DNA of 64,000 nucleotides from Solobacterium sp. (GTDB lineage: Bacteria > Bacillota_I > Bacilli_A > Erysipelotrichales > Erysipelotrichaceae). The position numbers and the translations under genes were made by a program. Shown here piece by piece: positions 1 through 64,000 of the stretch (its first letter is position 1; every line of letters starts with the position of its first letter). The stretch spans positions 62,001 through 126,000 of the forward strand of contig JAFUCL010000075.1 in assembly GCA_017459725.1 (NCBI GenBank), in the 5' to 3' direction. The notes under the pieces were generated by a model, which had not been told where the DNA came from, ran no database searches, and saw only the letters and a list, made by a program, of their open reading frames with translations.

Positions 1-96
1 GAGAAGATCGCCGCCATGAAGGAATCCGTCTTCCGCACTGCAACCGGAACAGCACTCTTGGAATCATTATTCCGGAAAGGACAGTCTTATGAATGA
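1..96 (+). CDS. C-terminal fragment of an unidentified upstream gene
   Basis: Frame 1 is open from the first base and stops at TGA 94-96, giving 31 residues ending in FRKGQSYE. Its stop overlaps the start of the next gene by 8 bases (ATGAATGA), the tight coupling seen throughout this genome, so it is probably the real end of a gene that begins outside the window and shares a transcript with the glycosidase. The fragment is a charged amphipathic stretch and is too short to identify. Confidence 0.6.
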   Translation, partial: EKIAAMKESVFRTATGTALLESLFRKGQSYE

Positions 97-2410
97 TCAG
101 GAAATCAGAGATATCATTGCCCGCATGACCCTTGAGGAAAAGACACAGCTTCTCACCGGCAGAAACAGCTGGCGGACAACCGCGTATCCGCAGTACGGGA
201 TCCCTTCCCTTTTGATGAGCGACGGCACCAACGGCATACGCTACCAGATCGGATCAGGCGATGCGGAACCGGACACATTCGGGGAAACCCGTCCCGGAGG
301 ATTTGATACGGCTGATGCGCTGGCCAGAACCCAGGCCGCTGTCTGCTATCCTTCAGGTTCGGCCATGGCTTCCACATGGAACCGTGATCTGCTGCACAGC
401 TGCGGCGAAGCCCTCGCCAAGGAATGCCGGTCGCTGGGTATAGGGATGCTGCTGGGACCGGGTATGAATATCCGCCGCCATCCTCTGACCGCAAGAAACT
501 TTGAGTACTATTCCGAAGATCCCGTGCTGAGCGGTGAAATGGCTGCTGCTGTCGTGAGCGGACTGCAGGAAAACGGGGTTGCTTCTTCCATCAAGCATTT
601 TGTCTGCCACAACTCCGATGACCGCCGCACCAGAGTCAATGTAACGGTATCCGAACGCGCTTTCCATGAAATCTATCTGGCCGGCTTTGAACGGGCTGTG
701 CGCAAAGGACATCCTGCCACCATCATGACCTGCTACAACAGCGTCAATGACACCGAGATCAACGAGAACAAACATCTCCTGACAGATATTGTCAGAGGTG
801 AATGGGGCTTTGAGGGTGCCTTTATTACAGACTGGGGTGCCGTCAAGAACATCACAGCCGCCGTGCAGGCCGGTGTTGATCTGCAGATGCCGCACAGTGA
901 AACAAGCCGTCGGGAGCTTCTGCAGGCTGTCAAAGACGGAAGAATCAGTGAAGACCTCTTCGATGAACATGTATTCCGTGTCATCCGTCTTGCCGATACA
1001 TATCACTGCCGCCAACAGATTCCCTGTGCATACGAACCGCTTCATGAAATCGCGACCGAAGCAGAACGCCAGGCCATCGTCATGCTGCGGAATGAAAACA
1101 GAACCCTGCCCGTTTCAGAGGATGTCAAACGTATTGCCGTCATCGGTTCACTGGCGGAGAAACCGCAGATTGTGGGCAGCGGATGTGCTGTGGTCAAAGC
1201 CATACGCACCGATAATCCCCTGGCCTGCCTGCGCAGATACTGCGAAGAACGCGGGATTGAACTGACATATTGTGAAGGCTACGATGAACATGATCTGCAT
1301 CCGGATGAAGCGAAGAAAGCCGAAGCTCTGGCAGCGGCGGAAGCTGCCGATCTGGTGCTCTTCTTTGCGGGCACATATCCTGCCGAAGAAGGCGATACCT
1401 TCAACCACCGCGATATGTCCCTTCCCGAGACGCAGAATCAGCTGATCCATGACATCTGTGCCTGTGCTCCAAGAACTGCCGTAATTGTCTCGGCCGGTGA
1501 AATCACCCTGCTTCCCTGGGCAGAGGAAACCGGCGCAATCCTGGAAACATGGTACGGCGGCGAAGGTGTCGGCACGGCTCTGGCAGATATCATCTTCGGT
1601 GTCTGCAGTCCTTCCGGTCATCTCAGCGTCACTATTCCAAGACGTGAAGAAGACCATCCTGCCTATCTGAACTTCACCTCAGACCCGTACAGAATCTTTT
1701 ACGGTGAAGACATATACGTCGGTTACCGGTACTATGACAGAAAAAAGACCGAGCCCCTGTATCCCTTCGGCCACGGTCTGACCTATACAACCTTTGCCTA
1801 CAGCAATCCCCGCATCCTGCATGCCGGTTCCGCATCCGTAACGATCGCTGCCGATATCACCAATACCGGTGATTATGATGCCTATGAAACGGTGCAGATC
1901 TATGCCGAACCCCTCTCATCTGAATTTGACCGTCCCGTCAGGGAACTGAAGGATTTCGGACATTACATGATACACCGCGGTGAAACAGTCACTGCCGAAT
2001 TCACCATCCCATTCCGTGCTCTGTACTGCTATGATCAGCAGAATCATGAATGGGTCAATGATGCCCCTGTATATCTCCTGTACTTTGCTTCATCCAGCCG
2101 TGATCTGCACTGCTGCTGTGAGATCCAGGTGCCCGTCACTGTCCATCCTGTGCGCACACTCAGGTATGATGCCGGCTTCCACGAGATATTCGCTGATGAA
2201 GCAACCGCAGAACTCTTCTTCAGCTTCATGCGTGAGAACGGCTTCCTGAAGGAGGATGCCGATACTGCAGCCCTCACCGCCCAGCTGGAAGGAACCTTCT
2301 GGCCGATCCGTGTCTATCTGGACATGCACTCAGGCGGACGCATCACATATGCCATGACGGATGATCTGATCAGACGTATGAACGAAGCACTGAAAACCAA
2401 ATACCAGTAA
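89..2410 (+). CDS. Glycoside hydrolase family 3 beta-glycosidase
   Basis: A 773-residue GH3 enzyme, probably a cytoplasmic beta-glucosidase since no signal peptide is present. It would hydrolyse beta-linked sugars from oligosaccharides or glycosides. The N-terminal TIM-barrel domain shows MSDGTNGIR (43-51), LGPGMNI (122-128), NFEYYSEDP (137-145), the substrate-binding KHF (169-171) and FITDWG, whose Asp248 is the expected nucleophile. The second domain carries the EEGD/HRD...LP region near 430-450, and the WYGGEGVG...PSG signature follows near 490. A fibronectin III-like domain lies at about 590-665, and roughly 100 extra residues follow it, ending without a known domain. The start at ATG 89 has AAAGGA seven bases upstream and overlaps the preceding gene. 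It is the only catabolic enzyme beside a biosynthetic locus and may belong to a sugar-use operon to the left. The exact sugar specificity cannot be read. Confidence 0.93.
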   Translation: MNDQEIRDIIARMTLEEKTQLLTGRNSWRTTAYPQYGIPSLLMSDGTNGIRYQIGSGDAEPDTFGETRPGGFDTADALARTQAAVCYPSGSAMASTWNRDLLHSCGEALAKECRSLGIGMLLGPGMNIRRHPLTARNFEYYSEDPVLSGEMAAAVVSGLQENGVASSIKHFVCHNSDDRRTRVNVTVSERAFHEIYLAGFERAVRKGHPATIMTCYNSVNDTEINENKHLLTDIVRGEWGFEGAFITDWGAVKNITAAVQAGVDLQMPHSETSRRELLQAVKDGRISEDLFDEHVFRVIRLADTYHCRQQIPCAYEPLHEIATEAERQAIVMLRNENRTLPVSEDVKRIAVIGSLAEKPQIVGSGCAVVKAIRTDNPLACLRRYCEERGIELTYCEGYDEHDLHPDEAKKAEALAAAEAADLVLFFAGTYPAEEGDTFNHRDMSLPETQNQLIHDICACAPRTAVIVSAGEITLLPWAEETGAILETWYGGEGVGTALADIIFGVCSPSGHLSVTIPRREEDHPAYLNFTSDPYRIFYGEDIYVGYRYYDRKKTEPLYPFGHGLTYTTFAYSNPRILHAGSASVTIAADITNTGDYDAYETVQIYAEPLSSEFDRPVRELKDFGHYMIHRGETVTAEFTIPFRALYCYDQQNHEWVNDAPVYLLYFASSSRDLHCCCEIQVPVTVHPVRTLRYDAGFHEIFADEATAELFFSFMRENGFLKEDADTAALTAQLEGTFWPIRVYLDMHSGGRITYAMTDDLIRRMNEALKTKYQ

Positions 2411-2413
2411 GAA

Positions 2414-2442
2414 AATCTCCGGATCATAATGGTCCGGAGATT
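2414..2442. terminator. Bidirectional intrinsic terminator between convergent genes
   Basis: A 10-bp perfect stem, AATCTCCGGA (2414-2423) with TCCGGAGATT (2433-2442), encloses a 9-base loop. It sits between the convergent glycosidase and lipoprotein genes and has A/T-rich flanks on both sides, so it can end transcription in both directions. Confidence 0.85.
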
Positions 2443-2443
2443 C

Positions 2444-3064
2444 TTATTCATGTTCAGCCGTATCTGTCTGCTCAGGTTCCGGTTCCGGTTTTTCACTCAG
2501 ACCGTATCCCCAGAGACTGCCGTCATTCGTATTGACCGCATAACAGCTTCCGTTGATCTTAGCGGCTTCCGTACGGCAGCGCTGCTCTGCCCCATAGCCG
2601 TAGAACAGTTTACGGTATTCCGCCGCATCGGTATCTGAGACCATGCTGCAGGGTTTATCGGGATCTGCTGCATTCACTGCTTCACATCCGGTATCCTCTG
2701 CTTCCGGTGCCGCCGTTGCAACCGGTTCCGGCTCTACGTAGACAGCTTCCTCCACATATACCGTTACAGGCACTTCCGTTACATTGCCGGTGGTATCACG
2801 GGCTGTAAGCACGGGATAGTATTCCCCTGCTTTCCTGTAGTCCGCATCATCAATGACATATACCGGCAGCATCCCGTCGACATCGTCATAGGCACTGATA
2901 TTGGAAAAATCAATCGGCTGTCCGACTGTGGTATGAAACTCATACGTAGTGAGATTGATATAAGGTCCCTGTTTGTCTTCAGGCTGTGCGCTGCCCGGCA
3001 GAACACCTGCACATCCCGTCAGAACCGACAGAGACAGTACTATTGCTGTTTTTCTGAATGTCAT
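2444..3064 (-). CDS. Lipoprotein with Ig-like (DUF5011-type) domain
   Basis: A 206-residue secreted lipoprotein. The N-terminus has a short charged region, a hydrophobic core and the lipobox LTGC with lipidated Cys18. Residues about 34-100 (YINLTTYEFHTTVGQPIDF...YDDVDG...AGEYYPVLTARDTTGN) match the bacterial Ig-like DUF5011/HYR pattern found in wall-associated proteins. A low-complexity Glu/Pro/Ala linker follows. The last 80 residues contain four cysteines, probably two disulfides, and an aromatic/Gly-rich end (LWGYG) I do not recognise. A probable -10 (TATACAAT) lies just upstream, within the A/T-rich tail of the pduL terminator. Role unknown; anchoring or sensing at the cell surface is an inference. 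Confidence 0.8.
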   Translation of the reverse strand: MTFRKTAIVLSLSVLTGCAGVLPGSAQPEDKQGPYINLTTYEFHTTVGQPIDFSNISAYDDVDGMLPVYVIDDADYRKAGEYYPVLTARDTTGNVTEVPVTVYVEEAVYVEPEPVATAAPEAEDTGCEAVNAADPDKPCSMVSDTDAAEYRKLFYGYGAEQRCRTEAAKINGSCYAVNTNDGSLWGYGLSEKPEPEPEQTDTAEHE

Positions 3065-3088
3065 ACCTGTATTGTATAACGGAAAACG

Positions 3089-3120
3089 AAAAAAATGTCC
3101 TTCTGATCACTCAGAAGGAC
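3089..3120 (-). terminator. Intrinsic terminator after the pduL-like gene
   Basis: A 10-bp perfect stem, GTCCTTCTGA (3097-3106) and TCAGAAGGAC (3111-3120), with a TCAC loop, is followed on the minus strand by a run of seven T (3089-3095). It begins 8 bases after the stop of the phosphotransacylase gene. Confidence 0.92.
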
Positions 3121-3127
3121 TTTATCA

Positions 3128-3703
3128 TCAGAATTTGACGATTTCGCCCTGTGCAGAACCGACGATTCCGGCAGCGTTGGACTCATCTGTATCAATATGC
3201 ATTGCCAGAGAGAACTTTTCGCTTACACGGATAACCGTGTCGCCGAAGATAACGGAACGGCCGTCTGTCTCAATCTTGACACCGACGATTTCACCGTTCT
3301 TAACGCCGTATTTCTCAGCATCCGCAGGGGTCATATGAATATGACGCTTAGCTGCGATAACACCGCATTCCAGCGGCAGTTCACCGGCAGGACCTACCAG
3401 TGTCAGACCGCCTGTTGTTCCAGCCAGATCACCGGATTCACGGATCTGAGCGGTAACACCGAGGGATCTCGCATCTGTCAGAGACAGCTCAACCTGAGTA
3501 GCGCTGCGCAGCGGTCCGAGAACAGTAGCTCTGAGTTCACCCTTCGGGCCTCTGAGAACGACTTTCTCTTCGCTGGCATACTGGCCCGGCTGTGAGAGTT
3601 CCTTACGCGGATGCAGTTCTGAACCTTTTCCGAATAATACGTCCATGTCATCCTGTGTCAGATGAACGTGACGCGCTGAGACTTCTACAAGAAATTTCTC
3701 CAT
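3128..3703 (-). CDS. pduL: PduL-type phosphate acyltransferase (phosphotransacylase)
   Basis: A 191-residue PduL-family enzyme that interconverts acyl-CoA and acyl-phosphate (acetyl or propanoyl), normally feeding an acetate or propionate kinase for ATP. The two beta-barrel repeats each carry the zinc-binding HxH motif: SARHVHLT (9-16) and AAKRHIHMT (about 117-125). The protein starts directly at the first domain, so the encapsulation peptide of microcompartment PduL forms is missing, as in free cytosolic Bacillota versions that replace Pta. It is monocistronic, with its own extended -10 promoter, a GGAGG ribosome binding site and a strong terminator, and has no functional link to the polysaccharide genes. 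Identification is firm; the preferred acyl group is not readable. Confidence 0.95.
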   Translation of the reverse strand: MEKFLVEVSARHVHLTQDDMDVLFGKGSELHPRKELSQPGQYASEEKVVLRGPKGELRATVLGPLRSATQVELSLTDARSLGVTAQIRESGDLAGTTGGLTLVGPAGELPLECGVIAAKRHIHMTPADAEKYGVKNGEIVGVKIETDGRSVIFGDTVIRVSEKFSLAMHIDTDESNAAGIVGSAQGEIVKF

Positions 3704-3730
3704 GATATGTTTTCCTCCATATTCATTCGT

Positions 3731-3739
3731 ATTATACCA
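3731..3739 (-). promoter_or_regulatory. Extended -10 promoter of pduL
   Basis: TGGTATAAT on the minus strand, 27 bases upstream of the ATG, followed by a GGAGG ribosome binding site. No convincing -35 at 16-18 bases. Confidence 0.7.
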
Positions 3740-3772
3740 CCGAAACGGCGTACATTTTACCCAACCTGCGTA

Positions 3773-5269
3773 TTAAGCCTGTTTTTGTCTGCGGTTCTTC
3801 AGCACACTCATCAGACGGACATACAGATTCCGGAATGAACGGAATGAGAACCAGTACAGCACCGTGGTCAGAATCAGGATGAAGATACCCAGCACAATGA
3901 TTCTGAGACCCAGTGTCACAACAGATACCGCCCCTGCCGCAAGGAATCTGTTCCAGAGCACATACCCGCAAAGACCGATCAGCACCGCAGCCACGACACG
4001 TCCGGCCACCATACGGTAATAATCCTTCGGCGGCAGACGGAATACACTGCGGTAGACCAGCACCGGATTATACAGGAAATCGACACCCCAGTATGCAATG
4101 GTTGTGGCAAGCACCGCACCGAGCAGACCGAACCGGTTGACCAGAATAACAGACAGAATAATCTTCACACCGGCCAGCAGGTATGCATTGTTCTTTGCAT
4201 TCACATATAGACCGTTGGCATCTCGGGCAATGATCACCGGCTGACGCATCGTCATGTAGAAGATATTGATACCCAGGAACAGACCAATCGTTCCCGAGGC
4301 AACATACAGCGGATCATCCATCCAGACCGGCACAAACTGCGGGATCACAATGGCAATGACCGTAGCCACAATCGTAGAGATGTATGTCGCAAAGTTGAAG
4401 AACTCCGTGAATACCGCAAAGCTGTCCGCATGGTTGTCATGAAACAGATTGCCGAAGCTGTTCATCGGTGACTGCACCATCGTCTGTGTAATCTTGCCGA
4501 TATTGTCGGTCAGATAGCTGTAGGATCCGTAAACGGAAGACATCGCATAGCCCATGAAACCGGAGATAACGATGTTGTCCGTCTGGGTTGTCGCCAGCTC
4601 GGAAAGACGCTGGATAACCGCATATCCCGCCTTCTCTTTAAACGATGTATCGGTGAGATCCTGCGGCTTTTCCTGCAGCCACGGGTATTCACGCAGAGCA
4701 ATGTGTCTTGCCGTGTAATTGGCACACAGAATGTTCAGTGCTTCAATAACCAGAATCACAACAAACGGCATCTTCAGAATAATCGCAAGAACCATCAGAG
4801 CCATGCGCATGATGGAAATCAGCTGGATAAAGATATTGATCCGGTATTCCTTCTGGTCGGCCATGATAACGAAATTCGGTCCCATCAGGAAGTAACTGAT
4901 CCCGTACGGCAGTGCCAGCAGCATAAATGTCCCTGCGGTCTGCCAGTAACCGAGCGGTGATTCCGAGAAACGCGGGAACAGCAGTGCCAGGATAACGGAA
5001 CAAACAAGCACTGCAGCACCGGTTTTGCGGAACATGCGGCAGGCACCGTAATAGATCCTGCGCACACCCTCATGATCATCCTCGGCCAGCGGCTTGTACA
5101 GCAATTGCCGGAAGGCCAGTGAATAAGCAAGTTCACAGATATTCAGGAACGTGATCACCTGTGCAATCGTCAGCTGCAGACCGTTGATTCCGCTTCCGTA
5201 AAGCTTGACAAAAAGACGGACTTTGACAAATCCGATCAGCGGCAGAAGGATCGCAGCAATCGTGCTCAC
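3773..5269 (-). CDS. Polysaccharide flippase (Wzx-like, MOP superfamily)
   Basis: At least 498 residues with about 12-14 hydrophobic segments and the N-terminal pattern of Wzx exporters (GINGLQLTIAQVITFLNICELAYSLAFR). It would flip undecaprenyl-diphosphate-linked repeat units across the membrane. The first in-frame conventional start is GTG 5269, but this has no ribosome binding site. The frame stays open upstream and encodes TRTRHSFYNFLVSTIAA, which looks like the usual conserved beginning of this family. An AGGAGAA sequence overlapping the previous stop at 5310-5316 would serve a non-AUG start, CTG (5306-5308) or ACG (5300-5302). The true protein is therefore probably 11-13 residues longer. 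It follows a GT2 gene in a two-gene unit. Confidence 0.88.
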   Translation of the reverse strand: MSTIAAILLPLIGFVKVRLFVKLYGSGINGLQLTIAQVITFLNICELAYSLAFRQLLYKPLAEDDHEGVRRIYYGACRMFRKTGAAVLVCSVILALLFPRFSESPLGYWQTAGTFMLLALPYGISYFLMGPNFVIMADQKEYRINIFIQLISIMRMALMVLAIILKMPFVVILVIEALNILCANYTARHIALREYPWLQEKPQDLTDTSFKEKAGYAVIQRLSELATTQTDNIVISGFMGYAMSSVYGSYSYLTDNIGKITQTMVQSPMNSFGNLFHDNHADSFAVFTEFFNFATYISTIVATVIAIVIPQFVPVWMDDPLYVASGTIGLFLGINIFYMTMRQPVIIARDANGLYVNAKNNAYLLAGVKIILSVILVNRFGLLGAVLATTIAYWGVDFLYNPVLVYRSVFRLPPKDYYRMVAGRVVAAVLIGLCGYVLWNRFLAAGAVSVVTLGLRIIVLGIFILILTTVLYWFSFRSFRNLYVRLMSVLKNRRQKQA

Positions 5270-5313
5270 CAGAAAGTTGTAAAAAGAATGACGTGTACGC
5301 GTAAACAGTTCTC

Positions 5314-6270
5314 CTATTTCTTGATCAGCGGATGAAACAGAAAGGCTGTCGCTCTGCTGTAAAAGCGCAGAAACATTCTGTTCTTGAAGCCAAGTGAGGA
5401 AATATACGGATTCCTCTTCCAGTTGGGATAGTTTTCCCGCATTACCCTGCGGCTTTCTTCATATAAAGTGTCCCACTGCCCCGACCGTATAAACCGGAAC
5501 ATACCGTAGAGACACAGGTTTTCAATATGCAGATACTCAAGCTCATCATGGTAGCGTTCACTGAGACCGCGCTCCGCAAACCTGTTTCTGACCAGTTCCA
5601 ATACCGGAAAGATTTCCTTGACCCGCGGACTTGTCACACTGGACATGATGCTGCCTTCACGCTGTCGGTAGTGGATCAGGCATTCATCCAGAACCCCGAT
5701 CGTACCGCATTCCGCAAAGAGCACCGTAGTAACCGGAATATCCTCATACCAGGTATTCAGCGGATAGCGCATGCCTGTCTTCCGGAACAGATCGGCGCGG
5801 TATAGCTTGTTCCAGGCAAACATCGGCGCAAGCATCGCCCGTTTCCGGATATCCTCCGGTCCGCTTTCCGGCATTCCCTTCATCACAAATCTCTTGGAAG
5901 GATCCGTATACCAGTACTCGATATTACTCACAACGATATCACAGCCCGTCTCGGCTGTCTTCAGCAATTTCTCATACAGTTCCGGCTCAACGAAATCATC
6001 ACTGTCCAGAAAGGCAATATACTCGCCTGACGCCCTTTCAATGCCGTAGTTTCTTGCATCACTCAGACCGCCGTTCGGCTTGTGATACAGATGAAAACGC
6101 TCCGGATTCTCCCGGACATACGCCTCGGCCAGTTCCGGACTGTTGTCCGTGCATCCGTCATCGACGATCAGCACTTCCAGACTGTCCAGTGTCTGTGCCT
6201 TCAGCGAATCAAGACACTCACAGATATATTCATGCACATTGTACATGGGAACGATCACGGAAACTTTCAT
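5314..6270 (-). CDS. GT2 family glycosyltransferase
   Basis: A 318-residue GT-A fold enzyme transferring a sugar from a nucleotide donor to a lipid-linked oligosaccharide at the cytoplasmic membrane face. Visible motifs are KVSVIVPMYNVHEY at the N-terminus, LIVDDGCTDNS, PNGGLSDARNYGIE, the metal-binding FLDSDDFVEPELY and the acceptor-side WYEDIP. The chosen start is the second Met, with GGTGAG seven bases upstream; an upstream in-frame ATG at 6294 would add eight unrelated residues and sits inside the promoter. It is the first gene of a unit with the downstream flippase. The sugar specificity is not readable. Confidence 0.93.
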   Translation of the reverse strand: MKVSVIVPMYNVHEYICECLDSLKAQTLDSLEVLIVDDGCTDNSPELAEAYVRENPERFHLYHKPNGGLSDARNYGIERASGEYIAFLDSDDFVEPELYEKLLKTAETGCDIVVSNIEYWYTDPSKRFVMKGMPESGPEDIRKRAMLAPMFAWNKLYRADLFRKTGMRYPLNTWYEDIPVTTVLFAECGTIGVLDECLIHYRQREGSIMSSVTSPRVKEIFPVLELVRNRFAERGLSERYHDELEYLHIENLCLYGMFRFIRSGQWDTLYEESRRVMRENYPNWKRNPYISSLGFKNRMFLRFYSRATAFLFHPLIKK

Positions 6271-6293
6271 CTTCTCACCTGTATGACTGAACA

Positions 6294-6302
6294 ATTATAC
6301 CA
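6294..6302 (-). promoter_or_regulatory. Extended -10 promoter of the GT2/flippase unit
   Basis: TGGTATAAT on the minus strand, 23 bases before the ATG at 6270. It separates this two-gene unit from the upstream operon, which has its own terminator at 6338-6367. Confidence 0.65.
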
Positions 6303-6337
6303 TGAAACAACTGCCTGCACACGTTGGCAGACCGCAG

Positions 6338-6367
6338 AGAAAAAGCAGAACATATGTATGCCCTGCT
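6338..6367 (-). terminator. Intrinsic terminator at the end of the 9859-6379 operon
   Basis: On the minus strand AGCAG...CTGCT (6363-6367 with 6344-6348) forms a stem extended by two G-T wobble pairs and CATA/TATG. It is followed by TTTTTC and lies about a dozen bases after the stop of the GT2 gene. Confidence 0.7.
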
Positions 6368-6378
6368 CTTCGTATGCC

Positions 6379-7431
6379 TCAGTCTTTCTTTGCGGCCTGT
6401 GCTTCTTTGAATTCACCAAGCATCTTCGCAGCCAAACGCTTATACGCAGTGCTGCTCAGTGCCCCTGTTAACATTGCCTCATCCCGCAGTCTTTCAACCG
6501 CCGCCGCTTTGGTATAGCGTCTGTAATACGGTCTCACCGCACTGCCATGGGGAACGATTCTGGCCAGGAATGTGCCGAGATTCGTCATGACTTCGCTGTA
6601 TTCCTCTTCACTGCAGTTCAGGCGTCTGGTCTGATACAGCATGAACTTGAAGCTTTCAAACATACGGTACCAGAACATATCCGGCAGCGGAGAGATCTTC
6701 TCAGCCTGATCCAGTATTGTATTGAATACCCGGATTTGTCCGTTCATAGCTGAATAGCGCACATCGGTCATCGTATTGCCCGGACGGTCGATCAGATAAT
6801 TGGCCAGCGGAATATTCGTGTAGATAACCTTCTTACTGTTCAGCAGACTGATGTAGAACAGCAGATTGTCCGTATAGCTGACCTTTTCCGGGAAGACAAT
6901 GCCGCTTGCTGTCTCACGTCTGTACAGCTTGGCATGGGGACTCGGATCAAGGAAGAACAGCTGATCGAATTCCTCGGTTCCGCGGTTATACACATGGTTG
7001 CTTTCAAGCTTTGTAAACTCGGTGTTATAAGCTGTGTCATACTCCTTCAGCGTGCTGTCGTTGTACATGAACAGTTTGGCGCCGATTGTGATATCCGCAC
7101 CGCTGATCTTCGCCAGATTCAGCAGTGTCTCCACCGCTGCCGGCTCCAGCGTATCATCGGGATCGCAGATCAGGAAATACGGTGTCTTCATCTCCCGCAG
7201 CGCATACTGCAGCACGGAACCGTAACCGCCGTTTTCCTTGTTTACAGCCGTAATCATATCCGGATACTTCTCAGCGTATTCACAGATGATCGGCCAGCAG
7301 CCGTCAGGCGACCCGTCATTCACTGCCATGATGACAAAATCACGGGATGTCTGTTTCAGCAGAGAATCAAAACATCCGCGCAGATATTTCTCTACCTTGT
7401 AGATGGGGACAACAATTGTTACCTGTGCCAT
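6379..7431 (-). CDS. GT2 family glycosyltransferase
   Basis: A 350-residue GT-A enzyme: VTIVVPIYKVEKYLRGC, AVNDGSPDGC, NKENGGYGSVLQYAL and the DxD region LICDPDDTLEP (about 94-104). The NGGYGSVL variant differs from the NGGLSDARN seen in its neighbours, so it belongs to a different GT2 subgroup and probably uses another acceptor. The C-terminal 120 residues are helical and basic, as in membrane-associated GT2s. It is the last gene of an operon with a second GT2 (3-base gap) and a flippase. AAGGAGG lies nine bases before the ATG. Confidence 0.92.
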   Translation of the reverse strand: MAQVTIVVPIYKVEKYLRGCFDSLLKQTSRDFVIMAVNDGSPDGCWPIICEYAEKYPDMITAVNKENGGYGSVLQYALREMKTPYFLICDPDDTLEPAAVETLLNLAKISGADITIGAKLFMYNDSTLKEYDTAYNTEFTKLESNHVYNRGTEEFDQLFFLDPSPHAKLYRRETASGIVFPEKVSYTDNLLFYISLLNSKKVIYTNIPLANYLIDRPGNTMTDVRYSAMNGQIRVFNTILDQAEKISPLPDMFWYRMFESFKFMLYQTRRLNCSEEEYSEVMTNLGTFLARIVPHGSAVRPYYRRYTKAAAVERLRDEAMLTGALSSTAYKRLAAKMLGEFKEAQAAKKD

Positions 7432-7434
7432 GAA

Positions 7435-8421
7435 CTACGCCTCCTTCTGCATTTTACTCCGGCGGTATGCCAGATACAGTTTCAGTATGGTCGGATTGGT
7501 ATAGATCCAGTCGTATTTCTCACGTTTGATCGGATACTTGCATTTCGGGAACTCCGGCCAGTTGGAACGGATATACCAGAAGCACACCTGGATGAACTTC
7601 TCGCACATTGCCTTGTCATTGACGTTTCTTGTCTTCTTGAGACACTCAATGATATTCACGCAGCCGAGATACTTAAGCTCTTCATAATACTTTTCGTATA
7701 TGCCCTTCTGCTTGAAGTAATCCAGGGTGATCTTCACCATATCCAGAACATGGTAGACGGACATGTTAAAGGAATGCGTGATATTGCCGGGACGGTCCTG
7801 CAGGTAGTCATACAGCGGTCTGTTGATAAATGCGATCTTCTCGCAGTTGGCAATGAGTCTGTACGTAGTACCGAGATCCTCGTAGTAACAGCCCCACGGA
7901 TATGTTATTCCGTTGTCCGTAAACAGCGACAGTTTGTACATCTTGTTCCAGGCAGCGTTTTTGACGGATGTCAGAAGCTCCGGTGTATCCTGAAGACTGT
8001 ACAGTTTGTTCTCATCAAACGGATTGCGGATGATCTCCTTCTCACCGGTTGCCAGATAGTACTGGTAGATGTCAAACATCACCATATCCGCACCGGTCTC
8101 ATTGAGCTTGTTCACACACCGCTCCATCAGGTCCGGTTCAATGAAATCATCACCGTCAATGAATTCAATATACTTTCCTTCCGCTCTCTTCATACCGCTG
8201 TTGCGCGCATCGGAAAGACCGCCGTTCGGCTTGGTTACGATCCGGATTCTGGAATCCTTTGCCGCATAATCCTGCATGATACGGAGCGAATTGTCAGTAG
8301 AACCGTCGTTGACAAGAATCAGCTCAAAATCCTTGAAAGTCTGGGCAAGAACCGATTCTATGCAGCGGGGAAGATACTGAGCCACATTATAAACAGCTAC
8401 TACAGCACTGACCTCAGGCAT
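7435..8421 (-). CDS. GT2 family glycosyltransferase
   Basis: A 328-residue GT-A enzyme. Motifs: VSAVVAVYNVAQYLPRC, LVNDGSTDNS, PNGGLSDARNSGM, FIDGDDFIEPDLM and CYYEDLGTT, the usual layout of capsular GT2s. The start is the ATG at 8421, which follows a very strong GGAGGAGGT located inside the last codons of the upstream flippase; the upstream ATG at 8448 would add nine residues without a site. It overlaps the flippase stop by 8 bases, so translation is coupled. It likely adds one sugar to the repeat unit exported by that flippase. Confidence 0.93.
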   Translation of the reverse strand: MPEVSAVVAVYNVAQYLPRCIESVLAQTFKDFELILVNDGSTDNSLRIMQDYAAKDSRIRIVTKPNGGLSDARNSGMKRAEGKYIEFIDGDDFIEPDLMERCVNKLNETGADMVMFDIYQYYLATGEKEIIRNPFDENKLYSLQDTPELLTSVKNAAWNKMYKLSLFTDNGITYPWGCYYEDLGTTYRLIANCEKIAFINRPLYDYLQDRPGNITHSFNMSVYHVLDMVKITLDYFKQKGIYEKYYEELKYLGCVNIIECLKKTRNVNDKAMCEKFIQVCFWYIRSNWPEFPKCKYPIKREKYDWIYTNPTILKLYLAYRRSKMQKEA

Positions 8422-9859
8422 GCACTCTACCTCCTCCCAGTTTCGCAAGCACCTTCATACAGAGTTCCTCTCTGCTGATGACAAGAATGATGAAATACAC
8501 AAGCATACCGGCCGCAATCTGCACCAGTGTACCGATGACCGAACGCGGCAGGAACTGACCGGCACCGATGACAGCACCGAGCATCAGCACCGAACCAATC
8601 AGATATACAAAATATGATTTCGTGAGCAGATTGATTCTGCACACTTTACGCACAAGAACAAACTGAATCACCGTAACCGTCATCTCCGCCAGAAGACTTG
8701 CGGCAATCGCACCGTAAGCACCGAAGCGCGGTATCAGGATCAGATTCGTTATGAAGTTAATTACGGAACCCGCAATGACACTTGCGGAATACTTGTTGTA
8801 CATGCCGGTGGGCACCATATACTGGATGCCGGTGACATTCGACATGGATATGAAAATGATGATCGGAGCACCGATCCGGATCAGATCCGCCACAATCGGC
8901 CACTGCGGCAGATACCAGGAAATGAATACCGGCGCAATTGCCATCATTCCGAAACACATCGGGAACGCCAGCAGACAGGCAATCTTCATTGTTGTATTCA
9001 CCAGTCCCTGTGCCTTCTCCGCACCGTGTTCATCGTTGTAGTAAACATTGGTTACACGGGGAAGCAGGACGGAACCGATACTGGTAATGAAGTACAGGAA
9101 CATCTTCACGAAATTCATCGCTGTCTGATAGTAGGTTACATGTTCCCGTTTATACAGATAGCCGATCATCGGTTGATCAAACAATGTATAGACACTGATT
9201 GCAATCGTCGGCACAAACAGCTGGAAAGTAGCCCGGAAATGATGCGTATATGCATCCCTGAGGCTGATCCTGCTGAAACCGATATACTGCTTCAGCTGCA
9301 CAAACATGATGGCCTGGCCGATGAGCTCACTGCCGACATTGATCAGGATATACATCCAGAGATCTTCCGGCTTCTTCACCAGCAGCATTATCAGACTGAC
9401 ACCGAGGATCTTGACGATGATATTGCGGATACTCGCCTTCTTGAAATCCTCAACCCCGTAGAAGAACCAGGTGATGTCAAGCATGCTGGCAATCATTGTA
9501 AGACCGGTCAGCTGCCACATCAGAAGATTCTCATGCACGGTCACCTGAATATATGCAAAATATGCGAGCATCGCAATAAGCATATTGCAGACCTGCATCG
9601 CAAAGATTTCAAAGAATGTACTGTTCAGCTCTTCCCTGTTATCCCGTACTTTGGCAATCTGGCGGTTTCCGTATGTGTTTACACCGAGAATGCCGAACAG
9701 GATAAACCAGTTCATCACGGAACCTGCAAACTGATAGATACTGAGGGCACCTTCCCCGAGATGTTTTGCCGTGTACGGCACTACGATCATTGGCAGGATG
9801 ATCTTTACCAGCTGGTAAAGAATGTTATAAAAGTAGTTTAATATCAGTCTGCGGTCCAT
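8414..9859 (-). CDS. Polysaccharide flippase (Wzx-like)
   Basis: A 481-residue polytopic protein of the MOP/PST family. The N-terminus LNYFYNILYQLVKIILPMIVVPYTAKHLG is the standard Wzx opening, followed by alternating hydrophobic segments to the C-terminus. It exports lipid-linked repeat units. It heads an operon with two GT2 genes. The ATG has no ribosome binding site and stands only 10 bases after TATAAT, so the message may be leaderless or have a leader of a few bases; no better in-frame start exists upstream. Confidence 0.92.
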   Translation of the reverse strand: MDRRLILNYFYNILYQLVKIILPMIVVPYTAKHLGEGALSIYQFAGSVMNWFILFGILGVNTYGNRQIAKVRDNREELNSTFFEIFAMQVCNMLIAMLAYFAYIQVTVHENLLMWQLTGLTMIASMLDITWFFYGVEDFKKASIRNIIVKILGVSLIMLLVKKPEDLWMYILINVGSELIGQAIMFVQLKQYIGFSRISLRDAYTHHFRATFQLFVPTIAISVYTLFDQPMIGYLYKREHVTYYQTAMNFVKMFLYFITSIGSVLLPRVTNVYYNDEHGAEKAQGLVNTTMKIACLLAFPMCFGMMAIAPVFISWYLPQWPIVADLIRIGAPIIIFISMSNVTGIQYMVPTGMYNKYSASVIAGSVINFITNLILIPRFGAYGAIAASLLAEMTVTVIQFVLVRKVCRINLLTKSYFVYLIGSVLMLGAVIGAGQFLPRSVIGTLVQIAAGMLVYFIILVISREELCMKVLAKLGGGRVHA

Positions 9860-9869
9860 ATACAGTGCT

Positions 9870-9878
9870 ATTATACCA
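9870..9878 (-). promoter_or_regulatory. Extended -10 promoter directly before the flippase start
   Basis: TGGTATAAT on the minus strand, with 10 bases between the -10 and the ATG. A GCCGG/CCGGC inverted repeat replaces the -35 region. Confidence 0.7.
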
Positions 9879-9879
9879 T

Positions 9880-9896
9880 GCCGGAAGAATACCGGC
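9880..9896. promoter_or_regulatory. Inverted repeat in the -35 region
   Basis: GCCGG (9880-9884) and CCGGC (9892-9896) flank a 7-base spacer between the AEC gene stop and the flippase -10. With no T-run on either side it is a poor terminator, so it could be an operator or a weak attenuating hairpin. Confidence 0.35.
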
Positions 9897-9913
9897 TCTT
9901 AAAGGTTCAGCGG

Positions 9914-10831
9914 TTACAGGAACATTCCGGCCACAGTGACAATGAGCGGCAGTGTTACGAGACAAATAATCGTGGACAGGCAGACAAGCTCAACAGCTTC
10001 CTTATAGTCCCTGTCATATGCCATGGCAAAGATCGGCACTGCGCTTCCCACCGGGCAGGCAGCTGCCAGCAGGATTGCCATCTTGAGTTCCGGAGATCCG
10101 AGCGGGATCAGTTTCAGTGCCAGCATACTCAGCACCGGAATCACAGCCAGACGCAGGATCGTTACTTTGTAGTTCACCGGCTTGGCAAACAGCTTGCCGA
10201 GATCCGTCTGGGCAAGATAGATACCGAGAATGAACATGGCCAGCGGTGTATTGACGGCTGAAACAGATGAGAAAATCGATCTGACCAGCGCCGGCACCGG
10301 GAGATTCAGAACAAAGATCACCAAACCGATTGCCACGGCAATAACGGTCGGATTGCCGAATATTTTCTGCGGTTTCACATAACGCGTATCACCGGTCATG
10401 ACAAACACACCGTACGTCCAGAGAAGCAGGTTTACAGCCACGATCATCAGGGCAATATGGAACACAGCACGTCCGCCCAGGGCTGCCGAAACAAGCGGAA
10501 TACCGATGAACCCGGCATTGGAGATAACACATGACAGATTGGCAACTCCGTCACGCTGTCCGAACACAGCATATGCCACGGCAATCGCAATCACCGAGCA
10601 TATAACCGTAAGCAGGAGTGCATGCAGCAGATCCGCAACATTCTCGGCACTGCGTTCTATACAGAAGTTATTGATAATGACAACAGGAAGAACAATGTAG
10701 AGCAGGACATTGCCCATGTCCTTGGAACCCTGGTTCGTGATCATTCCCTTTTTGTACAGGATGTAGCCGACCATGATCAGCACAAACATGATAACAATCT
10801 GCTTAAGCAGGAGAACGGTAATATTCGTCAT
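9914..10831 (-). CDS. AEC family transporter (auxin efflux carrier type)
   Basis: A 305-residue integral membrane permease with about ten hydrophobic segments in two inverted halves. Typical AEC features are the N-terminal VLLLKQIVIMFVLIMVGYILYKKGMI, SNAGFIGIPL near 120 and AACPVGSAVPIFA near 260-275. Family members export organic acids such as malate or malonate, or amino-acid-like compounds; substrate here is unknown. The start is the ATG at 10831, with GGAGG seven bases upstream. It is monocistronic with its own TGGTAGAAT -10 and is probably a housekeeping gene lying between sugar modules. Confidence 0.9.
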   Translation of the reverse strand: MTNITVLLLKQIVIMFVLIMVGYILYKKGMITNQGSKDMGNVLLYIVLPVVIINNFCIERSAENVADLLHALLLTVICSVIAIAVAYAVFGQRDGVANLSCVISNAGFIGIPLVSAALGGRAVFHIALMIVAVNLLLWTYGVFVMTGDTRYVKPQKIFGNPTVIAVAIGLVIFVLNLPVPALVRSIFSSVSAVNTPLAMFILGIYLAQTDLGKLFAKPVNYKVTILRLAVIPVLSMLALKLIPLGSPELKMAILLAAACPVGSAVPIFAMAYDRDYKEAVELVCLSTIICLVTLPLIVTVAGMFL

Positions 10832-10853
10832 ATGCAACCTCCGCAATGCCAAT

Positions 10854-10862
10854 ATTCTACCA
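10854..10862 (-). promoter_or_regulatory. Extended -10 promoter of the AEC transporter
   Basis: TGGTAGAAT on the minus strand, 22 bases before the ATG at 10831, just after the terminator of the preceding sugar-nucleotide operon. Confidence 0.55.
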
Positions 10863-10890
10863 CGAACAAAGCCTGTCTACTCTGCAAATC

Positions 10891-10914
10891 AAAAAAGCCT
10901 GTCAGCAGACAGGC
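10891..10914 (-). terminator. Intrinsic terminator of the sugar-nucleotide operon
   Basis: GCCTGTC (10897-10903) and GACAGGC (10908-10914) form a 7-bp stem with a 4-base loop, followed by six T on the minus strand. It lies just after the stop of the UGM-like gene. Confidence 0.88.
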
Positions 10915-10923
10915 CTTCATGCA

Positions 10924-12087
10924 TTATTTGAGCAGCTCTTCCGCAAACTCCAGTGCGTGTTCGGTGATCTTGTCCATATCGTAGTACCGGTACTCGGCAA
11001 GTCTGCCCAGCGGATAAAGATTCGGAATCTGATCCGCAAGTTCCTTGTATCCCCTGTACTTCTCCTGGCTTTCTTCGGTAAACACCGGATAGTACGGAAT
11101 ATTGCCCTTCTCAGCACTGCGGTCATAGGCAAACGGATACTCAACCGCAATCGTTGTGCGCTCTGCCGGGGGATTCTTCATCAGCTTCTTGTATTCGGAG
11201 ATACGCGTATACCCGTGCTGTTCGGCAGGCGTCGGATAGTTCACCGTTGTTACCGGCTGGTAATCACCGGCATGTGACTGTACATCAAACCAGAGGCTTC
11301 TGTACGGCAGCTCACCGAGACAGTATCCGAACAGTTCATCCAGAATACCCGTATAGATGACCGGTCCCGTAAACTCTTCGCCATCCCAGAGTATCTTTCC
11401 TTCTTCAGGCAGCGGTTTCAGACGCGGCACGGCATTCTCACCGCACTGCACTTCAATATTGGGATGATCGAGCATCTTTCTGAATATCTGCGTGAATCCC
11501 TCCGCAGGCATCTGCTGGAAGCTGTTGCCAAAATAGCGGTCATCCTCAGACACCGAAACCGGAACCCTGCCGGTCACGGCCGGATCAAGCTGATCCACCG
11601 TATATCCCCACTGCTTCATCGTATAGTACTTGAAAACATGCTCGAAGATGAACTCCGCCAGTTCCTTGATGGCAGGATCATCGCTTTCACGCAGCTTGAG
11701 AATCGGAACCTTGGTGCCCATACCGTAGGTATCTACGAGAACCTTCCGCAGGTGCGCTGCCTTTTCGGGTTCAAAGCATGCCTCAATGGAATGCAGGTTG
11801 AACGGAATCGGCACAAGCTTTCCTTCAATATACCCGAGCACTTTATGTTCATACGGGAACCATTCCGTAAAGCGGGAAAGGAACTCCACAGCCTTCGTTG
11901 AATCCGTATGAAAGATATGCGGACCGTAGACATGTCTCAGAACGCCGTTTTCATCCGGTTCATCGTAGGCATTGCCGCCGACATGCGCTCTCTGCTCCAC
12001 AATCAGAACTTTCTTCCCGCCTTCCGCGAGTCTGCGTGCAGCTGTGCTTCCCGCAAAGCCTGCTCCGATCACAAGAACATCAAACAT
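10924..12087 (-). CDS. UDP-galactopyranose mutase-like flavoenzyme (Glf or Fcf2 type)
   Basis: A 387-residue FAD enzyme that converts a nucleotide-linked pyranose into the furanose form. It shows the Rossmann GAGFAG (8-13), GPHIFHT (55-61, catalytic-loop His), PIPFN (93-97), KQWG (158-161), RVPV (174-177) and the C-terminal GRLAEYRYYDM flavin signature. Two normally conserved positions differ from what I know of Glf: the DxYQ element in the substrate loop reads NSFQ (188-191), and PVR reads PVS. It is translated last in a coupled four-gene operon with rmlA, an SDR reductase and rmlB (TGATG junction). That context is the gene set for dTDP-D-fucofuranose, where the last step is a Glf homologue (Fcf2). 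The substrate could be dTDP-D-fucose or UDP-galactose. Confidence 0.9.
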   Translation of the reverse strand: MFDVLVIGAGFAGSTAARRLAEGGKKVLIVEQRAHVGGNAYDEPDENGVLRHVYGPHIFHTDSTKAVEFLSRFTEWFPYEHKVLGYIEGKLVPIPFNLHSIEACFEPEKAAHLRKVLVDTYGMGTKVPILKLRESDDPAIKELAEFIFEHVFKYYTMKQWGYTVDQLDPAVTGRVPVSVSEDDRYFGNSFQQMPAEGFTQIFRKMLDHPNIEVQCGENAVPRLKPLPEEGKILWDGEEFTGPVIYTGILDELFGYCLGELPYRSLWFDVQSHAGDYQPVTTVNYPTPAEQHGYTRISEYKKLMKNPPAERTTIAVEYPFAYDRSAEKGNIPYYPVFTEESQEKYRGYKELADQIPNLYPLGRLAEYRYYDMDKITEHALEFAEELLK

Positions 12088-13109
12088 CACTGTCTCTCCT
12101 TATACATTCTGTCGTAGTATTCCCTGTATTCTCCGTTGAGGATATGCTGCCACCAGTCCTTGTTCTCCAGATACCACTCAATCGTCTTGCGGATACCCGT
12201 ATCGAAATCATATTCCGGCTTCCAGCCCAGCTCTGTTTCGATCTTGGTCGGATCCATTGCATAGCGCAGATCATGTCCGGGTCTGTCCTTTACAAAGTGA
12301 ATCAGACTCTCCGGCTTGCCGAGCTGTTTCAGGATCGTTTTGACAACTTCCAGATTGGTTCTCTCGTTATGTCCGCCAATGTTGTATACTTCACCGACTC
12401 TGCCCTTGCGCACGATCAGATCGATGGCATTGCAGTGATCGGTGACATACAGCCAGTCACGCACATTCAGACCTTCACCGTATACCGGCAGAGATTCATC
12501 TGCCAGTGCTCTTGAGATCATCAGCGGGATCAGCTTCTCGGGGAAGTGATACGGACCGTAGTTGTTTGAGCAGCGGCTGACCGTTACCGGAAGACCGAAT
12601 GTACGGTGGTAAGCAAGTGTAAGCAGATCCGCACTGGCCTTTGATGCCGAATACGGGCTCGATGTATGGATCGGAGTTTCCTCCGTAAACAGCAGATCGG
12701 GTCTGTCCAGCGGCAGATCACCGTAGACCTCATCCGTGGATACCTGATGGTATCTTCCGACACCATACTTACGGCAGGCGTCCAGCAGCACCTGTACACC
12801 CATGACATTTGTCTCCAGGAAAATACCCGGATTCTCAATCGAACGGTCAACATGGGATTCCGCCGCAAAGTTAATGACTACATCAAAGTTCTCCTTTTCA
12901 AAGAGATCGAAGATAAAAGCACGGTCACGGATATCACCCTTGATAAACCGGAAATTGGGTCTGTCCTGGATACCGGCCAGGGTCTCCAGATTGCCGGCGT
13001 AGGTCAGCGCATCCAGTACAACGATCTCATCTTCCGGATAACGCTCCGTCATTACAATTGCATAGTTGCCGCCGATAAACCCGGCTCCGCCGGTCACAAG
13101 TATTTTCAT
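12087..13109 (-). CDS. rmlB: dTDP-glucose 4,6-dehydratase
   Basis: A 340-residue extended SDR that oxidises and dehydrates dTDP-glucose to dTDP-4-keto-6-deoxyglucose using bound NAD. Motifs: TGGAGFIGGNYA (6-17), AAESHVDRSI, VSTDEVYGDLP with the catalytic Asp-Glu pair, the YSASK catalytic Tyr/Lys and RCSNNYGPYHFPEKLIP, which is highly characteristic of RmlB. Length and C-terminus (WKPEYDFDTGIRKTIEWYLEN) are full. It overlaps the upstream SDR by 4 bases (ATGA). AAGGA/GAAGG sites precede the ATG. Confidence 0.97.
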   Translation of the reverse strand: MKILVTGGAGFIGGNYAIVMTERYPEDEIVVLDALTYAGNLETLAGIQDRPNFRFIKGDIRDRAFIFDLFEKENFDVVINFAAESHVDRSIENPGIFLETNVMGVQVLLDACRKYGVGRYHQVSTDEVYGDLPLDRPDLLFTEETPIHTSSPYSASKASADLLTLAYHRTFGLPVTVSRCSNNYGPYHFPEKLIPLMISRALADESLPVYGEGLNVRDWLYVTDHCNAIDLIVRKGRVGEVYNIGGHNERTNLEVVKTILKQLGKPESLIHFVKDRPGHDLRYAMDPTKIETELGWKPEYDFDTGIRKTIEWYLENKDWWQHILNGEYREYYDRMYKERQ

Positions 13110-13999
13110 AAACCTTCTTCCTTTCTGATCCGCAGAGTTTCCAGGCAGATACCCTCCGCCAGACTCACAGCAGGACTGTATCCTGTCAGTTTCTGCAGTT
13201 TTTCAGTATTCAGCACGATGGCACTGACCATCGGTACATTGTTTTCTTCTCTTCTGATTCTGACCGGACAGCCGGTTGTTTCCTCCACTGCCGCAATCAC
13301 TTCATTGAGTTCGGTGGGTATACCGCTGCCCACATTCAGAATCTCCCGGTGCACATCCTTTTCCAGAAGCAGCCGCAGAGCCTGGGCAAGATCATCAATG
13401 TAGAAATAATCACGCACGGAATGTCCGTCGATCCACATCGTGAAGACCTCATTGAGCAGTGCTGCCCGGATCAGAATCGGGATAACCCCCTGCTTCTTGC
13501 CGGCAAGCTGGTAACCGCCGAACGGATTGGACAGTCTCAGGATCAGATAGTCCATCCCGCTTTCCTTCAGCAGATCCTCAATCATGACTTTACTGCGTGC
13601 ATACAGGCTCATCGGATGGACAGGATCACTCTCCGATGCCGGATGACTGATATTGCCGTAGACGGTACCGCCGCTGGAGAAGAAGACAAACTGCTTCGCA
13701 CCGCCTTCCTGCAGTCCCTTAAGCAAACCTTCATATTTCTGCTTCAGAGCGGAAAGCACACCCTCCTCATCATCGCTGGAGGCATTGTTGCCTACGAGAG
13801 ACACCGTATCCACAACCACTGCATCCCGGCAGTCCATGTTCCGCATCGCATCCGCATCAAAAGCATCCACCAGACGGAAACAATCCGATTTCGGCGCATA
13901 CGGACTGTCTATGCCCCACAGCTCTGTTTCAAAGTCATGTTTCAGCTGTTCACTCAGATTGAAGCCGAGATATCCGCATCCGAGAAATATCAGACGCAT
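13106..13999 (-). CDS. NAD(P)-dependent sugar epimerase/reductase (extended SDR)
   Basis: A 297-residue SDR. The nucleotide motif is GCGYLG (8-13), lacking the usual leading Thr. FFSSGGTVYG carries the catalytic Ser, and YARSK the catalytic Tyr/Lys. The C-terminal half includes RLSNPFGGYQ, VRDYFYIDDL and LNVGSG. It is sandwiched between rmlA and rmlB, while rmlC and rmlD are absent from the window. The simplest inference is a 4-ketoreductase acting directly on dTDP-4-keto-6-deoxyglucose to give dTDP-D-fucose (Fcd/Fcf1-like), feeding the mutase at the end of the operon. Alternatives are a 6-deoxytalose-forming reductase or a 4-epimerase. SDR family assignment is certain; the reaction is inferred from context. 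Confidence 0.85.
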   Translation of the reverse strand: MRLIFLGCGYLGFNLSEQLKHDFETELWGIDSPYAPKSDCFRLVDAFDADAMRNMDCRDAVVVDTVSLVGNNASSDDEEGVLSALKQKYEGLLKGLQEGGAKQFVFFSSGGTVYGNISHPASESDPVHPMSLYARSKVMIEDLLKESGMDYLILRLSNPFGGYQLAGKKQGVIPILIRAALLNEVFTMWIDGHSVRDYFYIDDLAQALRLLLEKDVHREILNVGSGIPTELNEVIAAVEETTGCPVRIRREENNVPMVSAIVLNTEKLQKLTGYSPAVSLAEGICLETLRIRKEEGL

Positions 14000-14907
14000 T
14001 ATTTCGCTCCCTTCTTATACGCTGTCAGAACCGTGCCTGCCGCAATCGTCCGCAGATGCTCACCATACGGGCTCTTGCCGTAACCTTCCGCCGCTCTCAG
14101 CAGCTCATCGGCATCGATCCACTGGTTGTAATACGCAATCTCTTCAGGCACGGAGATCTTGATGCCCTGCACCTGTTCAACCAGCTTCACATAATCGCTC
14201 GCTTCCGCCAGCGAATCCACAGTTCCTGTATCAAGCCATGCAAAACCGCGCCCGAATACCTTCATATCCAGGTCACCGTTCTGCAGATAAATCTTATTCA
14301 GATCGGTAATCTCATATTCACCGCGTGCTGAAGGTTTCAGCTGCTTGGCATATTCCACAACACGGTTGTCATAGAAGTACAGACCGACCACGGCATAATT
14401 CGACTTCGGATTTGCCGGTTTTTCCTCAAGGGAGATAACCTTCCCCTTTTCATCAAACTCAGCGACACCGTACCGTTCCGGATCATTCACGTATTTGCCG
14501 AAGACAACTGCCCGCTTGCTCTTTTCGGTGCTTTCCACAGCTTCTCTGAGCATTGCGCCGAAGTTGTTGCCGTAGAAAATGTTGTCGCCGAGCACGAGGC
14601 ATACATCATCATCCCCGATGAATTCCTCACCCAGTACAAAGGCCTGGGCAAGACCGTTGGGCACTTCCTGCACCTTGTAGGTAAATGAAACACCGAACTG
14701 TGAACCGTCCCCGAGCAGACGCTCGAAATTCGGCAGATCAGCCGGTGTCGAAATAATCAGTATGTCACGGATTCCCGCCAGCATCAGTGTGCTCAGCGGA
14801 TAATAGATCATCGGTTTATCATAGACAGGTAAAAGCTGTTTTGACGTTACTTTCGTCAAAGGATAAAGGCGCGTACCGCTGCCGCCCGCTAAAATAATAC
14901 CTTTCAT
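13999..14907 (-). CDS. rmlA: Glucose-1-phosphate thymidylyltransferase
   Basis: A 302-residue nucleotidyltransferase forming dTDP-glucose from dTTP and glucose-1-phosphate, the first step of the operon. The N-terminal signature [26 protein letters not shown] and VLGDNIFYG, followed by [21 protein letters not shown] and SLAEAS, are diagnostic of RmlA, including the metal-binding Asp in LGDN. It is the promoter-proximal gene: TGGTAAAAT lies 28 bases upstream and GGAGGG nine bases before the ATG. Its stop and the next start overlap as TAATG. Confidence 0.97.
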
Positions 14908-14934
14908 GTATAAGCCCTCCGGGTTACTGTATTC

Positions 14935-14943
14935 ATTTTACCA
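14935..14943 (-). promoter_or_regulatory. Extended -10 promoter of the rmlA operon
   Basis: TGGTAAAAT on the minus strand, 27 bases upstream of the rmlA ATG, with GGAGGG between. Confidence 0.6.
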
Positions 14944-14968
14944 TAGAAACGCTGTCATACAGCAGTAA

Positions 14969-14995
14969 GAAAGCCCTGTATCATACAGGGCTTTC
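14969..14995 (-). terminator. Intrinsic terminator after the LCP gene
   Basis: A 12-bp perfect stem, GAAAGCCCTGTA (14969-14980) with TACAGGGCTTTC (14984-14995), and a 3-base loop. It follows the stop of the LCP gene at 15015; CTTTC supplies a short T-run on the minus strand. Confidence 0.85.
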
Positions 14996-15014
14996 AGAAC
15001 ACAAATGATTATGA

Positions 15015-17576
15015 TCAGCCTTCCGGTGCAGGTTCGCCATCACCGCCGCTGTTGTCTGCCGGCGGTTCCTCGGCCGGTGCAGGTTCTTCAGTCGGCTGGG
15101 CCGGACATGAGCCTTCATCATATGCCAGCTGTCCATTCCAGCAGGTTACGGAAGGAGGACATCCTGATTCATCCGCAGCCTGTGAACCATCCCAGCAGGT
15201 TACCGGCTCGGGAGTCGGCTGGGCCGGACATCCGCTTTCATCATATGCCATCTGACCGTTCCAGCACTGGTACGAAGGCTCCGGTGTCGGGGTTGCCGTC
15301 GGTTCCGGTGTAGGTGTCGGTGTCTGTTCAGGCGTAGGCGTCGGTGTAGGTGCCTGCGTCGGTTCCGGTGTCGGGGTCGGAGCCTGGGTGGGCTTCGGTG
15401 TCGGTGTCGGCGTAGACTCCGGTGTAGGCGTCGGTGTCGGTTCCGGGGTTTCATCCGGTTCTTCGGGTTCGACTGCTGAACCGATAGCTGTGCAGCCGGC
15501 GATCGGGTCGCCTTCGAATCCGGCCAGACATGTGCAGTTGCCGTTGCTGTCGAGCTGTGTATTTGCGCCGCAGCCTGCGTTGCTTGCTTCTTCTTCCTGC
15601 TTCTCCGGCGGTACTTCCGAAGGAATAATCGCTTCAGGATAAATATCATAGGAGATTACCGGAATCTGGTTCTCCCAGTTGACGGACCACTGGATCCGGC
15701 TGGTATCCGTACTGATCGGCGAATCGAGGTTGATGTTGCGCTCGATTGCCCTGGCGGTATCCGCAAGGGATCCCTGCCATACACGGTAGATGTAGATGGA
15801 CATCTCCAGTTCACTGTTCCAGAGACCGGAAGAATAACCGGTGACACGGGAAGTCTGGATATCGAAGATACGCTCGATATGGGCTGTATCGTAGTATCTG
15901 TTGGCCTTCTGCATTGCAAAGCGGACAAATTCCGTCATCTGCTCAATGCTGAAGTTTGTCTGGATATTGTTGCCGGCAGCTTCGATGACCTTCAGGAATG
16001 TGTTGACATCCCTTGTACGCATGATCTTGCGCATGATGGCCTCGATGACCTGCTGCTGGTGTTCCTGACGGGCGAAGTCACCGGTCGCGAACAGATGTCT
16101 TTCACGGGCGAAGGCAAGCGCCTGCTCACCGTTCAGAACAACATTTTCACCGGCCGGCACATATACCGTGTAGTGGCCTCTTTCCGCATCAGAGCTCTGG
16201 CCGACGAATTCAACCGGGCTGTTGACGACGACACCGCCGAGGGCATCAACGATTTCAACAACACCCTTGAAGTTGGTGTCAACGTAATAGTCGATCTCCA
16301 CACCGGTCAGATTCTGTATTGTCTGAATCAGGCATTCACGGCTTGAGGCATTGGCGGAATTCAGTTTTGCATATCCCCCGCCGTAGCAGTAAATCGGTAC
16401 ATACGAGTCACGGGCAAGTGAGCTCATGGTTACACGCATGCTTACCGGATTGACCGAGCAGAGGATCATTGTATCGGACAGACCGTCCGCGTTGCCGATC
16501 AGCAGCACAGTGAACGGTTCCTTGGTAATGTCTTTGTCGGCACCGAGCGTATTGGCAACCGTAACGGTCTCCTCGAAGTCCATGATAGACTTGGTCTTCT
16601 CAAGAAGATCAGCCATGGAGGTCTCGTTTCCAAACATGGAAATATAGTTTGTCGGCAGGACTGCGCAGTCAATGTTGCCGTTGAACAGAGCCAGCAGTTC
16701 TGAGGAATAGTCCTGGAACTCCTCAATGGAAGCGTTGATGCCGGCAGATTCGATCTGCTTGCGGCCAAGCGTCCCCGTATGGGTTCCCTTGGCAAGACCT
16801 ACTGTTTTACCTTCCAGCTGGATAATATCCGTAATCAGATATGATCCGTCATCGCTGAACACGACAAAGCTTGCGGAAACGGATTCCTCGGTGGTCTTTG
16901 CCGTGATTTTGCCTACACTGGAGTTTACTCTCGAGAGTGCATAGGTTCCCCCGGCACCGAAGAATACAACCAGCGCCAGCAGGACCATGCCGGTCCGGTA
17001 CAGCGCCGTGCTGCGTTTGGTGATTGCTCTGGCCAGGATCAGATGCAGAACAACCAGCAGCGCCAAAGCCACCAGGTTGATCAGCAGGAACACCGGTCTT
17101 GATATGGAAGCGAACTGGGTGGATGTAAACATCGTATAGATGACACCCGCATCCGCCAGCAATGTCAGTACCGTCAGGATAATATTCATCGGAATACTGC
17201 CTGCACTGCCGGAGCTCTTTGTCTTTTTGTTTGAAGTCTGCATACGTACAGGCTTCGGTGTTTCAGGGGCAGCTGTGCGGACTGCTTCTTCCTGCACATT
17301 TGCCTGTGCGGAGCCCGGCATCTTCCCTGCCGGTCTGCGCGTATGTGTTCTTTCATTCACTGTCTCGGGACGGCGTACGGCACGGACATTGGCAGCCTGT
17401 CTTGCCGCATGGCTGCTGACTTCAGCACCGCCGGCCGGATACTCACGTGTTTCCGCCGAAACATTGTCATAGCCGTGCATATCGGGGACCACAAGGGTTT
17501 CATCCCTCTGCACACGGTCTCTGTATTCATCTTTGATCGGCATTTCAGGAACCGGTCTTTTTCTGTTTTCACTCAT
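15015..17576 (-). CDS. LytR-CpsA-Psr (LCP) glycopolymer ligase with long extracellular tail
   Basis: 853 residues, about twice the usual LCP length. Residues 1-127 are a basic, disordered cytoplasmic region. Three membrane segments lie near 129-150, 158-185 and 193-215. Residues about 230-345 look like a solute-binding-type insert, and the LCP core spans about 352-520. The core has [15 protein letters not shown], the Arg of [15 protein letters not shown] and [11 protein letters not shown], where the usual RxxRQQ reads RxxHQQ. It would transfer an undecaprenyl-diphosphate-linked polymer to peptidoglycan. The tail adds an EGF-like cysteine module (669-695), a Pro/Thr repeat (709-767) and three CWxG...CP repeats (771-828). 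It follows an unknown membrane protein and a CsbB-like GT2 in one operon, with GGAGGG before the ATG. Confidence 0.93.
15093..15266 (-). repeat. Three tandem CW(N/D)G...CP cysteine repeats in the LCP tail
   Basis: Residues 771-828 of the LCP protein hold three units of the form CWNGxxAYDExxCPAQ or [14 protein letters not shown]. Each has two cysteines about 13 residues apart and probably forms one disulfide outside the cell. Confidence 0.85.
15276..15452 (-). repeat. Pro/Thr/Glu (PTP) low-complexity repeat in the LCP tail
   Basis: About 59 codons (residues 709-767) consist of TP, EP and QAP units. At DNA level this is an irregular GGTGTCGG/GGTGTAGG-type repeat on the plus strand, prone to copy-number change. 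It is an extended, wall-spanning stalk rather than a folded domain. Confidence 0.88.
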
Positions 17577-17590
17577 TCTGCGGTCCCTCC

Positions 17591-18373
17591 TCAGTTACCC
17601 TGGGATGCTTCCCATTCACGGATGCTCTCATAATCGTAGAATTCAACAATCTCCCAGCGGCCTTCATTGTTTGCCACAAAGAAACGCGCACCGGTCGGGA
17701 ATGCGGTTGTTTCCGCACCGTTGTTCACATATGTCCAGCTGAGATTTACTTCATAGCACGGATATTTCAGCTCGATCTTGGTTTCGTTGTCCTTGAAATC
17801 GTACGTGACAAAATCCGGTGCTTTTTCAACCGGCTTATCTGTTGTGACAGTTGCCACTTCAATCAGCTTCTTGCGGCCGTACTGGGTAATGTACAGGTCA
17901 AAATCCTTGTAAAAGTTATAACGGGACCACTGCTCAAATACAGCGACTTTGCCGCCGTAGATATACTGCAGACCGCCGATTTCGTAATTGCCGTCCTTGT
18001 TTGTCCAGGTGAAATAATCCGCAACGAAATTCCTCGCCACTGCTTCCGCCACAGCCGCATCATCTGCTGTACCGATGGAATCCGTCAGTTTCTGAAATTC
18101 ATCCTTTTCAAGATCTGTCGGATTGTTGCCGATCGTATACAGATCATTCTTCATCTGTTTACCCGTATCCGGCGCAATGGTTTCCGCCGGTTTATCCGAA
18201 GCTGCTGAAGTATTGTTTCTCAGCACACGGGCAATATTCACGGCAAATGCTCCGGTTACAATCAGCGCAAGAACCAGCAGAAGCGCTGCCAGCGCACCGT
18301 TTATCTTTTTTCTGTTCCGCTCAGCCGCACTCGCTGACTGCCTTGCGGAGGATCTGCTTTTTTTCTGCGTCAT
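17591..18373 (-). CDS. Membrane-anchored protein of unknown function
   Basis: 260 residues: a very basic Ser/Arg/Lys-rich N-terminus (1-25), one transmembrane helix at about 27-48, then an extracytoplasmic region. The outer part includes a helical segment (75-115), an aromatic beta-rich core ([17 protein letters not shown]...[15 protein letters not shown]) and a C-terminal stretch ([38 protein letters not shown]) that looks like an NTF2-like or cystatin-like fold. I do not recognise a family. It is translated between a CsbB-like GT2 and the LCP ligase (SD AGGAGG, gaps of 14-15 bases), so it may assist one of them at the outer membrane face. Confidence 0.82.
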
Positions 18374-18388
18374 TTTGCCTCCTGACCG

Positions 18389-19315
18389 TTAATCATATAA
18401 CTTCTTAACGATATAGTTCGGGCGGCCTTTCACTTCGTTATACGTCTTGGAAAGATATTCTCCGAGCACTCCGATACCGAGCAAAAGAACACCACCGAAG
18501 AATAATACCAAAGATATGATCAAAACTCCAGTCGTTATTACTTTGCCGCAGAGTGCCATCACCAGCAGCACAAGCAGTTCAACTGTCATCAGCACGGTCA
18601 GGAATCCGCCGCACCAGAACGGCAGCCGCAGCGGAGCTTCCGTATATTCCACAATACCGTCCATGGCATACCGGAGCAGTTTCCAGAATGACCACTTGGT
18701 TTCTCCTGCCACGCGCTCTACGTTTTCATACTCAATGTATTCGGTCTTGAATCCGACCCAGGCAAACAGACCTTTGGAGAAACGTCCGTATTCCTTCAGG
18801 GACAGAATCGCATCAACGACTGAGCGCTTCATCAGTCTGAAATCACGCGCACCGTCCACGATCTCAACTTCCGTATATTTGTTGATAAGCTTATAGAACA
18901 TCCGGGCAAACCATGAACGGATCGGCGGTTCGCCTTTTCTGGTGACTCTGCGGCTTCCCACCACATCGTCATCATTCTTCTCCATCAGCTCAAACATTCT
19001 GACCAGTACTTCCGGGGGATCCTGCAGATCCGCATCCATCACGGTCACATAGTCACCTTTGGCCTGCCGCAGACCGGCCAGCAGAGCACCTTCTTTACCG
19101 AAGTTTCTGCTGAAATCAATAACCTTTATTTCTTCCGGATGCGCATTGTACAGCTTCAGACATTCCTCCAGCGTACGGTCGCGTGATCCGTCATTCACGA
19201 AGATAATCTCGTGATCAATATTCATTCCTGCAAGCACAGGAGTTACAGCCTGGTAAAAGAGACTGACGGTTTCCTCCTCGTTGTAACAAGGAACAACAAT
19301 AGACAATAAACTCAT
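18389..19315 (-). CDS. CsbB/GtrB-type undecaprenyl-phosphate glycosyltransferase (GT2)
   Basis: A 308-residue DPM1-like GT2 that would load a single sugar from a nucleotide donor onto undecaprenyl phosphate for use outside the cell. Motifs: LSIVVPCYNEEETVSLFYQ, FVNDGSRDRT, FGKEGALLAGLRQAKGDYVTVMDADLQDPPE and R-RKGEPP-RS-FAR-FYKL. Two C-terminal membrane helices lie at about 232-260 and 265-290, the GtrB/CsbB architecture. Start is ATG 19315, with GGAGG six bases upstream; a longer frame to 19366 lacks a site. The window also encodes YfhO and a GtrA/GtcA protein, the partners of CsbB in Bacillus lipoteichoic acid glycosylation. Confidence 0.92.
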   Translation of the reverse strand: MSLLSIVVPCYNEEETVSLFYQAVTPVLAGMNIDHEIIFVNDGSRDRTLEECLKLYNAHPEEIKVIDFSRNFGKEGALLAGLRQAKGDYVTVMDADLQDPPEVLVRMFELMEKNDDDVVGSRRVTRKGEPPIRSWFARMFYKLINKYTEVEIVDGARDFRLMKRSVVDAILSLKEYGRFSKGLFAWVGFKTEYIEYENVERVAGETKWSFWKLLRYAMDGIVEYTEAPLRLPFWCGGFLTVLMTVELLVLLVMALCGKVITTGVLIISLVLFFGGVLLLGIGVLGEYLSKTYNEVKGRPNYIVKKLYD

Positions 19316-19334
19316 AGATGCCTCCATTTTTCCT

Positions 19335-19340
19335 ATTATA
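19335..19340 (-). promoter_or_regulatory. -10 box of the CsbB-like/LCP operon
   Basis: TATAAT on the minus strand, 19 bases upstream of the ATG with GGAGG in between. The -35 region (TGGTTT at 17-base spacing) is weak. Confidence 0.55.
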
Positions 19341-19365
19341 CGCCGTTGCGGGCAATGAAACCACA

Positions 19366-20343
19366 TTACAGATTATCGGGCAGGAAATGCCTGAACACCC
19401 ATGCAAACAGCATAATGTTCCACCCGCTGACCATACGGAAATACCGGTTCTTCATACCCCCTGCACTGCGCAGATACGGATTCTTCTTCCACTGCGGGAA
19501 TTCACTGTTCAGAAGATTCCATCCCAGCATGATCGTTTCCCGGCGGTCTTTGCTGTCCGCGATACGGGCAGAGCGCAGAAAGCTGTTGCCGAGGAAAAAG
19601 CGGATATGCACATATTCCAGCGCATCCCGGTATTCTTCAAGGAAACCGTGGGAACGGTAGTAGTCCAGAATAATGCGGAAGACCGCAATCATGTTCTTGA
19701 CCTGTGAATTGTTTGTGTGGGTGATGCTTTTTTCCTGCTGCACGTAATGCACATAGGGCTTGTTCATGAAACCGATGCGCTTCACATACGGTGTCATGCA
19801 GTACAGATAGCAGGCATCCTCATAGCGGTTGCCGTACGGGAATGTAAAGTCCAGGGTGCGGATGAAATCCGTCCGGTAGATCTTGTTCCAGAGCACTGCA
19901 AACAGATTCACCATCATATCGCAGCCGGTGCCGTAAGGTCCCTCTTTCTGTATTCTGCTCCCTTTTGAATTCTCCCAGATGAAATCCGAAACAACCACAT
20001 CCAGGTTTTCACTGTCTGCTTTCTCCGTCATCTCCGCAAACATACCCGGTTCGGTATAGTCATCACTGTCCAGGAAACCGATGTATTCACCGGTCACCTG
20101 TTCCATACCGAATGTACGGGCTGCCGCAATGCCTTCGTTTTCCTTGGTGAGAAGCCGGAAATTCAGCTCCGGATGCTTTTCCCTGTATTTCTCCAGCACC
20201 TGCAGCGTGTCATCCGTGGAACCGTCATTGATAACGATCAGTTCCAGATCCTTCAGCGTCTGCGCCGCCAGACTGTCAAGCGTTCTTTCAACGGTATTCC
20301 GACAGTTATAGCATGGTACGATCACACTGAGTTTCGGTCTCAT
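19366..20343 (-). CDS. GT2 family glycosyltransferase
   Basis: A 325-residue GT-A enzyme with LSVIVPCYNCRNTVERTLD, VINDGSTDDT, ENEGIAAARTFGMEQ, FLDSDDYTEPGMF and NRYEDACYL. The start is ATG 20343, preceded by AGGAGG and overlapping the upstream stop (ATGA); the upstream frame encodes an unrelated Cys-rich stretch without a site. It is the last gene of a four-gene unit (24010-19366) with GT4, polymerase-like and GT2 genes, and so probably contributes to the same repeat unit. Confidence 0.93.
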   Translation of the reverse strand: MRPKLSVIVPCYNCRNTVERTLDSLAAQTLKDLELIVINDGSTDDTLQVLEKYREKHPELNFRLLTKENEGIAAARTFGMEQVTGEYIGFLDSDDYTEPGMFAEMTEKADSENLDVVVSDFIWENSKGSRIQKEGPYGTGCDMMVNLFAVLWNKIYRTDFIRTLDFTFPYGNRYEDACYLYCMTPYVKRIGFMNKPYVHYVQQEKSITHTNNSQVKNMIAVFRIILDYYRSHGFLEEYRDALEYVHIRFFLGNSFLRSARIADSKDRRETIMLGWNLLNSEFPQWKKNPYLRSAGGMKNRYFRMVSGWNIMLFAWVFRHFLPDNL

Positions 20344-21893
20344 TGCACCTCCTGTACACGGTTCAGCAGAACCGCAATCAGCACTGCCATAAATACAGAC
20401 GTAACAAACTGATCCAGCACATGTCCGCTCAGCCATGCCGAGCCAAAGCCCAGCGCCGCTGACACCGCATAGATCATATTCTCAAGATTGACGAGCTTCT
20501 TGAAATGCAGCAGGAACTGCACCGCCCCGTAGAGCATGACCGCAAGCCACGGCAGTATGCACAGAATAACGCCGGCATAACCGAGCGTATACACCTGCTG
20601 TTTGAAATCCTGTTCGAGAACGATGGAACCGTTCATAAACGTACTGTAGCCCATGCCCAGGATCTTCTCCGCAGGCGTCAGGTTCTGGTACTTGTAGTTG
20701 AAGAAGATCGTTTCGATCTGTCTGCCGCTGACCCGGTCAAATACAGGCATGAATGTTACATCCACCCAGAACTTCGGATCAAACTGATAGCTGTAATACT
20801 CTGTATAGTACATGGACGGCACACTCTGGATATACCGGGCGTTGATGCCGTATGTTTCAAACATATATACGTAGAAGTTGATGTATTCCGGTGAACCCGG
20901 CACCAGATCCTCGGCATTCTTGAGCTCTTCCTCACCGAGGGAAGCCATGCCGTTATGCAGCAGCGCAACGTCATTGACCGCATCCACCTTCTGATTCTGG
21001 ATGGCCGGCGTGAATTCGAGCATTGCCCCGAAAACAGCAGCCGCAATCAGCGGTGTAATGACACAGCCCTTTCTGAACTTACGTTCCTTCAGAAGCAGAA
21101 CGGAGATCAGATACATGATCAGGAACATGACCGGAATAAAGACGGCACCGTATGTGGCAACTCTTGTCGCCAGCATCTGCATTGCCAGTGACTGCATGAA
21201 GATCAGCACAGTCAGACGCTTTCTTTCCTGCTTCTCTTCCACTATGCACAGGAAGTAGTACAGCAGCGGCAGCAGCATAAACATCAATATTCCCACCGTG
21301 TTGCCTTCATTGAAGAAGAACTTGGAGGCAAGGGTGCGCGGATGATACCAGTCATAGATGCCGGTAAACCAGGAGAATACATTCCCCACCGTATATCCGT
21401 AATATGTGCTTCTGCCGAAAACAAACAGATCACCGAGCACAATCGTCAGTGATGTCAGCAGCGACTCAAAGCATACGATTTTCTTCAGCTCATCCCGGGT
21501 GATCCTTTCCTTCGCACACATCCAGATCACCGCAAACGGCATCACCAGTGTCAGTATGTAGGTCAGCTCCTGAAACAGACCGAAGCGGAAATTCTCGGTG
21601 AATGACAGTCTGACTGCCAGTTCGGCAGCCTGTCTGCTGTGCAGCACAAAATACCCGAGCAGAGCCGCTCCGTATACAGCCGCCGCAATAAACACCGGCA
21701 GCTTTTTCTTTTCACGTTTGATAAATACCGCAAGCACCAACAGCGGCAGCACCACAAAGCGCAGTACGGTTGAAAACCGCGGCAGACCGAAGGAATCCAG
21801 AAATCCGTAGATCAGGTAGTCCATGTCCACCAGCGGCTGCACTGCCGCAAACAGCAGCACCAGTATATGCAGTATGTCTTTCTTCTTCTCCAT
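20340..21893 (-). CDS. O-antigen ligase/polymerase-like membrane protein (Wzy/WaaL type)
   Basis: A 517-residue polytopic protein with about 12 hydrophobic segments and one large extracytoplasmic loop (about 315-415), rich in Tyr and charged residues and holding NARYIQSVPSMYYTEYYSYQFDPKFW. That topology is typical of O-antigen ligases and Wzy polymerases. The segment FNEGNTVGILMFMLLPLLYYF resembles the N-G-x-G region of the family. It likely polymerises or transfers undecaprenyl-linked oligosaccharides outside the membrane. Start is ATG 21893, with AGGAG ahead. Genes on both sides are glycosyltransferases. Assignment rests on topology and context. Confidence 0.75.
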   Translation of the reverse strand: MEKKKDILHILVLLFAAVQPLVDMDYLIYGFLDSFGLPRFSTVLRFVVLPLLVLAVFIKREKKKLPVFIAAAVYGAALLGYFVLHSRQAAELAVRLSFTENFRFGLFQELTYILTLVMPFAVIWMCAKERITRDELKKIVCFESLLTSLTIVLGDLFVFGRSTYYGYTVGNVFSWFTGIYDWYHPRTLASKFFFNEGNTVGILMFMLLPLLYYFLCIVEEKQERKRLTVLIFMQSLAMQMLATRVATYGAVFIPVMFLIMYLISVLLLKERKFRKGCVITPLIAAAVFGAMLEFTPAIQNQKVDAVNDVALLHNGMASLGEEELKNAEDLVPGSPEYINFYVYMFETYGINARYIQSVPSMYYTEYYSYQFDPKFWVDVTFMPVFDRVSGRQIETIFFNYKYQNLTPAEKILGMGYSTFMNGSIVLEQDFKQQVYTLGYAGVILCILPWLAVMLYGAVQFLLHFKKLVNLENMIYAVSAALGFGSAWLSGHVLDQFVTSVFMAVLIAVLLNRVQEVQ

Positions 21894-21903
21894 CCGATCG
21901 CTC

Positions 21904-23058
21904 CTAAAGCACATCCATGAACTGCTGCAGAACAGCGCTGTTGTCGTATCGGTAGTCCTTCAGAACGGCCTTCATCGCAGCCAGACGTTCACGGTCCCGG
22001 AGCGCATGGATCAGACCTTCATTCAGTCCTTCCTGGCTGTTGTCAACGATCCAGCCGTAATCCGGTGAAGTGATCTGTTCCTCGCATCCGCTAACCTTTG
22101 TCGTCAGCACCGGTGTGCCCACGATCAGACTCTCGCTGTTGACTGTCGCAAAGCCTTCATACAGACTGCTCAGCACAAAGAGATCGCACTTGCGTATATC
22201 CGCATACGGATTGGAACGGTATCCCAGGAATACCACATTGTCCATCTTCAGCTCACTGACAAGCGCCTTCAGTTCACCTTCCAGCTCACCGCCGCCCACC
22301 AGATACAGCGTATGCGGGTATCCTGCCTGCAGGGCCGCATGGGAAGCACGGATCAGTCTGTCAATGGCTTTCTGGGGATGAAAACGCGCCACGCTGATGA
22401 TATTCGGCGTATCGCTGTCCCTGACACTGACGTCTTCTGTCTTGGCGGCACGGTCCAGGATGGAAAGATCCATCAGATTGTGGATTGCCACCCCGTTCTG
22501 CACACGGAAAACAGTCTCATACGCAACCAGTGCTTTCTGGCTGTCCGCAATGTTCAGATCGATCTTCTGCAGCGCCTGGCGCACCAGCGTCATATGATTG
22601 CTGGAATAATTGCGTACGGAATAATCCGTCAGCACCCAGTTGATCTTGCGCCTGCTGTCACCGTAAGCGGTAAAGATCGTGCAGAAACCTTCTTTCGCAG
22701 CCACTTCAACATCGTACTGCTTTGAAAGGATCTTCTTTCTCTCGCGGACGATTCTGCCTTTGATCAGACCCGTCTTCATATAGAAAAGCAGCCGGATCTT
22801 GGAGAACAGCTCCCGCCATCTATGGCTTTCCAGCAGTTCCTTCAGCGGCTCATCCACGGTATTGAAGAACGGCGTGCCTTCGATCACGCGCACACCTTCG
22901 GGAATCTCATTCAGCAGCATCCCTCTTTTATGCAGCACCAGCAGATCGATATCATACCGGTCCTTGGGAAGCGCCCGCATGAGCGTATTCAAAACCCGGG
23001 CCACTCCGCCCATTTCCATTTCATCATTTACAAACAGCAGTGTCTTCTTATCGGTCAT
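21904..23058 (-). CDS. GT4 family glycosyltransferase
   Basis: A 384-residue GT-B retaining enzyme. The N-terminal domain carries the acceptor-side GGVARVLNTLMRALP (17-31). The C-terminal donor domain shows ISVARFHPQKAIDRLIRA, LYLVGGGELEGEL, VVFLGYRSNPYADIRKCDLFVLSS and the E-x7-E motif YEGFATVNSESL. It overlaps the upstream GT2 by 11 bases, with GAGGAT before the ATG. It is one of two sugar-adding enzymes beside the polymerase-like gene. Confidence 0.94.
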   Translation of the reverse strand: MTDKKTLLFVNDEMEMGGVARVLNTLMRALPKDRYDIDLLVLHKRGMLLNEIPEGVRVIEGTPFFNTVDEPLKELLESHRWRELFSKIRLLFYMKTGLIKGRIVRERKKILSKQYDVEVAAKEGFCTIFTAYGDSRRKINWVLTDYSVRNYSSNHMTLVRQALQKIDLNIADSQKALVAYETVFRVQNGVAIHNLMDLSILDRAAKTEDVSVRDSDTPNIISVARFHPQKAIDRLIRASHAALQAGYPHTLYLVGGGELEGELKALVSELKMDNVVFLGYRSNPYADIRKCDLFVLSSLYEGFATVNSESLIVGTPVLTTKVSGCEEQITSPDYGWIVDNSQEGLNEGLIHALRDRERLAAMKAVLKDYRYDNSAVLQQFMDVL

Positions 23059-24010
23059 ATATCCTCAGCACAGTTTTATACATACCCAGCTTCAGCAGCA
23101 GGTAGATCAGTTTCTTCTTCAGCGGCGCATTCCTGTATCCTGCATCTTCCGTGTAGTCAGGACAGGAAGCACGCAGACGTTCCATATTCTTACGCAGGTA
23201 ATCCTCCCGCAGTGTTTTATCATCAAACTCCCGGATACGCAGTGTGGTCAGATCCAAACCGTGCACCACATACAGATGCCGGATCTCATCCAGGACAGTC
23301 TTCTCAGCACCCTTTGCACGCACATGATCACGGACATGATCAAGCGCATCATAGATATCAAAGATACGGGGATCGGCGCTGTGGGCAATACTGCCGGAAC
23401 GCTGCCTGTAGTAATACAGCGGCTTTGCACAGTGCGCGCTTCTTTCCGCATCATACAAGAGACACGGAATCAGCCACAGATCCTCATAGAATTTACCGAC
23501 CGGGAACCGCTCTTCAGCAAACAGCGAAGCCCGGAACAGTTTATTGCACGCAGAGTTGTTCACGGCAATCAGCTGCGGTGTCTTACGGATATCCGTACAG
23601 GTGAAATCCCCGCCGCTGCTGTAGGTGCGCCGGCCGTCCTCATAGAAGTATTCCATATCGCAGACCGCAATATCCACCGCATTTTCCTCTGCCGTCTTAA
23701 GCAGCACTTCTGCCGTATCAGGCGCAATCAGATCATCGCTGTCCACAAACAGATACCAGTCTCCCGCGGCATGCGCAATGCCGAAATTCCGGGCATCCGA
23801 AAGACCGCCGTTGGGCTTGTCCAGCACGGTGATCCGGCTGTCGCGGGCGGCATACTTTCTGAGAATATCCGGGCTGCTGTCCTTTGAACCGTCATTGACC
23901 GCGAGAATCTCAAGATTCCCGTACGTCTGTGCCAGCACACTGTCCAGACATTCCGCCAGATATGCCTCAACGTTATACACAGGGATAATTACACTGATCT
24001 TCGCACTCAT
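23048..24010 (-). CDS. GT2 family glycosyltransferase
   Basis: A 320-residue GT-A enzyme: ISVIIPVYNVEAYLAECLDSVLAQTYGNLE, AVNDGSKDSSPD, PNGGLSDARNFGI and FVDSDDLIAPDT. The chosen ATG at 24010 gives the canonical MSAKISVII start. It has no ribosome binding site and lies 10 bases after TGGTATACT, so the mRNA may be leaderless; an upstream in-frame start at 24049 would lie upstream of that promoter. It heads the 24010-19366 operon. Confidence 0.92.
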   Translation of the reverse strand: MSAKISVIIPVYNVEAYLAECLDSVLAQTYGNLEILAVNDGSKDSSPDILRKYAARDSRITVLDKPNGGLSDARNFGIAHAAGDWYLFVDSDDLIAPDTAEVLLKTAEENAVDIAVCDMEYFYEDGRRTYSSGGDFTCTDIRKTPQLIAVNNSACNKLFRASLFAEERFPVGKFYEDLWLIPCLLYDAERSAHCAKPLYYYRQRSGSIAHSADPRIFDIYDALDHVRDHVRAKGAEKTVLDEIRHLYVVHGLDLTTLRIREFDDKTLREDYLRKNMERLRASCPDYTEDAGYRNAPLKKKLIYLLLKLGMYKTVLRIYDR

Positions 24011-24020
24011 ATCGTTATAC

Positions 24021-24029
24021 AGTATACCA
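24021..24029 (-). promoter_or_regulatory. Extended -10 promoter directly before the GT2 start
   Basis: TGGTATACT on the minus strand, ten bases before the ATG. No ribosome binding site fits between them. Confidence 0.6.
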
Positions 24030-24045
24030 AAAACAACCCGTTTCT

Positions 24046-25497
24046 TCACTCAGAAGCGGTGCACCGGAAGCCCTCGCATCCATTATTCCAGAACCAGCGT
24101 GACTGATAGTCAACCGGAATCGGATTGACCCAGTCAAATGAATCAGACGCAAACACAAGATCCATCTCACCTGCTTTGCCCACGGAAGCACCGTCAATCG
24201 TGATCTCATCCTCACCCAGCACTATTTTGTGGTCATGCAGAGTAAACGAGAACGGACTGCTGCTTTCCTTCAAAAGCACACCGTTGAGCACCACCGCATA
24301 ATAGGATTTATCAAAGTCTTTGACAAAATCATGGTTGAGTCCGGCTCTCTGCAGATACTCGTTTTCCGTATCCCCGAGCGTCGTCCACTTGCCCCCTTTA
24401 TATCTGCACAGCAGTATGCTCGGATATTCCGCCGCATCCTCCAGCAGATGATACACGTTGACATTACGCACATTCATCAGCAGATACGCCGCATTGCGCA
24501 CCATGCCCTTGAGAAGCTCTTCCCATACAGGATCCTCACGGTGAGGCTGTTTGAGATCCTTGCCGCTGATGCGGGCAGCCAGATCATCCGTAACGATCTT
24601 GGCGCCCCAGCTATTGTTATGCCAGCTGTCGCCGTCCATACCGACAAACCAGTCCAGCTCATCCGCCTTCTCCACATAATCTATGTATTCGGCGCCCTTC
24701 TCATCGAGATATGCCCATACAGCCGCCAGCTTATCCGTACTGTCCTGATCAATCACATACGGTGTCTTCACAAAGATCAGCCGGATATCATTCTCTCTGC
24801 AGAGATCCATGATTCTGTCCAGATCCTCTTTTTCGGAAGCGAGCAGCTCCTTCTTTTCCTTCACTTCATATGTCACCAGCGGATAATACTCGGGATCCTC
24901 CGGCAAGGCAGGAACATAACCGAGATCATAGTTGAAACCGTCCGAAGGCTTCACCGTCTCCATATGTTCATCCAGGGCATTCAGATCGATCGTCTTCCAG
25001 TTGTCGTGGTTCATCAGCAGATCGTATTTGTACTGCAGACGCACACTCTCATCCGGCACAAGATCAGCCGCCTCAGCCCTGGTCGTCCCGCTCATCTCAT
25101 CAATGGCCCGGTAAAACATACCGTCCGCATAGCACACTTCACTCTGCGGCAGCAAAGTAAACACATCAATGATTGCGACAGAGGGACTCTGTCTTTTCAG
25201 ACATTCCCTGAGCAGACTGTAGGTCATGGACAGCGGCTGACACGGAGAACCCAGTACATAACTGTAGAGACCGGTGCGGGTATAGAAGAATGCCGGACTG
25301 AATGCATACTGCATGTGACTGGAACCGAGCGCCACCACATCCAGTGTCTGTTCCGGAAGATTCCTGAAGAAATCCCCTTCCGGATTCCGCTCCGTTCTGA
25401 ACAGCGGTGTCAGCTTCACCCAGACACACACGAAAAGCGCACATGCCAGTACGCATTTGAACGCAATCCGCAGTATGTTCAGAACAGTCTTCTTCAT
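24046..25497 (-). CDS. SGNH/GDSL-like acyl-transfer partner (AlgX/DltD type)
   Basis: A 483-residue protein with an N-terminal membrane anchor (about 8-28) and an extracytoplasmic SGNH-like domain. The nucleophile motif is ALGSSHMQYAFSP (near 56), and DGDSWHNNSWGAKI (about 289-302) supplies the Asp/His pair. The last 170 residues form a beta-rich module rich in aromatic residues. DltD and AlgJ/AlgX-type proteins act with MBOAT acyltransferases to move acyl groups to polymers outside the cell, and the MBOAT gene lies immediately upstream (7-base gap). SD AGGAG precedes the ATG. An O-acetylation role is an inference. Confidence 0.85.
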   Translation of the reverse strand: MKKTVLNILRIAFKCVLACALFVCVWVKLTPLFRTERNPEGDFFRNLPEQTLDVVALGSSHMQYAFSPAFFYTRTGLYSYVLGSPCQPLSMTYSLLRECLKRQSPSVAIIDVFTLLPQSEVCYADGMFYRAIDEMSGTTRAEAADLVPDESVRLQYKYDLLMNHDNWKTIDLNALDEHMETVKPSDGFNYDLGYVPALPEDPEYYPLVTYEVKEKKELLASEKEDLDRIMDLCRENDIRLIFVKTPYVIDQDSTDKLAAVWAYLDEKGAEYIDYVEKADELDWFVGMDGDSWHNNSWGAKIVTDDLAARISGKDLKQPHREDPVWEELLKGMVRNAAYLLMNVRNVNVYHLLEDAAEYPSILLCRYKGGKWTTLGDTENEYLQRAGLNHDFVKDFDKSYYAVVLNGVLLKESSSPFSFTLHDHKIVLGEDEITIDGASVGKAGEMDLVFASDSFDWVNPIPVDYQSRWFWNNGCEGFRCTASE

Positions 25498-25504
25498 AGC
25501 TCTC

Positions 25505-26890
25505 CTAGAAAGTCACATAGATAAAGTCTTCCGGATGATATCCCGGACCGTAGACACCGAATATCACCGCTATGATCATCAGCGCCAGATAGAACGCCCA
25601 TCTGACCGGGAAGGACCTGTTGGCCAGGAATTCCAGCATATCGGTCTTATAACGCATCAGATCACTGATAAAGACCATCAGTATCAGCACACCCGCCCAG
25701 AGCAGTTCATTGTATGTAATGCCGGCTGTTTCCGCAAGTTCTGCCGCCGAAGCAGGCAGCTGCACGGAGCCAAGAGACGCAATAATCCTTCCGGCCTCTG
25801 CCGCATCGGGTGAGCGGAAGAAGATCCAAAGGAACGCCACAGCCGCAAAATTGAACAGCACCGCAATCGGCGCAAACCACTTCATCCACGGCTTCACACC
25901 GACCTTCTGCCGCAGAATGTCCTCCAGCACATTCAGCACACCGTGCCCCAGTCCCCAGACAATGAACATCATCCCGGAACCGTGCCAGATACCCGAAACA
26001 AAGAATACAGCCAGCGTATTCAGATACTTGCGCACAAGACCTTTTCTGCCGCCGCCCAGGGGAATGTAGATGTAATCCCGCAGCCAGGAGGAAAGACTGA
26101 TATGCCAGCGGTTCCAGAAATCACGCAGGGATACCGCCAGATACGGTGTATGGAAATTGCGGCTGATGCGGAAGCCCAGCAGTCTTGCCGTACCGACTGC
26201 CACATTGGAATATGCGTCAAAATCAACATAGATCTGAAACGCATACAGAATCACACCCAGCAGTGTATAGATACCGCTGAGTTTAACATTAAGGAAAGCA
26301 CCGGTCAGATGCGAGAGCTGATCGGCAATGACCAGCTTCTGAAACAGACCCAGTACTGCCTGTATGAACCCGTTCTTCTGATCACGGTAATCGAATACAA
26401 ACGGTGTCTCCAGCTGTTTAAAGAACGGCTGCGGACGGTTGATCGGTCCGGCCTGGAACACCGGAAAGAACGCAATGTAATCCGCCACTGCGATCAGATC
26501 CTTTACTTCACATTCACCCTTTGCGCATTCGGCAATATAGCTGATTGCCCTGAAGGTATAGAACGAAAGTCCCAGCGGCATCATTATCCCTGCATGCGGC
26601 AGCACAAAGCCGGCATACTTGAACAGAAGAAGCACCGCGGCCGGAACACTGACCGAAAGCACCAGCGGCCATCTTTTGCCCGGCCATGCCTTAATCAGCT
26701 TGGCCGCCAGCCAGGTGCTGATGATCAGTGCGGCAAGATAGGCAAGATCCTGGGGACGTGCCCGCAGGAAATACAGAAACGCAAGATTGCACAGAAGCAC
26801 CGGCAGCTTTCTCTGAAACCGCGAAAACACCCACAGAAAAACTGCGGATGCGGCACACAGTATCAGGAATTCAGCCGAGAGTATATTCAT
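25505..26890 (-). CDS. MBOAT O-acyltransferase (AlgI/DltB family)
   Basis: A 461-residue polytopic enzyme with about 11 hydrophobic segments. Signature stretches are LGLSFYTFRAISYI, QAGPINRPQPF, VDFDAYSNVAVGTARLLGF, FWNRWHISLSSWLRDYIYIPLGGGRKG and SGIWHGSGMMFIVWGLGHG, with the catalytic His in WHG. It carries acyl groups, usually acetyl, across the membrane to a surface polysaccharide together with the SGNH partner downstream. No ligase or carrier protein accompanies this copy, so acetyl-CoA is the likely donor, unlike the second MBOAT at 48491. It overlaps the HAD gene by 4 bases. Confidence 0.95.
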   Translation of the reverse strand: MNILSAEFLILCAASAVFLWVFSRFQRKLPVLLCNLAFLYFLRARPQDLAYLAALIISTWLAAKLIKAWPGKRWPLVLSVSVPAAVLLLFKYAGFVLPHAGIMMPLGLSFYTFRAISYIAECAKGECEVKDLIAVADYIAFFPVFQAGPINRPQPFFKQLETPFVFDYRDQKNGFIQAVLGLFQKLVIADQLSHLTGAFLNVKLSGIYTLLGVILYAFQIYVDFDAYSNVAVGTARLLGFRISRNFHTPYLAVSLRDFWNRWHISLSSWLRDYIYIPLGGGRKGLVRKYLNTLAVFFVSGIWHGSGMMFIVWGLGHGVLNVLEDILRQKVGVKPWMKWFAPIAVLFNFAAVAFLWIFFRSPDAAEAGRIIASLGSVQLPASAAELAETAGITYNELLWAGVLILMVFISDLMRYKTDMLEFLANRSFPVRWAFYLALMIIAVIFGVYGPGYHPEDFIYVTF

Positions 26891-27447
26891 TTCTTCCAGG
26901 GTTTCCTTTCATCCCCTTTGACGATCCATGCCTGTTCGGCCAGAAGCGCCATCGGAGTATCACTGTAGGAATCGGAGTAGAACTCCTGTACGGTTTCTTC
27001 CGGATATACCTCACGGAAGCGTCTGACTTTCTCACGTCCGTGACAGTTGAGACCATTGTATTTACCGGTATGGATATCAACGGGACTTGCCATGACAGCA
27101 CGGATGCCGCATTTCTGCGCAAACGAAGCAATCAGAAAATACGGGGATGCGGATATCACCAGATCATCCTCCTGCTGCTGATCCTTATACCACTGCTTCA
27201 CATGATCCAGATGGGATGCCGTGAATTCATCCACCACATCCTCCATATCCGGAATCAGCGTAAACATATGAAACAGATTCTGCTTGAACGTAAGCTTCGG
27301 CATCAGATGAAGACCGTACAGCAGCCCGCAGAACAGCGTCCGCGGCAGTGACAGCAGTGACTTCGGTCTTTTTGCATAGCAGTACAGCACCAGTCCGAAG
27401 GTGGAATCACCCCGGTAGATCGTATTGTCCCAATCGTATACATTCAT
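26887..27447 (-). CDS. HAD-superfamily phosphatase (HAD-IB, SerB-like)
   Basis: A 186-residue HAD hydrolase. The nucleophile motif is DWDNT (5-9); SASP follows at about 100 as motif II, and EFYSDSYSDTPML carries motif III/IV acidic residues. An all-helical cap lies at about 30-90. Length and ISASPYFLI resemble HAD-IB family phosphatases of the phosphoserine phosphatase type. It is translationally coupled on both sides (4-base overlaps) to the acyltransferase-3 and MBOAT genes. A phosphorylated sugar or lipid intermediate of this decoration operon is the likely substrate, but nothing in the sequence fixes it. Confidence 0.88.
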   Translation of the reverse strand: MNVYDWDNTIYRGDSTFGLVLYCYAKRPKSLLSLPRTLFCGLLYGLHLMPKLTFKQNLFHMFTLIPDMEDVVDEFTASHLDHVKQWYKDQQQEDDLVISASPYFLIASFAQKCGIRAVMASPVDIHTGKYNGLNCHGREKVRRFREVYPEETVQEFYSDSYSDTPMALLAEQAWIVKGDERKPWKK

Positions 27448-28445
27448 GCCGTTTTACCCTTTCCGATCAGTCCGATGATCATAAAGACAGCTTTCTGATA
27501 GATCCACGAAATAATCACCGTCAGGATCAGAATCAGCACATGCAGAAGAATGCCGTTGTAGCTAAGAGATGCCGGGATATGGATCCGCGGTGTGAAGTAC
27601 TTCATGCACAGATCATGCAGAAGGTAGATGGCAAGGCTTGCCTCACCCATCGCATGATGCACCTTTACATACCAACCGCAGCGGTGTGCTTCCAGCCATT
27701 CAAATGCCCTGCTCAGAAACAGACACAGCGGCGGAATGATCAGCAGATTCGGATACCAGTACATGCCCATGCCGTAGAGAATCACCTCATCATGGTCAAA
27801 ACGGAAAGCAAGATACAGCCATACGGCACCGATTACGAATGAAACCACAGCCTTCCAGGTAAGCCCGGGAATCGGCGGATCATTGTGATACGCACGCTTG
27901 CCAGCATAGAAACCCAGGAAGTAGATGGCAACCCTCACGAAGAAGATCAGCTGTGTGGTATGCCAGAACAGCAGTGACACAAGCAGTGCAACTGCCATGG
28001 CGCATATTGTCATCTTTTCTTCCCGGCCGTCCTTAAAGTATTTCAGATACAGCGGAGCAATCGCATACAGAACAAACACAGCACCGACATACCAGTACGA
28101 ACGGTCAAATCCCGTCCAGAAACTGATGCTTGTCGCAAACATCAGCGACCACTTCAGATCGTAGTGGAAATAGTAGCACCGGGCAATGACCGCAGGTATA
28201 TACAGAGGCAGTATCCTCAGCATTCTCTTGCCGTAGAAAACAAGCCCTCTTTCACCCTTCTGGTATGCATAATAAAGACCAAAGCCGGAAAGAAACAGGA
28301 ACAGATCCACGCCGCCCTGTCCGCTCAGCTTATATGCCTGCAGCAGCGGAAAACGGAACCACATCTGGGCATGCAGAACGCCGATCCAAAGAGCCGCAAA
28401 GCCCATGATCTCCGTACGGTATTTACTGATCAGCCTCTCATTCAT
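27444..28445 (-). CDS. Acyltransferase 3 family membrane protein (OafA-like)
   Basis: 333 residues with about ten hydrophobic segments. Typical acyltransferase-3 features are RTEIMGFAALWIGVLHAQMW (10-29, conserved early His), GGVDLFLFLSGFGLYYAY (44-61), Arg residues before RILPLYIPAV and EASLAIYLLHDLC near the C-terminus. Members O-acetylate cell-surface sugars using acetyl-CoA. Overlaps of 4 bases on both sides tie it to the polytopic protein upstream and the HAD phosphatase downstream. Together with the MBOAT/SGNH pair it would make this operon a double acyl-decoration unit. Confidence 0.9.
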   Translation of the reverse strand: MNERLISKYRTEIMGFAALWIGVLHAQMWFRFPLLQAYKLSGQGGVDLFLFLSGFGLYYAYQKGERGLVFYGKRMLRILPLYIPAVIARCYYFHYDLKWSLMFATSISFWTGFDRSYWYVGAVFVLYAIAPLYLKYFKDGREEKMTICAMAVALLVSLLFWHTTQLIFFVRVAIYFLGFYAGKRAYHNDPPIPGLTWKAVVSFVIGAVWLYLAFRFDHDEVILYGMGMYWYPNLLIIPPLCLFLSRAFEWLEAHRCGWYVKVHHAMGEASLAIYLLHDLCMKYFTPRIHIPASLSYNGILLHVLILILTVIISWIYQKAVFMIIGLIGKGKTA

Positions 28446-29968
28446 CCCTTTCGTATCTCCTCTTCCGTGTAATCTTTCAGATAGTAGAAATTCAGATGCA
28501 TATCCGGATCAAGGTAGTAATACTCCTTGAAATACTGCATATGGTATGTGTCATCCTCGGTAATATCCGCAGAATGCACGGTCTGCGCAGGATATCCAAG
28601 TATATATGCCTCTCCGGCATCCGGACGCTCCTGGTAGTACGCAATCTGCGACATCCGCTTGATATCCACCTGATGGATCAGTCTGTACAGTTTGTAATAC
28701 TGCAGAACCTCAATACCGCAAAGCACCAGCACTGCCCCGGCAAAGACCACCGCCGGCACACTGCCAAAGCGCAGTTCGCTAACACCTACGGAGACGATCA
28801 GAATGAACAGAAACACCGTATAGAAACTGCTGCGCACATCGAAGATCGGCGAAATCAGCATCACCATATTCGCACCGCCCGCACAGAACAGCAGCCAGAT
28901 CACAAACATGCCCGTACTGCGTTCCATGCACCGGTAAGCAGCCAGAAACAGCGCCGCCGTCCAGAGTCCCCAGCAGACTGTATTCAGGGCCAGACTGTGC
29001 GGCACCGTGAGTTCAAAAATAATGTAGAAGAGATTGATGCCGGTCAGCGAGAACAGCTGCCACGAAAACGGCTGGACAATACCCCACAGCAGAACCAGAC
29101 ACATGCCTGCCTTCAGAAGCTTGTTGTCTTCCTTCTGCAGCACAAGGGCAATGAACACCGCGCTCAGGATCTTCATGATGTTCTCGTTATTGGTAAACGT
29201 ATACTTGATGAACGGCAGCCAGTTCACGGCAATCTTCCCGAACAGGGACAGTGAATTGAACTCCGCATGATCCCTGCCCATCCGGAACAATGCTCCCGGC
29301 GAGAAACGGATCAGGATAACCCCGATCAGACTGATGACGGCCAGCACGGCGGTCTTCTTCAGCTTGCCCTTATCTTTCAGGAATACATACAGCAGCACAA
29401 GCACATTGGCGCCGAACAGCATCGCCGCCGCATTCTCCATATACAGCGGAACAGCCAGGTTCAGCACACACAGCAGCGCAAACACCGCCGGTCCCATATT
29501 GTCCTCAAACACATACCTGCGCAGCAAAAGTGCATGCACCAAAAACAGCAGCATCGGTATGACATACGTTGTGCCCATGATCCATGTATACGTCTGCATC
29601 CTCAGTCCATTCGGCACTGCCAGAATCAGCAGTCCCGTCAGCGCGGCGGTGAGATACCGGTTCTTTTTCGTAAAGCCCCATGAAATCAGTACAAATATAC
29701 CCGTAAAGATTGCCGCATTCAGCACATTCCAGAGATGCTTGTGCGGAGCCACCATGAATCCCCACAGTTCACTCAGAAAACGCCCGGACCATGAAAAATA
29801 ATTGCCCCAGGCTTTGACAAACGGATTATTGTATCTGCCGCCGACCGCATATCCCCAGTCATCTCCGGCCACCGGTGCCCAGCGGCTGATCATCAGGAAA
29901 AAAAGAAAAGCCGCGCCTGCACACGCTATGAAAATATACAGGGATAAACGATGCCGCTGATTCTTCAT
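28442..29968 (-). CDS. Polytopic membrane protein, GT-C-like (DUF6056 type)
   Basis: 508 residues with about 12 hydrophobic segments. After the first helix comes an acidic motif, APVAGDDWGYAVGGRY, then SGRFLSELWG. Later are YTWIMGTTYVIPML, YMENAAAMLF and RFSPGALFRM. The layout (early DD/ED motif in the first outer loop, conserved N and aromatic residues) resembles DUF6056 proteins and GT-C lipid-phosphate-sugar transferases. Two other genes in this window (33517, 61232) share it. The start ATG 29968 has no ribosome binding site and lies six bases after TATAAT, and upstream in-frame starts would lie upstream of the promoter. It heads the acyl-decoration operon, so it may glycosylate the same polymer. 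Confidence 0.8.
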   Translation of the reverse strand: MKNQRHRLSLYIFIACAGAAFLFFLMISRWAPVAGDDWGYAVGGRYNNPFVKAWGNYFSWSGRFLSELWGFMVAPHKHLWNVLNAAIFTGIFVLISWGFTKKNRYLTAALTGLLILAVPNGLRMQTYTWIMGTTYVIPMLLFLVHALLLRRYVFEDNMGPAVFALLCVLNLAVPLYMENAAAMLFGANVLVLLYVFLKDKGKLKKTAVLAVISLIGVILIRFSPGALFRMGRDHAEFNSLSLFGKIAVNWLPFIKYTFTNNENIMKILSAVFIALVLQKEDNKLLKAGMCLVLLWGIVQPFSWQLFSLTGINLFYIIFELTVPHSLALNTVCWGLWTAALFLAAYRCMERSTGMFVIWLLFCAGGANMVMLISPIFDVRSSFYTVFLFILIVSVGVSELRFGSVPAVVFAGAVLVLCGIEVLQYYKLYRLIHQVDIKRMSQIAYYQERPDAGEAYILGYPAQTVHSADITEDDTYHMQYFKEYYYLDPDMHLNFYYLKDYTEEEIRKG

Positions 29969-29974
29969 AAGGTG

Positions 29975-29980
29975 ATTATA
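29975..29980 (-). promoter_or_regulatory. -10 box six bases before the minus-strand gene start
   Basis: TATAAT on the minus strand, then CACCTT, then ATG. No ribosome binding site; the transcript likely begins at or next to the start codon. Confidence 0.65.
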
Positions 29981-30027
29981 TAACAAGTTCGATATTCCAT
30001 AAACGGACAATCGCCCTGCCTCTTATT

Positions 30028-30036
30028 TGCTATAAT
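30028..30036 (+). promoter_or_regulatory. Extended -10 promoter directly before yfhO
   Basis: TGCTATAAT, followed after seven bases by ATG 30044. It is divergent from the minus-strand promoter at 29975, with about 50 bases between the two -10 boxes. Confidence 0.7.
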
Positions 30037-30043
30037 TGTGTTT

Positions 30044-32320
30044 ATGAAGAAAAACCTGAAATATCCGCGGCTGATCCTGTTTGCGCTGATCACGCTGATC
30101 TCCGCATTCATTTTCTGCCCGTACATCTTTTCCGATAAAGCCTATATCGTCGGCTGGGACATGCGCACAATATACACCTCAAACTTTGAGAATCTGCGCA
30201 CGGTCCTGCAGGCATGGGTTCATGACGGCGTCCGCCCGTACTGGACCTGGTATTCCTTCCTCGGCAATGACTTTTATTCCAGCAAGCTGTTCTACTTCAA
30301 TGACTTCTTTGAATTCCCCTTCGCCCTGACCGACATGACCTATGAACATGCGATCATGATCATGACCTACATCAAGTTCCTGATTGCCGGCTTCGGCTTC
30401 ATGGCCTATGCGAAGTACAACAGATACAGCAGCCGCACGGCTGTGATCGGTTCCCTGATGTTCACCTTCAGCGCCTATCACATGTATGTCATGCCGCACC
30501 CGTTCTTCGCTTCCTTCTTCATCTTCCTGCCGCTGTACTTCCTGTCGGTGGACAGATATATCCGTGAACGTAAGACCGGCATGTTCATCCTGATGGTCTT
30601 CTTCATGTTCATCAACAACTACTACCAGTTCTACTCCGTATCCCTGTTTACCATCATCTACTACATCTGGCGGTGGCACCGTGAATACGGCACATACAAG
30701 GACATGTGGAGGACCGCCTTCATCCTGATCGGGTATTACATGATCGGCTTCCTGATGAGCGGCATCGTGGTCCTGCCGGAAGTGCTGAACATTCTGGCCA
30801 ACAGCCGGGTCGGCAAACGCTCCAGCACCCTCTTCTACGATTCCATCATCCCCTATCTCGATTATCTTGCTGGCATGTTTGTCCCGGCCAGCGCCTACGC
30901 CAACCGCGGCACCCCGGTTTCATCCCTGTATACATTCGTTACCAAAAACGACAGCGTCATGAACGCTTACCTGTGGGCGACTTCAATTCCCGCCCTGCTC
31001 TTCCCGCAGCTCTTCACGAAAAAGAACCGCGATCCTCTGAACATCCTGTTCACGGTGCTGATCTCGGTCACCGCTCTGGTGCCGATTCTATCCAGCGCCA
31101 TGCACGGCTTCAGCGAACCTTCCTTCCGCTGGCTTGCCAGTCCGCTGTTCCTGCTGATGGTCAACGTCCTGCCGCTGCTCGATGAACCCGAACGCATCGA
31201 CAAACGGCTTCTGCTGACAACCGTCATTGTCCTGACCATCCTGCAGATTGCGGCAACCCCGCTGATCGCCCTGGCCACCGGCACCGATCTTGCTCTCCTT
31301 AAGGAAGACATGTATCTCTGGTTCATATTCGCACCCGGTCTGATCCTGACCGGTTACCTGCTGTATACGGGCAGATACAAAGCCCTGCCGGCGGCAGTCG
31401 CTGCCGAGCTGTGCGTAGTAGCCTACTTCTCCTTCTTCGGCTCTCCCTCCCTCTCGGATGTCACCAAACAGATCAATGACCGCGTCTCCTACCTCATGGG
31501 AGAAAAGGACGAATACAACCGCTACACCCGTTCCCTGGATCCTGCCAACGCTGACAGCTTCTACCGGAACTACATCGATCCCGTAAATATCTACTGGGGA
31601 CTCTCCACCAGCTATAACCTTGACTTCAATATCATGGGCATGCTGGCATATGACAGCACCTATCTTCCCAGCATGAATGACCTGATCAGACTTGATCCCG
31701 AGCGTGTGCAGGATTACCTGCCGTGGACATTCGACATCCAGAATCCCGATGTCATGAACCTGATCAGCACCAAGTATGCCGTGGTTATGGATGAAAGCGA
31801 AGTGCCATTCGAAAACTACCGCTTTGCCGGCAACTACTACGCCATGTCCGTCTACGAAAACCTGGACTACGTGAACCTCGGCAAAACCTATACTTCCCTG
31901 ATGACCTACGATGACTATGATCCCTCCATGTCCGGAAAACTGGCGGACACGATCATATGCCACGCGGAGGATGCCCAGGAGATCTCTTCCCTGCTTGGCA
32001 GTGAGACAGCCGTATGCGGCATCGTCAAAACGGAAGGCAATTATCTGTACGCAGATATCGAAACGACCGAACCCGGCTTCGCGGTTCTCTCCGTGCCGTA
32101 TGATGAAGGCTGGCATGTGAGCAGAAACGGACAGCCTGTTAAAACATACAAGGTCTCCGGCGGTATGACGGGACTTGCGGTTGAGGCAGGTTTCAACGAA
32201 ATCGAGATGAACTTCTCACCGCGCGGACTGAAGACCGGTGCCATGATTTCCGCAGCAGGCCTGCTGCTGTTCATAGCAGCCATGATCACCCAGCGTGTTC
32301 TGAAGAAGAAACAGGCATAA
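30044..32320 (+). CDS. yfhO: YfhO-family membrane glycosyltransferase
   Basis: 758 residues with about 13 hydrophobic segments in the first 470 and a C-terminal extracytoplasmic domain. The early IVGWDMRTIY and the C-terminal pattern VPYDEGWHVSRNG...GMTGLAVEAGFNEIEM-FSPRG are characteristic of YfhO. In Bacillus subtilis YfhO completes glycosylation of lipoteichoic acid with undecaprenyl-phosphate-GlcNAc made by CsbB and flipped by GtcA; homologues of both are in this window. It is the only plus-strand gene between 2.4 and 64 kb. The start is ATG 30044, or GTG 30038. Neither has a ribosome binding site, so the mRNA looks leaderless. Confidence 0.93.
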   Translation: MKKNLKYPRLILFALITLISAFIFCPYIFSDKAYIVGWDMRTIYTSNFENLRTVLQAWVHDGVRPYWTWYSFLGNDFYSSKLFYFNDFFEFPFALTDMTYEHAIMIMTYIKFLIAGFGFMAYAKYNRYSSRTAVIGSLMFTFSAYHMYVMPHPFFASFFIFLPLYFLSVDRYIRERKTGMFILMVFFMFINNYYQFYSVSLFTIIYYIWRWHREYGTYKDMWRTAFILIGYYMIGFLMSGIVVLPEVLNILANSRVGKRSSTLFYDSIIPYLDYLAGMFVPASAYANRGTPVSSLYTFVTKNDSVMNAYLWATSIPALLFPQLFTKKNRDPLNILFTVLISVTALVPILSSAMHGFSEPSFRWLASPLFLLMVNVLPLLDEPERIDKRLLLTTVIVLTILQIAATPLIALATGTDLALLKEDMYLWFIFAPGLILTGYLLYTGRYKALPAAVAAELCVVAYFSFFGSPSLSDVTKQINDRVSYLMGEKDEYNRYTRSLDPANADSFYRNYIDPVNIYWGLSTSYNLDFNIMGMLAYDSTYLPSMNDLIRLDPERVQDYLPWTFDIQNPDVMNLISTKYAVVMDESEVPFENYRFAGNYYAMSVYENLDYVNLGKTYTSLMTYDDYDPSMSGKLADTIICHAEDAQEISSLLGSETAVCGIVKTEGNYLYADIETTEPGFAVLSVPYDEGWHVSRNGQPVKTYKVSGGMTGLAVEAGFNEIEMNFSPRGLKTGAMISAAGLLLFIAAMITQRVLKKKQA

Positions 32321-32322
32321 AG

Positions 32323-32367
32323 AAAAGAGTATTCCGGCGGCAGCCATGCCGTTCAGAATACTCTTTT
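32323..32367. terminator. Bidirectional intrinsic terminator between yfhO and capG
   Basis: AAAAGAGTATTC (32323-32334) pairs perfectly with GAATACTCTTTT (32356-32367), with an inner CGGC/GCCG stem. T-runs exist on both strands and the two genes converge on it. Confidence 0.93.
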
Positions 32368-32376
32368 TATTATTCC

Positions 32377-33504
32377 TCAGCGCTTCAGCCAGATCGTACG
32401 GTTCACGATATCCGTATAACTCTGGATGAGCTTGACGACCTTGATGGAGACATTTTCATCCGCATAATCCCTGGGCAGACCCATCGGCTCATTGTTCTGC
32501 TTCATGGCAACGGACATTTCGATTGCCTGCTCGATGCTGTCTTCGGTAATGCCGCCGATGACAACACTGCCGGCATCCAGTGCTTCCGGTCTTTCCGTAC
32601 TCGTACGGATCAGTACTCCGGCAAAATTCAGGATAGCGCTCTCTTCACTCAGTGTGCCCGAATCGGACAGCACGACATAGCTGTTCCGCTGCAGACAGTT
32701 GTAGTCAAAGAAACCGAACGGCTGCAGATTGCGCACCAGCGGATGGAAGACAAAGTTGCGCTTCTCGATGAACTTGCGGGAACGGGGATGCGTGGAATAG
32801 ATGACCGGCATCTGGCAACGCTCCGCAATCGCATTGATGGCATTCATCAGGGACATGAAGTTGTCCTCAAGATCGATATTCTCTTCACGGTGAGCGGAGA
32901 CAAGGATGTATCTGCCCTTCTCAAGACCGAGCTGGTTCAGGACATCGCTTGCCTCGATCTGGTCCATATGCTTGTGCAGAACTTCCGTCATCGGTGAACC
33001 TGTCACAAACATGGTCTTGCCGTCCACACCTTCGGAAAGCAGATATCTGCGGCTGTTCTCGGTATACGGGAGATTGATGTCACTGATGGCATCCACGATG
33101 CGGCGGTTGATCATCTCCGACACATTCCAGTCCCAGCAGCGGTTGCCTGCCTCCATGTGGAAGATCGGTGTCTTGAGACGTTTTGCACAGATGGCGGAAA
33201 GCGCACTGTTTGTATCACCGAGCACGAGCACGGCATCCGGTTTTTCCTTCTGGATCACTTCATAGCTCTTGGCCAGAATGTTGCCCATGGTTTCACCGAG
33301 GTTTGTGCCGACACATTCCAGATAATAGTCCGGCTGTCTCAGTTCAAGCTCCTGAAAGAAGATATCATTGAGTCTCGGGTCATAGTTCTGTCCGGTATGG
33401 ACAAGAATATGATCGAAATACCTGTCGCATGCTTTGATTGTTTCACTGAGCCGGATAATCTCGGGTCTGGTGCCGAGAATGGTCATGACTTTCAGTCTGT
33501 TCAT
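32377..33504 (-). CDS. capG: Non-hydrolysing UDP-sugar 2-epimerase (CapG/FnlC-like)
   Basis: A 375-residue GT-B-fold epimerase: TILGTRPEIIRLSETIK (8-24), HTGQNYDPRLNDIFF, VLGDTNSALSA, FHMEAGNRCWDWNVSEMINR, VSAHREENID and LSDSGTLSEESAIL. The GNRC-WD variant and the INLPY-E-SRRYL stretch fit the CapG/WbjD/FnlC group, which converts UDP-N-acetyl-6-deoxy-L-talosamine to UDP-N-acetyl-L-fucosamine. Classical WecB/MnaA enzymes usually read GLRT or similar there. A CapE-like first-step enzyme lies at 59719. CapF, the middle enzyme, is not visible in the window. It is the last gene of a unit, with GAGGAG ahead and a strong terminator after it. Confidence 0.87.
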   Translation of the reverse strand: MNRLKVMTILGTRPEIIRLSETIKACDRYFDHILVHTGQNYDPRLNDIFFQELELRQPDYYLECVGTNLGETMGNILAKSYEVIQKEKPDAVLVLGDTNSALSAICAKRLKTPIFHMEAGNRCWDWNVSEMINRRIVDAISDINLPYTENSRRYLLSEGVDGKTMFVTGSPMTEVLHKHMDQIEASDVLNQLGLEKGRYILVSAHREENIDLEDNFMSLMNAINAIAERCQMPVIYSTHPRSRKFIEKRNFVFHPLVRNLQPFGFFDYNCLQRNSYVVLSDSGTLSEESAILNFAGVLIRTSTERPEALDAGSVVIGGITEDSIEQAIEMSVAMKQNNEPMGLPRDYADENVSIKVVKLIQSYTDIVNRTIWLKR

Positions 33505-33516
33505 AGAAATGTCTCC

Positions 33517-35295
33517 TCACTTTTCAATATAGTACCGGATACCGCCCTGGTCACTGTCCGGTATGAAGGTAATGGAATCCACCACCCTGTCCTTTTCACT
33601 GCTGAAGACCACAACGGTGATACCCGCATGGTCATTTGTATACTCAATGCCGTCCACCAGCACATCTGCCGAAACCGGATCCGGATTGGAAGCCCAGTAA
33701 CAGTAATGTCCGCCCAGCATCGTATCCATTTCACCCGGGGAAGCACTGTAACTGCCTTCAGTGATCGTTCCGCCGCTCAGCAGTCCAATCACATATCCGT
33801 TCTCTGCAGTTCCCTGCAGACCGTACTTCTTCAGACCTTCAATAAACGGCGCATAGGCATCATTCAGACGTCCCGAAGTAATCACTGCCGTATATGCAGG
33901 ATTCTCCGCTACGGCCGCAAGATATGCATCATAATCGGTTATATTGTGCAGCTGCGGATCACCGTCACGGTAGATCGTATTCCACTTTGACAGCGGTGTG
34001 GACTGCACGGATTCAATACCGTGCATATAGCTGTAGTATTCATTCATCCACTGTCTGCGGTAGATGGAAAGATCACTCAGACCGTGATACGGGTTGTAAT
34101 CCGTCTCAAATTCCCTGTACAGCTGCGGTACAACGGGATTCACATTGCCGGCTTCCTTCTGTGCCTGCACATAAGCTTCCCGGCCCATGTACTGATACCG
34201 TGTATAGGCAAGATCCGCCAGCGCCCTTGTATAGCGCAATGAAGCAAGCGTCACAAAGATACCGCACAGCAGCACCATCCCCTTGCGGATCAGGCCGTCT
34301 TCCTCCAGAAGCGCAAAGGCACACACAATGCCGGTAATGATCAGGATCGTTGCCCCGAACATGGATCTGTCAAAAAGCACCTGCACCGGTGTGAGAATGA
34401 TTGCCGCCACCGCCGCCAGTCCGCTCACCGCATACGCCGCCGGATCCATCCATCTGCGCTTTCCGGAATAAACCAGGTACGCTGCCAGTGCCCCGAACAG
34501 CAGCCAGAGAATCAGCTGTCCCCGATCAAGCACGGACAGGAAATCCGTAAAATCATGAATCAGTTCATACGCCATGCCGTTGCCGGAGACGAAGTCAGCT
34601 GCCCGCACCTTGTTTCCCGGCGCCAGGATCAGTGCCGCAAACCCGATGAGCGCACCGGCAAGTCCCAGCCATTTCCATCCCTGCACCTTCCGCTTCTGCA
34701 CAAGATCACTGCCGATGAAGTACAGGATCATAAGAATCAGCGCACCGCCCGTATTCTCATTTGTCCATCCGGCAATGATACCCGCAGGCAGGAACAGCAG
34801 TGCATTTTTCTTTGTTTCCCCGCGTCTGTACGGCAGCAGAAACAGCATGACGATTGCCGTTGTCCAAAGATAATTGCAGGCCCCGGTCTCCCAGAGAACC
34901 GTCTGTCCGAACAGCGGCACAAACAGGAATACCAGCAGAACGGTCAATCCGTAGAGCAATGGTTTCTCTTCATCTCTGCCTCCGCAGGCATGTGCACTCA
35001 TGACTCTTGTCAAAACCACAAAGCACAGCGAATCAAAGATGTTGAATACGATCTTCGGCAGGGCAAGGAATACTCTCGCAATCAGATGCGCAACACTCCG
35101 CCCAGTCCATGTCATGTACTGGATATACTCCCTTTTCAGAATGTCCAGGAAGCCGTCATTGATCATATACCCGAAGTCATCGGAAGTCGGCACAACCAGA
35201 CAGTTCATGATGAAAACCAGCAGGAATACAACTGCCGAAATCCGGTTGATCCTGTATGAAAAGAACTGTCCGATTTTCTCCCTTAACTTCTCCAT
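33517..35295 (-). CDS. Polytopic membrane protein, GT-C-like (DUF6056 type)
   Basis: 592 residues. About 11 hydrophobic segments fill the first 370, then comes an extracytoplasmic domain of about 220 residues. The first outer loop has VPTSDDFGYMINDGF and then WTGRSVAHLIARVF. Later are WETGACNYLWTTAIVMLFL, WTNENTGGALILMIL and LAPGNKVRA, all hallmarks shared with the proteins at 28442 and 61232. The C-terminal domain is beta-rich. A lipid-sugar-dependent glycosyltransferase role outside the membrane is likely but unproven. SD AAAGGG precedes the ATG. It sits between a small basic protein and the capG-like gene. Confidence 0.8.
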   Translation of the reverse strand: MEKLREKIGQFFSYRINRISAVVFLLVFIMNCLVVPTSDDFGYMINDGFLDILKREYIQYMTWTGRSVAHLIARVFLALPKIVFNIFDSLCFVVLTRVMSAHACGGRDEEKPLLYGLTVLLVFLFVPLFGQTVLWETGACNYLWTTAIVMLFLLPYRRGETKKNALLFLPAGIIAGWTNENTGGALILMILYFIGSDLVQKRKVQGWKWLGLAGALIGFAALILAPGNKVRAADFVSGNGMAYELIHDFTDFLSVLDRGQLILWLLFGALAAYLVYSGKRRWMDPAAYAVSGLAAVAAIILTPVQVLFDRSMFGATILIITGIVCAFALLEEDGLIRKGMVLLCGIFVTLASLRYTRALADLAYTRYQYMGREAYVQAQKEAGNVNPVVPQLYREFETDYNPYHGLSDLSIYRRQWMNEYYSYMHGIESVQSTPLSKWNTIYRDGDPQLHNITDYDAYLAAVAENPAYTAVITSGRLNDAYAPFIEGLKKYGLQGTAENGYVIGLLSGGTITEGSYSASPGEMDTMLGGHYCYWASNPDPVSADVLVDGIEYTNDHAGITVVVFSSEKDRVVDSITFIPDSDQGGIRYYIEK

Positions 35296-35305
35296 ATATG
35301 TCCCT

Positions 35306-35530
35306 TTACTGTTCGATCAGTCTCTGCAGATCAATGTCTTTGGTCAGACCGCCGGCTGCCTTTTCCATCAGCACATCAAAAATCATCTTCTCAAGCACAC
35401 TGCACTTGCGGTAGTTCTGGACCAGCTTCTTTTCCTTTGCGGTCAGTTTGATAGCCGTACTTGTCTTTTTCTTTGTTGTTTTCTTCTTCGCTGTTGTTGT
35501 TTTCTTAGAAGCAGCCGCACGTTCCGTCAT
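35306..35530 (-). CDS. Small Lys/Thr-rich basic protein of unknown function
   Basis: 74 residues. The first 30 are almost only Lys, Thr, Ala and Ser, with KKTT-type repeats like the basic tails of histone-like proteins. Residues 30-74 form a predicted helical domain (LTAKEKKLVQNYRKCSVLEKMIFDVLMEKAAGG) without known family. It has a good ribosome binding site (AGAGGGTGG), lies 19 bases after one membrane-protein gene and 10 before the next, and fills its gap exactly, so it is very likely translated. A role in binding nucleic acid, an anionic polymer or the inner membrane face is guesswork. Confidence 0.75.
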   Translation of the reverse strand: MTERAAASKKTTTAKKKTTKKKTSTAIKLTAKEKKLVQNYRKCSVLEKMIFDVLMEKAAGGLTKDIDLQRLIEQ

Positions 35531-35549
35531 AATCAGACCACCCTCTCAA

Positions 35550-37775
35550 TCATGCATACATTGGAAAAATGACACGGAATTCATCCATGTCATTATAACC
35601 CACTTCTGCCGGTTCCTCTCCGTCCGCAGGTTCTTCTGCCGGTACTTCAGGCTCCGGTTCCCAGTCCGGGTTCACCCTGAACAGAATCCAGGTTTTATTC
35701 TCATATACCTTTTCGACCATCTTCAGGGCAACGATCTCGGCATAGCACTTCTCGTACCAGCCGCGGTCATTCCAGACAGCCAGTGTATTGACCATCAGAA
35801 TATAGTCGGAAGGATAATTCTGCACGACATCCTTCAGTTTCGAATAGTCCACTTCCTCATCGAAGAAGTTCTGGTTCATATAGCGCAGATCCGGATACAG
35901 CAGAGTAACCAGATCATAGTGTCCTTCATAATCCGGCGGATTGGCGAGCGCATTGCGGAACTGTGAGGAAGAGAACGTTGTGATCACACCCGGCACATAT
36001 CCCTTCAGGTTGATGTCCTGAGAAAGGATCGCCGGCGGATTGCTGCGGTCACTGATGTTCGTCTCAATATAGTTGTACATATCGTAGCTGTCGTCACTGA
36101 CTTTATTCTCCCAGTTGTAATCCTCATCCATGATCGTCAGTGTCTTGGATACCGGAATCGTAATATTGCGGTACGCCAGGTATACGCTGAGTGCCCCTAC
36201 CAGCGGCAGCACCAGCCAGCGCAGTGCGATATTCACCGGTTTGACCGGCAGCAGCTCACCGACATTCCAGATCAGGAATGTGATCGTAAACGGATTGACC
36301 AGAATATCAAACGCTCTTGTATAGACGTGGTATGTGAAGAAATGATTGACGGCCGGCTGCACCAGCGGGTTCAGGAAGAGAATAAACGCAATCATCAGGA
36401 AGATCTTGAACTTCGTTTCCGTCTTGATATTGACCAGAGCAAGCGCCAGCAGCACATACAGAATGATATTGCGCCAGAGCTCATACTTGTCGATATAGTT
36501 CGTATAGTTGACCGTCATGTCATTCTCACTGCGCAGCACGAAGTAGAAATCATAGCCGAAATCAGACTTGCCGTAACGCACGGAGAAGAACACCAGCACC
36601 GCAAAGAACAGCGGGAAGACGATCTTGCCGAACAGACAGAAGTACTTCATGTGATTCCGCAGCAGCCATGCGATGAACATCAATCCCAGTGTCACGGCAC
36701 CGACCAGCGCCGCCATCATGAAGAAGCGTCCCTCACTCGGCAGCAGAATGATCACCATGTAGATAAAGATCGGAATGCAGGTAAAGACAAAGCCCACCCA
36801 TGTCTTCCAGTCATGCTCATTGTCATAGGCCAGGAAGAAGAACAGTGAAGCGGTAATGAAGGCGTCGATGAAGAAACTGGATGAAGAAGCGCTCATACCG
36901 GCCATATAGGAGATAAACAGCGGTATCCAGAGACTCTTCTCGCGTGTCTTGATGATCTGGTATGCAATCAGGATACTGGCGCCGGATACTACCTGACGCA
37001 TCGTATGCCCGAAGAAAGCAAGCGTTGTATTGAAGTAGTTTGTGTAGTACGGAGCCAGGATGGCCGCAGACAGCAGCAGACCCAGCCACTTATGTTTCGG
37101 ATAGAGAACATTGACACTGCTCACGGTCAGAAGACCCAGACACATGCCGTACAGCATCGTGCCGCTCCAGATATAGACGGGAGACAGAGATGTATGGATG
37201 CCGAAAAGCTGTTCAACCCATCTCAGCAGCATCGCAAACAGATAGTAGTATCCCTGGTAGTCATGGTACGGTTCAAGCGCAACCGTATGGATGCCGCTGA
37301 CATATACGATCCTGCCGAAGGTCTCAGCCTTGCTGGACTCGATAACCTGCGACATGTACGTAACCGTATCAAAGAATGTACTGTTGGTGGTCAGAAGACT
37401 TGATCCGTAGATCAGTACGCCGGTAAAGGCAATACCCGTCAGAAGACCGAACAGATTCTTCCATGTCGGCAGCGGATTTGAAAGCGTCACAAGACACAGT
37501 ACAGGCCCCGCTATAAGCAATACCGGAACCGTATAGAAAGCAATCTGCGTGCTTCCCGACACATTGACAAGCCAGAACATTTCGATCTGAAACAGGCCCA
37601 GAATTGCGAATATGCCGAGGAAGGTCGCATCAATATCCTTCAGTGATTTGCAGAACTTCTGGAATACTTTTCCGTAGAAATACCCGGACACCACAAACAG
37701 CAGTGTGATCAGCACGGAGATTGAAATAAAGTTGCTGTCCCAGTGTTCAAAATAATAACCGATTACATCTCCCAT
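35550..37775 (-). CDS. Large polytopic membrane protein, probable GT-C-type transferase
   Basis: 741 residues with about 14 hydrophobic segments to residue 555, then a soluble outer domain. The domain ends in an acidic Pro/Glu-rich stretch (EPEPEVPAEEPADGEEPAE) and GYNDMDEFRVIFPMYA. The loop after the early helices has TNSTFFDTVTYMSQVIESS and YHDYQGYYYLFAMLLRW, a pattern like GT-C or DUF6077-type membrane proteins of surface-polymer loci. I cannot name a family with confidence. It is the first gene of the 37775-32377 unit, with GAGAGGTAG before the ATG and an extended -10 upstream. Confidence 0.72.
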   Translation of the reverse strand: MGDVIGYYFEHWDSNFISISVLITLLFVVSGYFYGKVFQKFCKSLKDIDATFLGIFAILGLFQIEMFWLVNVSGSTQIAFYTVPVLLIAGPVLCLVTLSNPLPTWKNLFGLLTGIAFTGVLIYGSSLLTTNSTFFDTVTYMSQVIESSKAETFGRIVYVSGIHTVALEPYHDYQGYYYLFAMLLRWVEQLFGIHTSLSPVYIWSGTMLYGMCLGLLTVSSVNVLYPKHKWLGLLLSAAILAPYYTNYFNTTLAFFGHTMRQVVSGASILIAYQIIKTREKSLWIPLFISYMAGMSASSSSFFIDAFITASLFFFLAYDNEHDWKTWVGFVFTCIPIFIYMVIILLPSEGRFFMMAALVGAVTLGLMFIAWLLRNHMKYFCLFGKIVFPLFFAVLVFFSVRYGKSDFGYDFYFVLRSENDMTVNYTNYIDKYELWRNIILYVLLALALVNIKTETKFKIFLMIAFILFLNPLVQPAVNHFFTYHVYTRAFDILVNPFTITFLIWNVGELLPVKPVNIALRWLVLPLVGALSVYLAYRNITIPVSKTLTIMDEDYNWENKVSDDSYDMYNYIETNISDRSNPPAILSQDINLKGYVPGVITTFSSSQFRNALANPPDYEGHYDLVTLLYPDLRYMNQNFFDEEVDYSKLKDVVQNYPSDYILMVNTLAVWNDRGWYEKCYAEIVALKMVEKVYENKTWILFRVNPDWEPEPEVPAEEPADGEEPAEVGYNDMDEFRVIFPMYA

Positions 37776-37797
37776 AAACTACCTCTCAAATGTAAGT

Positions 37798-37806
37798 ATT
37801 ATATCA
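37798..37806 (-). promoter_or_regulatory. Extended -10 promoter of the 37775-32377 operon
   Basis: TGATATAAT on the minus strand, 22 bases before the ATG, followed by a GAGAGGTAG ribosome binding site. Confidence 0.65.
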
Positions 37807-37810
37807 GATA

Positions 37811-38836
37811 TCAGTGTCTGTTTACGACTCTGCGGATACCCTTGTAAAGCCCGCCGGCATTGTTTTTGACCGATGAAAGAACCGTATATACACGGACGAG
37901 TCCAACCGGCCCGAGCTTCAGCAGCTTCTGAAACAGTTTCGTATATGTTCCGGCCGCATGTCCCTTCTTAAGCATCTCCGCCGTATCCCCGGTATAGATG
38001 TTCTTCTGCACCTCTTCAATCTTCTCCTGCAGGCTGAGCGGACACTGCGGTGAAAACAGATTCAGCACATATACTTCATACTCACTGAGCATATAATCCG
38101 CATAGACCGGATCATTGCTTCTGCCGTAAGCCTCCAGCATCTCCCCCAGCGCCTGTTCCTTGCGCTGCAGATTGCCGTATCCGTCACTGAGATACCGGGT
38201 GACCATCGTCTCCCGGGCTCTTTTTTCATAGTGGTACAGCTGGGTGCCGATACTGATGACGGAATTGATGCGCGGGAAGACATGGCAGTTGAAGATGAAG
38301 TCCTGTCCGGTTGTCTTCATGAGCGGGAAGTCATGATGCCCCCTTAACAGATCAGCCCTGTACACCTTGTTCCAGAGCAGATTGAACGAACCGGTGTCCC
38401 GGATGAAATCCACGGCTGCCGCAAATGAATCCCTGTAGGTCTTATCCTGCAGGATGCGGTCAACGGAATAGTTTTCCTCCACGAAATCAATCCAGTATCC
38501 AAATGCCAGCAAGTCCGGTTTCCTTGCCAGGTATACAGCCAGAAGATCCAGCGCCCCTTTTTCAAGCCGGTCATCCGCATCCGCAAACATAATATAATCC
38601 CCGGAAGACTTCTCAATCCCGGCATCCCTGCTCAGGGAATTGCCGCGGTTTTCCTGATGGAACACCTTTACGCGGGAATCCTTTGCGGCATAGCTGTCCA
38701 GGACCTCCCCGCTGCCGTCCGTGGAACCGTCATTCACTGCCACCACTTCCAGGTCTGTTTGATTTCCGAGAATACTGTCAAGACAGCGCCCGATCACATC
38801 GGCAGCGTTATATACGGGAATGACTACACTGATCAT
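37811..38836 (-). CDS. GT2 family glycosyltransferase
   Basis: A 341-residue GT-A enzyme: MISVVIPVYNAADVIGRC, AVNDGSTDGSGE, NRGNSLSRDAGIE and FADADDRLEKGALD (the DxD region, about 91-104). The NRGNSLSRD variant replaces the NGGLSDARN loop of the sibling enzymes, so the acceptor pocket probably differs. It is the last gene of the 43591-37811 operon, overlapping the flippase by 4 bases (ATGA), with AAAGGAG ahead. Confidence 0.92.
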   Translation of the reverse strand: MISVVIPVYNAADVIGRCLDSILGNQTDLEVVAVNDGSTDGSGEVLDSYAAKDSRVKVFHQENRGNSLSRDAGIEKSSGDYIMFADADDRLEKGALDLLAVYLARKPDLLAFGYWIDFVEENYSVDRILQDKTYRDSFAAAVDFIRDTGSFNLLWNKVYRADLLRGHHDFPLMKTTGQDFIFNCHVFPRINSVISIGTQLYHYEKRARETMVTRYLSDGYGNLQRKEQALGEMLEAYGRSNDPVYADYMLSEYEVYVLNLFSPQCPLSLQEKIEEVQKNIYTGDTAEMLKKGHAAGTYTKLFQKLLKLGPVGLVRVYTVLSSVKNNAGGLYKGIRRVVNRH

Positions 38837-40140
38837 GATTTCTCCTTTCTGCCGAACACTTCGCTCATCAAAGCCTTCACTCTCACTCCGCGCAGGAATA
38901 CGGCATTGGTAAGATTAACCGCAAATCCCCTTGTCTGCGGAAAGAGTGCCGGTAAGAGCCACATTACGGCAAACTGCGTGATGACCGTAGCAGCCGCAGC
39001 ACCGTAAATCCCGAACAGCGGGATCAAAGCCGCATTGCACAGAATATTCAGCACCGTACCGGTCAATGAGAATACCGTTACATACCGTGACTGCTTCTCA
39101 CCGATCAGCCACAGATCGCGTATCCTCGTCAGATTCTCAACGATCGTGCACCAGACCATCAGCCGCAGAACACCGCCGGCCGGCGCATATGCTTCACCGA
39201 ACATCAGCGGAATCACCCGGTCCGCCGCAATGGTGATAAAGACCGAATATGCCAGCGACAGCCACACAATGGCAGCCAGCACCTGCGTGATGCGCAGATC
39301 ATAGCCGGGATCATTCTCTTCCCGCAGCCGCAGCAATACAGGTCTGGCGGAAAGCGACAGTGACGCCGGTATAAACGCAATCAGATTGCATACCGTGACC
39401 GCAGCCCCGTAAAAGCCGACCGCTTCTTTGCTGATCATATGCTTGATCATCACTCTGTCGATCTGCGTATACATGGAAATCATCACACCGGAAAGCATAT
39501 ACGGCAGACATTCCCGGAACAGCTCACGGCATGTTTCCCTGACCGGCTTCAGCGGTGTGGTGCAGTCACGCCGGAACATCGGAATGTAGATCAGCACCGC
39601 CAGGAGATAAATGAGACTGGTATAGCATGCAAACCAGTAAACATTCTTATGGGTTGCCAGCAGCCAGATCCGGTAAATGCTTGCCAGGGTAAAGGCAATC
39701 ATATCGGCAATGGCTGTCTTCCGTGACTCCAGCTTCCACTGATACCAGAAGGTAATGGTCCCGAAGGCCTTGAAGAAGATTTCAAAACCGGAAAGGAAAG
39801 CAATCAGCAGCAGCGACCGATCTCCCCTGTCCACCACTGCAATCACAAGACAAAGACACGCCATGCACAGCAGCGAGAACATTGAACGCAGCAGGATGGC
39901 ACTGGCCATGATCTCCCCGTCACGCTCCGGTTCTTTAACCAGTCTGCTGACCACCACGGTATCCAGTCCCATCGTCGCAGCCGCACTGAAGAAAGCCACA
40001 TAGGAACTGATGTATGTAATCGAACCGTAATTGGCAGGTCCCAGGTATTTGATCGTCAGGATGCCGACAAAAAAGCTCAGCACCATATTGAAGATCTGGT
40101 TCAGCATGATCCAGGATGTATTCCTGAGCAGTCTGTTCAT
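38833..40140 (-). CDS. Polysaccharide flippase (Wzx-like)
   Basis: A 435-residue MOP-family exporter. The N-terminus LLRNTSWIMLNQIFNMVLSFFVGILTIKYLGPANYGSITYISSY is classic Wzx; about 12 hydrophobic segments follow. Start is ATG 40140, just after GGAGGAATAG, which also contains the stop of the upstream EpsG-like gene. A longer frame from 40212 has a charged, unrelated N-terminus. It pairs with the EpsG-like polymerase upstream, two GT4s and a GT2 in one operon, forming a complete small polymer module. Confidence 0.93.
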   Translation of the reverse strand: MNRLLRNTSWIMLNQIFNMVLSFFVGILTIKYLGPANYGSITYISSYVAFFSAAATMGLDTVVVSRLVKEPERDGEIMASAILLRSMFSLLCMACLCLVIAVVDRGDRSLLLIAFLSGFEIFFKAFGTITFWYQWKLESRKTAIADMIAFTLASIYRIWLLATHKNVYWFACYTSLIYLLAVLIYIPMFRRDCTTPLKPVRETCRELFRECLPYMLSGVMISMYTQIDRVMIKHMISKEAVGFYGAAVTVCNLIAFIPASLSLSARPVLLRLREENDPGYDLRITQVLAAIVWLSLAYSVFITIAADRVIPLMFGEAYAPAGGVLRLMVWCTIVENLTRIRDLWLIGEKQSRYVTVFSLTGTVLNILCNAALIPLFGIYGAAAATVITQFAVMWLLPALFPQTRGFAVNLTNAVFLRGVRVKALMSEVFGRKEKS

Positions 40141-40141
40141 G

Positions 40142-41296
40142 CTATTCCTCCACCACGCTCCAGGCTTCGCACTTCTCCGTCTCAAAGACCGTGATATACG
40201 GATAGTCCGCAAGTGTCATATCCGCATCATAGAACTTATTGAGACGGCTGATCTTGAAGCTCATATCCGCATACAGCAGATATCCGTGCAGCAGAATAAC
40301 CGCCAGCACACCGACTGCCTTTTTACGCCAGTCTTCAATCGCGTCAAACAGTGCCGGCAGAAGAATCACAAAGACCATCTGCCACATATCGGTAATTCTC
40401 GAAGCCTGCGGATACATGCATACGGCCATGTAGAAGATAAAACCGAACACAATGACAATGACCTGGAAATGATCAAAATCCTTCAGTTTCGAACGGTCAG
40501 CCCACCAGTACAGAATCCCCGTCATAAGCAGGAATACCCCCTGCATACCAATGCCCATGATGCTGAAGGACTGCTGCTGGAAGTAGATCGAGAAATGACG
40601 CAGAAAAGCAGGCATGGCTTCCTCAGGCACACCCGGCAGGATTCTGCCGACCACGATAAAGCAGGCCGCCGCAGCCGCACAGGCACACCCGGCCCAGATA
40701 TATTTATGCTTCATGATGGAATGTCTGAAGATATGCAGCGGAATCAATGGCAGACCGAAAAGCGCCGTATCATGGATCAGCGCCGCCAGCAGACAAAACA
40801 CTGCATACCAGAAATACTCTTTCCTGCGCAGATGATTATAGAAAGCATAAAAGAAGATCATCATGGCAAGACACTGTCTTACACCGGATGAATAATATAC
40901 TTCGAGAAGACCGCCGCCGACAAAGATCAGCGCACTGAGCAGGTATGATTTGCTGTACTTCCGCACCACCGCCGCAAAGATCAGCAATGATACGCAGTTC
41001 AGCACCAGCACATACATCGGATATGTTTTCACCAGATGCCTGAGTCCCCAGGTAATGATGATAAACAGCTGGTTGCGCTTCACTTCCAGCGACTTCACCA
41101 TCTCAATGATGTCATCCGCATACGTGAACATCAGCTCATACTGGCCGGTATCCGGACCAAGATTAAAACGCACCGCAAAAAAGACCAGCAGTGCAATGCA
41201 GATCAGTATTCCCGCAGACTTTGTCACCCGGCTGTGTCTGATAATGTCTGCCGCCGCAAACAAGGCCAGCACGCCGTACAAAACAAAAATGTACAT
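40142..41296 (-). CDS. EpsG-like polysaccharide polymerase
   Basis: A 384-residue polytopic protein with about 11 hydrophobic segments. Diagnostic EpsG features are RFNLGPDTGQYELMF (40-54, the conserved G-D-Y/T motif), YYSSGVRQCLAMMIFFYAFYNHLRRKEYFWYAVFCLLAALIHDTALF and the arginine-flanked SGVRQ. Such proteins act as Wzy-type polymerases in Bacillota exopolysaccharide loci. GAAGGAA lies upstream of the start. It sits directly before the flippase gene, giving a flippase-polymerase pair. Confidence 0.9.
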   Translation of the reverse strand: MYIFVLYGVLALFAAADIIRHSRVTKSAGILICIALLVFFAVRFNLGPDTGQYELMFTYADDIIEMVKSLEVKRNQLFIIITWGLRHLVKTYPMYVLVLNCVSLLIFAAVVRKYSKSYLLSALIFVGGGLLEVYYSSGVRQCLAMMIFFYAFYNHLRRKEYFWYAVFCLLAALIHDTALFGLPLIPLHIFRHSIMKHKYIWAGCACAAAAACFIVVGRILPGVPEEAMPAFLRHFSIYFQQQSFSIMGIGMQGVFLLMTGILYWWADRSKLKDFDHFQVIVIVFGFIFYMAVCMYPQASRITDMWQMVFVILLPALFDAIEDWRKKAVGVLAVILLHGYLLYADMSFKISRLNKFYDADMTLADYPYITVFETEKCEAWSVVEE

Positions 41297-41309
41297 GTAT
41301 ACGTTTCCT

Positions 41310-42383
41310 TCAGAATTTATTCAGGGCTTCCGCGAAATCCTGTGCCATGTGCGCATAATCATATTCCGCAATGCCCGCAAACGAACGCTCTCCTTCTGCC
41401 CTGCACAGTTCCGGATCATCCGCTCTCTTCTGCAGCGCAGCCGCAAGCGCCCCGGCATCACCGACCGGCACGATCTCACCGCATTTGTTTTTGCCGACAA
41501 GTTCCAGCGCCGCCACACAGTGATCGGTTGATACAACCGGCAGGCCGAATGACATTGCCTCATTCACGACAAGTCCCCAGATATCATATCGGGTAGGCAG
41601 AACAAATATATCCGCCGCCGCATAGTGCTCATCCAGAACATCCCTGCTCAGGAACGGCAGAAAATACACTTTCGCTCCGGTCACTTCCGCAGCTGCTTTC
41701 CGTACTTCCGCTTCCGGCTGTCCCCCGATAATATAGAGACCAATATTCCCGTGCACCTGCTTCATCGCTTCCATCAGGATATCAAATCCCTTCCGGTGAA
41801 TCGGCTGTCCGACGGACAGGATCATGATGTCTTCCCTGACCTGCAGCTCCCTGCGCAGCTCTTCTTTCCTCTCACGCATCGCCCTGTTCTGTGCCAATTC
41901 TTCGGTGGAAGCACAGGCAAAACGGTAATGCATCATCTTCTCGGGATTTACCCTGTAATATGAAAAATACCGGTCTGTGATTTCCCCTGAGCTGAGAAAA
42001 CCGTCATGGCTCTTCATGACTGCACGGATCAGAAGATCCAGCGGTCCTCTCGGTACGGCAAGTCCGCCGTCCGCGTGCATGATCACCGGTTTCTTATACT
42101 TATGAAACATCCGCACCGCATACCGGGCAATCTGTTTTGTATAGTCCGAATCAATCAGAATATCGGCGTCTTCAGCAGCCTGTCTGATCACGGCACGGCT
42201 GTCGGTTTCCGGCAGATACACCGCTTTGAAACCGTCCGTACTGTAGTCATACCACTCCGCATTGCGGTCCTTTTCTGCTCTTGTTTCAAACAGACATGTC
42301 AGTTCGGTATACTTGCCGAGTTCGGACATGAAGGCAACCTTATACGGAGCCGGCGCATTGGACAGCCATACCACTTTCTTCAT
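41310..42383 (-). CDS. GT4 family glycosyltransferase
   Basis: A 357-residue GT-B enzyme. The N-terminal domain begins VVWLSNAPAPYKVAFMSELGKY. The donor domain has ILSVGQPIHRKGFDILMEAM, LYIIGGQPEAEVRKA, VYFLPFLSRDVLDEHYAAADIFVLPTRYDIWG and the E-x7-E region VVNEAMSFGLPVVSTDHC. It overlaps the upstream GT4 by 4 bases and precedes the polymerase gene. It would add an alpha-linked sugar to the unit handled by the EpsG/flippase pair. Confidence 0.93.
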   Translation of the reverse strand: MKKVVWLSNAPAPYKVAFMSELGKYTELTCLFETRAEKDRNAEWYDYSTDGFKAVYLPETDSRAVIRQAAEDADILIDSDYTKQIARYAVRMFHKYKKPVIMHADGGLAVPRGPLDLLIRAVMKSHDGFLSSGEITDRYFSYYRVNPEKMMHYRFACASTEELAQNRAMRERKEELRRELQVREDIMILSVGQPIHRKGFDILMEAMKQVHGNIGLYIIGGQPEAEVRKAAAEVTGAKVYFLPFLSRDVLDEHYAAADIFVLPTRYDIWGLVVNEAMSFGLPVVSTDHCVAALELVGKNKCGEIVPVGDAGALAAALQKRADDPELCRAEGERSFAGIAEYDYAHMAQDFAEALNKF

Positions 42384-43591
42384 AGCGCAATGCCTGTCTT
42401 TCTGCTGTAAAGCGCACGGTATGCCGCAAGCATATTCTCTTCCGTAAACTTATGTGCCTGCTGGATGCAGCGGCGGCGGTCAAAGGTCAATTCACCCTTC
42501 TGCATCTGCCCGACAATCTCCATGATCCGCTCAAGATCTCCCTTTTCCGCAATGGCACCGGTCAGAGGAGACAGCGACTCCGGAGAACCGCCGGTATTGT
42601 ATGTCACAACCGGCAGACCGCATGCCTGGGCTTCAAGATTCACGGTCGGGAACGTATCCTGATAGGTCAGATTCAGCATCACATCCGCTGCCGAATAAAT
42701 ACCCGCAAGCTCTTCCACACTGTCTGTATGCGATACACAGACCGTATTCACACCGGTAAACAGACGCTTCTGCGCCTCGCTTACACCAACAATAACAAGA
42801 TTCTGTCCGCTCTTCAGATTCTGCGACAGTCTCACTAAATCATCCAGACCTTTTTCCTTGGTCCAGCTGCCTGCCACGGCCAGAATCACAAACTGTTTCT
42901 CAAGACTCTCCTTTTTACGGAAACCGGTCTCCACCGGTTTGAAACGGGAAAGATTGATACCGGTATGGATGGTCTCAGCAGGATACTTGCTGAGGAAGCT
43001 CTCCCGGACAAGTCCTTCCAGCCAGAAAGACGGTGTAACGATCGTCATCTGACTTTCCGGAAGACTACCGAACACTTCCTTCTTCCTGGCATAGTTCTTC
43101 TTTACACCAAAGGGATTGAAGGTCGGGGGATACTGGCGCAGAGCACTGCAGTGCTCACAGCCTGTCTTCCACTTATCACAGCCGATGCCGTCAAAATGCG
43201 CACAGTGTCCGGTAAACGGCCAGCAGTCGTGGAATGTCCATACAACCGGAATCCCCGTCCTGCGCAGCCAGTCAAAAAGAACCTGTACGTTCAGATAATA
43301 TCCATGCAGATTATGAAGATGCACCAGATCGGGACGGAATGTTTCCAGATCCGTGATCATTTTTCTTGTTTCCTCAGCGTTGGCAAAGCCGTGCGCATCT
43401 GCCGCAAAGGTCTTCAGCGCATGTCTTACATTAGCGCCGAAACCCGAAATACGAAAAACATCGGCGTCGGTCAGGTTCTGCTTTCTTCCGTAGTAGATCC
43501 TTCCCTGCACCCCGGTCATGCCTGACAGCTGATATACGATACGTCCGGTACTGCCGTAGCCGGCAACCGAATTAATGAATGCAGCTTTCAC
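42380..43591 (-). CDS. GT4 family glycosyltransferase (WcaC/Bme6-like)
   Basis: A 403-residue GT-B enzyme beginning AAFINSVAGYGSTGRIVYQL, with HLHNLHGYYLNVQVLFDWLRRTGIPVVWTFHDCWPFTGHCAHF and a Cys/His cluster (CAHFDGIGCDKWKTGCEHC, about 134-152) typical of WcaC-like capsule glycosyltransferases and possibly metal binding. The donor domain ends in YQDTFPTVNLEAQACGLPVVTYNTGG. The start is GTG 43591, eight bases after AAGAGG. It is promoter-proximal in the 43591-37811 operon. Confidence 0.93.
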   Translation of the reverse strand: MKAAFINSVAGYGSTGRIVYQLSGMTGVQGRIYYGRKQNLTDADVFRISGFGANVRHALKTFAADAHGFANAEETRKMITDLETFRPDLVHLHNLHGYYLNVQVLFDWLRRTGIPVVWTFHDCWPFTGHCAHFDGIGCDKWKTGCEHCSALRQYPPTFNPFGVKKNYARKKEVFGSLPESQMTIVTPSFWLEGLVRESFLSKYPAETIHTGINLSRFKPVETGFRKKESLEKQFVILAVAGSWTKEKGLDDLVRLSQNLKSGQNLVIVGVSEAQKRLFTGVNTVCVSHTDSVEELAGIYSAADVMLNLTYQDTFPTVNLEAQACGLPVVTYNTGGSPESLSPLTGAIAEKGDLERIMEIVGQMQKGELTFDRRRCIQQAHKFTEENMLAAYRALYSRKTGIAL

Positions 43592-43636
43592 AAAACACCT
43601 CTTTGCATGCAGAACAGCAGGCTCTGCATTACAGAA

Positions 43637-43645
43637 ATTTTAACA
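43637..43645 (-). promoter_or_regulatory. Extended -10 promoter of the 43591-37811 operon
   Basis: TGTTAAAAT on the minus strand, 45 bases before the GTG start, just downstream of the terminator that ends the preceding operon. Confidence 0.5.
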
Positions 43646-43656
43646 TAGGACAGACA

Positions 43657-43681
43657 GAAAAGACAGGCTCACACCTGTCTT
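43657..43681 (-). terminator. Intrinsic terminator of the Nudix-terminated operon
   Basis: AAGACAGG (43660-43667) pairs with CCTGTCTT (43674-43681) across a 6-base loop; TTTTCTGTC follows on the minus strand. It lies about 5 bases after the Nudix stop codon. Confidence 0.75.
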
Positions 43682-43686
43682 CATGC

Positions 43687-44217
43687 CTACTTGTACGGAA
43701 CAGCCGGGGTTTCGGGAAAGCTGTATTCGCCATCCAGCCACCCGAGCAAAAAAGCCTTTGCCAGGGAATTCTTTCGTATCTTCTCCCTTGCTTCTTCATG
43801 TGTGAACCATGCCCAGCTGTCCACTTCTTCGTTGTTGTGCGGTTCTCCCTTCACCCTGACCGTGAAATTCAGCATCAGCGTATTGGAAGGCGCATAGTAA
43901 TGGCTGTGGTTGAACTTCAGGGAGATCACCTCAAGGTCCATTTCTTCCTTCACTTCACGCACCACCGTGTCTTCGGCATCCTCGCCCTTGTTCACATAAC
44001 CGGCAACCAGAATGTATTCATCCCCGCCGTACTGCCGGATCATGAGTATCTTGTCTCCCGTTTCATTCTCCACGATCATGGATACACCGGTATTGAAGAC
44101 CGGAAAACGGAAGTCTCCGCAGGTGCTGCAGAAAGGAATCATCCCTTCGTTCTCCAGATATTTCGGTATGAGTCTGGTACCGCAGTGCATGCAGTAGTTC
44201 ATCTCAGGCAGTTTCAT
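43687..44217 (-). CDS. Nudix hydrolase with zinc ribbon
   Basis: 176 residues. An N-terminal zinc ribbon (CMHC at 9-12 and CSTC at about 30-33) is followed by a Nudix fold with the box GYVNKGEDAEDTVVREVKEEMDLEV (about 73-97). Its last Gly is replaced by Asp, but REVKEE is intact. The layout resembles a short NudC-type enzyme that hydrolyses NADH, ADP-sugars or other nucleoside diphosphate derivatives. It overlaps the PLP decarboxylase gene by 4 bases at the end of the ligase/carrier operon. It may clean up an adenylated or CoA by-product of that pathway, or simply ride along. Confidence 0.9.
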   Translation of the reverse strand: MKLPEMNYCMHCGTRLIPKYLENEGMIPFCSTCGDFRFPVFNTGVSMIVENETGDKILMIRQYGGDEYILVAGYVNKGEDAEDTVVREVKEEMDLEVISLKFNHSHYYAPSNTLMLNFTVRVKGEPHNNEEVDSWAWFTHEEAREKIRKNSLAKAFLLGWLDGEYSFPETPAVPYK

Positions 44218-45395
44218 ATGTTTTCCTCCGGACAGTTAAACGGGTTCAGCTGTATTCTTCTGCGCACACACCGCAGATCATCACCGCAGCTGATCCACAC
44301 TTCAGGCAGATCCCTGCTCAGCAGCATGGCAATGCCTTCACTGACGGAATATGCACCGCAGCGCTTAAAGACAAGAATATCCCCTGCTTTTGGATCACAC
44401 AGCGGCAGGTTTCTCACAATCACATCGGCTGTAGTGCAGAGAGAACCGCAGACCGTATACACTTCCGTATCCTCTGCACGCTCATCCGTGTACAGATGCT
44501 CATACGGAGGTATCTGCATCCCCTTCAGCTGGCCGTCATACTTGACCTGGTGAATACCGCCGTCACAGATCAGATAATTGATTCCGCCGCTGCTCTTACG
44601 GTCAGCGACAGAAGTCAGATAGTATCCGCATGGTGCCGCAAAGAATCTGCCCATCTCAATGGAGAGATGTGTCTTTTCCGCAAGACGCAGAAGTCCCACA
44701 GCAGCTTCCCGCAGCAGGTTCTCTTCAAGCTCTGCACCGTTTTCCTTGAAATACTCAATGCCGAAGCCGGTGCCGTATTCCACCATCTCCGCCGTATATC
44801 CGCATGTCTCACGCAGCTCATCCAGATACGCAGAAAGCATCTCCGTCTCATCAATTACTGTCTGCGCCTTTTTCTTCATGGTTCCGGTGAAATAGTGTAT
44901 ACCCGCAAAATGCACGCCCTGCCAGTTGTCTCTGTGGGCAAGAATATCCGTTACTTCACTGCGGTCCATGCCGAACTGACTGTCGCCGGCCAGACGCAGC
45001 AATACCTTCAGGGTATCCCCGCGCTTTACGGCTTCTGCACTGATGCGGGTAAGATGCAGAAGGCTTTCAGCAGTGATGTAATCAGCTCCATAGGCTGCCG
45101 CTTCCGCAATATCTGCAGCTGTTTTGTTCACGCCGGAAAAGATGATTTTCTTACCCGGAATACCTGTCCGCTTACAGATCTCAAGCTCACCCGGACTGCA
45201 TACTTCCACATGTGAAAAGACATCAGGAAGCACTGCCAGCAGAAACGGATTGGCCTTGATGGAATAGCAGAGATCAATCCCTTCCCCGAGCACGCTCTGT
45301 ACTAAACCGGCACGCGCTTTGAATTCATCCGCATCAAACACATACGCAGGTGTCTGCAGACAGGCTGCTGCTTTTTTCAGCGCATCCCTGTTCAT
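44214..45395 (-). CDS. Fold-type III PLP-dependent decarboxylase (LysA/BtrK-like)
   Basis: 393 residues with alanine-racemase-type barrel and C-terminal beta domain. The PLP lysine is Lys47 in CYSIKANP. EVCSPGELE, DSQFGMD (138-144), IHYFTGT (166-172), EMGR (247-250, phosphate loop, usually EPGR) and GSLC (317-320, the catalytic Cys from the partner subunit) followed by GAYS (347-350) are the marks of the DAP/ornithine decarboxylase group. It is coupled by 4-base overlaps to a carrier protein and a Nudix gene and lies two genes from an adenylating ligase. This is the arrangement of butirosin BtrK with BtrI and BtrJ, where BtrK decarboxylates a carrier-bound glutamyl group. A free amino-acid decarboxylase is the alternative; lysine biosynthesis is unlikely from context. 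Confidence 0.9.
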   Translation of the reverse strand: MNRDALKKAAACLQTPAYVFDADEFKARAGLVQSVLGEGIDLCYSIKANPFLLAVLPDVFSHVEVCSPGELEICKRTGIPGKKIIFSGVNKTAADIAEAAAYGADYITAESLLHLTRISAEAVKRGDTLKVLLRLAGDSQFGMDRSEVTDILAHRDNWQGVHFAGIHYFTGTMKKKAQTVIDETEMLSAYLDELRETCGYTAEMVEYGTGFGIEYFKENGAELEENLLREAAVGLLRLAEKTHLSIEMGRFFAAPCGYYLTSVADRKSSGGINYLICDGGIHQVKYDGQLKGMQIPPYEHLYTDERAEDTEVYTVCGSLCTTADVIVRNLPLCDPKAGDILVFKRCGAYSVSEGIAMLLSRDLPEVWISCGDDLRCVRRRIQLNPFNCPEENI

Positions 45396-45616
45396 TTCTT
45401 CAGCCGGTTGATCATCGCCAGCATTGCTTCGGCGGAATTGAAGTTTTCCGGCACCAGATCTGCCGGTTTGACGGTTACCCCGTAGTGCTCATCAAAAGCA
45501 CTGACGATGGCAATCATGTCAAAGGAATCCAGAATCTGATCATCGATCAGCGCAGTTTCACCGGCAAAATCCACATCCGGGCGGATCTCGCCGAGTACCT
45601 TCAGCAATTCTTCCAT
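45392..45616 (-). CDS. Acyl/aminoacyl carrier protein
   Basis: A 74-residue four-helix carrier. The phosphopantetheine attachment Ser31 lies in LDSFD, a DltC-like DSF variant of the usual DSL. Acidic helices surround it (IRPDVDF, SAFDEHYGV). It would hold the acyl or aminoacyl group activated by the ligase upstream as a thioester for the decarboxylase and the MBOAT. It starts two bases after the ligase stop and overlaps the decarboxylase start by 4 bases. No phosphopantetheinyl transferase is nearby. Confidence 0.93.
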   Translation of the reverse strand: MEELLKVLGEIRPDVDFAGETALIDDQILDSFDMIAIVSAFDEHYGVTVKPADLVPENFNSAEAMLAMINRLKK

Positions 45617-45618
45617 AT

Positions 45619-47127
45619 TTACTGTCCTTTCAGAATTTCTCTCAGTTTACTCATATCGGTCTTCCCGTTGGGAAGCTTTGGAATCTCTTCCAGCTGGGTG
45701 ACTTTGCGCGGCACCATAAAGGCCGGGAAGTCCTTACGGAACGCTTTGGCAATATCACTCTTCAGGGCCGTACCCGCATAGGCAAGACACAGTACTTCCT
45801 TCTCCCTGTCGTAATACGCATAGCAGCCCTCCACTCCGTCAATTCTACCGGCCGCACCTTCGATCTCATCGAGTTCAATGCGGTGGCCGAAATGCTTGAC
45901 CTGTCTGTCCATGCGTCCGTGGAACTCCAGCAGACCATCCTCACGGTATCTGCCGTAGTCACCTGTCCTGTACAGGCGCTTACCCGGATCACGGGGATCG
46001 GCGATATAGGACAATGCCGTGCGCTCGGGATCCTTGTAGTAACCGATGGTCACACCGGGACCGCCTACACAGATTTCTGCCGTTTCACCGGGTTCTGCTT
46101 CACTGCCGTCTTCCCGGCGCAGGAAAATCGTATAGTTCCGGTAAGGCACACCGATCGGCAGGACTTCATCTTCCGCCACAACATGATCCACTTCATAGTA
46201 TGTGCAGGAAGCGGTTGCCTCCGTCGGTCCGTACTGGTTGATAAATCTGGTACGTGGCAGATGTTCCTGGTACTGTCTCAGTACCTTTCCCGGCATCACC
46301 GAACCGCTGAAGAGAATCGTCTTCAGCTGCACGGGCAGATCCTCAGGCTTGCAGTCAAACGCCTTCAGTCTGGCCAGTGTTTCCAGACCGGCCGCACTCC
46401 AGCAGAGAATCGTCACACCATTGCGGATCAGCGTACGGAACAGCAAAGACGGCATCGCAAATTCCTTCTTCGGCAGGATCACCGTCTTACATCCGGTCAG
46501 GAACGGAATATAAATATCACGGATAGCGGCAATATAGTCAAGCGGTGCCTGGTTGCCGAGCACATCGTCTTCTTTCACATCAAGCACTTCACAGACCGCG
46601 TCAATGTAGTTCATCACGCTCTCCTGTCCGGTCAGCACGCCTTTCGGCACACCGCTCGAACCGGAAGTAAACAGCACATAGAGCGGATCGGAACCGTCAT
46701 AGTGCGCCGTACGGGCACGGATAACTTCTTCATCCGCCGTTCCTTCCGAGAGCTCTTCCAGTGACAGCAGTTTTCCGCTGTATCCGCATTCCTCCGCCGT
46801 CTTCCGGAATTCCGCATCGGTAATCAGCACTGAGGGATTCAGCAGACTGAGTATCTTACTGATTCTGGAAACCGGCATTTCACCGTCAATCGGTGCATAA
46901 TAACAGCCCGCATACACAATGCCCAGATACCCGGCAATCGTTCCCGTATGGCGTCCGGAAAGAATCGCAGCCGGCTCACCCGGTTTCAAATATGCACTGA
47001 GATTGGACGCAATCACCTTTGCTTTGCCCAGGATATCCTTGAAGGATACTTCCGTATCCCCATCAATATATGCCGTACAGCTGTTGTCCTTCTGCTTTTC
47101 CAGATAATCGATAATCGTTCTGCTCAT
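45619..47127 (-). CDS. AMP-forming adenylating ligase (DltA-like, A-domain family)
   Basis: 502 residues from the ATG at 47127 (GAGG seven bases upstream; a frame from 47160 adds 11 residues). Motifs in order: LFTSGSSGVPKG (A3), NQAPLDYIAAIRD (A4 region), INQYGPTEAT (A5), LYRTGDYG (A7), GRMDRQVKHFGHRIEL (A8) and LPNGKTD (A10). It activates a carboxylate as the adenylate and loads the downstream carrier protein. In amino-acid A-domains the A4 motif reads FDxSxxD and its first Asp binds the substrate amino group; here that position is Ile199. The substrate is therefore probably not a simple alpha-amino acid bound in the D-alanine manner. A TATAAT at 47159 may give this half of the operon its own promoter. 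Confidence 0.93.
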   Translation of the reverse strand: MSRTIIDYLEKQKDNSCTAYIDGDTEVSFKDILGKAKVIASNLSAYLKPGEPAAILSGRHTGTIAGYLGIVYAGCYYAPIDGEMPVSRISKILSLLNPSVLITDAEFRKTAEECGYSGKLLSLEELSEGTADEEVIRARTAHYDGSDPLYVLFTSGSSGVPKGVLTGQESVMNYIDAVCEVLDVKEDDVLGNQAPLDYIAAIRDIYIPFLTGCKTVILPKKEFAMPSLLFRTLIRNGVTILCWSAAGLETLARLKAFDCKPEDLPVQLKTILFSGSVMPGKVLRQYQEHLPRTRFINQYGPTEATASCTYYEVDHVVAEDEVLPIGVPYRNYTIFLRREDGSEAEPGETAEICVGGPGVTIGYYKDPERTALSYIADPRDPGKRLYRTGDYGRYREDGLLEFHGRMDRQVKHFGHRIELDEIEGAAGRIDGVEGCYAYYDREKEVLCLAYAGTALKSDIAKAFRKDFPAFMVPRKVTQLEEIPKLPNGKTDMSKLREILKGQ

Positions 47128-47158
47128 ATTTGCCTCACTTTGATGCTTCATGTGTTCC

Positions 47159-47164
47159 ATTATA
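47159..47164 (-). promoter_or_regulatory. Possible internal -10 before the ligase gene
   Basis: TATAAT on the minus strand, just after the stop of the DltD-like gene and 31 bases before the ligase ATG. It would let the ligase, carrier, decarboxylase and Nudix genes be expressed apart from the MBOAT half. Confidence 0.4.
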
Positions 47165-47169
47165 CAGTG

Positions 47170-48504
47170 TCAGCGGTAATTGCGTACGGTCTGTGTATAA
47201 TACCGCACGGCACTTTCCCCTTTGACCCTTGCTTCAACACGGATATCCCATGTCCCGGTTCCCGGCTGGATGCCGCAGGCATCCGCAACCGAAAAGTCCT
47301 TTACGACCGTCCATTCTTCCGTACCGCTTTCCCGGATCAGATACCGGTATTCGCATTCCACATTACTGCCGGTCCATGCAAAAGCCTGGATCAGATATCC
47401 CTGGGAAGCTTCCTTCAGGTCAAAATCAACACTGCTTATTGTCTTGATTGACGCAAGATACGCTTCCGGAGTCCGGAAGAGATCTTTGTATCCGCCGCTG
47501 CGGAAATACGGAATCAGCTCAGCCAGCGAAGCCGAGAATACCTCAGCACCGTCATAGCAGAGATGATCATAATCATGGTAGTACTCCTCTTTTGCCTCAT
47601 ACAGCTCCGGCACGGCCAGACTGAAATCGACATACGGCACTTCATATTCCGCAAACAGGTCTTCCAGCACCTGCATCTTCTCGAAATACCACGGTCCGTA
47701 GCTCACTACGTCAAACACCGGCTTCGGTGTATTCACCACATACAGCCGCACATCATTCTCACGGCACATCCTGGCAATGTCTTTCAGCGACTGCAGCGCC
47801 GGCGGATAGAAATCCTCGTTGAAATAACCGATGGATGTCTTTTTGCCGACATCGTTGTAGTCAAGCATACCGTCGTAGGCCTGGAAGCCGCTGTTGTAAT
47901 ACCGGGATGTCGGTGAGTGTATATTCAGGGATTCTGACGGTGCAGTCCCTTTGATCTTCTCAATGACATTCTTGATGATTTCGGTTGGACGCAGGAAGGT
48001 ATGATTGACCGACCACGGTGCCCAGCAGGACAGCGCTTCCGCCGTACGGAAATGATCCCGGGTCGAGAAGAAGCGCAGATCCGCCCTGATATCGTCAAGC
48101 AGAGGCACGGCATCCTTGTACGCCGCGTTGAAGGCAATCTGTGAAGCAAGACTCTGCAGGTTGCCGAGCGAACTGTAGTTCACCGCATACACGATCTCCT
48201 TGGGATGCTTATACCGGATCAGATACTCCACCAGCATGGCCGTGCTTTCGGGAGACTGTCCGGCCGTACCGGCATTGTATACGGATATACCGAGCTTCTC
48301 CGCAAGAATACCCGGATCGATATTCATCTCGGCAAGCGAAGAGCCGACAATGACCATATCAATATCATCCCGCTCCTGCAGTTCGGTAAAGGTAATACGC
48401 GCCGATCCATAGTTCGGGGACAAAACAAAATCCATGGCCTGGTTGCACAGAACGACTGCACACACCGCCAGCAGCACCTTCAGCAGTTTCCTAGAAATTC
48501 GCAT
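47170..48504 (-). CDS. DltD-like SGNH acyl-transfer protein
   Basis: A 444-residue membrane-anchored extracytoplasmic protein. One N-terminal helix (about 5-25) precedes the SGNH domain with IVGSSLAEMNI (nucleophile Ser near 53), NAGTAGQSPES and the C-terminal YDHLCYDGAEVF carrying the Asp/His pair. After about residue 360 comes a beta-sandwich module with YRYLIRESGTEEWTVVKDF and a W-D-I-R-V stretch, like a three-tyrosine or fibronectin-type carbohydrate-binding domain. It should take the acyl group delivered by the MBOAT protein and place it on the polymer. Start is ATG 48504, after AGGAGG; it overlaps the MBOAT end by 14 bases. Confidence 0.87.
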   Translation of the reverse strand: MRISRKLLKVLLAVCAVVLCNQAMDFVLSPNYGSARITFTELQERDDIDMVIVGSSLAEMNIDPGILAEKLGISVYNAGTAGQSPESTAMLVEYLIRYKHPKEIVYAVNYSSLGNLQSLASQIAFNAAYKDAVPLLDDIRADLRFFSTRDHFRTAEALSCWAPWSVNHTFLRPTEIIKNVIEKIKGTAPSESLNIHSPTSRYYNSGFQAYDGMLDYNDVGKKTSIGYFNEDFYPPALQSLKDIARMCRENDVRLYVVNTPKPVFDVVSYGPWYFEKMQVLEDLFAEYEVPYVDFSLAVPELYEAKEEYYHDYDHLCYDGAEVFSASLAELIPYFRSGGYKDLFRTPEAYLASIKTISSVDFDLKEASQGYLIQAFAWTGSNVECEYRYLIRESGTEEWTVVKDFSVADACGIQPGTGTWDIRVEARVKGESAVRYYTQTVRNYR

Positions 48505-49969
48505 ACATGAAACCTCCTGCTTCCGCCGCAAACGGGAAAGCCATCAGCACCAGCAGCGCACAGAAAAGATACAGACAAAGACGCAGAACCGCCGGTTTCT
48601 TCAGCAGTCCTTCGCGCACATCCACGCCTCTTTCCTGCAGAAGACTGACCACAAACACAATTAACAGAGCCACCGCCGCAATCATGTAATTCTCTCGCCG
48701 GTAAGGAATCTGGTAAATCAGAATATCCCCGGCAAAGGCAGAGGCACGGAATCTGGTGAAGGTATTGCGCAGACAGATGAATGAATCACGCACATCGGTG
48801 ATGGCATCAAAGTACCAGCCGATATTGACAATAATGAAAGTACGCAGCGTACGGAACAGACGTATCCCCGCGCCCTTCTTCGGCAGGTTCACCTTCCTGT
48901 ACAGAGGCGCCATACAGTCACTGACGGCAATCACCAGACCGTTGAACAAGCCCCAGACCAGGAAATGCAGATCCGCCCCATGCCACAGACCGACCAGGAA
49001 GAATACGGCAATATTGGCAGCCCCTGCCGGCAGTGAACGTGACCACTGCATGCCGAACTTCCTGCGCAGATGCTGGGTCCATTTCCGCATGGGTTTGGAC
49101 AGAGCCAGCGGATAGAACACATAATCCTTCATCCAGGCGCCGAGCGAAATGTGCCACCTGCGCCAGAAATCCGCAAGACTCACCGCAAAATACGGCTGCC
49201 GGAAGTTTTCACTCATCTCTATGCCGAACAGCTCCGAAACACCCATGACCATATCAATGCCGCCGGAGAAATCCGTATACTGCTGAAAGGAATACACCAG
49301 AATACCGAACACAACCACACATCCGGAAATATCCCCGTCCACCTGTGTGAAGATATGGGAAACGGTAGCTGCCAGCATATTCGCAACCGCATACTTCTTC
49401 AGCACACCGTAGCCGTACCGCATGAGACCTTTGCGGAAGAGCCGGCTGTCAAACTTACGGCTTCTGAAGAACTGCGGTGCCATGGCGCCGAAGCGGTTGA
49501 TCGGTCCCTGCAATAACTGCGGAAACCAGCTTAAAAACAGCAGGTATTTCCAGAAGCTTCCGGCCGCCTCCTGTTTCCCGTTGTATGTATCAAGGAGATA
49601 GGAAACGGACTGGAATGTATAGTACGAAAGACCGAGCGGAATCACCCATCCCGACCAGCGTCTGAAAAGACCGGTATATTTAAACAAACCGAGAATCAGG
49701 AAATGCAGCAGAAGCACTCCCACCATGACCCTTTTCTTATTCTCTGCGGAAACACCGGGTTCTGCGAAGATATGCGACGCACGGTAACATGCCGCCGAAA
49801 CAGCCAGCAGAAAGACCACATACGGAAGCCCTGCCCAGGTGTAAAAGAAAAGACTCGCGCACAGCAGGATCACCCACTGAAAACGCGGGAAGAGTTTTTC
49901 CGCCGCGTAATAACAGATCAGCACTGCCGCAAGAAACAGCAGAAACTGCATTGAATACAGCTCAGGCAT
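48491..49969 (-). CDS. MBOAT acyltransferase (DltB/AlgI family)
   Basis: A 492-residue polytopic enzyme with about 11 membrane segments. Signatures: LGLSYYTFQSVSYLLDTYNG, FPQLLQGPINRFG, QQYTDFSGGIDMVMGVSELFG, DFWRRWHISLGAWMKDYVFYPL and VGLWHGADLHFLVWGLFNG with the catalytic His. In DltB this protein receives D-alanine from the DltC carrier and transfers it outward. Here the neighbouring ligase, carrier and decarboxylase suggest a different aminoacyl or acyl donor. Start overlaps the acetyltransferase stop (TAATG). Confidence 0.95.
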   Translation of the reverse strand: MPELYSMQFLLFLAAVLICYYAAEKLFPRFQWVILLCASLFFYTWAGLPYVVFLLAVSAACYRASHIFAEPGVSAENKKRVMVGVLLLHFLILGLFKYTGLFRRWSGWVIPLGLSYYTFQSVSYLLDTYNGKQEAAGSFWKYLLFLSWFPQLLQGPINRFGAMAPQFFRSRKFDSRLFRKGLMRYGYGVLKKYAVANMLAATVSHIFTQVDGDISGCVVVFGILVYSFQQYTDFSGGIDMVMGVSELFGIEMSENFRQPYFAVSLADFWRRWHISLGAWMKDYVFYPLALSKPMRKWTQHLRRKFGMQWSRSLPAGAANIAVFFLVGLWHGADLHFLVWGLFNGLVIAVSDCMAPLYRKVNLPKKGAGIRLFRTLRTFIIVNIGWYFDAITDVRDSFICLRNTFTRFRASAFAGDILIYQIPYRRENYMIAAVALLIVFVVSLLQERGVDVREGLLKKPAVLRLCLYLFCALLVLMAFPFAAEAGGFMYANF

Positions 49970-50493
49970 TATTCATCCTCCGGAAATCTGCGGCGGATCA
50001 CCCTGGCCGGGTTGCCGGCTGCGATCGTATACGGAGGCACATCCTTTGTCACCACCGAACCGGCACCGACAACAGCACCTCTGCCGATTGTCACACCCTT
50101 GAGTATCACAGCATTGGCCCCAATCCAGTTATCCCCTTCAAAAACTACATCCTGATCATCTTCCGGACGCTTGTCCTCCGCCTTTACTTCATCCAGCAGT
50201 TTTCCCTTGATGTCCGTACGGTGATTGCCGGTCACGACCGTTACCCGCGGACCGAACATCACATGGTCACCGACGATGATCTTCGCAGCTGCGGAAAGAA
50301 ACAAAGACTCGCTGCCGAAGGAAACGTGGCTGCCGACTTCCATGTTCTCATAGGAAAAGGTATTTCTGTATCCGGTGCTGACATCCTCACCGCATCTGGC
50401 AAAAAGCTGCTTAGCCCAGGCCGAGCGGATCTTCACACCGAGATTCCTGCATTTCCATCCTGCTTTATATAACAACTGTGCTGGTTTCATCAT
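49969..50493 (-). CDS. Hexapeptide-repeat O-acetyltransferase (WcaF/NodL type)
   Basis: 174 residues. A left-handed beta-helix is visible as repeats such as [31 protein letters not shown] and [50 protein letters not shown]. The catalytic His lies in TGNHR. It transfers acetyl from acetyl-CoA to a sugar or lipid-linked saccharide in the cytoplasm. It overlaps the upstream GT4 by 4 bases and the MBOAT start by one. This cytoplasmic acetylation is distinct from the membrane MBOAT step. Confidence 0.94.
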
Positions 50494-51629
50494 ACTGACC
50501 TCAGATTATGCAGGAATTCATCCACGGTCTCCGCATACCTGCGGTAATCGAACGCTTCGCAGGCCGTCTGTTTGGCACGCATCTGCATCGCCGTGATTTC
50601 CTGTCTTGATAATTGTAATACCTTTTCAATACATGCGGCTATGACTGCTTCATCCGTACTCTCTGCCACGACCGCATTGTCCATATCGTGCAGATACATG
50701 GCAAGATCGGAGGAATAATTCAGAATCAGCGGAATGCCGCAGTTCATGCTTTCAACACATTTGGTCGGGAAACCCGCTTTGGCATACACTGCCTGTGCAT
50801 CCCTGAAAAGAAACGTAAAGTCACACTGCTTCAGAATACGCAGGGTTTCCGCATGCGGCAGTCTTCCGTAGAACGTGCACAGCGATGCGGCTTCATCACC
50901 CAGCTGCGCCTGCTCGCGTGTCAGACCGACAAAATGAAACTCCGCCTTCCCTTCCAGCAGATCATGCGGCACACGTTCCAGGGCACGGAAAAGAAGATCC
51001 AGCCTGTCCTTGCGGCCCGGTGAACCCGCATAACCGAAACGCACCACATTGTTTGTACTGCGGTCCATAACGGTTTCCGTACTGTCGCACAGCACCGGAA
51101 TGCGCACCGTATGGCAGTTCTTACCGCTGAAGTAATCATGGAGATACGAGGAAATGGAAATAATATCCACCGTCTCATCCAGCAGCACCCGGTTCTGGTA
51201 ATCCTTTTTCTTAAAGCCGGAATCATCCGCCCCTCTGTCAAACTCTTCCGGTGAATACCACTCCACACAGTCATATACAAGACCGACATGATTCTGCCGG
51301 CAGTATTCCTTCACATACACAAGCGAATCATTCTCAAGATCCGACGCAAACAGCACATCCGGCTTATCCATCCTTCCAAGCAGTTTGCGAAGACGCCTGG
51401 TATACAGCTTCATGCCAAGGTATCTTGCCGCCGCGGATGTTCCGTTGACCTTCAGTGATTTATACGGAATGCCGCCGTATTCCTTCTCTTCCAGATATCC
51501 CGTCTTTCCGTTGGAAAGAATATACACTTCATGTCCCAATTCTTTGCACAGCTTCGCGAACAGATATACACGATGGGCCATGGCTGTCTCCTCAGGATAC
51601 AGCGCGGTTGTCAGAAACAGTATTCTCAT
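50490..51629 (-). CDS. GT4-like GT-B glycosyltransferase
   Basis: 379 residues. The N-terminal domain starts [40 protein letters not shown]. The donor domain has [55 protein letters not shown] and [16 protein letters not shown], where the second acidic residue of the E-x7-E pattern is shifted. It is a divergent GT4-like enzyme. Coupled by 4-base overlaps on both sides, it works in the same chain as the next GT4. Confidence 0.87.
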
Positions 51630-52906
51630 ATGTTCTCACCTGCCATTTCCCGATAGATCTTCACAAGATCCTCCGTATTCTCTGCCGGATCATACTGCAC
51701 AGCAGCTCTTGCCTTCTCCCGTGCCGAAAGTGCATCCGCATCTTCACCCATTGTAAAGATCCGCTTCACACTCTCCGCCAGTGCTTTTACATCCGCAAAC
51801 GGATACAGCAGGCCTTCCTTTTCGTGGCTCATAATCGAACGCATGCCGCCCACATCCGCCGCGCATACCGGTGTTCCCACAAGCAGTGCTTCACCGACGG
51901 AATTGGATGAATTCTCAATCGAAGACGGACATACGAATACATGAGTCAGCCGGTCTCTCTCAGCCATTTGTTCAGCATTCAGCGTGCCCAGGAAACGCAC
52001 ATGTTCACGCAGACCGTACCGGCGTATCATACGTCCGATATACTTCTGATAATACGTCTGATGCAGTGAAGCTTTGAAACCTGCGGCCAGGGGATCGCTT
52101 CCGGTCACATACAGCACCGCATCCGGATACTCTTTCAGAATCAGCGGCATGGCCTCCAGCATCTTGTGGAATCCCTTCAGCGGATAATAGCCCTGTGAAA
52201 CAAAGAGAGAATGCTTCTCACAGTCTTTGTAACACCATGCTTTTCCGTAAAACTCCGGTCTTAATGTTTCCTGGCAGTAATGATACTGCACATCCGGATT
52301 GATCCGCTTCGCTGCCGCCTTGTCCCAGTCCGTGCGGCCGATCACATGCTTCGCACCGGCAAGGGTTTTCTGTTCATAGACACCCCGCTGCCTGTACTCT
52401 TCCTGCTGGGCAAGGATCGAATCATGCTTGATGAAGTCACGGAACGACTGCGCCCTGCATACAGCATCCGGCAGATCTGCCTTGAAGCAGTCCCCGGCAA
52501 TCTCTGAAACCAATCCCTGAATACTGACGACCGTACGGTCACGGTATCCTTCCCTGATACATGCCTGCATCATCTCATACGAATACAGCCACTCGGTGCC
52601 GAAGATATGCACGATATCCGGTTCTTCACGGCGCAGAATCTCCGCAAACTTATCCGTTCTTCCTTCGCGCAGCTGCAGAGGACTGCTGAAATCCTCCGGG
52701 AAACCGCAGTAAGCATATCTGCCGGTATTTCCTTCACACCATTCCGGACGCACCGTCTGTGGGAAGACAACACACAGTTCGTTGTTCTCCGTCTTCAGAA
52801 GACCTTCGGTAATGCCGATGATCCATCCGCCCGTTGCCGAAGCACCCGTACCGAGCTCTTTGGCAATCTCCGGCAGAATAATATTGCACAGAATCAGTAT
52901 CTTCAT
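51626..52906 (-). CDS. GT4 family glycosyltransferase
   Basis: A 426-residue GT-B enzyme: ILILCNIILPEIAKELG, GGWIIGITEGLLK, IVHIFGTEWLYSYEMMQAC, then donor-domain LFVSQGYYPLKGFHKMLEAMPLI, LYVTGSDP, VRFLGTLNAEQMAERDRLTHVFVCPSSIENSSNSVGEALLVGTPV with E-x7-E. The start is ATG 52906 within the GAGGTACGGAA end of the upstream gene, overlapping it by 4 bases (ATGA). It probably extends the glycan that the later genes of the operon decorate. Confidence 0.93.
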   Translation of the reverse strand: MKILILCNIILPEIAKELGTGASATGGWIIGITEGLLKTENNELCVVFPQTVRPEWCEGNTGRYAYCGFPEDFSSPLQLREGRTDKFAEILRREEPDIVHIFGTEWLYSYEMMQACIREGYRDRTVVSIQGLVSEIAGDCFKADLPDAVCRAQSFRDFIKHDSILAQQEEYRQRGVYEQKTLAGAKHVIGRTDWDKAAAKRINPDVQYHYCQETLRPEFYGKAWCYKDCEKHSLFVSQGYYPLKGFHKMLEAMPLILKEYPDAVLYVTGSDPLAAGFKASLHQTYYQKYIGRMIRRYGLREHVRFLGTLNAEQMAERDRLTHVFVCPSSIENSSNSVGEALLVGTPVCAADVGGMRSIMSHEKEGLLYPFADVKALAESVKRIFTMGEDADALSAREKARAAVQYDPAENTEDLVKIYREMAGENI

Positions 52907-54471
52907 TTCCGTACCTCGTACAGAACACATCTGTCATTCTCAAACAGCACCGGGTATTTCTCATCCGCTGCCATACTGCGTATGCGCGCACCATCCTCAT
53001 CGAATACGGAAACCAGTATATAGTCACCCTGTTTCCAGAGATCCTCTCCGGAATCACACCAGAACGGCTTCACATCGCACATCAGCTCCAGCAGTCTCGG
53101 CTTGAAGAAGTATATCTCCGCCCCGGCCGGCACCGTTTCATCCACTGCTTTGTACATCTCCATCGCATCCGGTGAAAAAGCATAGTTTTCACGCTTGTCC
53201 GCACTGCGCATGTTCGGAATCAGGTACAGATCATACACCAGCATCACACCCAGCATTGAAATCAGAAAACCGCGCAGAGCCCTTCCCATTACCTCCGGCA
53301 TATGCGCAGAGATATGTCTGAGGGCTGCACAGGCATACAGCACAAAGAACGGAAACACAGGCAGCAGATACAGCACGCCCTGGAAGCCGTCAAACACCAT
53401 CAGAACACCCATCAGCACCACCGCATAGAAAGCCGGGAACACATCCTCTTTCCGCCGCAGATACATCCCGTAAAAGGACAGCAGCAGGAAAGCAAGCGTC
53501 AGAAGATGCAGAATAACCCGCCGCTCAAAATACCCGTACCAGTAATCGGTGAAGAACAGGCGGAAGACATTGAAATAGTCATGGAGATGGGTCAGGATCA
53601 TCTGGATATCCAGCTTGAAATATCCCCCGTAGCCTCCCTGTGAAGGCAGCAGGATCTTCACGGCAAGATAAATGATGACAAAAACGGCATACGGAAGCGC
53701 TCTTACAAACAGATCCTTTTTGTTTATCTCTGCCCGCTTTGCCGCAAGATCAGCCGCATCATACAGAAACATACCCACAAAGAGTGCAAGTGCCAGTGTT
53801 CTCTGCAGCACCGCCGCCGAAGCCGCCAGCCCGAACAGCACCGCTTTCAGCACGGATCTGTCCCTGAGATACCGGTCCGCCGCATCTACGGTCAGCACCG
53901 AAAACAGCAGACACGGCAGATTCGACTGCACATCGTTGATGCACTGCAGATACACCTGGTTCATGCCGCAGAACATCGTGCATACAAACGCTGCCGGAGC
54001 CGGAAACCTTCTCTGCATGATCAAAGCGAGCACAAACACCGACAGAACCAGACAGATCATTTCCGCTCCCTTGAAGGCAGCGATATTGAAACCGAACAGT
54101 TTATATACCGGCAGAAGCAGCAGCGGTGTTCCCCACGGATATGTCACCGTGCCAAGTCCGAACCGGGAATGCGAATATATGAAGTTGCTGCGGGCTAGCC
54201 ATTCTTCGGAAGTGCCTTCCGCAATCACCTGTGCCTGCCGGATATACTGGGCAAAATCATCACCCCATGTATGATTGTCTACCAGCAGCGGCAAAGCCAG
54301 CACCAGTGCAATCCCTGCCCAAAGCAGTGCATTCCGCAGCGGTCTGTCTCCGCAGAGCACTTTGGATACCCTGCCGGCAAGACGTCCCGGCCATGAAGAA
54401 AACAGGTACAGCAGCGTACCTGTCGCAAGCATGATATATACCAACGGCAGACTTCTCAGCACACTTCCCAT
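52903..54471 (-). CDS. GT-C family membrane glycosyltransferase (ArnT/PMT-like)
   Basis: 522 residues with about 12 hydrophobic segments and a short soluble C-terminal domain. The first outer loop carries NHTWGDDFAQYIRQAQ (the conserved acidic pair of GT-C enzymes), with FGLGTVTYPWGTPLLLLPVYKLFG and MNQVYLQCINDVQSNLPCLLF following. These features match lipid-phosphate-sugar transferases that act outside the membrane. It is the first gene of the large operon ending at the Nudix gene. The stop of the previous flippase and the -10 of this gene are adjacent. Confidence 0.83.
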   Translation of the reverse strand: MGSVLRSLPLVYIMLATGTLLYLFSSWPGRLAGRVSKVLCGDRPLRNALLWAGIALVLALPLLVDNHTWGDDFAQYIRQAQVIAEGTSEEWLARSNFIYSHSRFGLGTVTYPWGTPLLLLPVYKLFGFNIAAFKGAEMICLVLSVFVLALIMQRRFPAPAAFVCTMFCGMNQVYLQCINDVQSNLPCLLFSVLTVDAADRYLRDRSVLKAVLFGLAASAAVLQRTLALALFVGMFLYDAADLAAKRAEINKKDLFVRALPYAVFVIIYLAVKILLPSQGGYGGYFKLDIQMILTHLHDYFNVFRLFFTDYWYGYFERRVILHLLTLAFLLLSFYGMYLRRKEDVFPAFYAVVLMGVLMVFDGFQGVLYLLPVFPFFVLYACAALRHISAHMPEVMGRALRGFLISMLGVMLVYDLYLIPNMRSADKRENYAFSPDAMEMYKAVDETVPAGAEIYFFKPRLLELMCDVKPFWCDSGEDLWKQGDYILVSVFDEDGARIRSMAADEKYPVLFENDRCVLYEVRK

Positions 54472-54494
54472 TTCTTCGATGTTACTCCATGTGT

Positions 54495-54503
54495 ATCATA
54501 TCA
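54495..54503 (-). promoter_or_regulatory. Extended -10 promoter of the 54471-43687 operon
   Basis: TGATATGAT on the minus strand, where the TGA is also the stop codon of the upstream flippase. The leader before the ATG at 54471 is about 17-20 bases and includes a GGAG and a GAAGAA. Confidence 0.5.
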
Positions 54504-55853
54504 TTTTTGACTGTTTCCTGTCTTCTCAGCCCCGATGCCAAGGCGCTGTGCAATCTTAATGATATTCTTGCGGACCAGCTCCTTCAGCAGCGGCCACTGC
54601 TTGAAACAGCCGAAAAAGATACGGTTATGCACCCGGGTTTCCCTGAACAGACAAGGTGCTATAAAGAAAACAACCAGATGCGTGGCAAGGGTCGCAAAAG
54701 CAGCACCGAAAGCACCCCACCGGCGGATGAAGAACCAGTTCAGCACAATATCGGTCACCGCACCGATATAGACGAAATACTTAGCCTGTCTTTCATAATG
54801 TTCACTGATGATCCATGTTGACCTCGCCGCATCCAGCAAAGCAAACATCGTTGACCACAGAACCACGTAGAAGATCGGAATCGTATTTTTAAACTGATCT
54901 CCGTACAGGAACATGATCACCGGCCGCCCCAGCAGTGTACCGCCCAGGCACACAGCAAGACTCAGCAAAAGTATGCCAAGCAGTGAGAGCTGATACGTAT
55001 CCAGGTATGCCTTCTCGCTGACCTTGCGGTTTTCCAGTATAACCGGCTGGGCAGAGGCAATGATGGATGTCGGAATCGTTTCCCAGATGCTGCAGAGCGT
55101 AACTGCGAGACTGTAGAAAGCAAGATTCTCGGAATTGATCATGGAACCGACCATCAGTCCGTCAACCTTGATGTATACGATGGAGCCGATGGAAGCTGCC
55201 ACAAAATGCTTTGAACGCGCCAGGATCCGCTTTGCAATATCCCTGTCAAAGCCGGGACGGAAGCCAGGATTCAGCCGGAAGAACACGATCACCATCAGGA
55301 TCAGCGTCACCGTATAGCGGATCGTATTGCCGTAGGAGAACGCAATCACATCGCCATGGTGAATGATGTGCCAGATGCGGTATCCGTTGAACACAATCAG
55401 GGAGAACATCGAAATCCAGGTGAAGTACTTTGAAAGCAGTCTGGCCTGGAACCAGTAATTGAAGACATCGTAGATCTGCACCAGAATCATGGTCATCTGG
55501 ATCAGTGTGGAGATCTGTATCACCCGGCTGTCCGGTTTCAGAATAAACACCGTCACCGCCGAAAGCATCATAAAAAACAGTGATGAAACAAGCCTGAGCA
55601 CCAGCGCCGTACCGATGGCCTTTTCCTCATTGTCCGGGTGCTGGATCAGCTCCGCAATCATGATATTGTTCATCCCGAGCTGGCTCACCGTATAGTACAT
55701 CGTTACGATGTTCTCACCGTACGTAAGATCACCGACACCCTGCGGCCCAAGTGTTCTTGCCACAAGCGGACCGACAATAAGCGCAAAGCCGATGCCGAAC
55801 AGCTGCTGCAGAATCAGCCAGAATGTATTCTTTTTAAAACTTCCCAGCGCCAT
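54501..55853 (-). CDS. Polysaccharide flippase (Wzx-like)
   Basis: A 450-residue MOP-family exporter: NTFWLILQQLFGIGFALIVGPLVARTLGPQGVGDLTYGENIVTMYY at the N-terminus, with about 12 membrane segments. It is the fourth flippase of the window and the last gene of a unit with two GT-B enzymes. AGGTGAT precedes the ATG and forms the end of the upstream coding region. It would export the glycan made by that unit and the following operon. Confidence 0.93.
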   Translation of the reverse strand: MALGSFKKNTFWLILQQLFGIGFALIVGPLVARTLGPQGVGDLTYGENIVTMYYTVSQLGMNNIMIAELIQHPDNEEKAIGTALVLRLVSSLFFMMLSAVTVFILKPDSRVIQISTLIQMTMILVQIYDVFNYWFQARLLSKYFTWISMFSLIVFNGYRIWHIIHHGDVIAFSYGNTIRYTVTLILMVIVFFRLNPGFRPGFDRDIAKRILARSKHFVAASIGSIVYIKVDGLMVGSMINSENLAFYSLAVTLCSIWETIPTSIIASAQPVILENRKVSEKAYLDTYQLSLLGILLLSLAVCLGGTLLGRPVIMFLYGDQFKNTIPIFYVVLWSTMFALLDAARSTWIISEHYERQAKYFVYIGAVTDIVLNWFFIRRWGAFGAAFATLATHLVVFFIAPCLFRETRVHNRIFFGCFKQWPLLKELVRKNIIKIAQRLGIGAEKTGNSQK

Positions 55854-55857
55854 CCGA

Positions 55858-57174
55858 TCACCTGCGGTTTCCTGCCGCCGCTTTCAGCGCATCCAGCAGG
55901 ATATCCTTCATCTTTCTGTCATTGTGCTTATCCCGGCCGATTTCAAAGGCACGTCTTCCGTATTCATCCAGTATCTCCGGATGTTCCGCAATCCGTTCCA
56001 GCTGTTCCCGGATTTCTTCTTCACTGCAGGCCGTCAGCGCACAGTCATTGCGGATCAGGTAGTCAATCGGCGCAATATCCCGCGGACCTGCCGCAAATAT
56101 GCACTTGCCGGAGCGGAAATAGTCCGTCAGTTTCGTTGAAAAGGACAGTCTTGCCTTGTTCCGGTTCAGAACGTCCAGGGCTTCCGCAAACAGTACAATA
56201 TCCGCTTCTTTCTGCACATCTGCCACCTGTGTGGTCGGAATGCCGCCCATGAAATACGAAGTGCCCTCTGCCGTCAGTTCCTTCTCCTGCTTCTTTGTCA
56301 GCGGAATCTGGCTGTACATGAACAGCTGTATCTTTGTCTCTTCACGGTTGATCTCTTTCAGGGCCTTTACGATCTTCGCAACGGTTTTGTCCCTGCCGAT
56401 ATAGAGATTGCCTGTATAGACCATCTTAAGAGGTCGGTTATGCGCAGACGGTTCAAACACCGCCTTCTCATCAACCGGTATACCCTTGGTCAGCACCTGC
56501 ACCGGCACACCGAACACATCGCGGTATTCATCCACCAGCTTCGGCGCAATCACCAGCAGTTCATCGCAGTACTGCATGATGTCATCAATGGAACGCTTCA
56601 GGAAAAAGCGCTGTAGGAGAAACAGCGGATTATACCATTCCGGCCTGTATGAGTAATTGTCATCGGCGTTGTAGGCAATTCCGCGCACTCCCGCCCTTTT
56701 GGCAATATACGACTGTATCCGGTTCAGATAGATATACGGATAGATCGGAAAGAAAATCACTTCGGGTTTGAATGAATCCACAAAATCATTCAGTTCCTTG
56801 CTCTTCCAGGACCCCATTGCCCAGAGCAGATCCCGTGCAAAATAGAAGATCTTCCAGCGGTGATTCCGGAAAAAGCCGTAACGCTTCTTCTCCTCTGCCG
56901 CCCCTGCACTTTCCTTCTTTTCACCGGAACGGTGCGGCACTTCCTGTCCGCATTTAGCTCCCGGATGCAGAGCTGTATGCACAACGGCATTTTCGGATAT
57001 CTGAAAAAACCTGTGACATGCGTCTGTCTCAGGCAGTGACGCTTTTGTATACACAACGGCAATACGCTCGGGATCCCATTCCGCAAACAGATTCGGAATC
57101 GTATCATTCCCGGTATCATCCCGCCAGGGATCGCTGCATACCACCATTACTTTCGGAAACTGCTTATCTTCCAT
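55858..57174 (-). CDS. GT-B glycosyltransferase (GT4-like)
   Basis: 438 residues from ATG 57174 (AGGAG seven bases upstream). The N-terminal domain has VMVVCSDPWRDDTGNDTIPNLF and FFPIYPYIYLNRIQSYIAKRAG. The linker around 85-110 is charged and low-complexity. The donor domain shows MVYTGNLYIGRDKTVAKIVKAL, ADIVLFAEALD and LSFSTKLTDYFRSGKCIFAAG, a GT4-like end without a clean E-x7-E. The fold assignment is secure, the family less so. It overlaps the upstream GT4 by 11 bases. Confidence 0.83.
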   Translation of the reverse strand: MEDKQFPKVMVVCSDPWRDDTGNDTIPNLFAEWDPERIAVVYTKASLPETDACHRFFQISENAVVHTALHPGAKCGQEVPHRSGEKKESAGAAEEKKRYGFFRNHRWKIFYFARDLLWAMGSWKSKELNDFVDSFKPEVIFFPIYPYIYLNRIQSYIAKRAGVRGIAYNADDNYSYRPEWYNPLFLLQRFFLKRSIDDIMQYCDELLVIAPKLVDEYRDVFGVPVQVLTKGIPVDEKAVFEPSAHNRPLKMVYTGNLYIGRDKTVAKIVKALKEINREETKIQLFMYSQIPLTKKQEKELTAEGTSYFMGGIPTTQVADVQKEADIVLFAEALDVLNRNKARLSFSTKLTDYFRSGKCIFAAGPRDIAPIDYLIRNDCALTACSEEEIREQLERIAEHPEILDEYGRRAFEIGRDKHNDRKMKDILLDALKAAAGNRR

Positions 57175-58273
57175 GACTGCTCCTATCATTGACGGCTATA
57201 CCGGAAGACCCTTCATAATATGCCTCCAGCATACGGATGTTTTCACGGATATCAAATACCGTACCGGCAATCGGATTTTCCCTGCTCTCACACTGTACGG
57301 CCTGAATCGCTTCCGCCCAGCGCTGTGCATCCTTTTCACCGATCGGCAGATGCTGCGCACGTGATGTTACATCCGCTTCCTGCGTCACCGCATCCGACAT
57401 CAGACATACAAGCCCGCTCGCCTGCGCTTCGAGACTTACGACCGGAAACCCTTCCGAAAATGAAGGCAGCACAAACACATCAAAAGCGGAATAATACCGC
57501 CAGGCTTCATTGGTCCACCCGGTGATGATCACCCGGTCCCCAAGACCTTCATCCCGTACAGCCTTTTCAAACGCTTCTCTCTGATCGCCGTCCCCCACCA
57601 GCATGAACCGATACCTTGACGGCAGATGCTTCAGCACCTGCAGGATAAACGGCTGATTCTTTACGGCACTGATCATAGCGACCGTACCGATCAGGAAATC
57701 ATCCTCCCCAATGCCGTACTGGTCACGGATACGGCTGCGCTCTTCTTGGGAATAGGCAAATTTCTCTGCCGGCACCGCATTGGGCAGCACATCAAACGGA
57801 AGATCACGGAAGAGATATGCTCCGGCTTTGGCACTGCAGGCCAGCCGTCTGTTCGCGTATTTAGAGATCATCGCAAACATCACATTCCCGTACATCCTGT
57901 ACACAAAGCTGTGCACATAGTCATGGGATGAATGCGAATGTACGATTCTCTGCGGTACACCTGCGATTACCGCAAACTGCATCAGAAAGCCGCTGTTCAG
58001 GGAATTGCAGGCATGCAGAACATCATAGTGTTCTTTCTTCAGCAGCTGCACGATCTCACGTCTTGCCGTCAGATAATGCTTGCCGGGATCCGCACACAGG
58101 AAAACCTTACAGCCGTTCTCTTCAAAGAAAGAACGGTTGGTAAGGTCACTGCCGCTGTATACCAGGAGGTCAATCGAAAACCGTTCCCGGTCAACTGCGG
58201 AAACGTATTGCCTGAGCATACCGGTGATCCCGCCGCTGCCCAGTGAGCTGACTGCTATCAGAACCTTGATCAT
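57164..58273 (-). CDS. GT4 family glycosyltransferase
   Basis: A 369-residue GT-B enzyme: VLIAVSSLGSGGITGMLRQYVSAVD, LHACNSLNSGFLMQFAVIAGVPQRIVHSHSSHDY, then VAMISAVKNQPFILQVLKHLPSRYRFMLVGDGDQREAFEKAV and PSFSEGFPVVSLEAQASGLVC with E-x7-E. The GGITGM acceptor loop is typical of EpsF-like capsular GT4s. Start is ATG 58273, or GTG 58279; only a weak GGTGAT precedes it, and TATGAT lies 11 bases upstream, right after a terminator hairpin. Confidence 0.92.
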   Translation of the reverse strand: MIKVLIAVSSLGSGGITGMLRQYVSAVDRERFSIDLLVYSGSDLTNRSFFEENGCKVFLCADPGKHYLTARREIVQLLKKEHYDVLHACNSLNSGFLMQFAVIAGVPQRIVHSHSSHDYVHSFVYRMYGNVMFAMISKYANRRLACSAKAGAYLFRDLPFDVLPNAVPAEKFAYSQEERSRIRDQYGIGEDDFLIGTVAMISAVKNQPFILQVLKHLPSRYRFMLVGDGDQREAFEKAVRDEGLGDRVIITGWTNEAWRYYSAFDVFVLPSFSEGFPVVSLEAQASGLVCLMSDAVTQEADVTSRAQHLPIGEKDAQRWAEAIQAVQCESRENPIAGTVFDIRENIRMLEAYYEGSSGIAVNDRSSHGR

Positions 58274-58284
58274 AATCACCAATA

Positions 58285-58290
58285 ATCATA
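58285..58290 (-). promoter_or_regulatory. -10 box directly after the MFS terminator
   Basis: TATGAT on the minus strand, 11 bases before the ATG of the GT4 at 58273. Its -35 region falls inside the terminator stem at 58294-58321. Confidence 0.4.
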
Positions 58291-58293
58291 TAT

Positions 58294-58321
58294 GAAAAGC
58301 AGTGCCTCTGCACTGCTTTTC
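58294..58321 (-). terminator. Intrinsic terminator after the MFS gene
   Basis: GAAAAGCAGTGC (58294-58305) pairs perfectly with GCACTGCTTTTC (58310-58321) across a CTCT loop, with a CTTTTC end on the minus strand, 20 bases after the MFS stop. Confidence 0.9.
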
Positions 58322-58340
58322 TGCCTCCCTGTCAGATGGC

Positions 58341-59579
58341 TCAGGCTTCCAGTGATGCACTCTTGCGCAGCAGGAAGAAACCTGCCACAAAGAGAATCGC
58401 CAGTGTTGCCACTGCAATATTCACATTGTTGGTAATGGCTACCGTGATACCGACCATGGTCGTACCCATGAAGGCAGCGCCCTTGCCGCAGATATCATAC
58501 AGACCGAAGTATTCGCCGGAAGCTTCCGCCGGAATGATCTGTGCATAGTACGAACGGGACAGCGCCTGGATCGCGCCCTGGAACATACCGACAACAAATG
58601 CCATGATGCCGAACTGCCACAGTGTCTTCATCGTCAGCGCATAGAAGGCAACAAATGTATAACCGAAGATACATACGGTGATCAGCGTTACGGAACTGTA
58701 CTTCTTGGTCAGTCGGCCGAAGATCGTCGCAAAGACAAAGGCAACAACCTGGGTCAGAAGCAGAACAACAAGCAGACCCATCTGATCAAGACCGAGTGAT
58801 GTACCGATGGCAACCGCTTCATCAATGATCGTATATACACCGTCAATGTAGAAGAAGAAACCGAGCAGGAAGAAGAAGACCTTCTTCTCATTCCTGTACA
58901 TATTGGCCAGCGTCTTGCCAAGACGTGTAAACGCAGCTTTGATCTTGTCCGCATGTGTCTCCACATAGTACTTCTGTTTGTATTCCTTCAGCAGCGGTAC
59001 GGAAACACCGAACCACCAGGCCGCAATCAGGATGAAGTCGATTGCAATGGCAAGCCTGATCGGAATCACATTGATCGTACCGAGGAAGTACAGCACCAGT
59101 GCCGCCAGGAACGGAATGCAGGATCCCAGATATCCCCACGCATATCCCTGTGCAGACACGTCATCCATACGCTCGGGTGTGGTTACGTCGTTGATCATGG
59201 AGTCGTAGAAGACGAGTGATGATGAATAGCAGACCTTCGCAATGACATAAGTGATGAGATACATCAGCCAGTTCGGTACAATACCGAGCAGCACACAGCC
59301 GATGACACCGACAACCAGCACGGTTGTAAACATCGGTTTCTTGAAGTCCTTGTTGTCCGCAATGGTACCGAAGATCGGTCCGATCAGAGCCACCATGATC
59401 GTAGCTGCAGATGTCGCAAAGCTCCAGTATGCAAGATACTGGCTGTCCGTCATACCGGCCTGTTCGGAAAGCGCATTGAACCAGATCGGAATAATGGTTG
59501 ATACCATCATGGTGAACGCGGAATTGCCAATATCATAAAAAATCCAGGCCCGCTCCAGTTTCGTGAATCGCTTGAACAT
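58341..59579 (-). CDS. MFS transporter, UMF1/Atg22-like family
   Basis: A 412-residue transporter with 12 hydrophobic segments. The N-terminus RAWIFYDIGNSAFTMMVSTIIPIWF and the loop GTIADNKDFKKPMF (MFS motif A), then SLVFYDSMINDVTTPERMDDVSAQGYAWGYLGSC, are characteristic of the UMF1 family, related to vacuolar amino-acid exporters. Substrate unknown. It is monocistronic with its own promoter (TATAAT at 59642), a GGGGAGG ribosome binding site and a strong terminator, so it is probably independent of the polymer genes. Confidence 0.93.
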   Translation of the reverse strand: MFKRFTKLERAWIFYDIGNSAFTMMVSTIIPIWFNALSEQAGMTDSQYLAYWSFATSAATIMVALIGPIFGTIADNKDFKKPMFTTVLVVGVIGCVLLGIVPNWLMYLITYVIAKVCYSSSLVFYDSMINDVTTPERMDDVSAQGYAWGYLGSCIPFLAALVLYFLGTINVIPIRLAIAIDFILIAAWWFGVSVPLLKEYKQKYYVETHADKIKAAFTRLGKTLANMYRNEKKVFFFLLGFFFYIDGVYTIIDEAVAIGTSLGLDQMGLLVVLLLTQVVAFVFATIFGRLTKKYSSVTLITVCIFGYTFVAFYALTMKTLWQFGIMAFVVGMFQGAIQALSRSYYAQIIPAEASGEYFGLYDICGKGAAFMGTTMVGITVAITNNVNIAVATLAILFVAGFFLLRKSASLEA

Positions 59580-59641
59580 AATTATCCTCCCCTGCGTTTG
59601 TCTTTCCGTACAGTCCTTCAGTCTGTCCGGTATCTTCTACC

Positions 59642-59647
59642 ATTATA
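59642..59647 (-). promoter_or_regulatory. -10 box of the MFS gene
   Basis: TATAAT on the minus strand about 62 bases upstream of the ATG, with GGGGAGG close to the start. The leader is the longest in the window and shows no clear structure. Confidence 0.55.
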
Positions 59648-59692
59648 CAACATGCGGCGTATCTGCTGTTTGCTCTGTCGTTATATTTGCAG

Positions 59693-59720
59693 AAAAAAAG
59701 CTTCTCCAAAAGAGAAGCTT
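59693..59720 (-). terminator. Intrinsic terminator after the capE-like gene
   Basis: AAGCTTCTC (59698-59706) pairs with GAGAAGCTT (59712-59720) across a CAAAA loop, followed by seven T on the minus strand. The stem overlaps the stop codon of the gene. Confidence 0.92.
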
Positions 59721-60756
59721 ACATCGTGCAGTCTTTGAACAGATCCAGCTTGAGCAGCAGTTTCTTCATGCCCTCAACATCCAGTCTTGTCGTGTTGTGG
59801 CTGTCATATTCCTCTGCCTGCTCAAACAGATGATTGCCCTTGGAAATAAACTTATCGTAGTTCAGGTCACGGTTGTCTGCCGGGATTCTGAAGTAGTTGC
59901 CCATGTCGATGGCTCTGGCCATGTCTTCCTTGGTTACCAGCACTTCAAAGAGCTTTTCACCGTGGCGTGTGCCGATGTATGTGATCCTGGAGTCAGCCTT
60001 CTTGAGTTCAAGAACCGCTTTGGCAAGTGTCTCGATCGTAGCTGCCGGTGCCTTCTGAACAAACAGATCGCCCTGCTCGCCATGCTCAAACGCATACAGC
60101 ACCAGATCCACAGCATCCTCCAGTGTCATCATGAACCTGGTCATATCCGGATTCGTAATCGTAATCGGATTGCCTGCTTCAATCTGCTCGCAGAACAGCG
60201 GAATAACCGAACCGCGGCTGGCCATAACATTGCCGTAACGGGTCAGGCACAGCACCGGATCCCCTTCCTCCATCTGACGGCTTCTGGCAACAACGTTCTT
60301 CTCCATCAGCGCCTTGGTCATACCCATGGCATTGATCGGATACGCTGCCTTGTCCGTGGACAGGAAGATTGCTTTTTTAACATGGTGCTGCACACATGCA
60401 CTGATGACATTGTCGGAGCCCAGGATATTCGTCTTGACGGCCTCAACCGGATAGAACTCACAGGAGGGAACCTGTTTCAGGGCAGCTGCGTGGAACACAT
60501 AATCTGCTCCTTTAAACGCACCCTGGATGGAATTGAAGTCACGCACATCGCCGATATAGAACTTCAGCTTGCCGAATGCATCCGGAAATTCCTGCTGATA
60601 CAGATGGCGCATGTCATCCTGCTTCTTTTCATCTCTGGATACAATCCTGATCTCCCGGATATCCGTGTTCAGAAATCTTCTGCATACGGCATTGCCGAAA
60701 GAACCTGTTCCGCCGGTTATTACCAGCACTTTGTCTTTGAAAATCGAATCCGTCAT
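59719..60756 (-). CDS. capE: UDP-N-acetylglucosamine 4,6-dehydratase (5-inverting), CapE-like
   Basis: A 345-residue extended SDR. TGGTGSFGNA (14-23) binds NADP, and AAALKQVPSCE, STDK (133-136) and NAMGMTK (142-148) follow. The usual catalytic Tyr of YxxxK is Met144, the distinctive MxxxK feature of CapE/WbjB enzymes that start UDP-L-FucNAc synthesis. EKL and C-terminal HNTxxLDVE elements are also present. With the CapG-like epimerase at 32377 it covers steps one and three of that pathway. Start ATG 60756 follows AGGAG; a longer frame from 60810 overlaps the gtrA gene and lacks a site. Confidence 0.92.
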   Translation of the reverse strand: MTDSIFKDKVLVITGGTGSFGNAVCRRFLNTDIREIRIVSRDEKKQDDMRHLYQQEFPDAFGKLKFYIGDVRDFNSIQGAFKGADYVFHAAALKQVPSCEFYPVEAVKTNILGSDNVISACVQHHVKKAIFLSTDKAAYPINAMGMTKALMEKNVVARSRQMEEGDPVLCLTRYGNVMASRGSVIPLFCEQIEAGNPITITNPDMTRFMMTLEDAVDLVLYAFEHGEQGDLFVQKAPAATIETLAKAVLELKKADSRITYIGTRHGEKLFEVLVTKEDMARAIDMGNYFRIPADNRDLNYDKFISKGNHLFEQAEEYDSHNTTRLDVEGMKKLLLKLDLFKDCTM

Positions 60757-60769
60757 ATCTTTACTCCTA

Positions 60770-61192
60770 TCAGGCAGTTTTCTTTTTACCGCCGAACCTG
60801 CTGACAACAAATGTCATAACAAGATAATTGATCGGTATATAAATCGGCAGCGAGATCAGCTTTGCATACAGCTCGGGACCATGGAACACATTCACGACAA
60901 TGATGACAATCAGAGCGGAAATGCCAAGACCCGGCAGGTAGCTGAGCGGAAAGGTAAGCGCACTTTTCCAGCTGAGTTCCTGATGATATGTGAAGTGCAT
61001 GTTCAGAAAATAGGAAACGTAGATGCAGATGCCGTCCGCAAGCGCACTGGCAATACCCGGTGCGATATGCATTTTTACAAACACCATATACAGCGCCTGC
61101 GACAGAAATGTATTGAATCCGCCGATGATGCCGAAGGTGAGAAACTGTTTAGTGAAGAACTTTTCCTTGATCTTCTCCCATAAAGCTTTCAT
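60770..61192 (-). CDS. gtcA: GtrA/GtcA-family membrane protein
   Basis: A 140-residue protein with four hydrophobic helices and the family signature QFLTFGIIGGFNTFLSQALY (near 16-35), SYFLNMHFTYH (about 55-65) and PLSYLPGLG. GtrA/GtcA proteins flip undecaprenyl-phosphate-linked single sugars to the outer face for GT-C or YfhO-type enzymes. In this window it could serve the CsbB-like GT2 at 18389 and YfhO at 30044, or the neighbouring polytopic protein at 61232. AAGGCGG precedes the ATG. Confidence 0.93.
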   Translation of the reverse strand: MKALWEKIKEKFFTKQFLTFGIIGGFNTFLSQALYMVFVKMHIAPGIASALADGICIYVSYFLNMHFTYHQELSWKSALTFPLSYLPGLGISALIVIIVVNVFHGPELYAKLISLPIYIPINYLVMTFVVSRFGGKKKTA

Positions 61193-61231
61193 GAATATTC
61201 CGCCTTTTCAAACATTACAAGGATAGCACAA

Positions 61232-62641
61232 TCAGTTCAAAGTTTCGACCCGGATGGATTCTATTTCATAATACTCCGCAACCGCCACGTTCATCGGACT
61301 TTCGGGATTGGCCGAGAGTGTAAAGGCATTGATATGGTCAGGCGCTTTGGGAAGCGATGAAATCACCACGTTGAGACTCGAATCATCCGCCGTTCTGTAT
61401 ACAAGCGAAATATCCTCACGGTATTTGGCATATGCACCGCTGCGCAGACACCGGATATCCTCACTCTGCGGAAGCGTACGGAACATATCCCTGTTGAGCA
61501 CCACACTGACACCCAGCAGCACCGCAAACAGGATGTGTATACGCAGTCTGCTTCTGCGCAGGGCATAGCTGATCCAGGCTCCGGTGCACATGATGGCGTT
61601 GATAATGACAAGACACAGAATACTGTCAATGACAAAGTAGCACCTGTTCGGCACCACCGAATTGCCGTATCCCAGGGCCAGCGGATATACCGTTACGAAG
61701 CCGATGAATACGGAGATGATCGAAAGCATGCTCCAGCGGGCAAGCGCATCGCCATGCCGGATACGCAGCGCTGCGCCAAGTGTCAGACCAATCAGGAATA
61801 CGGTCTGGAAGACCGGTGAGTGAATCAGTGAGACCAGTTCGTTAACCACAATGACGTAGCTAGTCACAAAGGCACCGAAGGGACGGAAACCCTGGGCAAT
61901 CTGATCATGATGAATGAAATTGCCGGGTGCTGCCGCATTCAGCACTGCCCCGCCGATCATTACCGCCATGATCAGGGTGTTCCAGAGACTGAATTTACGG
62001 TTCTTGACCAGATAATAAACAGCTACCAGCATATACAGACACAATGCCGTGCCGGTCACAACCAGTGATCCCCCGGCTGCCAGGAATCCGAATACGAGTG
62101 CCAGAATCCTGTACAGTGTATCCAGCCTGCCGCGGTTGGAACGCAGATAGCAGCCCATGCCGAAGCACATGAATGACAGCGGCACCGAGTAACTCATCGC
62201 TGCTGAGAACCACGTATATACTTCCGGATATGCCCGGTAATTCAGAAACAGGAACAGCATACCGCCGGCCGCCACCGTACAGTATTCCCTTCTCTCTCTG
62301 CTCTGCACATGGAACACGGCATACATCAGCCAGTAAACGGAAAGAATAAACATGACCGAACAGCCGATCATGATGATGCGCAGCTTAGCAAAACCGCCGC
62401 TGATCAGCGGTGACAGCAGTCCTTCCAGGAACGTGGCCGTATAACTGCCCTGCCACTCTTTGTACATCATCACCATATAATTCCATGCACTGCCGGCATT
62501 TCTGATCTGTACGGCATGCCAAAAATCCTCAGCCGCAAAGACTGAATAGGAACTCGTCCACGCCGTGATCACCAGACAGAACAGGATATACACAGCTGAC
62601 AGCCAGGAGATTAATCGAAGTATAAAATTTTTCTTTTTCAC
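61232..62641 (-). CDS. Polytopic membrane protein, GT-C-like (DUF6056 type)
   Basis: 469 residues with about 11 hydrophobic segments. SVFAAEDFWHAVQ in the first outer loop, then WQGSYTATFLEGLLSP, YPEVYTWFSAAMSYSVPL and NAAAPGNFIHHD, are the same landmarks as in the proteins at 28442 and 33517. The start is GTG 62641, seven bases after AGGAG. Its position beside GtrA suggests it is the glycosyltransferase that uses the sugar flipped by GtrA. A role in decorating the polymer started by the neighbouring PGT is an inference. Confidence 0.8.
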   Translation of the reverse strand: MKKKNFILRLISWLSAVYILFCLVITAWTSSYSVFAAEDFWHAVQIRNAGSAWNYMVMMYKEWQGSYTATFLEGLLSPLISGGFAKLRIIMIGCSVMFILSVYWLMYAVFHVQSRERREYCTVAAGGMLFLFLNYRAYPEVYTWFSAAMSYSVPLSFMCFGMGCYLRSNRGRLDTLYRILALVFGFLAAGGSLVVTGTALCLYMLVAVYYLVKNRKFSLWNTLIMAVMIGGAVLNAAAPGNFIHHDQIAQGFRPFGAFVTSYVIVVNELVSLIHSPVFQTVFLIGLTLGAALRIRHGDALARWSMLSIISVFIGFVTVYPLALGYGNSVVPNRCYFVIDSILCLVIINAIMCTGAWISYALRRSRLRIHILFAVLLGVSVVLNRDMFRTLPQSEDIRCLRSGAYAKYREDISLVYRTADDSSLNVVISSLPKAPDHINAFTLSANPESPMNVAVAEYYEIESIRVETLN

Positions 62642-62654
62642 GGCTGCTCCTGTG

Positions 62655-63989
62655 TCACTTTCCCGGATCTTCTACACCCTCCGTGCTTTCCTTCATGAAC
62701 AGAATCTTGAAAGTCATGAACATGATGCGGACATCCAGGAACAGTGAAAAATTCTCAATATAGTACAGATCAAAGAGAAGCTTGTCTCTCAGCCTTGTAT
62801 TGTATTTGCCGTAAACCTGCGCATATCCCGTAAGACCTGCCTTTACCTTCAGACGGTAGTTGAACTCAGGTACTTCCTTCAGGATCTCTTCAACCAGTTC
62901 CGGTCTTTCCGGGCGCGGTCCCACCACGCTCATATCCCCTTTGAGGATATTGATGAGCTGCGGCAGTTCATCAATACGGCAGGAACGGATAAACTTACCC
63001 ACACCGGTGATACGGTCATCATTCTGGCTGGCCAGTCTTGCCTTGCCGTCCTTTTCCGCATCGACCCGCATGGATCTGAACTTGTAAATCTCAAAAGGTC
63101 TGCCGTACTGCGTCAGTCTGGTCTGCTTGTAGAGAACCGGACCGCCGTCGGTCAGCTTGATGGCAATTGCCGTAACCAGGCAGATCGGTGAAGCAATGAC
63201 CAGCAGCACCAGTGCAAAGAAGATATCAAACAGCCTCTTGACGATTTTGCTGAGCTGGCCCGGACCGAAGCCTGCCGCTTTCATGACCGGTGTATCCAGA
63301 AGATATACACTGCGCGCACTGTTGACGATGACATCATAGACATCCGGAATCAGATACACGGATTTGGTGGCATCATAGCACATGCGGATCAGAGCATCCT
63401 TGTCCTGCGGGGTAAGCCCGACCGCAAGTATGCACTCGTATTCCTTCATCTGCTCGGGAGACTGCACGAATTCGCTGAATGTCTCGCTGCGCTGTACGTC
63501 ATAGCGTGCCGACTGGTTCCGGATCAGACGCTCATATACGGACCTGTCTTCACGGTCATATACCAGAATCGTCTTCTTGGCCGGGAATATGCGGCGGAAC
63601 AGCATGCCGCCCAGAATCACCAGCACCGTAACGATTGCAAACTGCCCCAGGAAGGACAGGAAGAACGGCAGTACGGCCGGCAGCATCCGGTTGACAAACG
63701 TACCGATCATGTAGATCACAAGATTGGTAAAGAACAGCGCAATCAGCTGTGAAAAGAGAATATCCCCTGTTTTCGCAGCTCCCACCGAGAAACCCCCGTA
63801 CATGGAATTGAACACCGTCAGCGTTACTGCATAGACAGCTGCCAGCATATAGTTGCCAAGCCGGAAGAAGAAGATGGAATTGCGGAAATACTTAATCCAG
63901 ATGACATAGAAAAACACAGTAACGACCCCAATAATCATGAGGTTGATCAGGATCCGCACCGTGTTTTCAGTTCTTTCGTTTTTATTCAT
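62655..63989 (-). CDS. Initiating polyprenyl-phosphate sugar phosphotransferase (WbaP/CpsE type)
   Basis: 444 residues: four to five N-terminal membrane helices (about 10-135), a CoA-binding-like domain (about 140-250) and the C-terminal bacterial sugar transferase domain. The latter contains KRLFDIFFALVLLVIASPI, KFRSM, CRIDELPQLINILKGDMSVVGPRPERPELV and GLTGYAQVYGKYN, with the catalytic Asp-Glu pair in IDELPQ. It starts repeat-unit synthesis by moving a sugar-1-phosphate onto undecaprenyl phosphate. The ATG is 11 bases from the window edge, with no clear ribosome binding site in those 11 bases, so a start beyond the window cannot be ruled out. Confidence 0.94.
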   Translation of the reverse strand: MNKNERTENTVRILINLMIIGVVTVFFYVIWIKYFRNSIFFFRLGNYMLAAVYAVTLTVFNSMYGGFSVGAAKTGDILFSQLIALFFTNLVIYMIGTFVNRMLPAVLPFFLSFLGQFAIVTVLVILGGMLFRRIFPAKKTILVYDREDRSVYERLIRNQSARYDVQRSETFSEFVQSPEQMKEYECILAVGLTPQDKDALIRMCYDATKSVYLIPDVYDVIVNSARSVYLLDTPVMKAAGFGPGQLSKIVKRLFDIFFALVLLVIASPICLVTAIAIKLTDGGPVLYKQTRLTQYGRPFEIYKFRSMRVDAEKDGKARLASQNDDRITGVGKFIRSCRIDELPQLINILKGDMSVVGPRPERPELVEEILKEVPEFNYRLKVKAGLTGYAQVYGKYNTRLRDKLLFDLYYIENFSLFLDVRIMFMTFKILFMKESTEGVEDPGK

Positions 63990-64000
63990 ACCAGAATATT

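Follow-up and report, generated by a model that had tools for sequence, protein, structure and literature searches.

Among the systems that use a carrier, an MBOAT and an SGNH protein to make surface polymers more positively charged, D-alanylation has been studied best. The locus described here raises the question of what a PLP decarboxylase contributes to an operon of that kind. The operon lies in a 64,000-nucleotide stretch of a Solobacterium sp. contig (hereafter, the window), where adjacent cassette genes, all on the minus strand, overlap or are separated by at most 9 nt and sit within a polysaccharide locus (flanks 37811-43591 and 50490-63989). The features are as follows.

37811-38836, minus strand: glycosyltransferase (Pfam)
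38833-40212, minus strand: flippase (Pfam)
40142-41296, minus strand: Wzy-like protein (by reading)
41310-42383, minus strand: glycosyltransferase (by reading)
42380-43591, minus strand: glycosyltransferase (Pfam)
43687-44217, minus strand: Nudix hydrolase (PF00293, E 7.6e-17; nearest NCBIfam model NAD(+) diphosphatase, below cut-off)
44214-45395, minus strand: fold-III PLP decarboxylase, 393 aa, PLP Lys47, Cys320 (PF02784, E 7.3e-19; PF00278, E 3.4e-12)
45392-45616, minus strand: stand-alone carrier, 74 aa, phosphopantetheine Ser31 in DSFD (PF00550, E 2e-4)
45619-47160, minus strand: A-domain (ANL) ligase, 513 aa (PF00501, E 6.9e-55)
47170-48504, minus strand: SGNH protein, DltD/PatB-like (Foldseek top PDB match DltD 6pfx)
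48491-49969, minus strand: MBOAT acyltransferase, DltB-like, 492 aa (PF03062, E 2.8e-20)
48494-48511, minus strand: MBOAT C-terminal hexapeptide FMYANF, acyl-tyrosine shuttle motif FXYXXF (motif from an excerpt of PMC12148441)
49969-50493, minus strand: hexapeptide acetyltransferase (PF00132; WbbJ- and WcaF-type NCBIfam matches below cut-off)
50490-51629 and 51626-52930, minus strand: upstream glycosyltransferases (by reading)
54501-55853, minus strand: upstream flippase (by reading)
57164-58282, minus strand: upstream glycosyltransferase (Pfam)
59719-60810, minus strand: upstream polysaccharide dehydratase/epimerase (Pfam)
62655-63989, minus strand: upstream priming sugar transferase (Pfam)

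The start of the SGNH gene is the ATG at 48504, picked by reading; the listed open reading frame (ORF) opens at a TTG (48531). A sequence-only reading of this DNA had counted seven tightly coupled genes in 43687-49969. All seven are present and coupled, but only six lie inside that interval, with the hexapeptide gene outside it. Its product is probably an O-acetyltransferase that modifies sugars and belongs to the polysaccharide locus.

A pattern scan returned at least 560 loci, the best 80 of which were named, and 37 of these 80 were termed long because they extend at least 5.5 kb on both sides of the decarboxylase gene. Ligase, carrier, MBOAT and SGNH genes all stand beside the decarboxylase gene in 34 of these 37 long loci, and their order varies among loci, several orders being found. 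An MBOAT homologue is likewise present in 34 of the 37, and in three the ligase, carrier and decarboxylase occur without one. Over the best 80 of at least 560 loci, 74 ligases, 78 carriers, 66 MBOATs and 55 SGNH proteins were found next to the decarboxylase, and a recount using a wider protein set (same strand, 7 kb) gave 74, 78, 65 and 56, respectively; many of the missing partners are absent because contigs end. Linkage of the five genes is thus far in excess of chance. Closer to the window genome, ligase and MBOAT genes adjoin the decarboxylase gene in 10 out of 10 relatives that have it. Within the class, 17 of 395 genomes (the window genome counted) were positive at E 1e-45 or better, a wide but patchy spread that rules out a one-off, and the five-gene set also occurs in Ruminococcus, Lachnospiraceae, and Coriobacteria, including the cultured rumen bacterium Ruminococcus albus. 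The sequence-only reading had proposed that a Dlt-like transfer set is joined to a decarboxylase, and had offered conservation of the five genes beside MBOAT/SGNH pairs as the check and its failure in related genomes as the refutation; with 34 of 37 long loci and 10 of 10 relatives retaining the linkage, the joining is real and conserved. The Nudix and hexapeptide genes, which it had placed in the same operon, are coupled to the cassette in the window but are local neighbors, since homologues near the decarboxylase gene were found in 0 and 8, respectively, of the 80 relatives (the best 80 of at least 560), which rules them out as core members. In one R. albus locus (L079), an isocitrate dehydrogenase-type gene directly follows the set.

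According to one explanation, the operon would be an ordinary Dlt system using D-alanine, and the decarboxylase would be a LysA that converts DAP to lysine and sits there by chance. The ligase, carrier and MBOAT do match Dlt models, yet all of these matches fall below the cut-offs (DltA, 237.4 of 559.85 bits; DltB [TIGR04091], 163.9 of 375 bits; DltC, 22.8 of 68 bits), and none of the 11 cassette genomes contains a DltA match over the cut-off. The decarboxylase also scores below the cut-off of the LysA model (163.6 of 297.9 bits). The signatures H[IV]GSQ, RxxLY, and CES, present in all 14 of the LysA proteins over the cut-off that were read (8 from cassette genomes and 6 from others), are absent from all 11 aligned cassette decarboxylases, in which K47 and C320 are invariant. 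A regular-expression search of 91 decarboxylases found CES in a single enzyme and no R[PTSA]x[LM]Y; the PLP-lysine pattern was present in 88, G-x-x-F-x-GT in 85 and C[ST] in 84, the remainder possibly being misreads by the patterns. A phylogenetic analysis placed 28 cassette decarboxylases in one clade (UFBoot 100) and 17 LysA or LysA-like proteins in another (100), with BtrK outside the cassette clade and weakly (78) on the LysA side. Five more LysA-search matches were aligned: L037 and L039 lack GSQ and carry RPAMY and CEN, and the partial L042 and the distant L048 and L051 were left out of the tree. A separate LysA over the cut-off occurs in 8 of the 11 cassette genomes. In favor of a LysA role, genome G034 contains no LysA match besides the cassette enzyme, and no other LysA-like gene was found in the window genome (94% complete), so that the enzyme may serve lysine synthesis there; 2 of 8 cassette-free genomes tested, however, also lack LysA. 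Score, missing signatures, separate clade, and separate LysA genes together rule out that the cassette enzyme is LysA, and we give the ordinary Dlt explanation very little credence. The top PDB matches of the decarboxylase are BtrK 2j66 and 7ru7, so that by best solved match, if not by position in the tree, it resembles the BtrK enzyme initially invoked. BtrK and then SbnH, the best solved matches, act on carrier-bound or citrate-decorated substrates (PMC7857480, in excerpt).

The ligase bears on the same question. Its AlphaFold model (mean pLDDT 90.5) has PheA, EntF, and DltA as fold neighbors. When whole sequences are compared, the solved structure closest to it comes from linear gramicidin synthase, an NRPS domain that activates an amino acid (E 1.8e-87), and DltA ranks behind; this is a point against the reading favored below. 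The pocket consists of Asp208, Ile210, Ala211, Arg214, Ser285, Gln309, and Lys500, corresponding to PheA positions 233, 235, 236, 239, 301, 322, and 517 (type I). Asp235 normally binds the amine near the activated carboxyl. It is lost in type I ligases (59 of the 77 adjoining a decarboxylase) and retained in type II ligases (15 of the 77, plus all 11 of a second set) as well as in VinN; on sequence grounds, side-chain loading appears less obvious for type II. In three type III ligases, a decarboxylase is present and both Asp233 and Ser301 are absent. In an alignment to 3dhv that is gap-free at the motif, DltA Asp197, Leu198, and Cys269 are replaced by Ile210, Ala211, and Ser285. These DltA residues bind D-alanine, Asp197 as the amine contact (PMC11253843, excerpt), and their replacement argues against D-alanine as the substrate, consistent with the earlier proposal of a different group. 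The type I pocket of the window ligase, as read from its residues, also argues against an ordinary alpha-amino acid.

What the pocket might accept instead is suggested by position 239, which is basic in all 77 ligases adjoining a decarboxylase and may fit a second carboxylate on the substrate. A lysine at this position is also found in 5 of 14 decarboxylase-free ligases, which rules out basic 239 alone as a marker of decarboxylating systems. An ACVS code with Arg239 goes with side-chain loading, although no text giving this code was found in the open-access literature. ACVS module 1 adenylates the delta-carboxyl (excerpt of PMC7147772), and VinN Ser299, the equivalent of Ser301, is proposed to bind the substrate alpha-carboxyl together with Arg331 (excerpt of PMC7756342). 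The hallmark of VinN, a beta13-beta14 loop one residue shorter, was not seen, the cassette ligase having no gap relative to DltA in the YGPTE segment; a plain VinN-type ligase is thereby ruled out.

The remaining components point to a membrane relay. Of 88 carriers, 76 contain DS[LFIMV], and the remaining 12 show xS[FL]D instead. The MBOAT matches DltB structures 6bug and 8jem (E about 1.6e-24), and every complete MBOAT from the named loci (56 of 56, among the best 80 of at least 560 loci) ends in xxYxxF, two of them having Met in place of the first Phe. FXYXXF and its acyl-tyrosine shuttle mechanism are described for bacterial MBOATs in an excerpt of PMC12148441, and the cassette MBOAT would accordingly move an acyl group from the carrier to its own C-terminal tyrosine. 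The SGNH protein had no Pfam or NCBIfam match at the thresholds used. Its AlphaFold model (mean pLDDT 88.4, pTM 0.87) gave DltD 6pfx as the top Foldseek match (E 1.9e-6, probability 1.00, with an overall TM of only 0.32 to 0.37), followed by GDSL-type acylhydrolases. The protein has an N-terminal helix, GxS and His motifs, and an additional C-terminal beta domain, and G56, S58, H316, and G321 (numbered from 48510) are invariant in 30 aligned sequences; it may pass the acyl group to a polymer.

Sister operons without the decarboxylase exist, and 14 of their ligases were compared with those above. Ligase pocket and decarboxylase co-vary: Asp233 and Ser301 occur together in 85 of 88 ligases with a decarboxylase and in 0 of 14 without, counts that are not independent given that types I and II form a single split of the ligase tree (0.95). 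From 45 listed ligase places, the 30 stand-alone ligases of at least 473 bits were used (17 with and 13 without a decarboxylase); the other 15 places comprised 14 within long NRPS-like frames and a single 271-bit match (G039). In the MBOAT tree, no split parts systems with and without a decarboxylase, and the two kinds are mixed. Since the pocket separates the two kinds while their MBOATs mix, the genes for ligase, carrier, and decarboxylase appear to form a single donor-supplying module. Other transferases accompany this module at some loci (L052 has two ATP-grasp genes, L123 two acyltransferase-3 genes, and L109 a hexapeptide gene), as would be expected if the omega-aminoacyl donor mainly served a cytoplasmic or amide-forming transferase acting on a glycosyl precursor, lipid, or small molecule, with the MBOAT and SGNH protein moving, for example, acetyl from acetyl-CoA. 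PatA-type MBOATs do use acetyl-CoA (PMC12148441, excerpt). We nevertheless consider such separate use quite improbable, because 34 of the 37 long loci (among the best 80 of at least 560) have MBOAT and SGNH genes next to the module and because, as in Dlt, ligase, carrier, MBOAT, and SGNH genes stand together in 11 of the 14 sister loci that have no decarboxylase. The dedicated ligase and carrier likewise argue for a carrier-bound donor over an acyl-CoA.

We lean, with slightly better than even confidence, toward reading the five genes as a Dlt variant that acylates a polymer from a carrier protein and generates its donor by an on-carrier decarboxylation. The side-chain carboxyl of Asp or Glu would be loaded on the carrier, and the BtrK/VinO-like decarboxylase would strip the alpha-carboxyl there, by analogy with vicenistatin and butirosin, leaving an omega-aminoacyl thioester. 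The MBOAT would then shift the omega-aminoacyl group to the tyrosine of its FMYANF terminus at the outer face, from which the membrane-anchored SGNH protein would take it to esterify a surface polysaccharide, with the Wzx/Wzy polymer made by the flanking genes as the most likely acceptor, a guess from the gene neighborhood. The outcome would be a positively charged substituent, like D-alanine, with the amine at its far end. A gamma-aminobutyryl ester or thioester tends to cyclize to the lactam, and no protecting enzyme was recognized in the set; a beta-alanyl group derived from Asp is thus favored, and gamma-aminobutyryl is one candidate.

A similar product would result if decarboxylation preceded loading, that is, if free Asp, Glu, ornithine, lysine, or DAP were decarboxylated and the ligase loaded the resulting omega-amino acid (beta-alanine or GABA) for export by the MBOAT and SGNH protein. 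An acid lacking an alpha-amine would also be in keeping with the loss of Asp235 in the 59 type I ligases, the shared inheritance of ligase and decarboxylase is compatible with both orders, and BtrK does not group with the cassette enzymes. In contrast, a substrate ending in an ammonium group would meet repulsion from the basic residue at 239, the cassette decarboxylases lack the LysA signatures, and the solved relatives BtrK and SbnH take carrier-bound or citrate-decorated substrates. Furthermore, in the different bolagladin system, a decarboxylase mutant was not rescued by beta-alanine feeding (PMC7756342, in excerpt). Decarboxylation before loading seems unlikely to us.

Compared with Dlt (DltA, DltB, DltC, DltD, and DltX; teichoic acid D-alanylation), on-carrier decarboxylation would thus be combined with a shared A-domain ligase, stand-alone carrier, MBOAT, DltD-type SGNH partner, and acyl-tyrosine motif. 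The cassette differs in the added decarboxylase and the replaced D-alanine contacts, and it fuses to the MBOAT the shuttle motif that Dlt carries on the separate DltX; no ORF resembling DltX was noticed in the gaps between cassette genes. On the donor side, the butirosin set initially taken as the model turned out not to be the closest. BtrJ/BtrI/BtrK does share a carrier and a homologous decarboxylase, BtrK being the closest solved structure by sequence, but BtrJ is an ATP-grasp ligase rather than an ANL A-domain, and the butirosin set is without membrane transfer. The closest architecture, with an A-domain ligase, a stand-alone carrier, and a PLP decarboxylase, is that of VinN/VinL/VinO (vicenistatin), FlvN (fluvirucin), and BolO/BolC/BolN (bolagladin, proposed), the products of which feed a polyketide or peptide synthase where the cassette has a membrane transferase. 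The A-domain ligases of these systems act on Asp or 3-methyl-Asp (PMC11284099 and PMC7756342, both in excerpt).

No description of an MBOAT/SGNH operon with a decarboxylase was found among the top-ranked matches in the open-access literature. We regard as evenly balanced the broader proposal of an undescribed class of surface modification. In it, Bacillota and Coriobacteria of the gut and rumen would decorate their polysaccharides with omega-amino acids in ester linkage (beta-alanyl or gamma-aminobutyryl), produced by Asp/Glu side-chain loading and on-carrier decarboxylation and exported by a Dlt-like MBOAT/SGNH relay; the ligase, carrier, and decarboxylase would form an interchangeable donor unit able to work with MBOAT/SGNH, acyltransferase-3, or ATP-grasp partners. 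Such a second system, parallel to D-alanylation and with a donor chemistry of its own, could explain surface-charge tuning in bacteria without a model-grade DltA; it would link antibiotic starter-unit chemistry to envelope chemistry and predicts a glycan substituent to seek. Within the loci read, the Asp233 and Ser301 pocket code tells decarboxylating from plain MBOAT operons.

Three further systems share parts of this architecture. The exosortase A-associated pair (TIGR03098 and TIGR03099) also combines a ligase and a decarboxylase, and TIGR03099 is the best NCBIfam match of the cassette decarboxylase, but both models score far below their cut-offs (TIGR03098, 164.7 of 592.35 bits; TIGR03099, 185.3 of 478.45 bits); to our knowledge, this pair belongs to a different setting without MBOAT or SGNH proteins. 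As far as we know, AlmEFG (lipid A glycylation) is without a decarboxylase and uses a different transferase. Like the cassette, it has an adenylation enzyme dedicated to envelope aminoacylation (AlmE; PMC11253843, excerpt). PatA/PatB and other bacterial MBOAT-SGNH pairs share the FXYXXF-type MBOAT C terminus and an SGNH acceptor transferase; whereas PatA draws on acetyl-CoA, the cassette encodes its own ligase and carrier.

The window carries a cassette encoding an MBOAT protein, an SGNH protein, an A-domain ligase, a carrier and a PLP decarboxylase within a gene run in which adjacent genes overlap or are separated by no more than 9 bases:

49969-50493, minus strand, hexapeptide acetyltransferase gene, preceding the MBOAT-to-Nudix run
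48491-49969, minus strand, MBOAT gene
47170-48504, minus strand, SGNH gene
45619-47160, minus strand, A-domain ligase gene
45392-45616, minus strand, carrier gene
44214-45395, minus strand, PLP decarboxylase gene
43687-44217, minus strand, Nudix gene

The cassette is surrounded by glycosyltransferase, flippase and polymerase genes, and the window as a whole forms an extensive polysaccharide region, which encodes flippases, a priming sugar transferase, an LCP protein and an O-antigen-ligase-like protein. Five of its genes suggest that at least two polysaccharide clusters adjoin here:

8414-9859, flippase-like gene
20340-21914, O-antigen-ligase-like gene
38833-40212, flippase-like gene
40142-41296, Wzy-like gene, by reading
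54501-55853, flippase-like gene, by reading only

Three predicted DUF6056 membrane proteins (28442-30010, 33517-35295 and 61232-62641) are also encoded within this region.

At a threshold of E 1e-30, 10 of 59 genomes related to that of the window had a decarboxylase homologue, and a decarboxylase was present in 17 of 395 genomes evenly sampled from the class. In all 10 relatives, the ligase, decarboxylase and MBOAT genes adjoin, and the carrier is present in 9, the tenth locus reaching a contig end. SGNH was matched in seven; two more (L012 and L019) have an unscored neighboring gene alignable with SGNH, and in the last the contig stops after MBOAT. A scan of named genomes yielded at least 560 relatives, the best 80 of which were used for neighborhood counts: 78 had a carrier near the decarboxylase, 74 a ligase, 66 an MBOAT, 55 an SGNH, 8 a hexapeptide gene and none a Nudix gene. 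The sequence-only reading had proposed checking whether the five-gene combination is conserved beside MBOAT/SGNH pairs, and all five genes were found at 34 of the 37 loci, among the best 80 of at least 560, in which the decarboxylase is flanked by 5.5 kb or more in both directions; MBOAT and SGNH are absent from the other three (L052, L109 and L123). The commonest gene order is ligase-carrier-decarboxylase-MBOAT-SGNH, yet other orders also occur, so the linkage does not simply reflect a single fixed arrangement. Among the named hosts are Ruminococcus albus KH2T6 and AR67, Ruminococcus sp. YE71, Lachnospiraceae MC2017 and KH1P17, Tractidigestivibacter scatoligenes and Pseudobutyrivibrio MD2005, the last carrying the module without MBOAT.

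The best solved match of the decarboxylase was BtrK (2j66, 7ru7; E about 2e-33), ahead of SbnH and LysA (E 6e-24 and weaker). In a tree of 47 sequences, 28 cassette decarboxylases formed one clade and 17 LysA or LysA-like proteins a separate one, each with UFBoot 100. BtrK was placed toward LysA and SbnH toward the cassette enzymes, each with a support of only 78, and the tree therefore gives no sister relation between the cassette enzymes and BtrK. Fourteen over-cut-off LysA proteins carry H[IV]GSQ, RxxLY and CES, whereas FxGT[QM] and C[ST] replace the first and last of these in the 11 cassette enzymes aligned, which lack the Arg of RxxLY; BtrK has VYTGTQ at the first signature place and CTP at the last. 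A separate over-cut-off LysA occurs in 8 of 11 cassette genomes, and a LysA-like gene slightly below the cut-off in another (G033). Besides the cassette decarboxylase, no LysA was found in G034 and no LysA-like gene in the window genome (94% complete assembly). LysA was likewise not found in G005 and G008, both without the cassette; LysA loss and cassette presence are not coupled in this small genome set.

By whole sequence, the best solved match of the ligase was an NRPS domain of linear gramicidin synthase, followed by DltA. The core motif aligns with DltA without gaps, and Ser195, Asp197, Leu198, Met201 and Cys269 of DltA correspond to Asp208, Ile210, Ala211, Arg214 and Ser285; Asp197 is the DltA amine contact (PMC11253843). 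The 77 ligases adjoining a decarboxylase that were compared fell into three pocket types (PheA numbering): type I, which includes the window ligase (Asp233, Ile235, Arg239, Ser301; 59 ligases), type II (Asp233, Asp235, Lys239, Ser301; 15 ligases) and type III (Cys233, Asp235, Lys239, Val301; three Oscillospiraceae ligases, from L109, L110 and L113). All 77 thus have a basic residue at position 239, which would suit a second carboxylate on the substrate. With Ile235 in type I, an amine next to the activated carboxyl would lack its customary anchor. Ser301 equates to VinN Ser299 (position from PMC11253843), which has been proposed to bind the methyl-aspartate alpha-carboxyl together with Arg331 (PMC7756342). 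A ligase of exactly the VinN kind is ruled out, since the VinN loop shortening is not seen in the aligned window ligase.

Sister operons in the same class hold ligase, carrier, MBOAT and SGNH genes and lack the decarboxylase. We compared 14 decarboxylase-free ligases, 13 from L163-L175 and one from L132, which shares its genome with a cassette. Carrier, MBOAT and SGNH are all present at 11 of the 14 loci; L164, a short contig, has ligase and carrier, L170 has only these two, and L175 has no SGNH match. Position 233 is Tyr in 13 and Phe in 1, and position 301 is Ala in 9, Gly in 4 and Val in 1, whereas 85 of 88 decarboxylase-associated ligases (the 77 above plus 11 further) combine Asp233 and Ser301, the other three being type III. 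The decarboxylase-free ligases fall in distinct pocket classes. In one of these, YSM[STL]Y[LM]ALDIK (9 of 14), Ser replaces Asp235, so the substrate may be other than an ordinary alpha-amino acid.

A tree of 57 ligases split off type I (1.0), type II (0.972) and both jointly (0.95), while a tree of 48 MBOATs, in which several nodes are weak, had no split for type I, type II, the two jointly or the decarboxylase-free systems. Because ligase types split while MBOATs mix, the decarboxylase travels with the ligase and not with the transferase. A shared substrate would predict this association, which is a clade-level pattern with few independent events. The closest matches of the window ligase, carrier and decarboxylase come from rumen Ruminococcus and Clostridiales loci of type I (51, 58 and 52%), and those of the MBOAT and SGNH from the type II loci L125 and L130 (46 to 47% and 25 to 30%); the MBOAT clusters with those of L125, L130 and L121 (support 0.999). 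In its sequences, the window set looks like a mosaic of type I donor genes and type II-like transfer genes.

In butirosin biosynthesis, BtrI-S-glutamate is decarboxylated to GABA on the carrier (PMC7857480), an acidic amino acid linked through its side chain is decarboxylated on the carrier for vicenistatin and fluvirucin (PMC11284099), and on-carrier decarboxylation has been proposed for bolagladin (PMC7756342). The ligase, carrier and decarboxylase of the window set are these same three components. An acidic amino acid would be side-chain-linked to the carrier and decarboxylated there, and the product could pass to a Dlt-like membrane relay. The main rival, decarboxylation before carrier loading, would give a similar end product. 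On balance, we lean modestly toward carrier-dependent, Dlt-like polymer acylation with a donor made by decarboxylation, for which we infer the step order, substrate and acceptor; the weakly supported position of BtrK near LysA lowers our confidence slightly. A gamma-aminobutyryl thioester or ester can cyclize to a lactam. For this reason, conversion of Asp to a transferred beta-alanyl group is the favored candidate.

All 56 complete MBOATs near a decarboxylase in the best 80 of at least 560 named loci end in xxYxxF, the acyl-Tyr shuttle motif used by PatA and provided to DltB by DltX (PMC12148441). The window motif is FMYANF and the Neisseria PatA peptide FIYANF (PMC12148441); at other loci, Pro, Leu, Ile or Met sometimes takes the place of the first Phe. 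The SGNH protein had no Pfam or NCBIfam match at the thresholds used. Its structure model (mean pLDDT 88.4) matched DltD best in Foldseek (E 1.9e-6), followed by GDSL-type acylhydrolases. Residues about 358-442 form an extra C-terminal beta domain, possibly glycan binding, common only to the window protein and three L130 SGNH proteins within the alignment made. We rate the five-gene set as a variant of the Dlt or MBOAT-SGNH kind and not as a Dlt member, because tests showed the D-Ala contacts of DltA to be replaced, the scores to fall short of the curated Dlt model cut-offs and the shuttle motif to lie on the MBOAT instead of on a separate DltX. Top-ranked full-text results in open PubMed Central papers contained no description of an operon of this make-up; the parts are all of known kinds, and the combination, its conservation and the marking ligase code appear new.

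Some loci pair the module with other genes. In L052 (7225-13466), ligase, carrier and decarboxylase adjoin two sugar-transfer-associated ATP-grasp genes instead of MBOAT/SGNH, with a TIR-domain gene upstream, and in L123 (11172-13254) the module adjoins two acyltransferase-3 genes. Oscillospiraceae loci L109, L110, L113, L115 and L116 combine ligase, decarboxylase, hexapeptide protein and carrier; no same-strand MBOAT was found beside these modules, and L115 has one on the opposite strand. In Tractidigestivibacter scatoligenes (L130, 5372-15949), two MBOAT and three SGNH genes surround a single ligase, decarboxylase and carrier. The MBOAT is in two pieces in both L014 (3084-4616) and L181 (genome G434), and the L181 decarboxylase has an in-frame stop; these are possibly decaying copies or assembly errors.

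Follow-up and report, generated by a model that had tools for sequence, protein, structure and literature searches.

The minus strand of the window (i.e., the whole stretch of 64,000 nucleotides analysed here) contains an operon in which the genes for an MBOAT O-acyltransferase, an SGNH-like protein, a carrier-protein ligase, an acyl carrier protein (ACP), a PLP-dependent decarboxylase and a Nudix hydrolase follow each other in this order (Table 1). The ACP gene starts 2 nt past the ligase stop, and the starts of the decarboxylase and Nudix genes each overlap the preceding stop by 4 nt. The ligase start is an ATG at 47127 with AGTGAGG 5' of it; a further ATG is found upstream at 47160. The closest ACPs encoded in such operons of relatives share 47-58% identity with this ACP. 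The MBOAT protein scores 164 bits against the LTA_dltB family TIGR04091, below its cut-off of 375, and the SGNH-like protein gave no match in a Pfam search; homologues of the latter adjoin MBOAT genes in relatives, and one of them has a weak GDSL match. The hexapeptide transferase lies outside the gene set conserved in relatives, and its membership of the system is uncertain. The operon is surrounded by a polysaccharide locus encoding glycosyltransferases, a flippase, a bacterial sugar transferase, an O-antigen-ligase-like protein, a LytR-CpsA-Psr protein and UDP-galactopyranose mutase, and its probable function is the addition of small acyl groups to a sugar polymer of the cell surface. A second, distant MBOAT is encoded in the same polysaccharide locus at window positions 25505-26890.

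Table 1. Genes of the operon, the adjoining transferase gene and A4 positions of the ligase, in window coordinates.
Feature	Position	Strand	Basis
Nudix hydrolase, 176 aa	43687..44217	-	NUDIX Pfam, 62 bits
PLP-dependent fold-III decarboxylase, BtrK-like, 393 aa (P0002)	44214..45395	-	
Acyl carrier protein, 74 aa, Ppant site DSF	45392..45616	-	PP-binding Pfam, 22 bits
Carrier-protein ligase / stand-alone adenylation domain, 502 aa (P0001)	45619..47127	-	AMP-binding Pfam, 187 bits
A4 motif NQAPLDYIAAIRD, ligase residues 192-204	46516..46554	-	
A4 codon Arg203	46519..46521	-	
A4 codon Ile199	46531..46533	-	
A4 codon Asp197	46537..46539	-	
SGNH-like membrane-anchored protein, position as DltD	47170..48504	-	Homology to neighbour genes in relatives
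MBOAT O-acyltransferase, DltB-like, 492 aa	48491..49969	-	MBOAT Pfam, 73 bits
Hexapeptide acyl/acetyltransferase, 174 aa	49969..50493	-	Hexapep Pfam; adjoins MBOAT

The ligase P0001, the sole member of its family in the MAG to which the window belongs, scores 307 bits against the adenylation-domain model TIGR01733 (cut-off 317), and the best fold matches of its AlphaFold2 model include PheA, EntF and DltA. Eight core residues (T154, S155, G156, K162, E303, D390, R405 and K489) are invariant in 46 homologues, which bears out the first-pass annotation in its statement that the core motifs are intact and the enzyme is not decayed. That annotation had also placed an isoleucine at the position of the conserved A4 Asp and an aspartate two residues earlier, and both readings hold. 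The A4 region reads N192-Q-A-P-L-D197-Y-I199-A-A-I-R203-D204, and HMMER alignments to both LgrA adenylation domains set I199, with no gaps, opposite the Asp of FDGS/FDIS. In the model (mean pLDDT 88.7, block means of about 73-88 around A4) residues 199-204 form the A4 helix. A register shift of two residues that would restore the Asp is ruled out by the LgrA alignments together with the model, and Asp197 is also present in relatives that contain the A4 Asp. Elsewhere in the protein, Ser274 occupies by motif alignment the position of the DltA Cys selective for D-Ala, Pro301 of YGPTE is kept, and there is no deletion after GPTE relative to LgrA.

When 84,980 species genomes were scanned, four close relatives of this ligase emerged (L095-L098; 51-56% identity), all from MAGs, three of which are labelled as goat, sheep and water-buffalo gut; the phylum sample contained no further member of the group. 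All four carry the same A4 string as the window ligase (NQAPLDYIAAIRDIY / GNQAPLDYIAAIRDIYFP), and because the string is invariant among them Ile199 is the product neither of an assembly or sequencing error nor of decay. The loss of the A4 Asp is therefore real and common to a small group of relatives. These five ligases, hereafter the Ile clade, are invariant and distinct from 41 ligases with an FDFD motif at residues 198-203 (A4), 244, 247, 276, 298, 306, 307, 329, 410, 492 and a few others, most of which are in or beside the substrate pocket. Pocket codes, read at PheA positions 235, 236, 239, 278, 299, 301, 322, 330 and 331 and aligned by motif, are I A R A L S Q A S for the window ligase, I A R S C S Q A S for the ruminant relatives (with little V/I variation) and D V K S M/L S L C N for the FDFD group. 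The basic residue in the PheA-239 column, Arg203 in the window ligase and Lys in the sister group, is a feature held in common with decarboxylase-linked ligases. This clustering in the pocket of substitutions fixed in the clade fits a change of substrate rather than decay, and substrate recognition has therefore probably been altered in the Ile clade.

The partner decarboxylase P0002 has BtrK (2j66/7ru7) as its closest PDB chains. It contains the fold-III PLP site and the motif CTTAD (CT..D, as in BtrK) where LysA has CESGD, keeps 54 of 55 clade-conserved columns, and falls within a 100/100 clade with 38 ligase-linked decarboxylases, apart from LysA. By sequence, it is an ACP-dependent decarboxylase of the BtrK type. 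Canonical LysA above cut-off was absent from the window MAG (G000), one of 10 such cases among the 25 genus genomes searched. P0002 was considered as the LysA of this MAG and rejected, although the MAG has no other, on account of its score (164 bits against TIGR01048, cut-off 298) and its separate clade.

Whether the loss of the A4 Asp goes with this decarboxylase was examined in 62 homologous ligases whose A4 region could be read, that of the window included, drawn from family, genus and class samples and from the species-wide scan, with the neighbours of some loci inspected over only 1.5 kb on each side. Ligases with the A4 Asp are paired with a decarboxylase in 38 cases and unpaired in 9, whereas those with Ile or Ser in its place are unpaired in 14 of 15, the window being the exception (Fisher p 3e-7 for loci that are related by descent and thus not independent). 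All 38 paired ligases outside the window keep the A4 Asp (FDFDVSVKD). What decarboxylase presence does track is the Asp two residues earlier: a decarboxylase accompanies 39 of the 46 ligases that have it and none of the 16 that lack it (p 9e-10, again for loci related by descent and not independent). The order-sample loci L143 and L144 obey the same rule. No decarboxylase adjoins the ligase in the four nearest relatives, whose whole genomes, when searched, returned LysA-like matches only, at 26-27% identity; the operon that the ligase faces in the ruminant relatives consists of transglutaminase, ACP, MBOAT and SGNH genes and has no decarboxylase. The proposal that the missing Asp fits the decarboxylase partner is thus not supported: since every paired ligase outside the window keeps the residue and nearly every ligase without it is unpaired, the decarboxylase does not explain the loss, and VinN, a known loading enzyme with a decarboxylase partner, keeps it as well (D230).

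Several known systems resemble parts of this operon. With the Dlt system of teichoic-acid D-alanylation (DltA-DltB-DltC-DltD) it has in common a ligase, an ACP, an MBOAT and an SGNH-type protein in one operon, and a ligase of DltA-like fold. It differs in that P0001 fails the score test of the DltA equivalog TIGR01734 (237 bits, cut-off 559.85), lacks the A4 Asp and has Ser274 instead of Cys, and in that the operon includes a decarboxylase and is located in an exopolysaccharide cluster. Among solved structures P0002 is closest to BtrK of the butirosin pathway (BtrJ-BtrI-BtrK), in which glutamyl-ACP is converted to GABA-ACP; the substrate of BtrK is L-glutamyl-ACP, BtrJ is a different type of ligase from P0001, and the Btr product goes to an aminoglycoside. 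The pair TIGR03098/TIGR03099 of exosortase A loci likewise combines a ligase with a PLP decarboxylase, and TIGR03099 is the best NCBIfam match of P0002, but both cut-offs are missed by a wide margin (165 against 592 bits for P0001, 185 against 478 for P0002), and the partners here are MBOAT and SGNH proteins. In vicenistatin biosynthesis, an adenylation enzyme, a stand-alone ACP and a PLP decarboxylase (VinN-VinL-VinO), a set with counterparts among the window genes, load a 3-methylaspartyl group onto the ACP and decarboxylate it there, which provides a precedent for loading followed by decarboxylation (PMC11284099). The VinN product goes to a polyketide synthase and not to a glycan. According to PMC11253843, its A4 Asp binds a beta-amine and its beta13-beta14 loop is one residue shorter; the window ligase has neither this Asp nor a deletion after GPTE. 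By analogy, the window operon would work like a Dlt system with an additional VinO/BtrK-type step, and it is not classed as Dlt. In the open-access papers searched, whose coverage was limited, no description was found of a DltA-like ligase combined with a BtrK-like decarboxylase, an ACP, an MBOAT and an SGNH protein.

In the reading favoured here, with a probability of roughly 0.4, P0001 does the loading in a Dlt-like operon for surface decoration, and its pocket has been rebuilt, in this clade, around the former A4 Asp site. The substrate would be Asp, Glu or a close analogue, which the ligase would adenylate at the side-chain carboxylate and load onto the neighbouring ACP, leaving a free alpha-carboxylate for which Arg203 (Lys in the sister group) would be the nearby putative contact. 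The BtrK-like decarboxylase would then strip this alpha-carboxylate on the ACP to give a beta-alanyl- or GABA-like group, which the MBOAT and SGNH proteins would transfer to the exopolysaccharide of the locus. The complete version of this scheme, a Dlt-like system without the A4 Asp that esterifies exopolysaccharide with beta-alanyl or GABA groups after side-chain loading and on-carrier decarboxylation, is put forward still more tentatively. Side-chain loading is favoured because the decarboxylase is intact, its gene overlaps that of the ACP, P0001 is the only ligase of its family in the MAG, and amino acids are the substrates of PLP decarboxylases, which require an amine. Further support comes from the close packing of the ligase, ACP, decarboxylase and Nudix genes, from the closeness of P0002 to BtrK and its place among the ligase-linked decarboxylases, from the VinN/VinL/VinO precedent, and from Asp197 and the basic PheA-239 residue, both in common with decarboxylase-linked ligases. 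As panD was not found in the window MAG or in the four relatives (five genomes searched), a supply of free beta-alanine made by PanD is unlikely. Counting against the scheme are the four nearest ligases, which have the same A4 string and no adjacent decarboxylase, the retention of the A4 Asp in every other decarboxylase-linked ligase, and the fact that the published enzyme with Ile at the A4 site, StsA, acts on alpha-keto acids. Specificity codes with Arg239 (alpha-aminoadipate, iso-linked Glu/Asp) and Val235 (beta-alanine) could not be traced in the open-access papers searched, and these parallels are not used as evidence.

A substrate without an alpha-amine (an alpha-keto, alpha-hydroxy or plain acid) is a serious rival to an acidic amino acid, if the less likely of the two; the operon would then be a mosaic and its decarboxylase a leftover or otherwise used. 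The lack of a decarboxylase in the nearest relatives speaks for this rival. StsA has Ile306 at the A4 Asp site, and hydroxy-acid enzymes have Ala or Gly there (PMC11253843). StsA also has Met415 in place of a conserved Pro (PMC11253843), which maps here, through LgrA numbering (P483), to the Pro of YGPTE; P0001 has thus the hydrophobic residue at the A4 site but not this second mark of a keto-acid enzyme, Pro301 being kept. A mosaic origin is hinted at by a mismatch between trees: the Ile clade (100/100) of the full ligase tree is placed on a long branch outside the FDFD clade (98/95), unlike the window decarboxylase, which lies inside the linked decarboxylases. However, once the pocket columns are removed, an AU test does not reject nesting of the Ile clade with the decarboxylase-linked ligases (p 0.41), so that a firm claim of a mosaic operon is not upheld. 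In the MBOAT tree the window protein is likewise on a long branch, and its placement is uninformative. The requirement of PLP decarboxylases for an amine, and the intact gene overlapping that of the ACP, also argue against this rival.

The Asp itself does not settle the question of the amine. In DltA it binds the alpha-amine (D197 in B. cereus), with Cys268/269 next to the D-methyl group, and yet McyG, with Val at the A4 site, activates L-Phe (PMC11253843). As this example shows, an enzyme that lacks the residue may still use an alpha-amino acid, and the earlier conclusion that P0001 should therefore activate a carboxylate without a flanking alpha-amino group was too strong, although a change in substrate recognition remains probable. 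That P0001 activates the alpha-carboxylate of an ordinary amino acid, with backbone carbonyls or a different side chain holding the amine, is nevertheless improbable, given that Ile199 was fixed along with many changes in and around the pocket and that an alpha-thioester leaves the decarboxylase no alpha-carboxylate to remove. Less probable again is ordinary recognition in which Asp197 has taken over the amine contact. Asp197 is invariant in the Ile clade, but it is equally so in all 41 FDFD ligases, beside a normal A4 Asp, and therefore probably has a separate role; neither the alignments nor the model contain a shift. The long branch of the clade could indicate a degenerate, inactive ligase, an explanation made hardly credible by the invariance of all core motifs and by the identical A4 residues and common pocket of relatives that have diverged to 51-56% identity.

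Dlt-type D-alanylation is a classic means of altering the surface charge of bacteria. The loci compared here indicate a family of Dlt-like operons with a BtrK-like decarboxylase (38 sampled besides the window), within which the Ile pocket represents a variant. The pocket codes number at least four, two of them without the amine-binding Asp. If the scheme favoured above, with side-chain loading and decarboxylation on the ACP, is true, these bacteria attach acyl groups different from D-alanine to their surface glycans, and the substrates can be tested from the pocket codes.

The second group without the Asp comprises ten ligases (L043, L046, L075 and L088-L094) in which Ser replaces it within FYFSMSV or LYFSMSV (pocket code of this FSMS group, S M S/L/T S L A L D I); they adjoin an ACP and usually an MBOAT, without a decarboxylase. 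Another pocket group, with LY(F/V)DACLKE (L066, L077, L078, L080 and L143), has an ACP and usually an MBOAT, also without a decarboxylase, and transglutaminase-like genes are present near some of its ligases. A transglutaminase-like protein with an Ig-like domain is encoded by the first gene of the ACP-MBOAT-SGNH operon in two Ile-clade loci (L095:5713-7239 and L097:6108-7412). The window MAG itself contains a second MBOAT-ACP-SGNH set (L138:7829-11859; G000:C94) without an adjoining ligase or decarboxylase, and the window ligase may have to serve both its ACP and that of the operon, which are about 50% identical.
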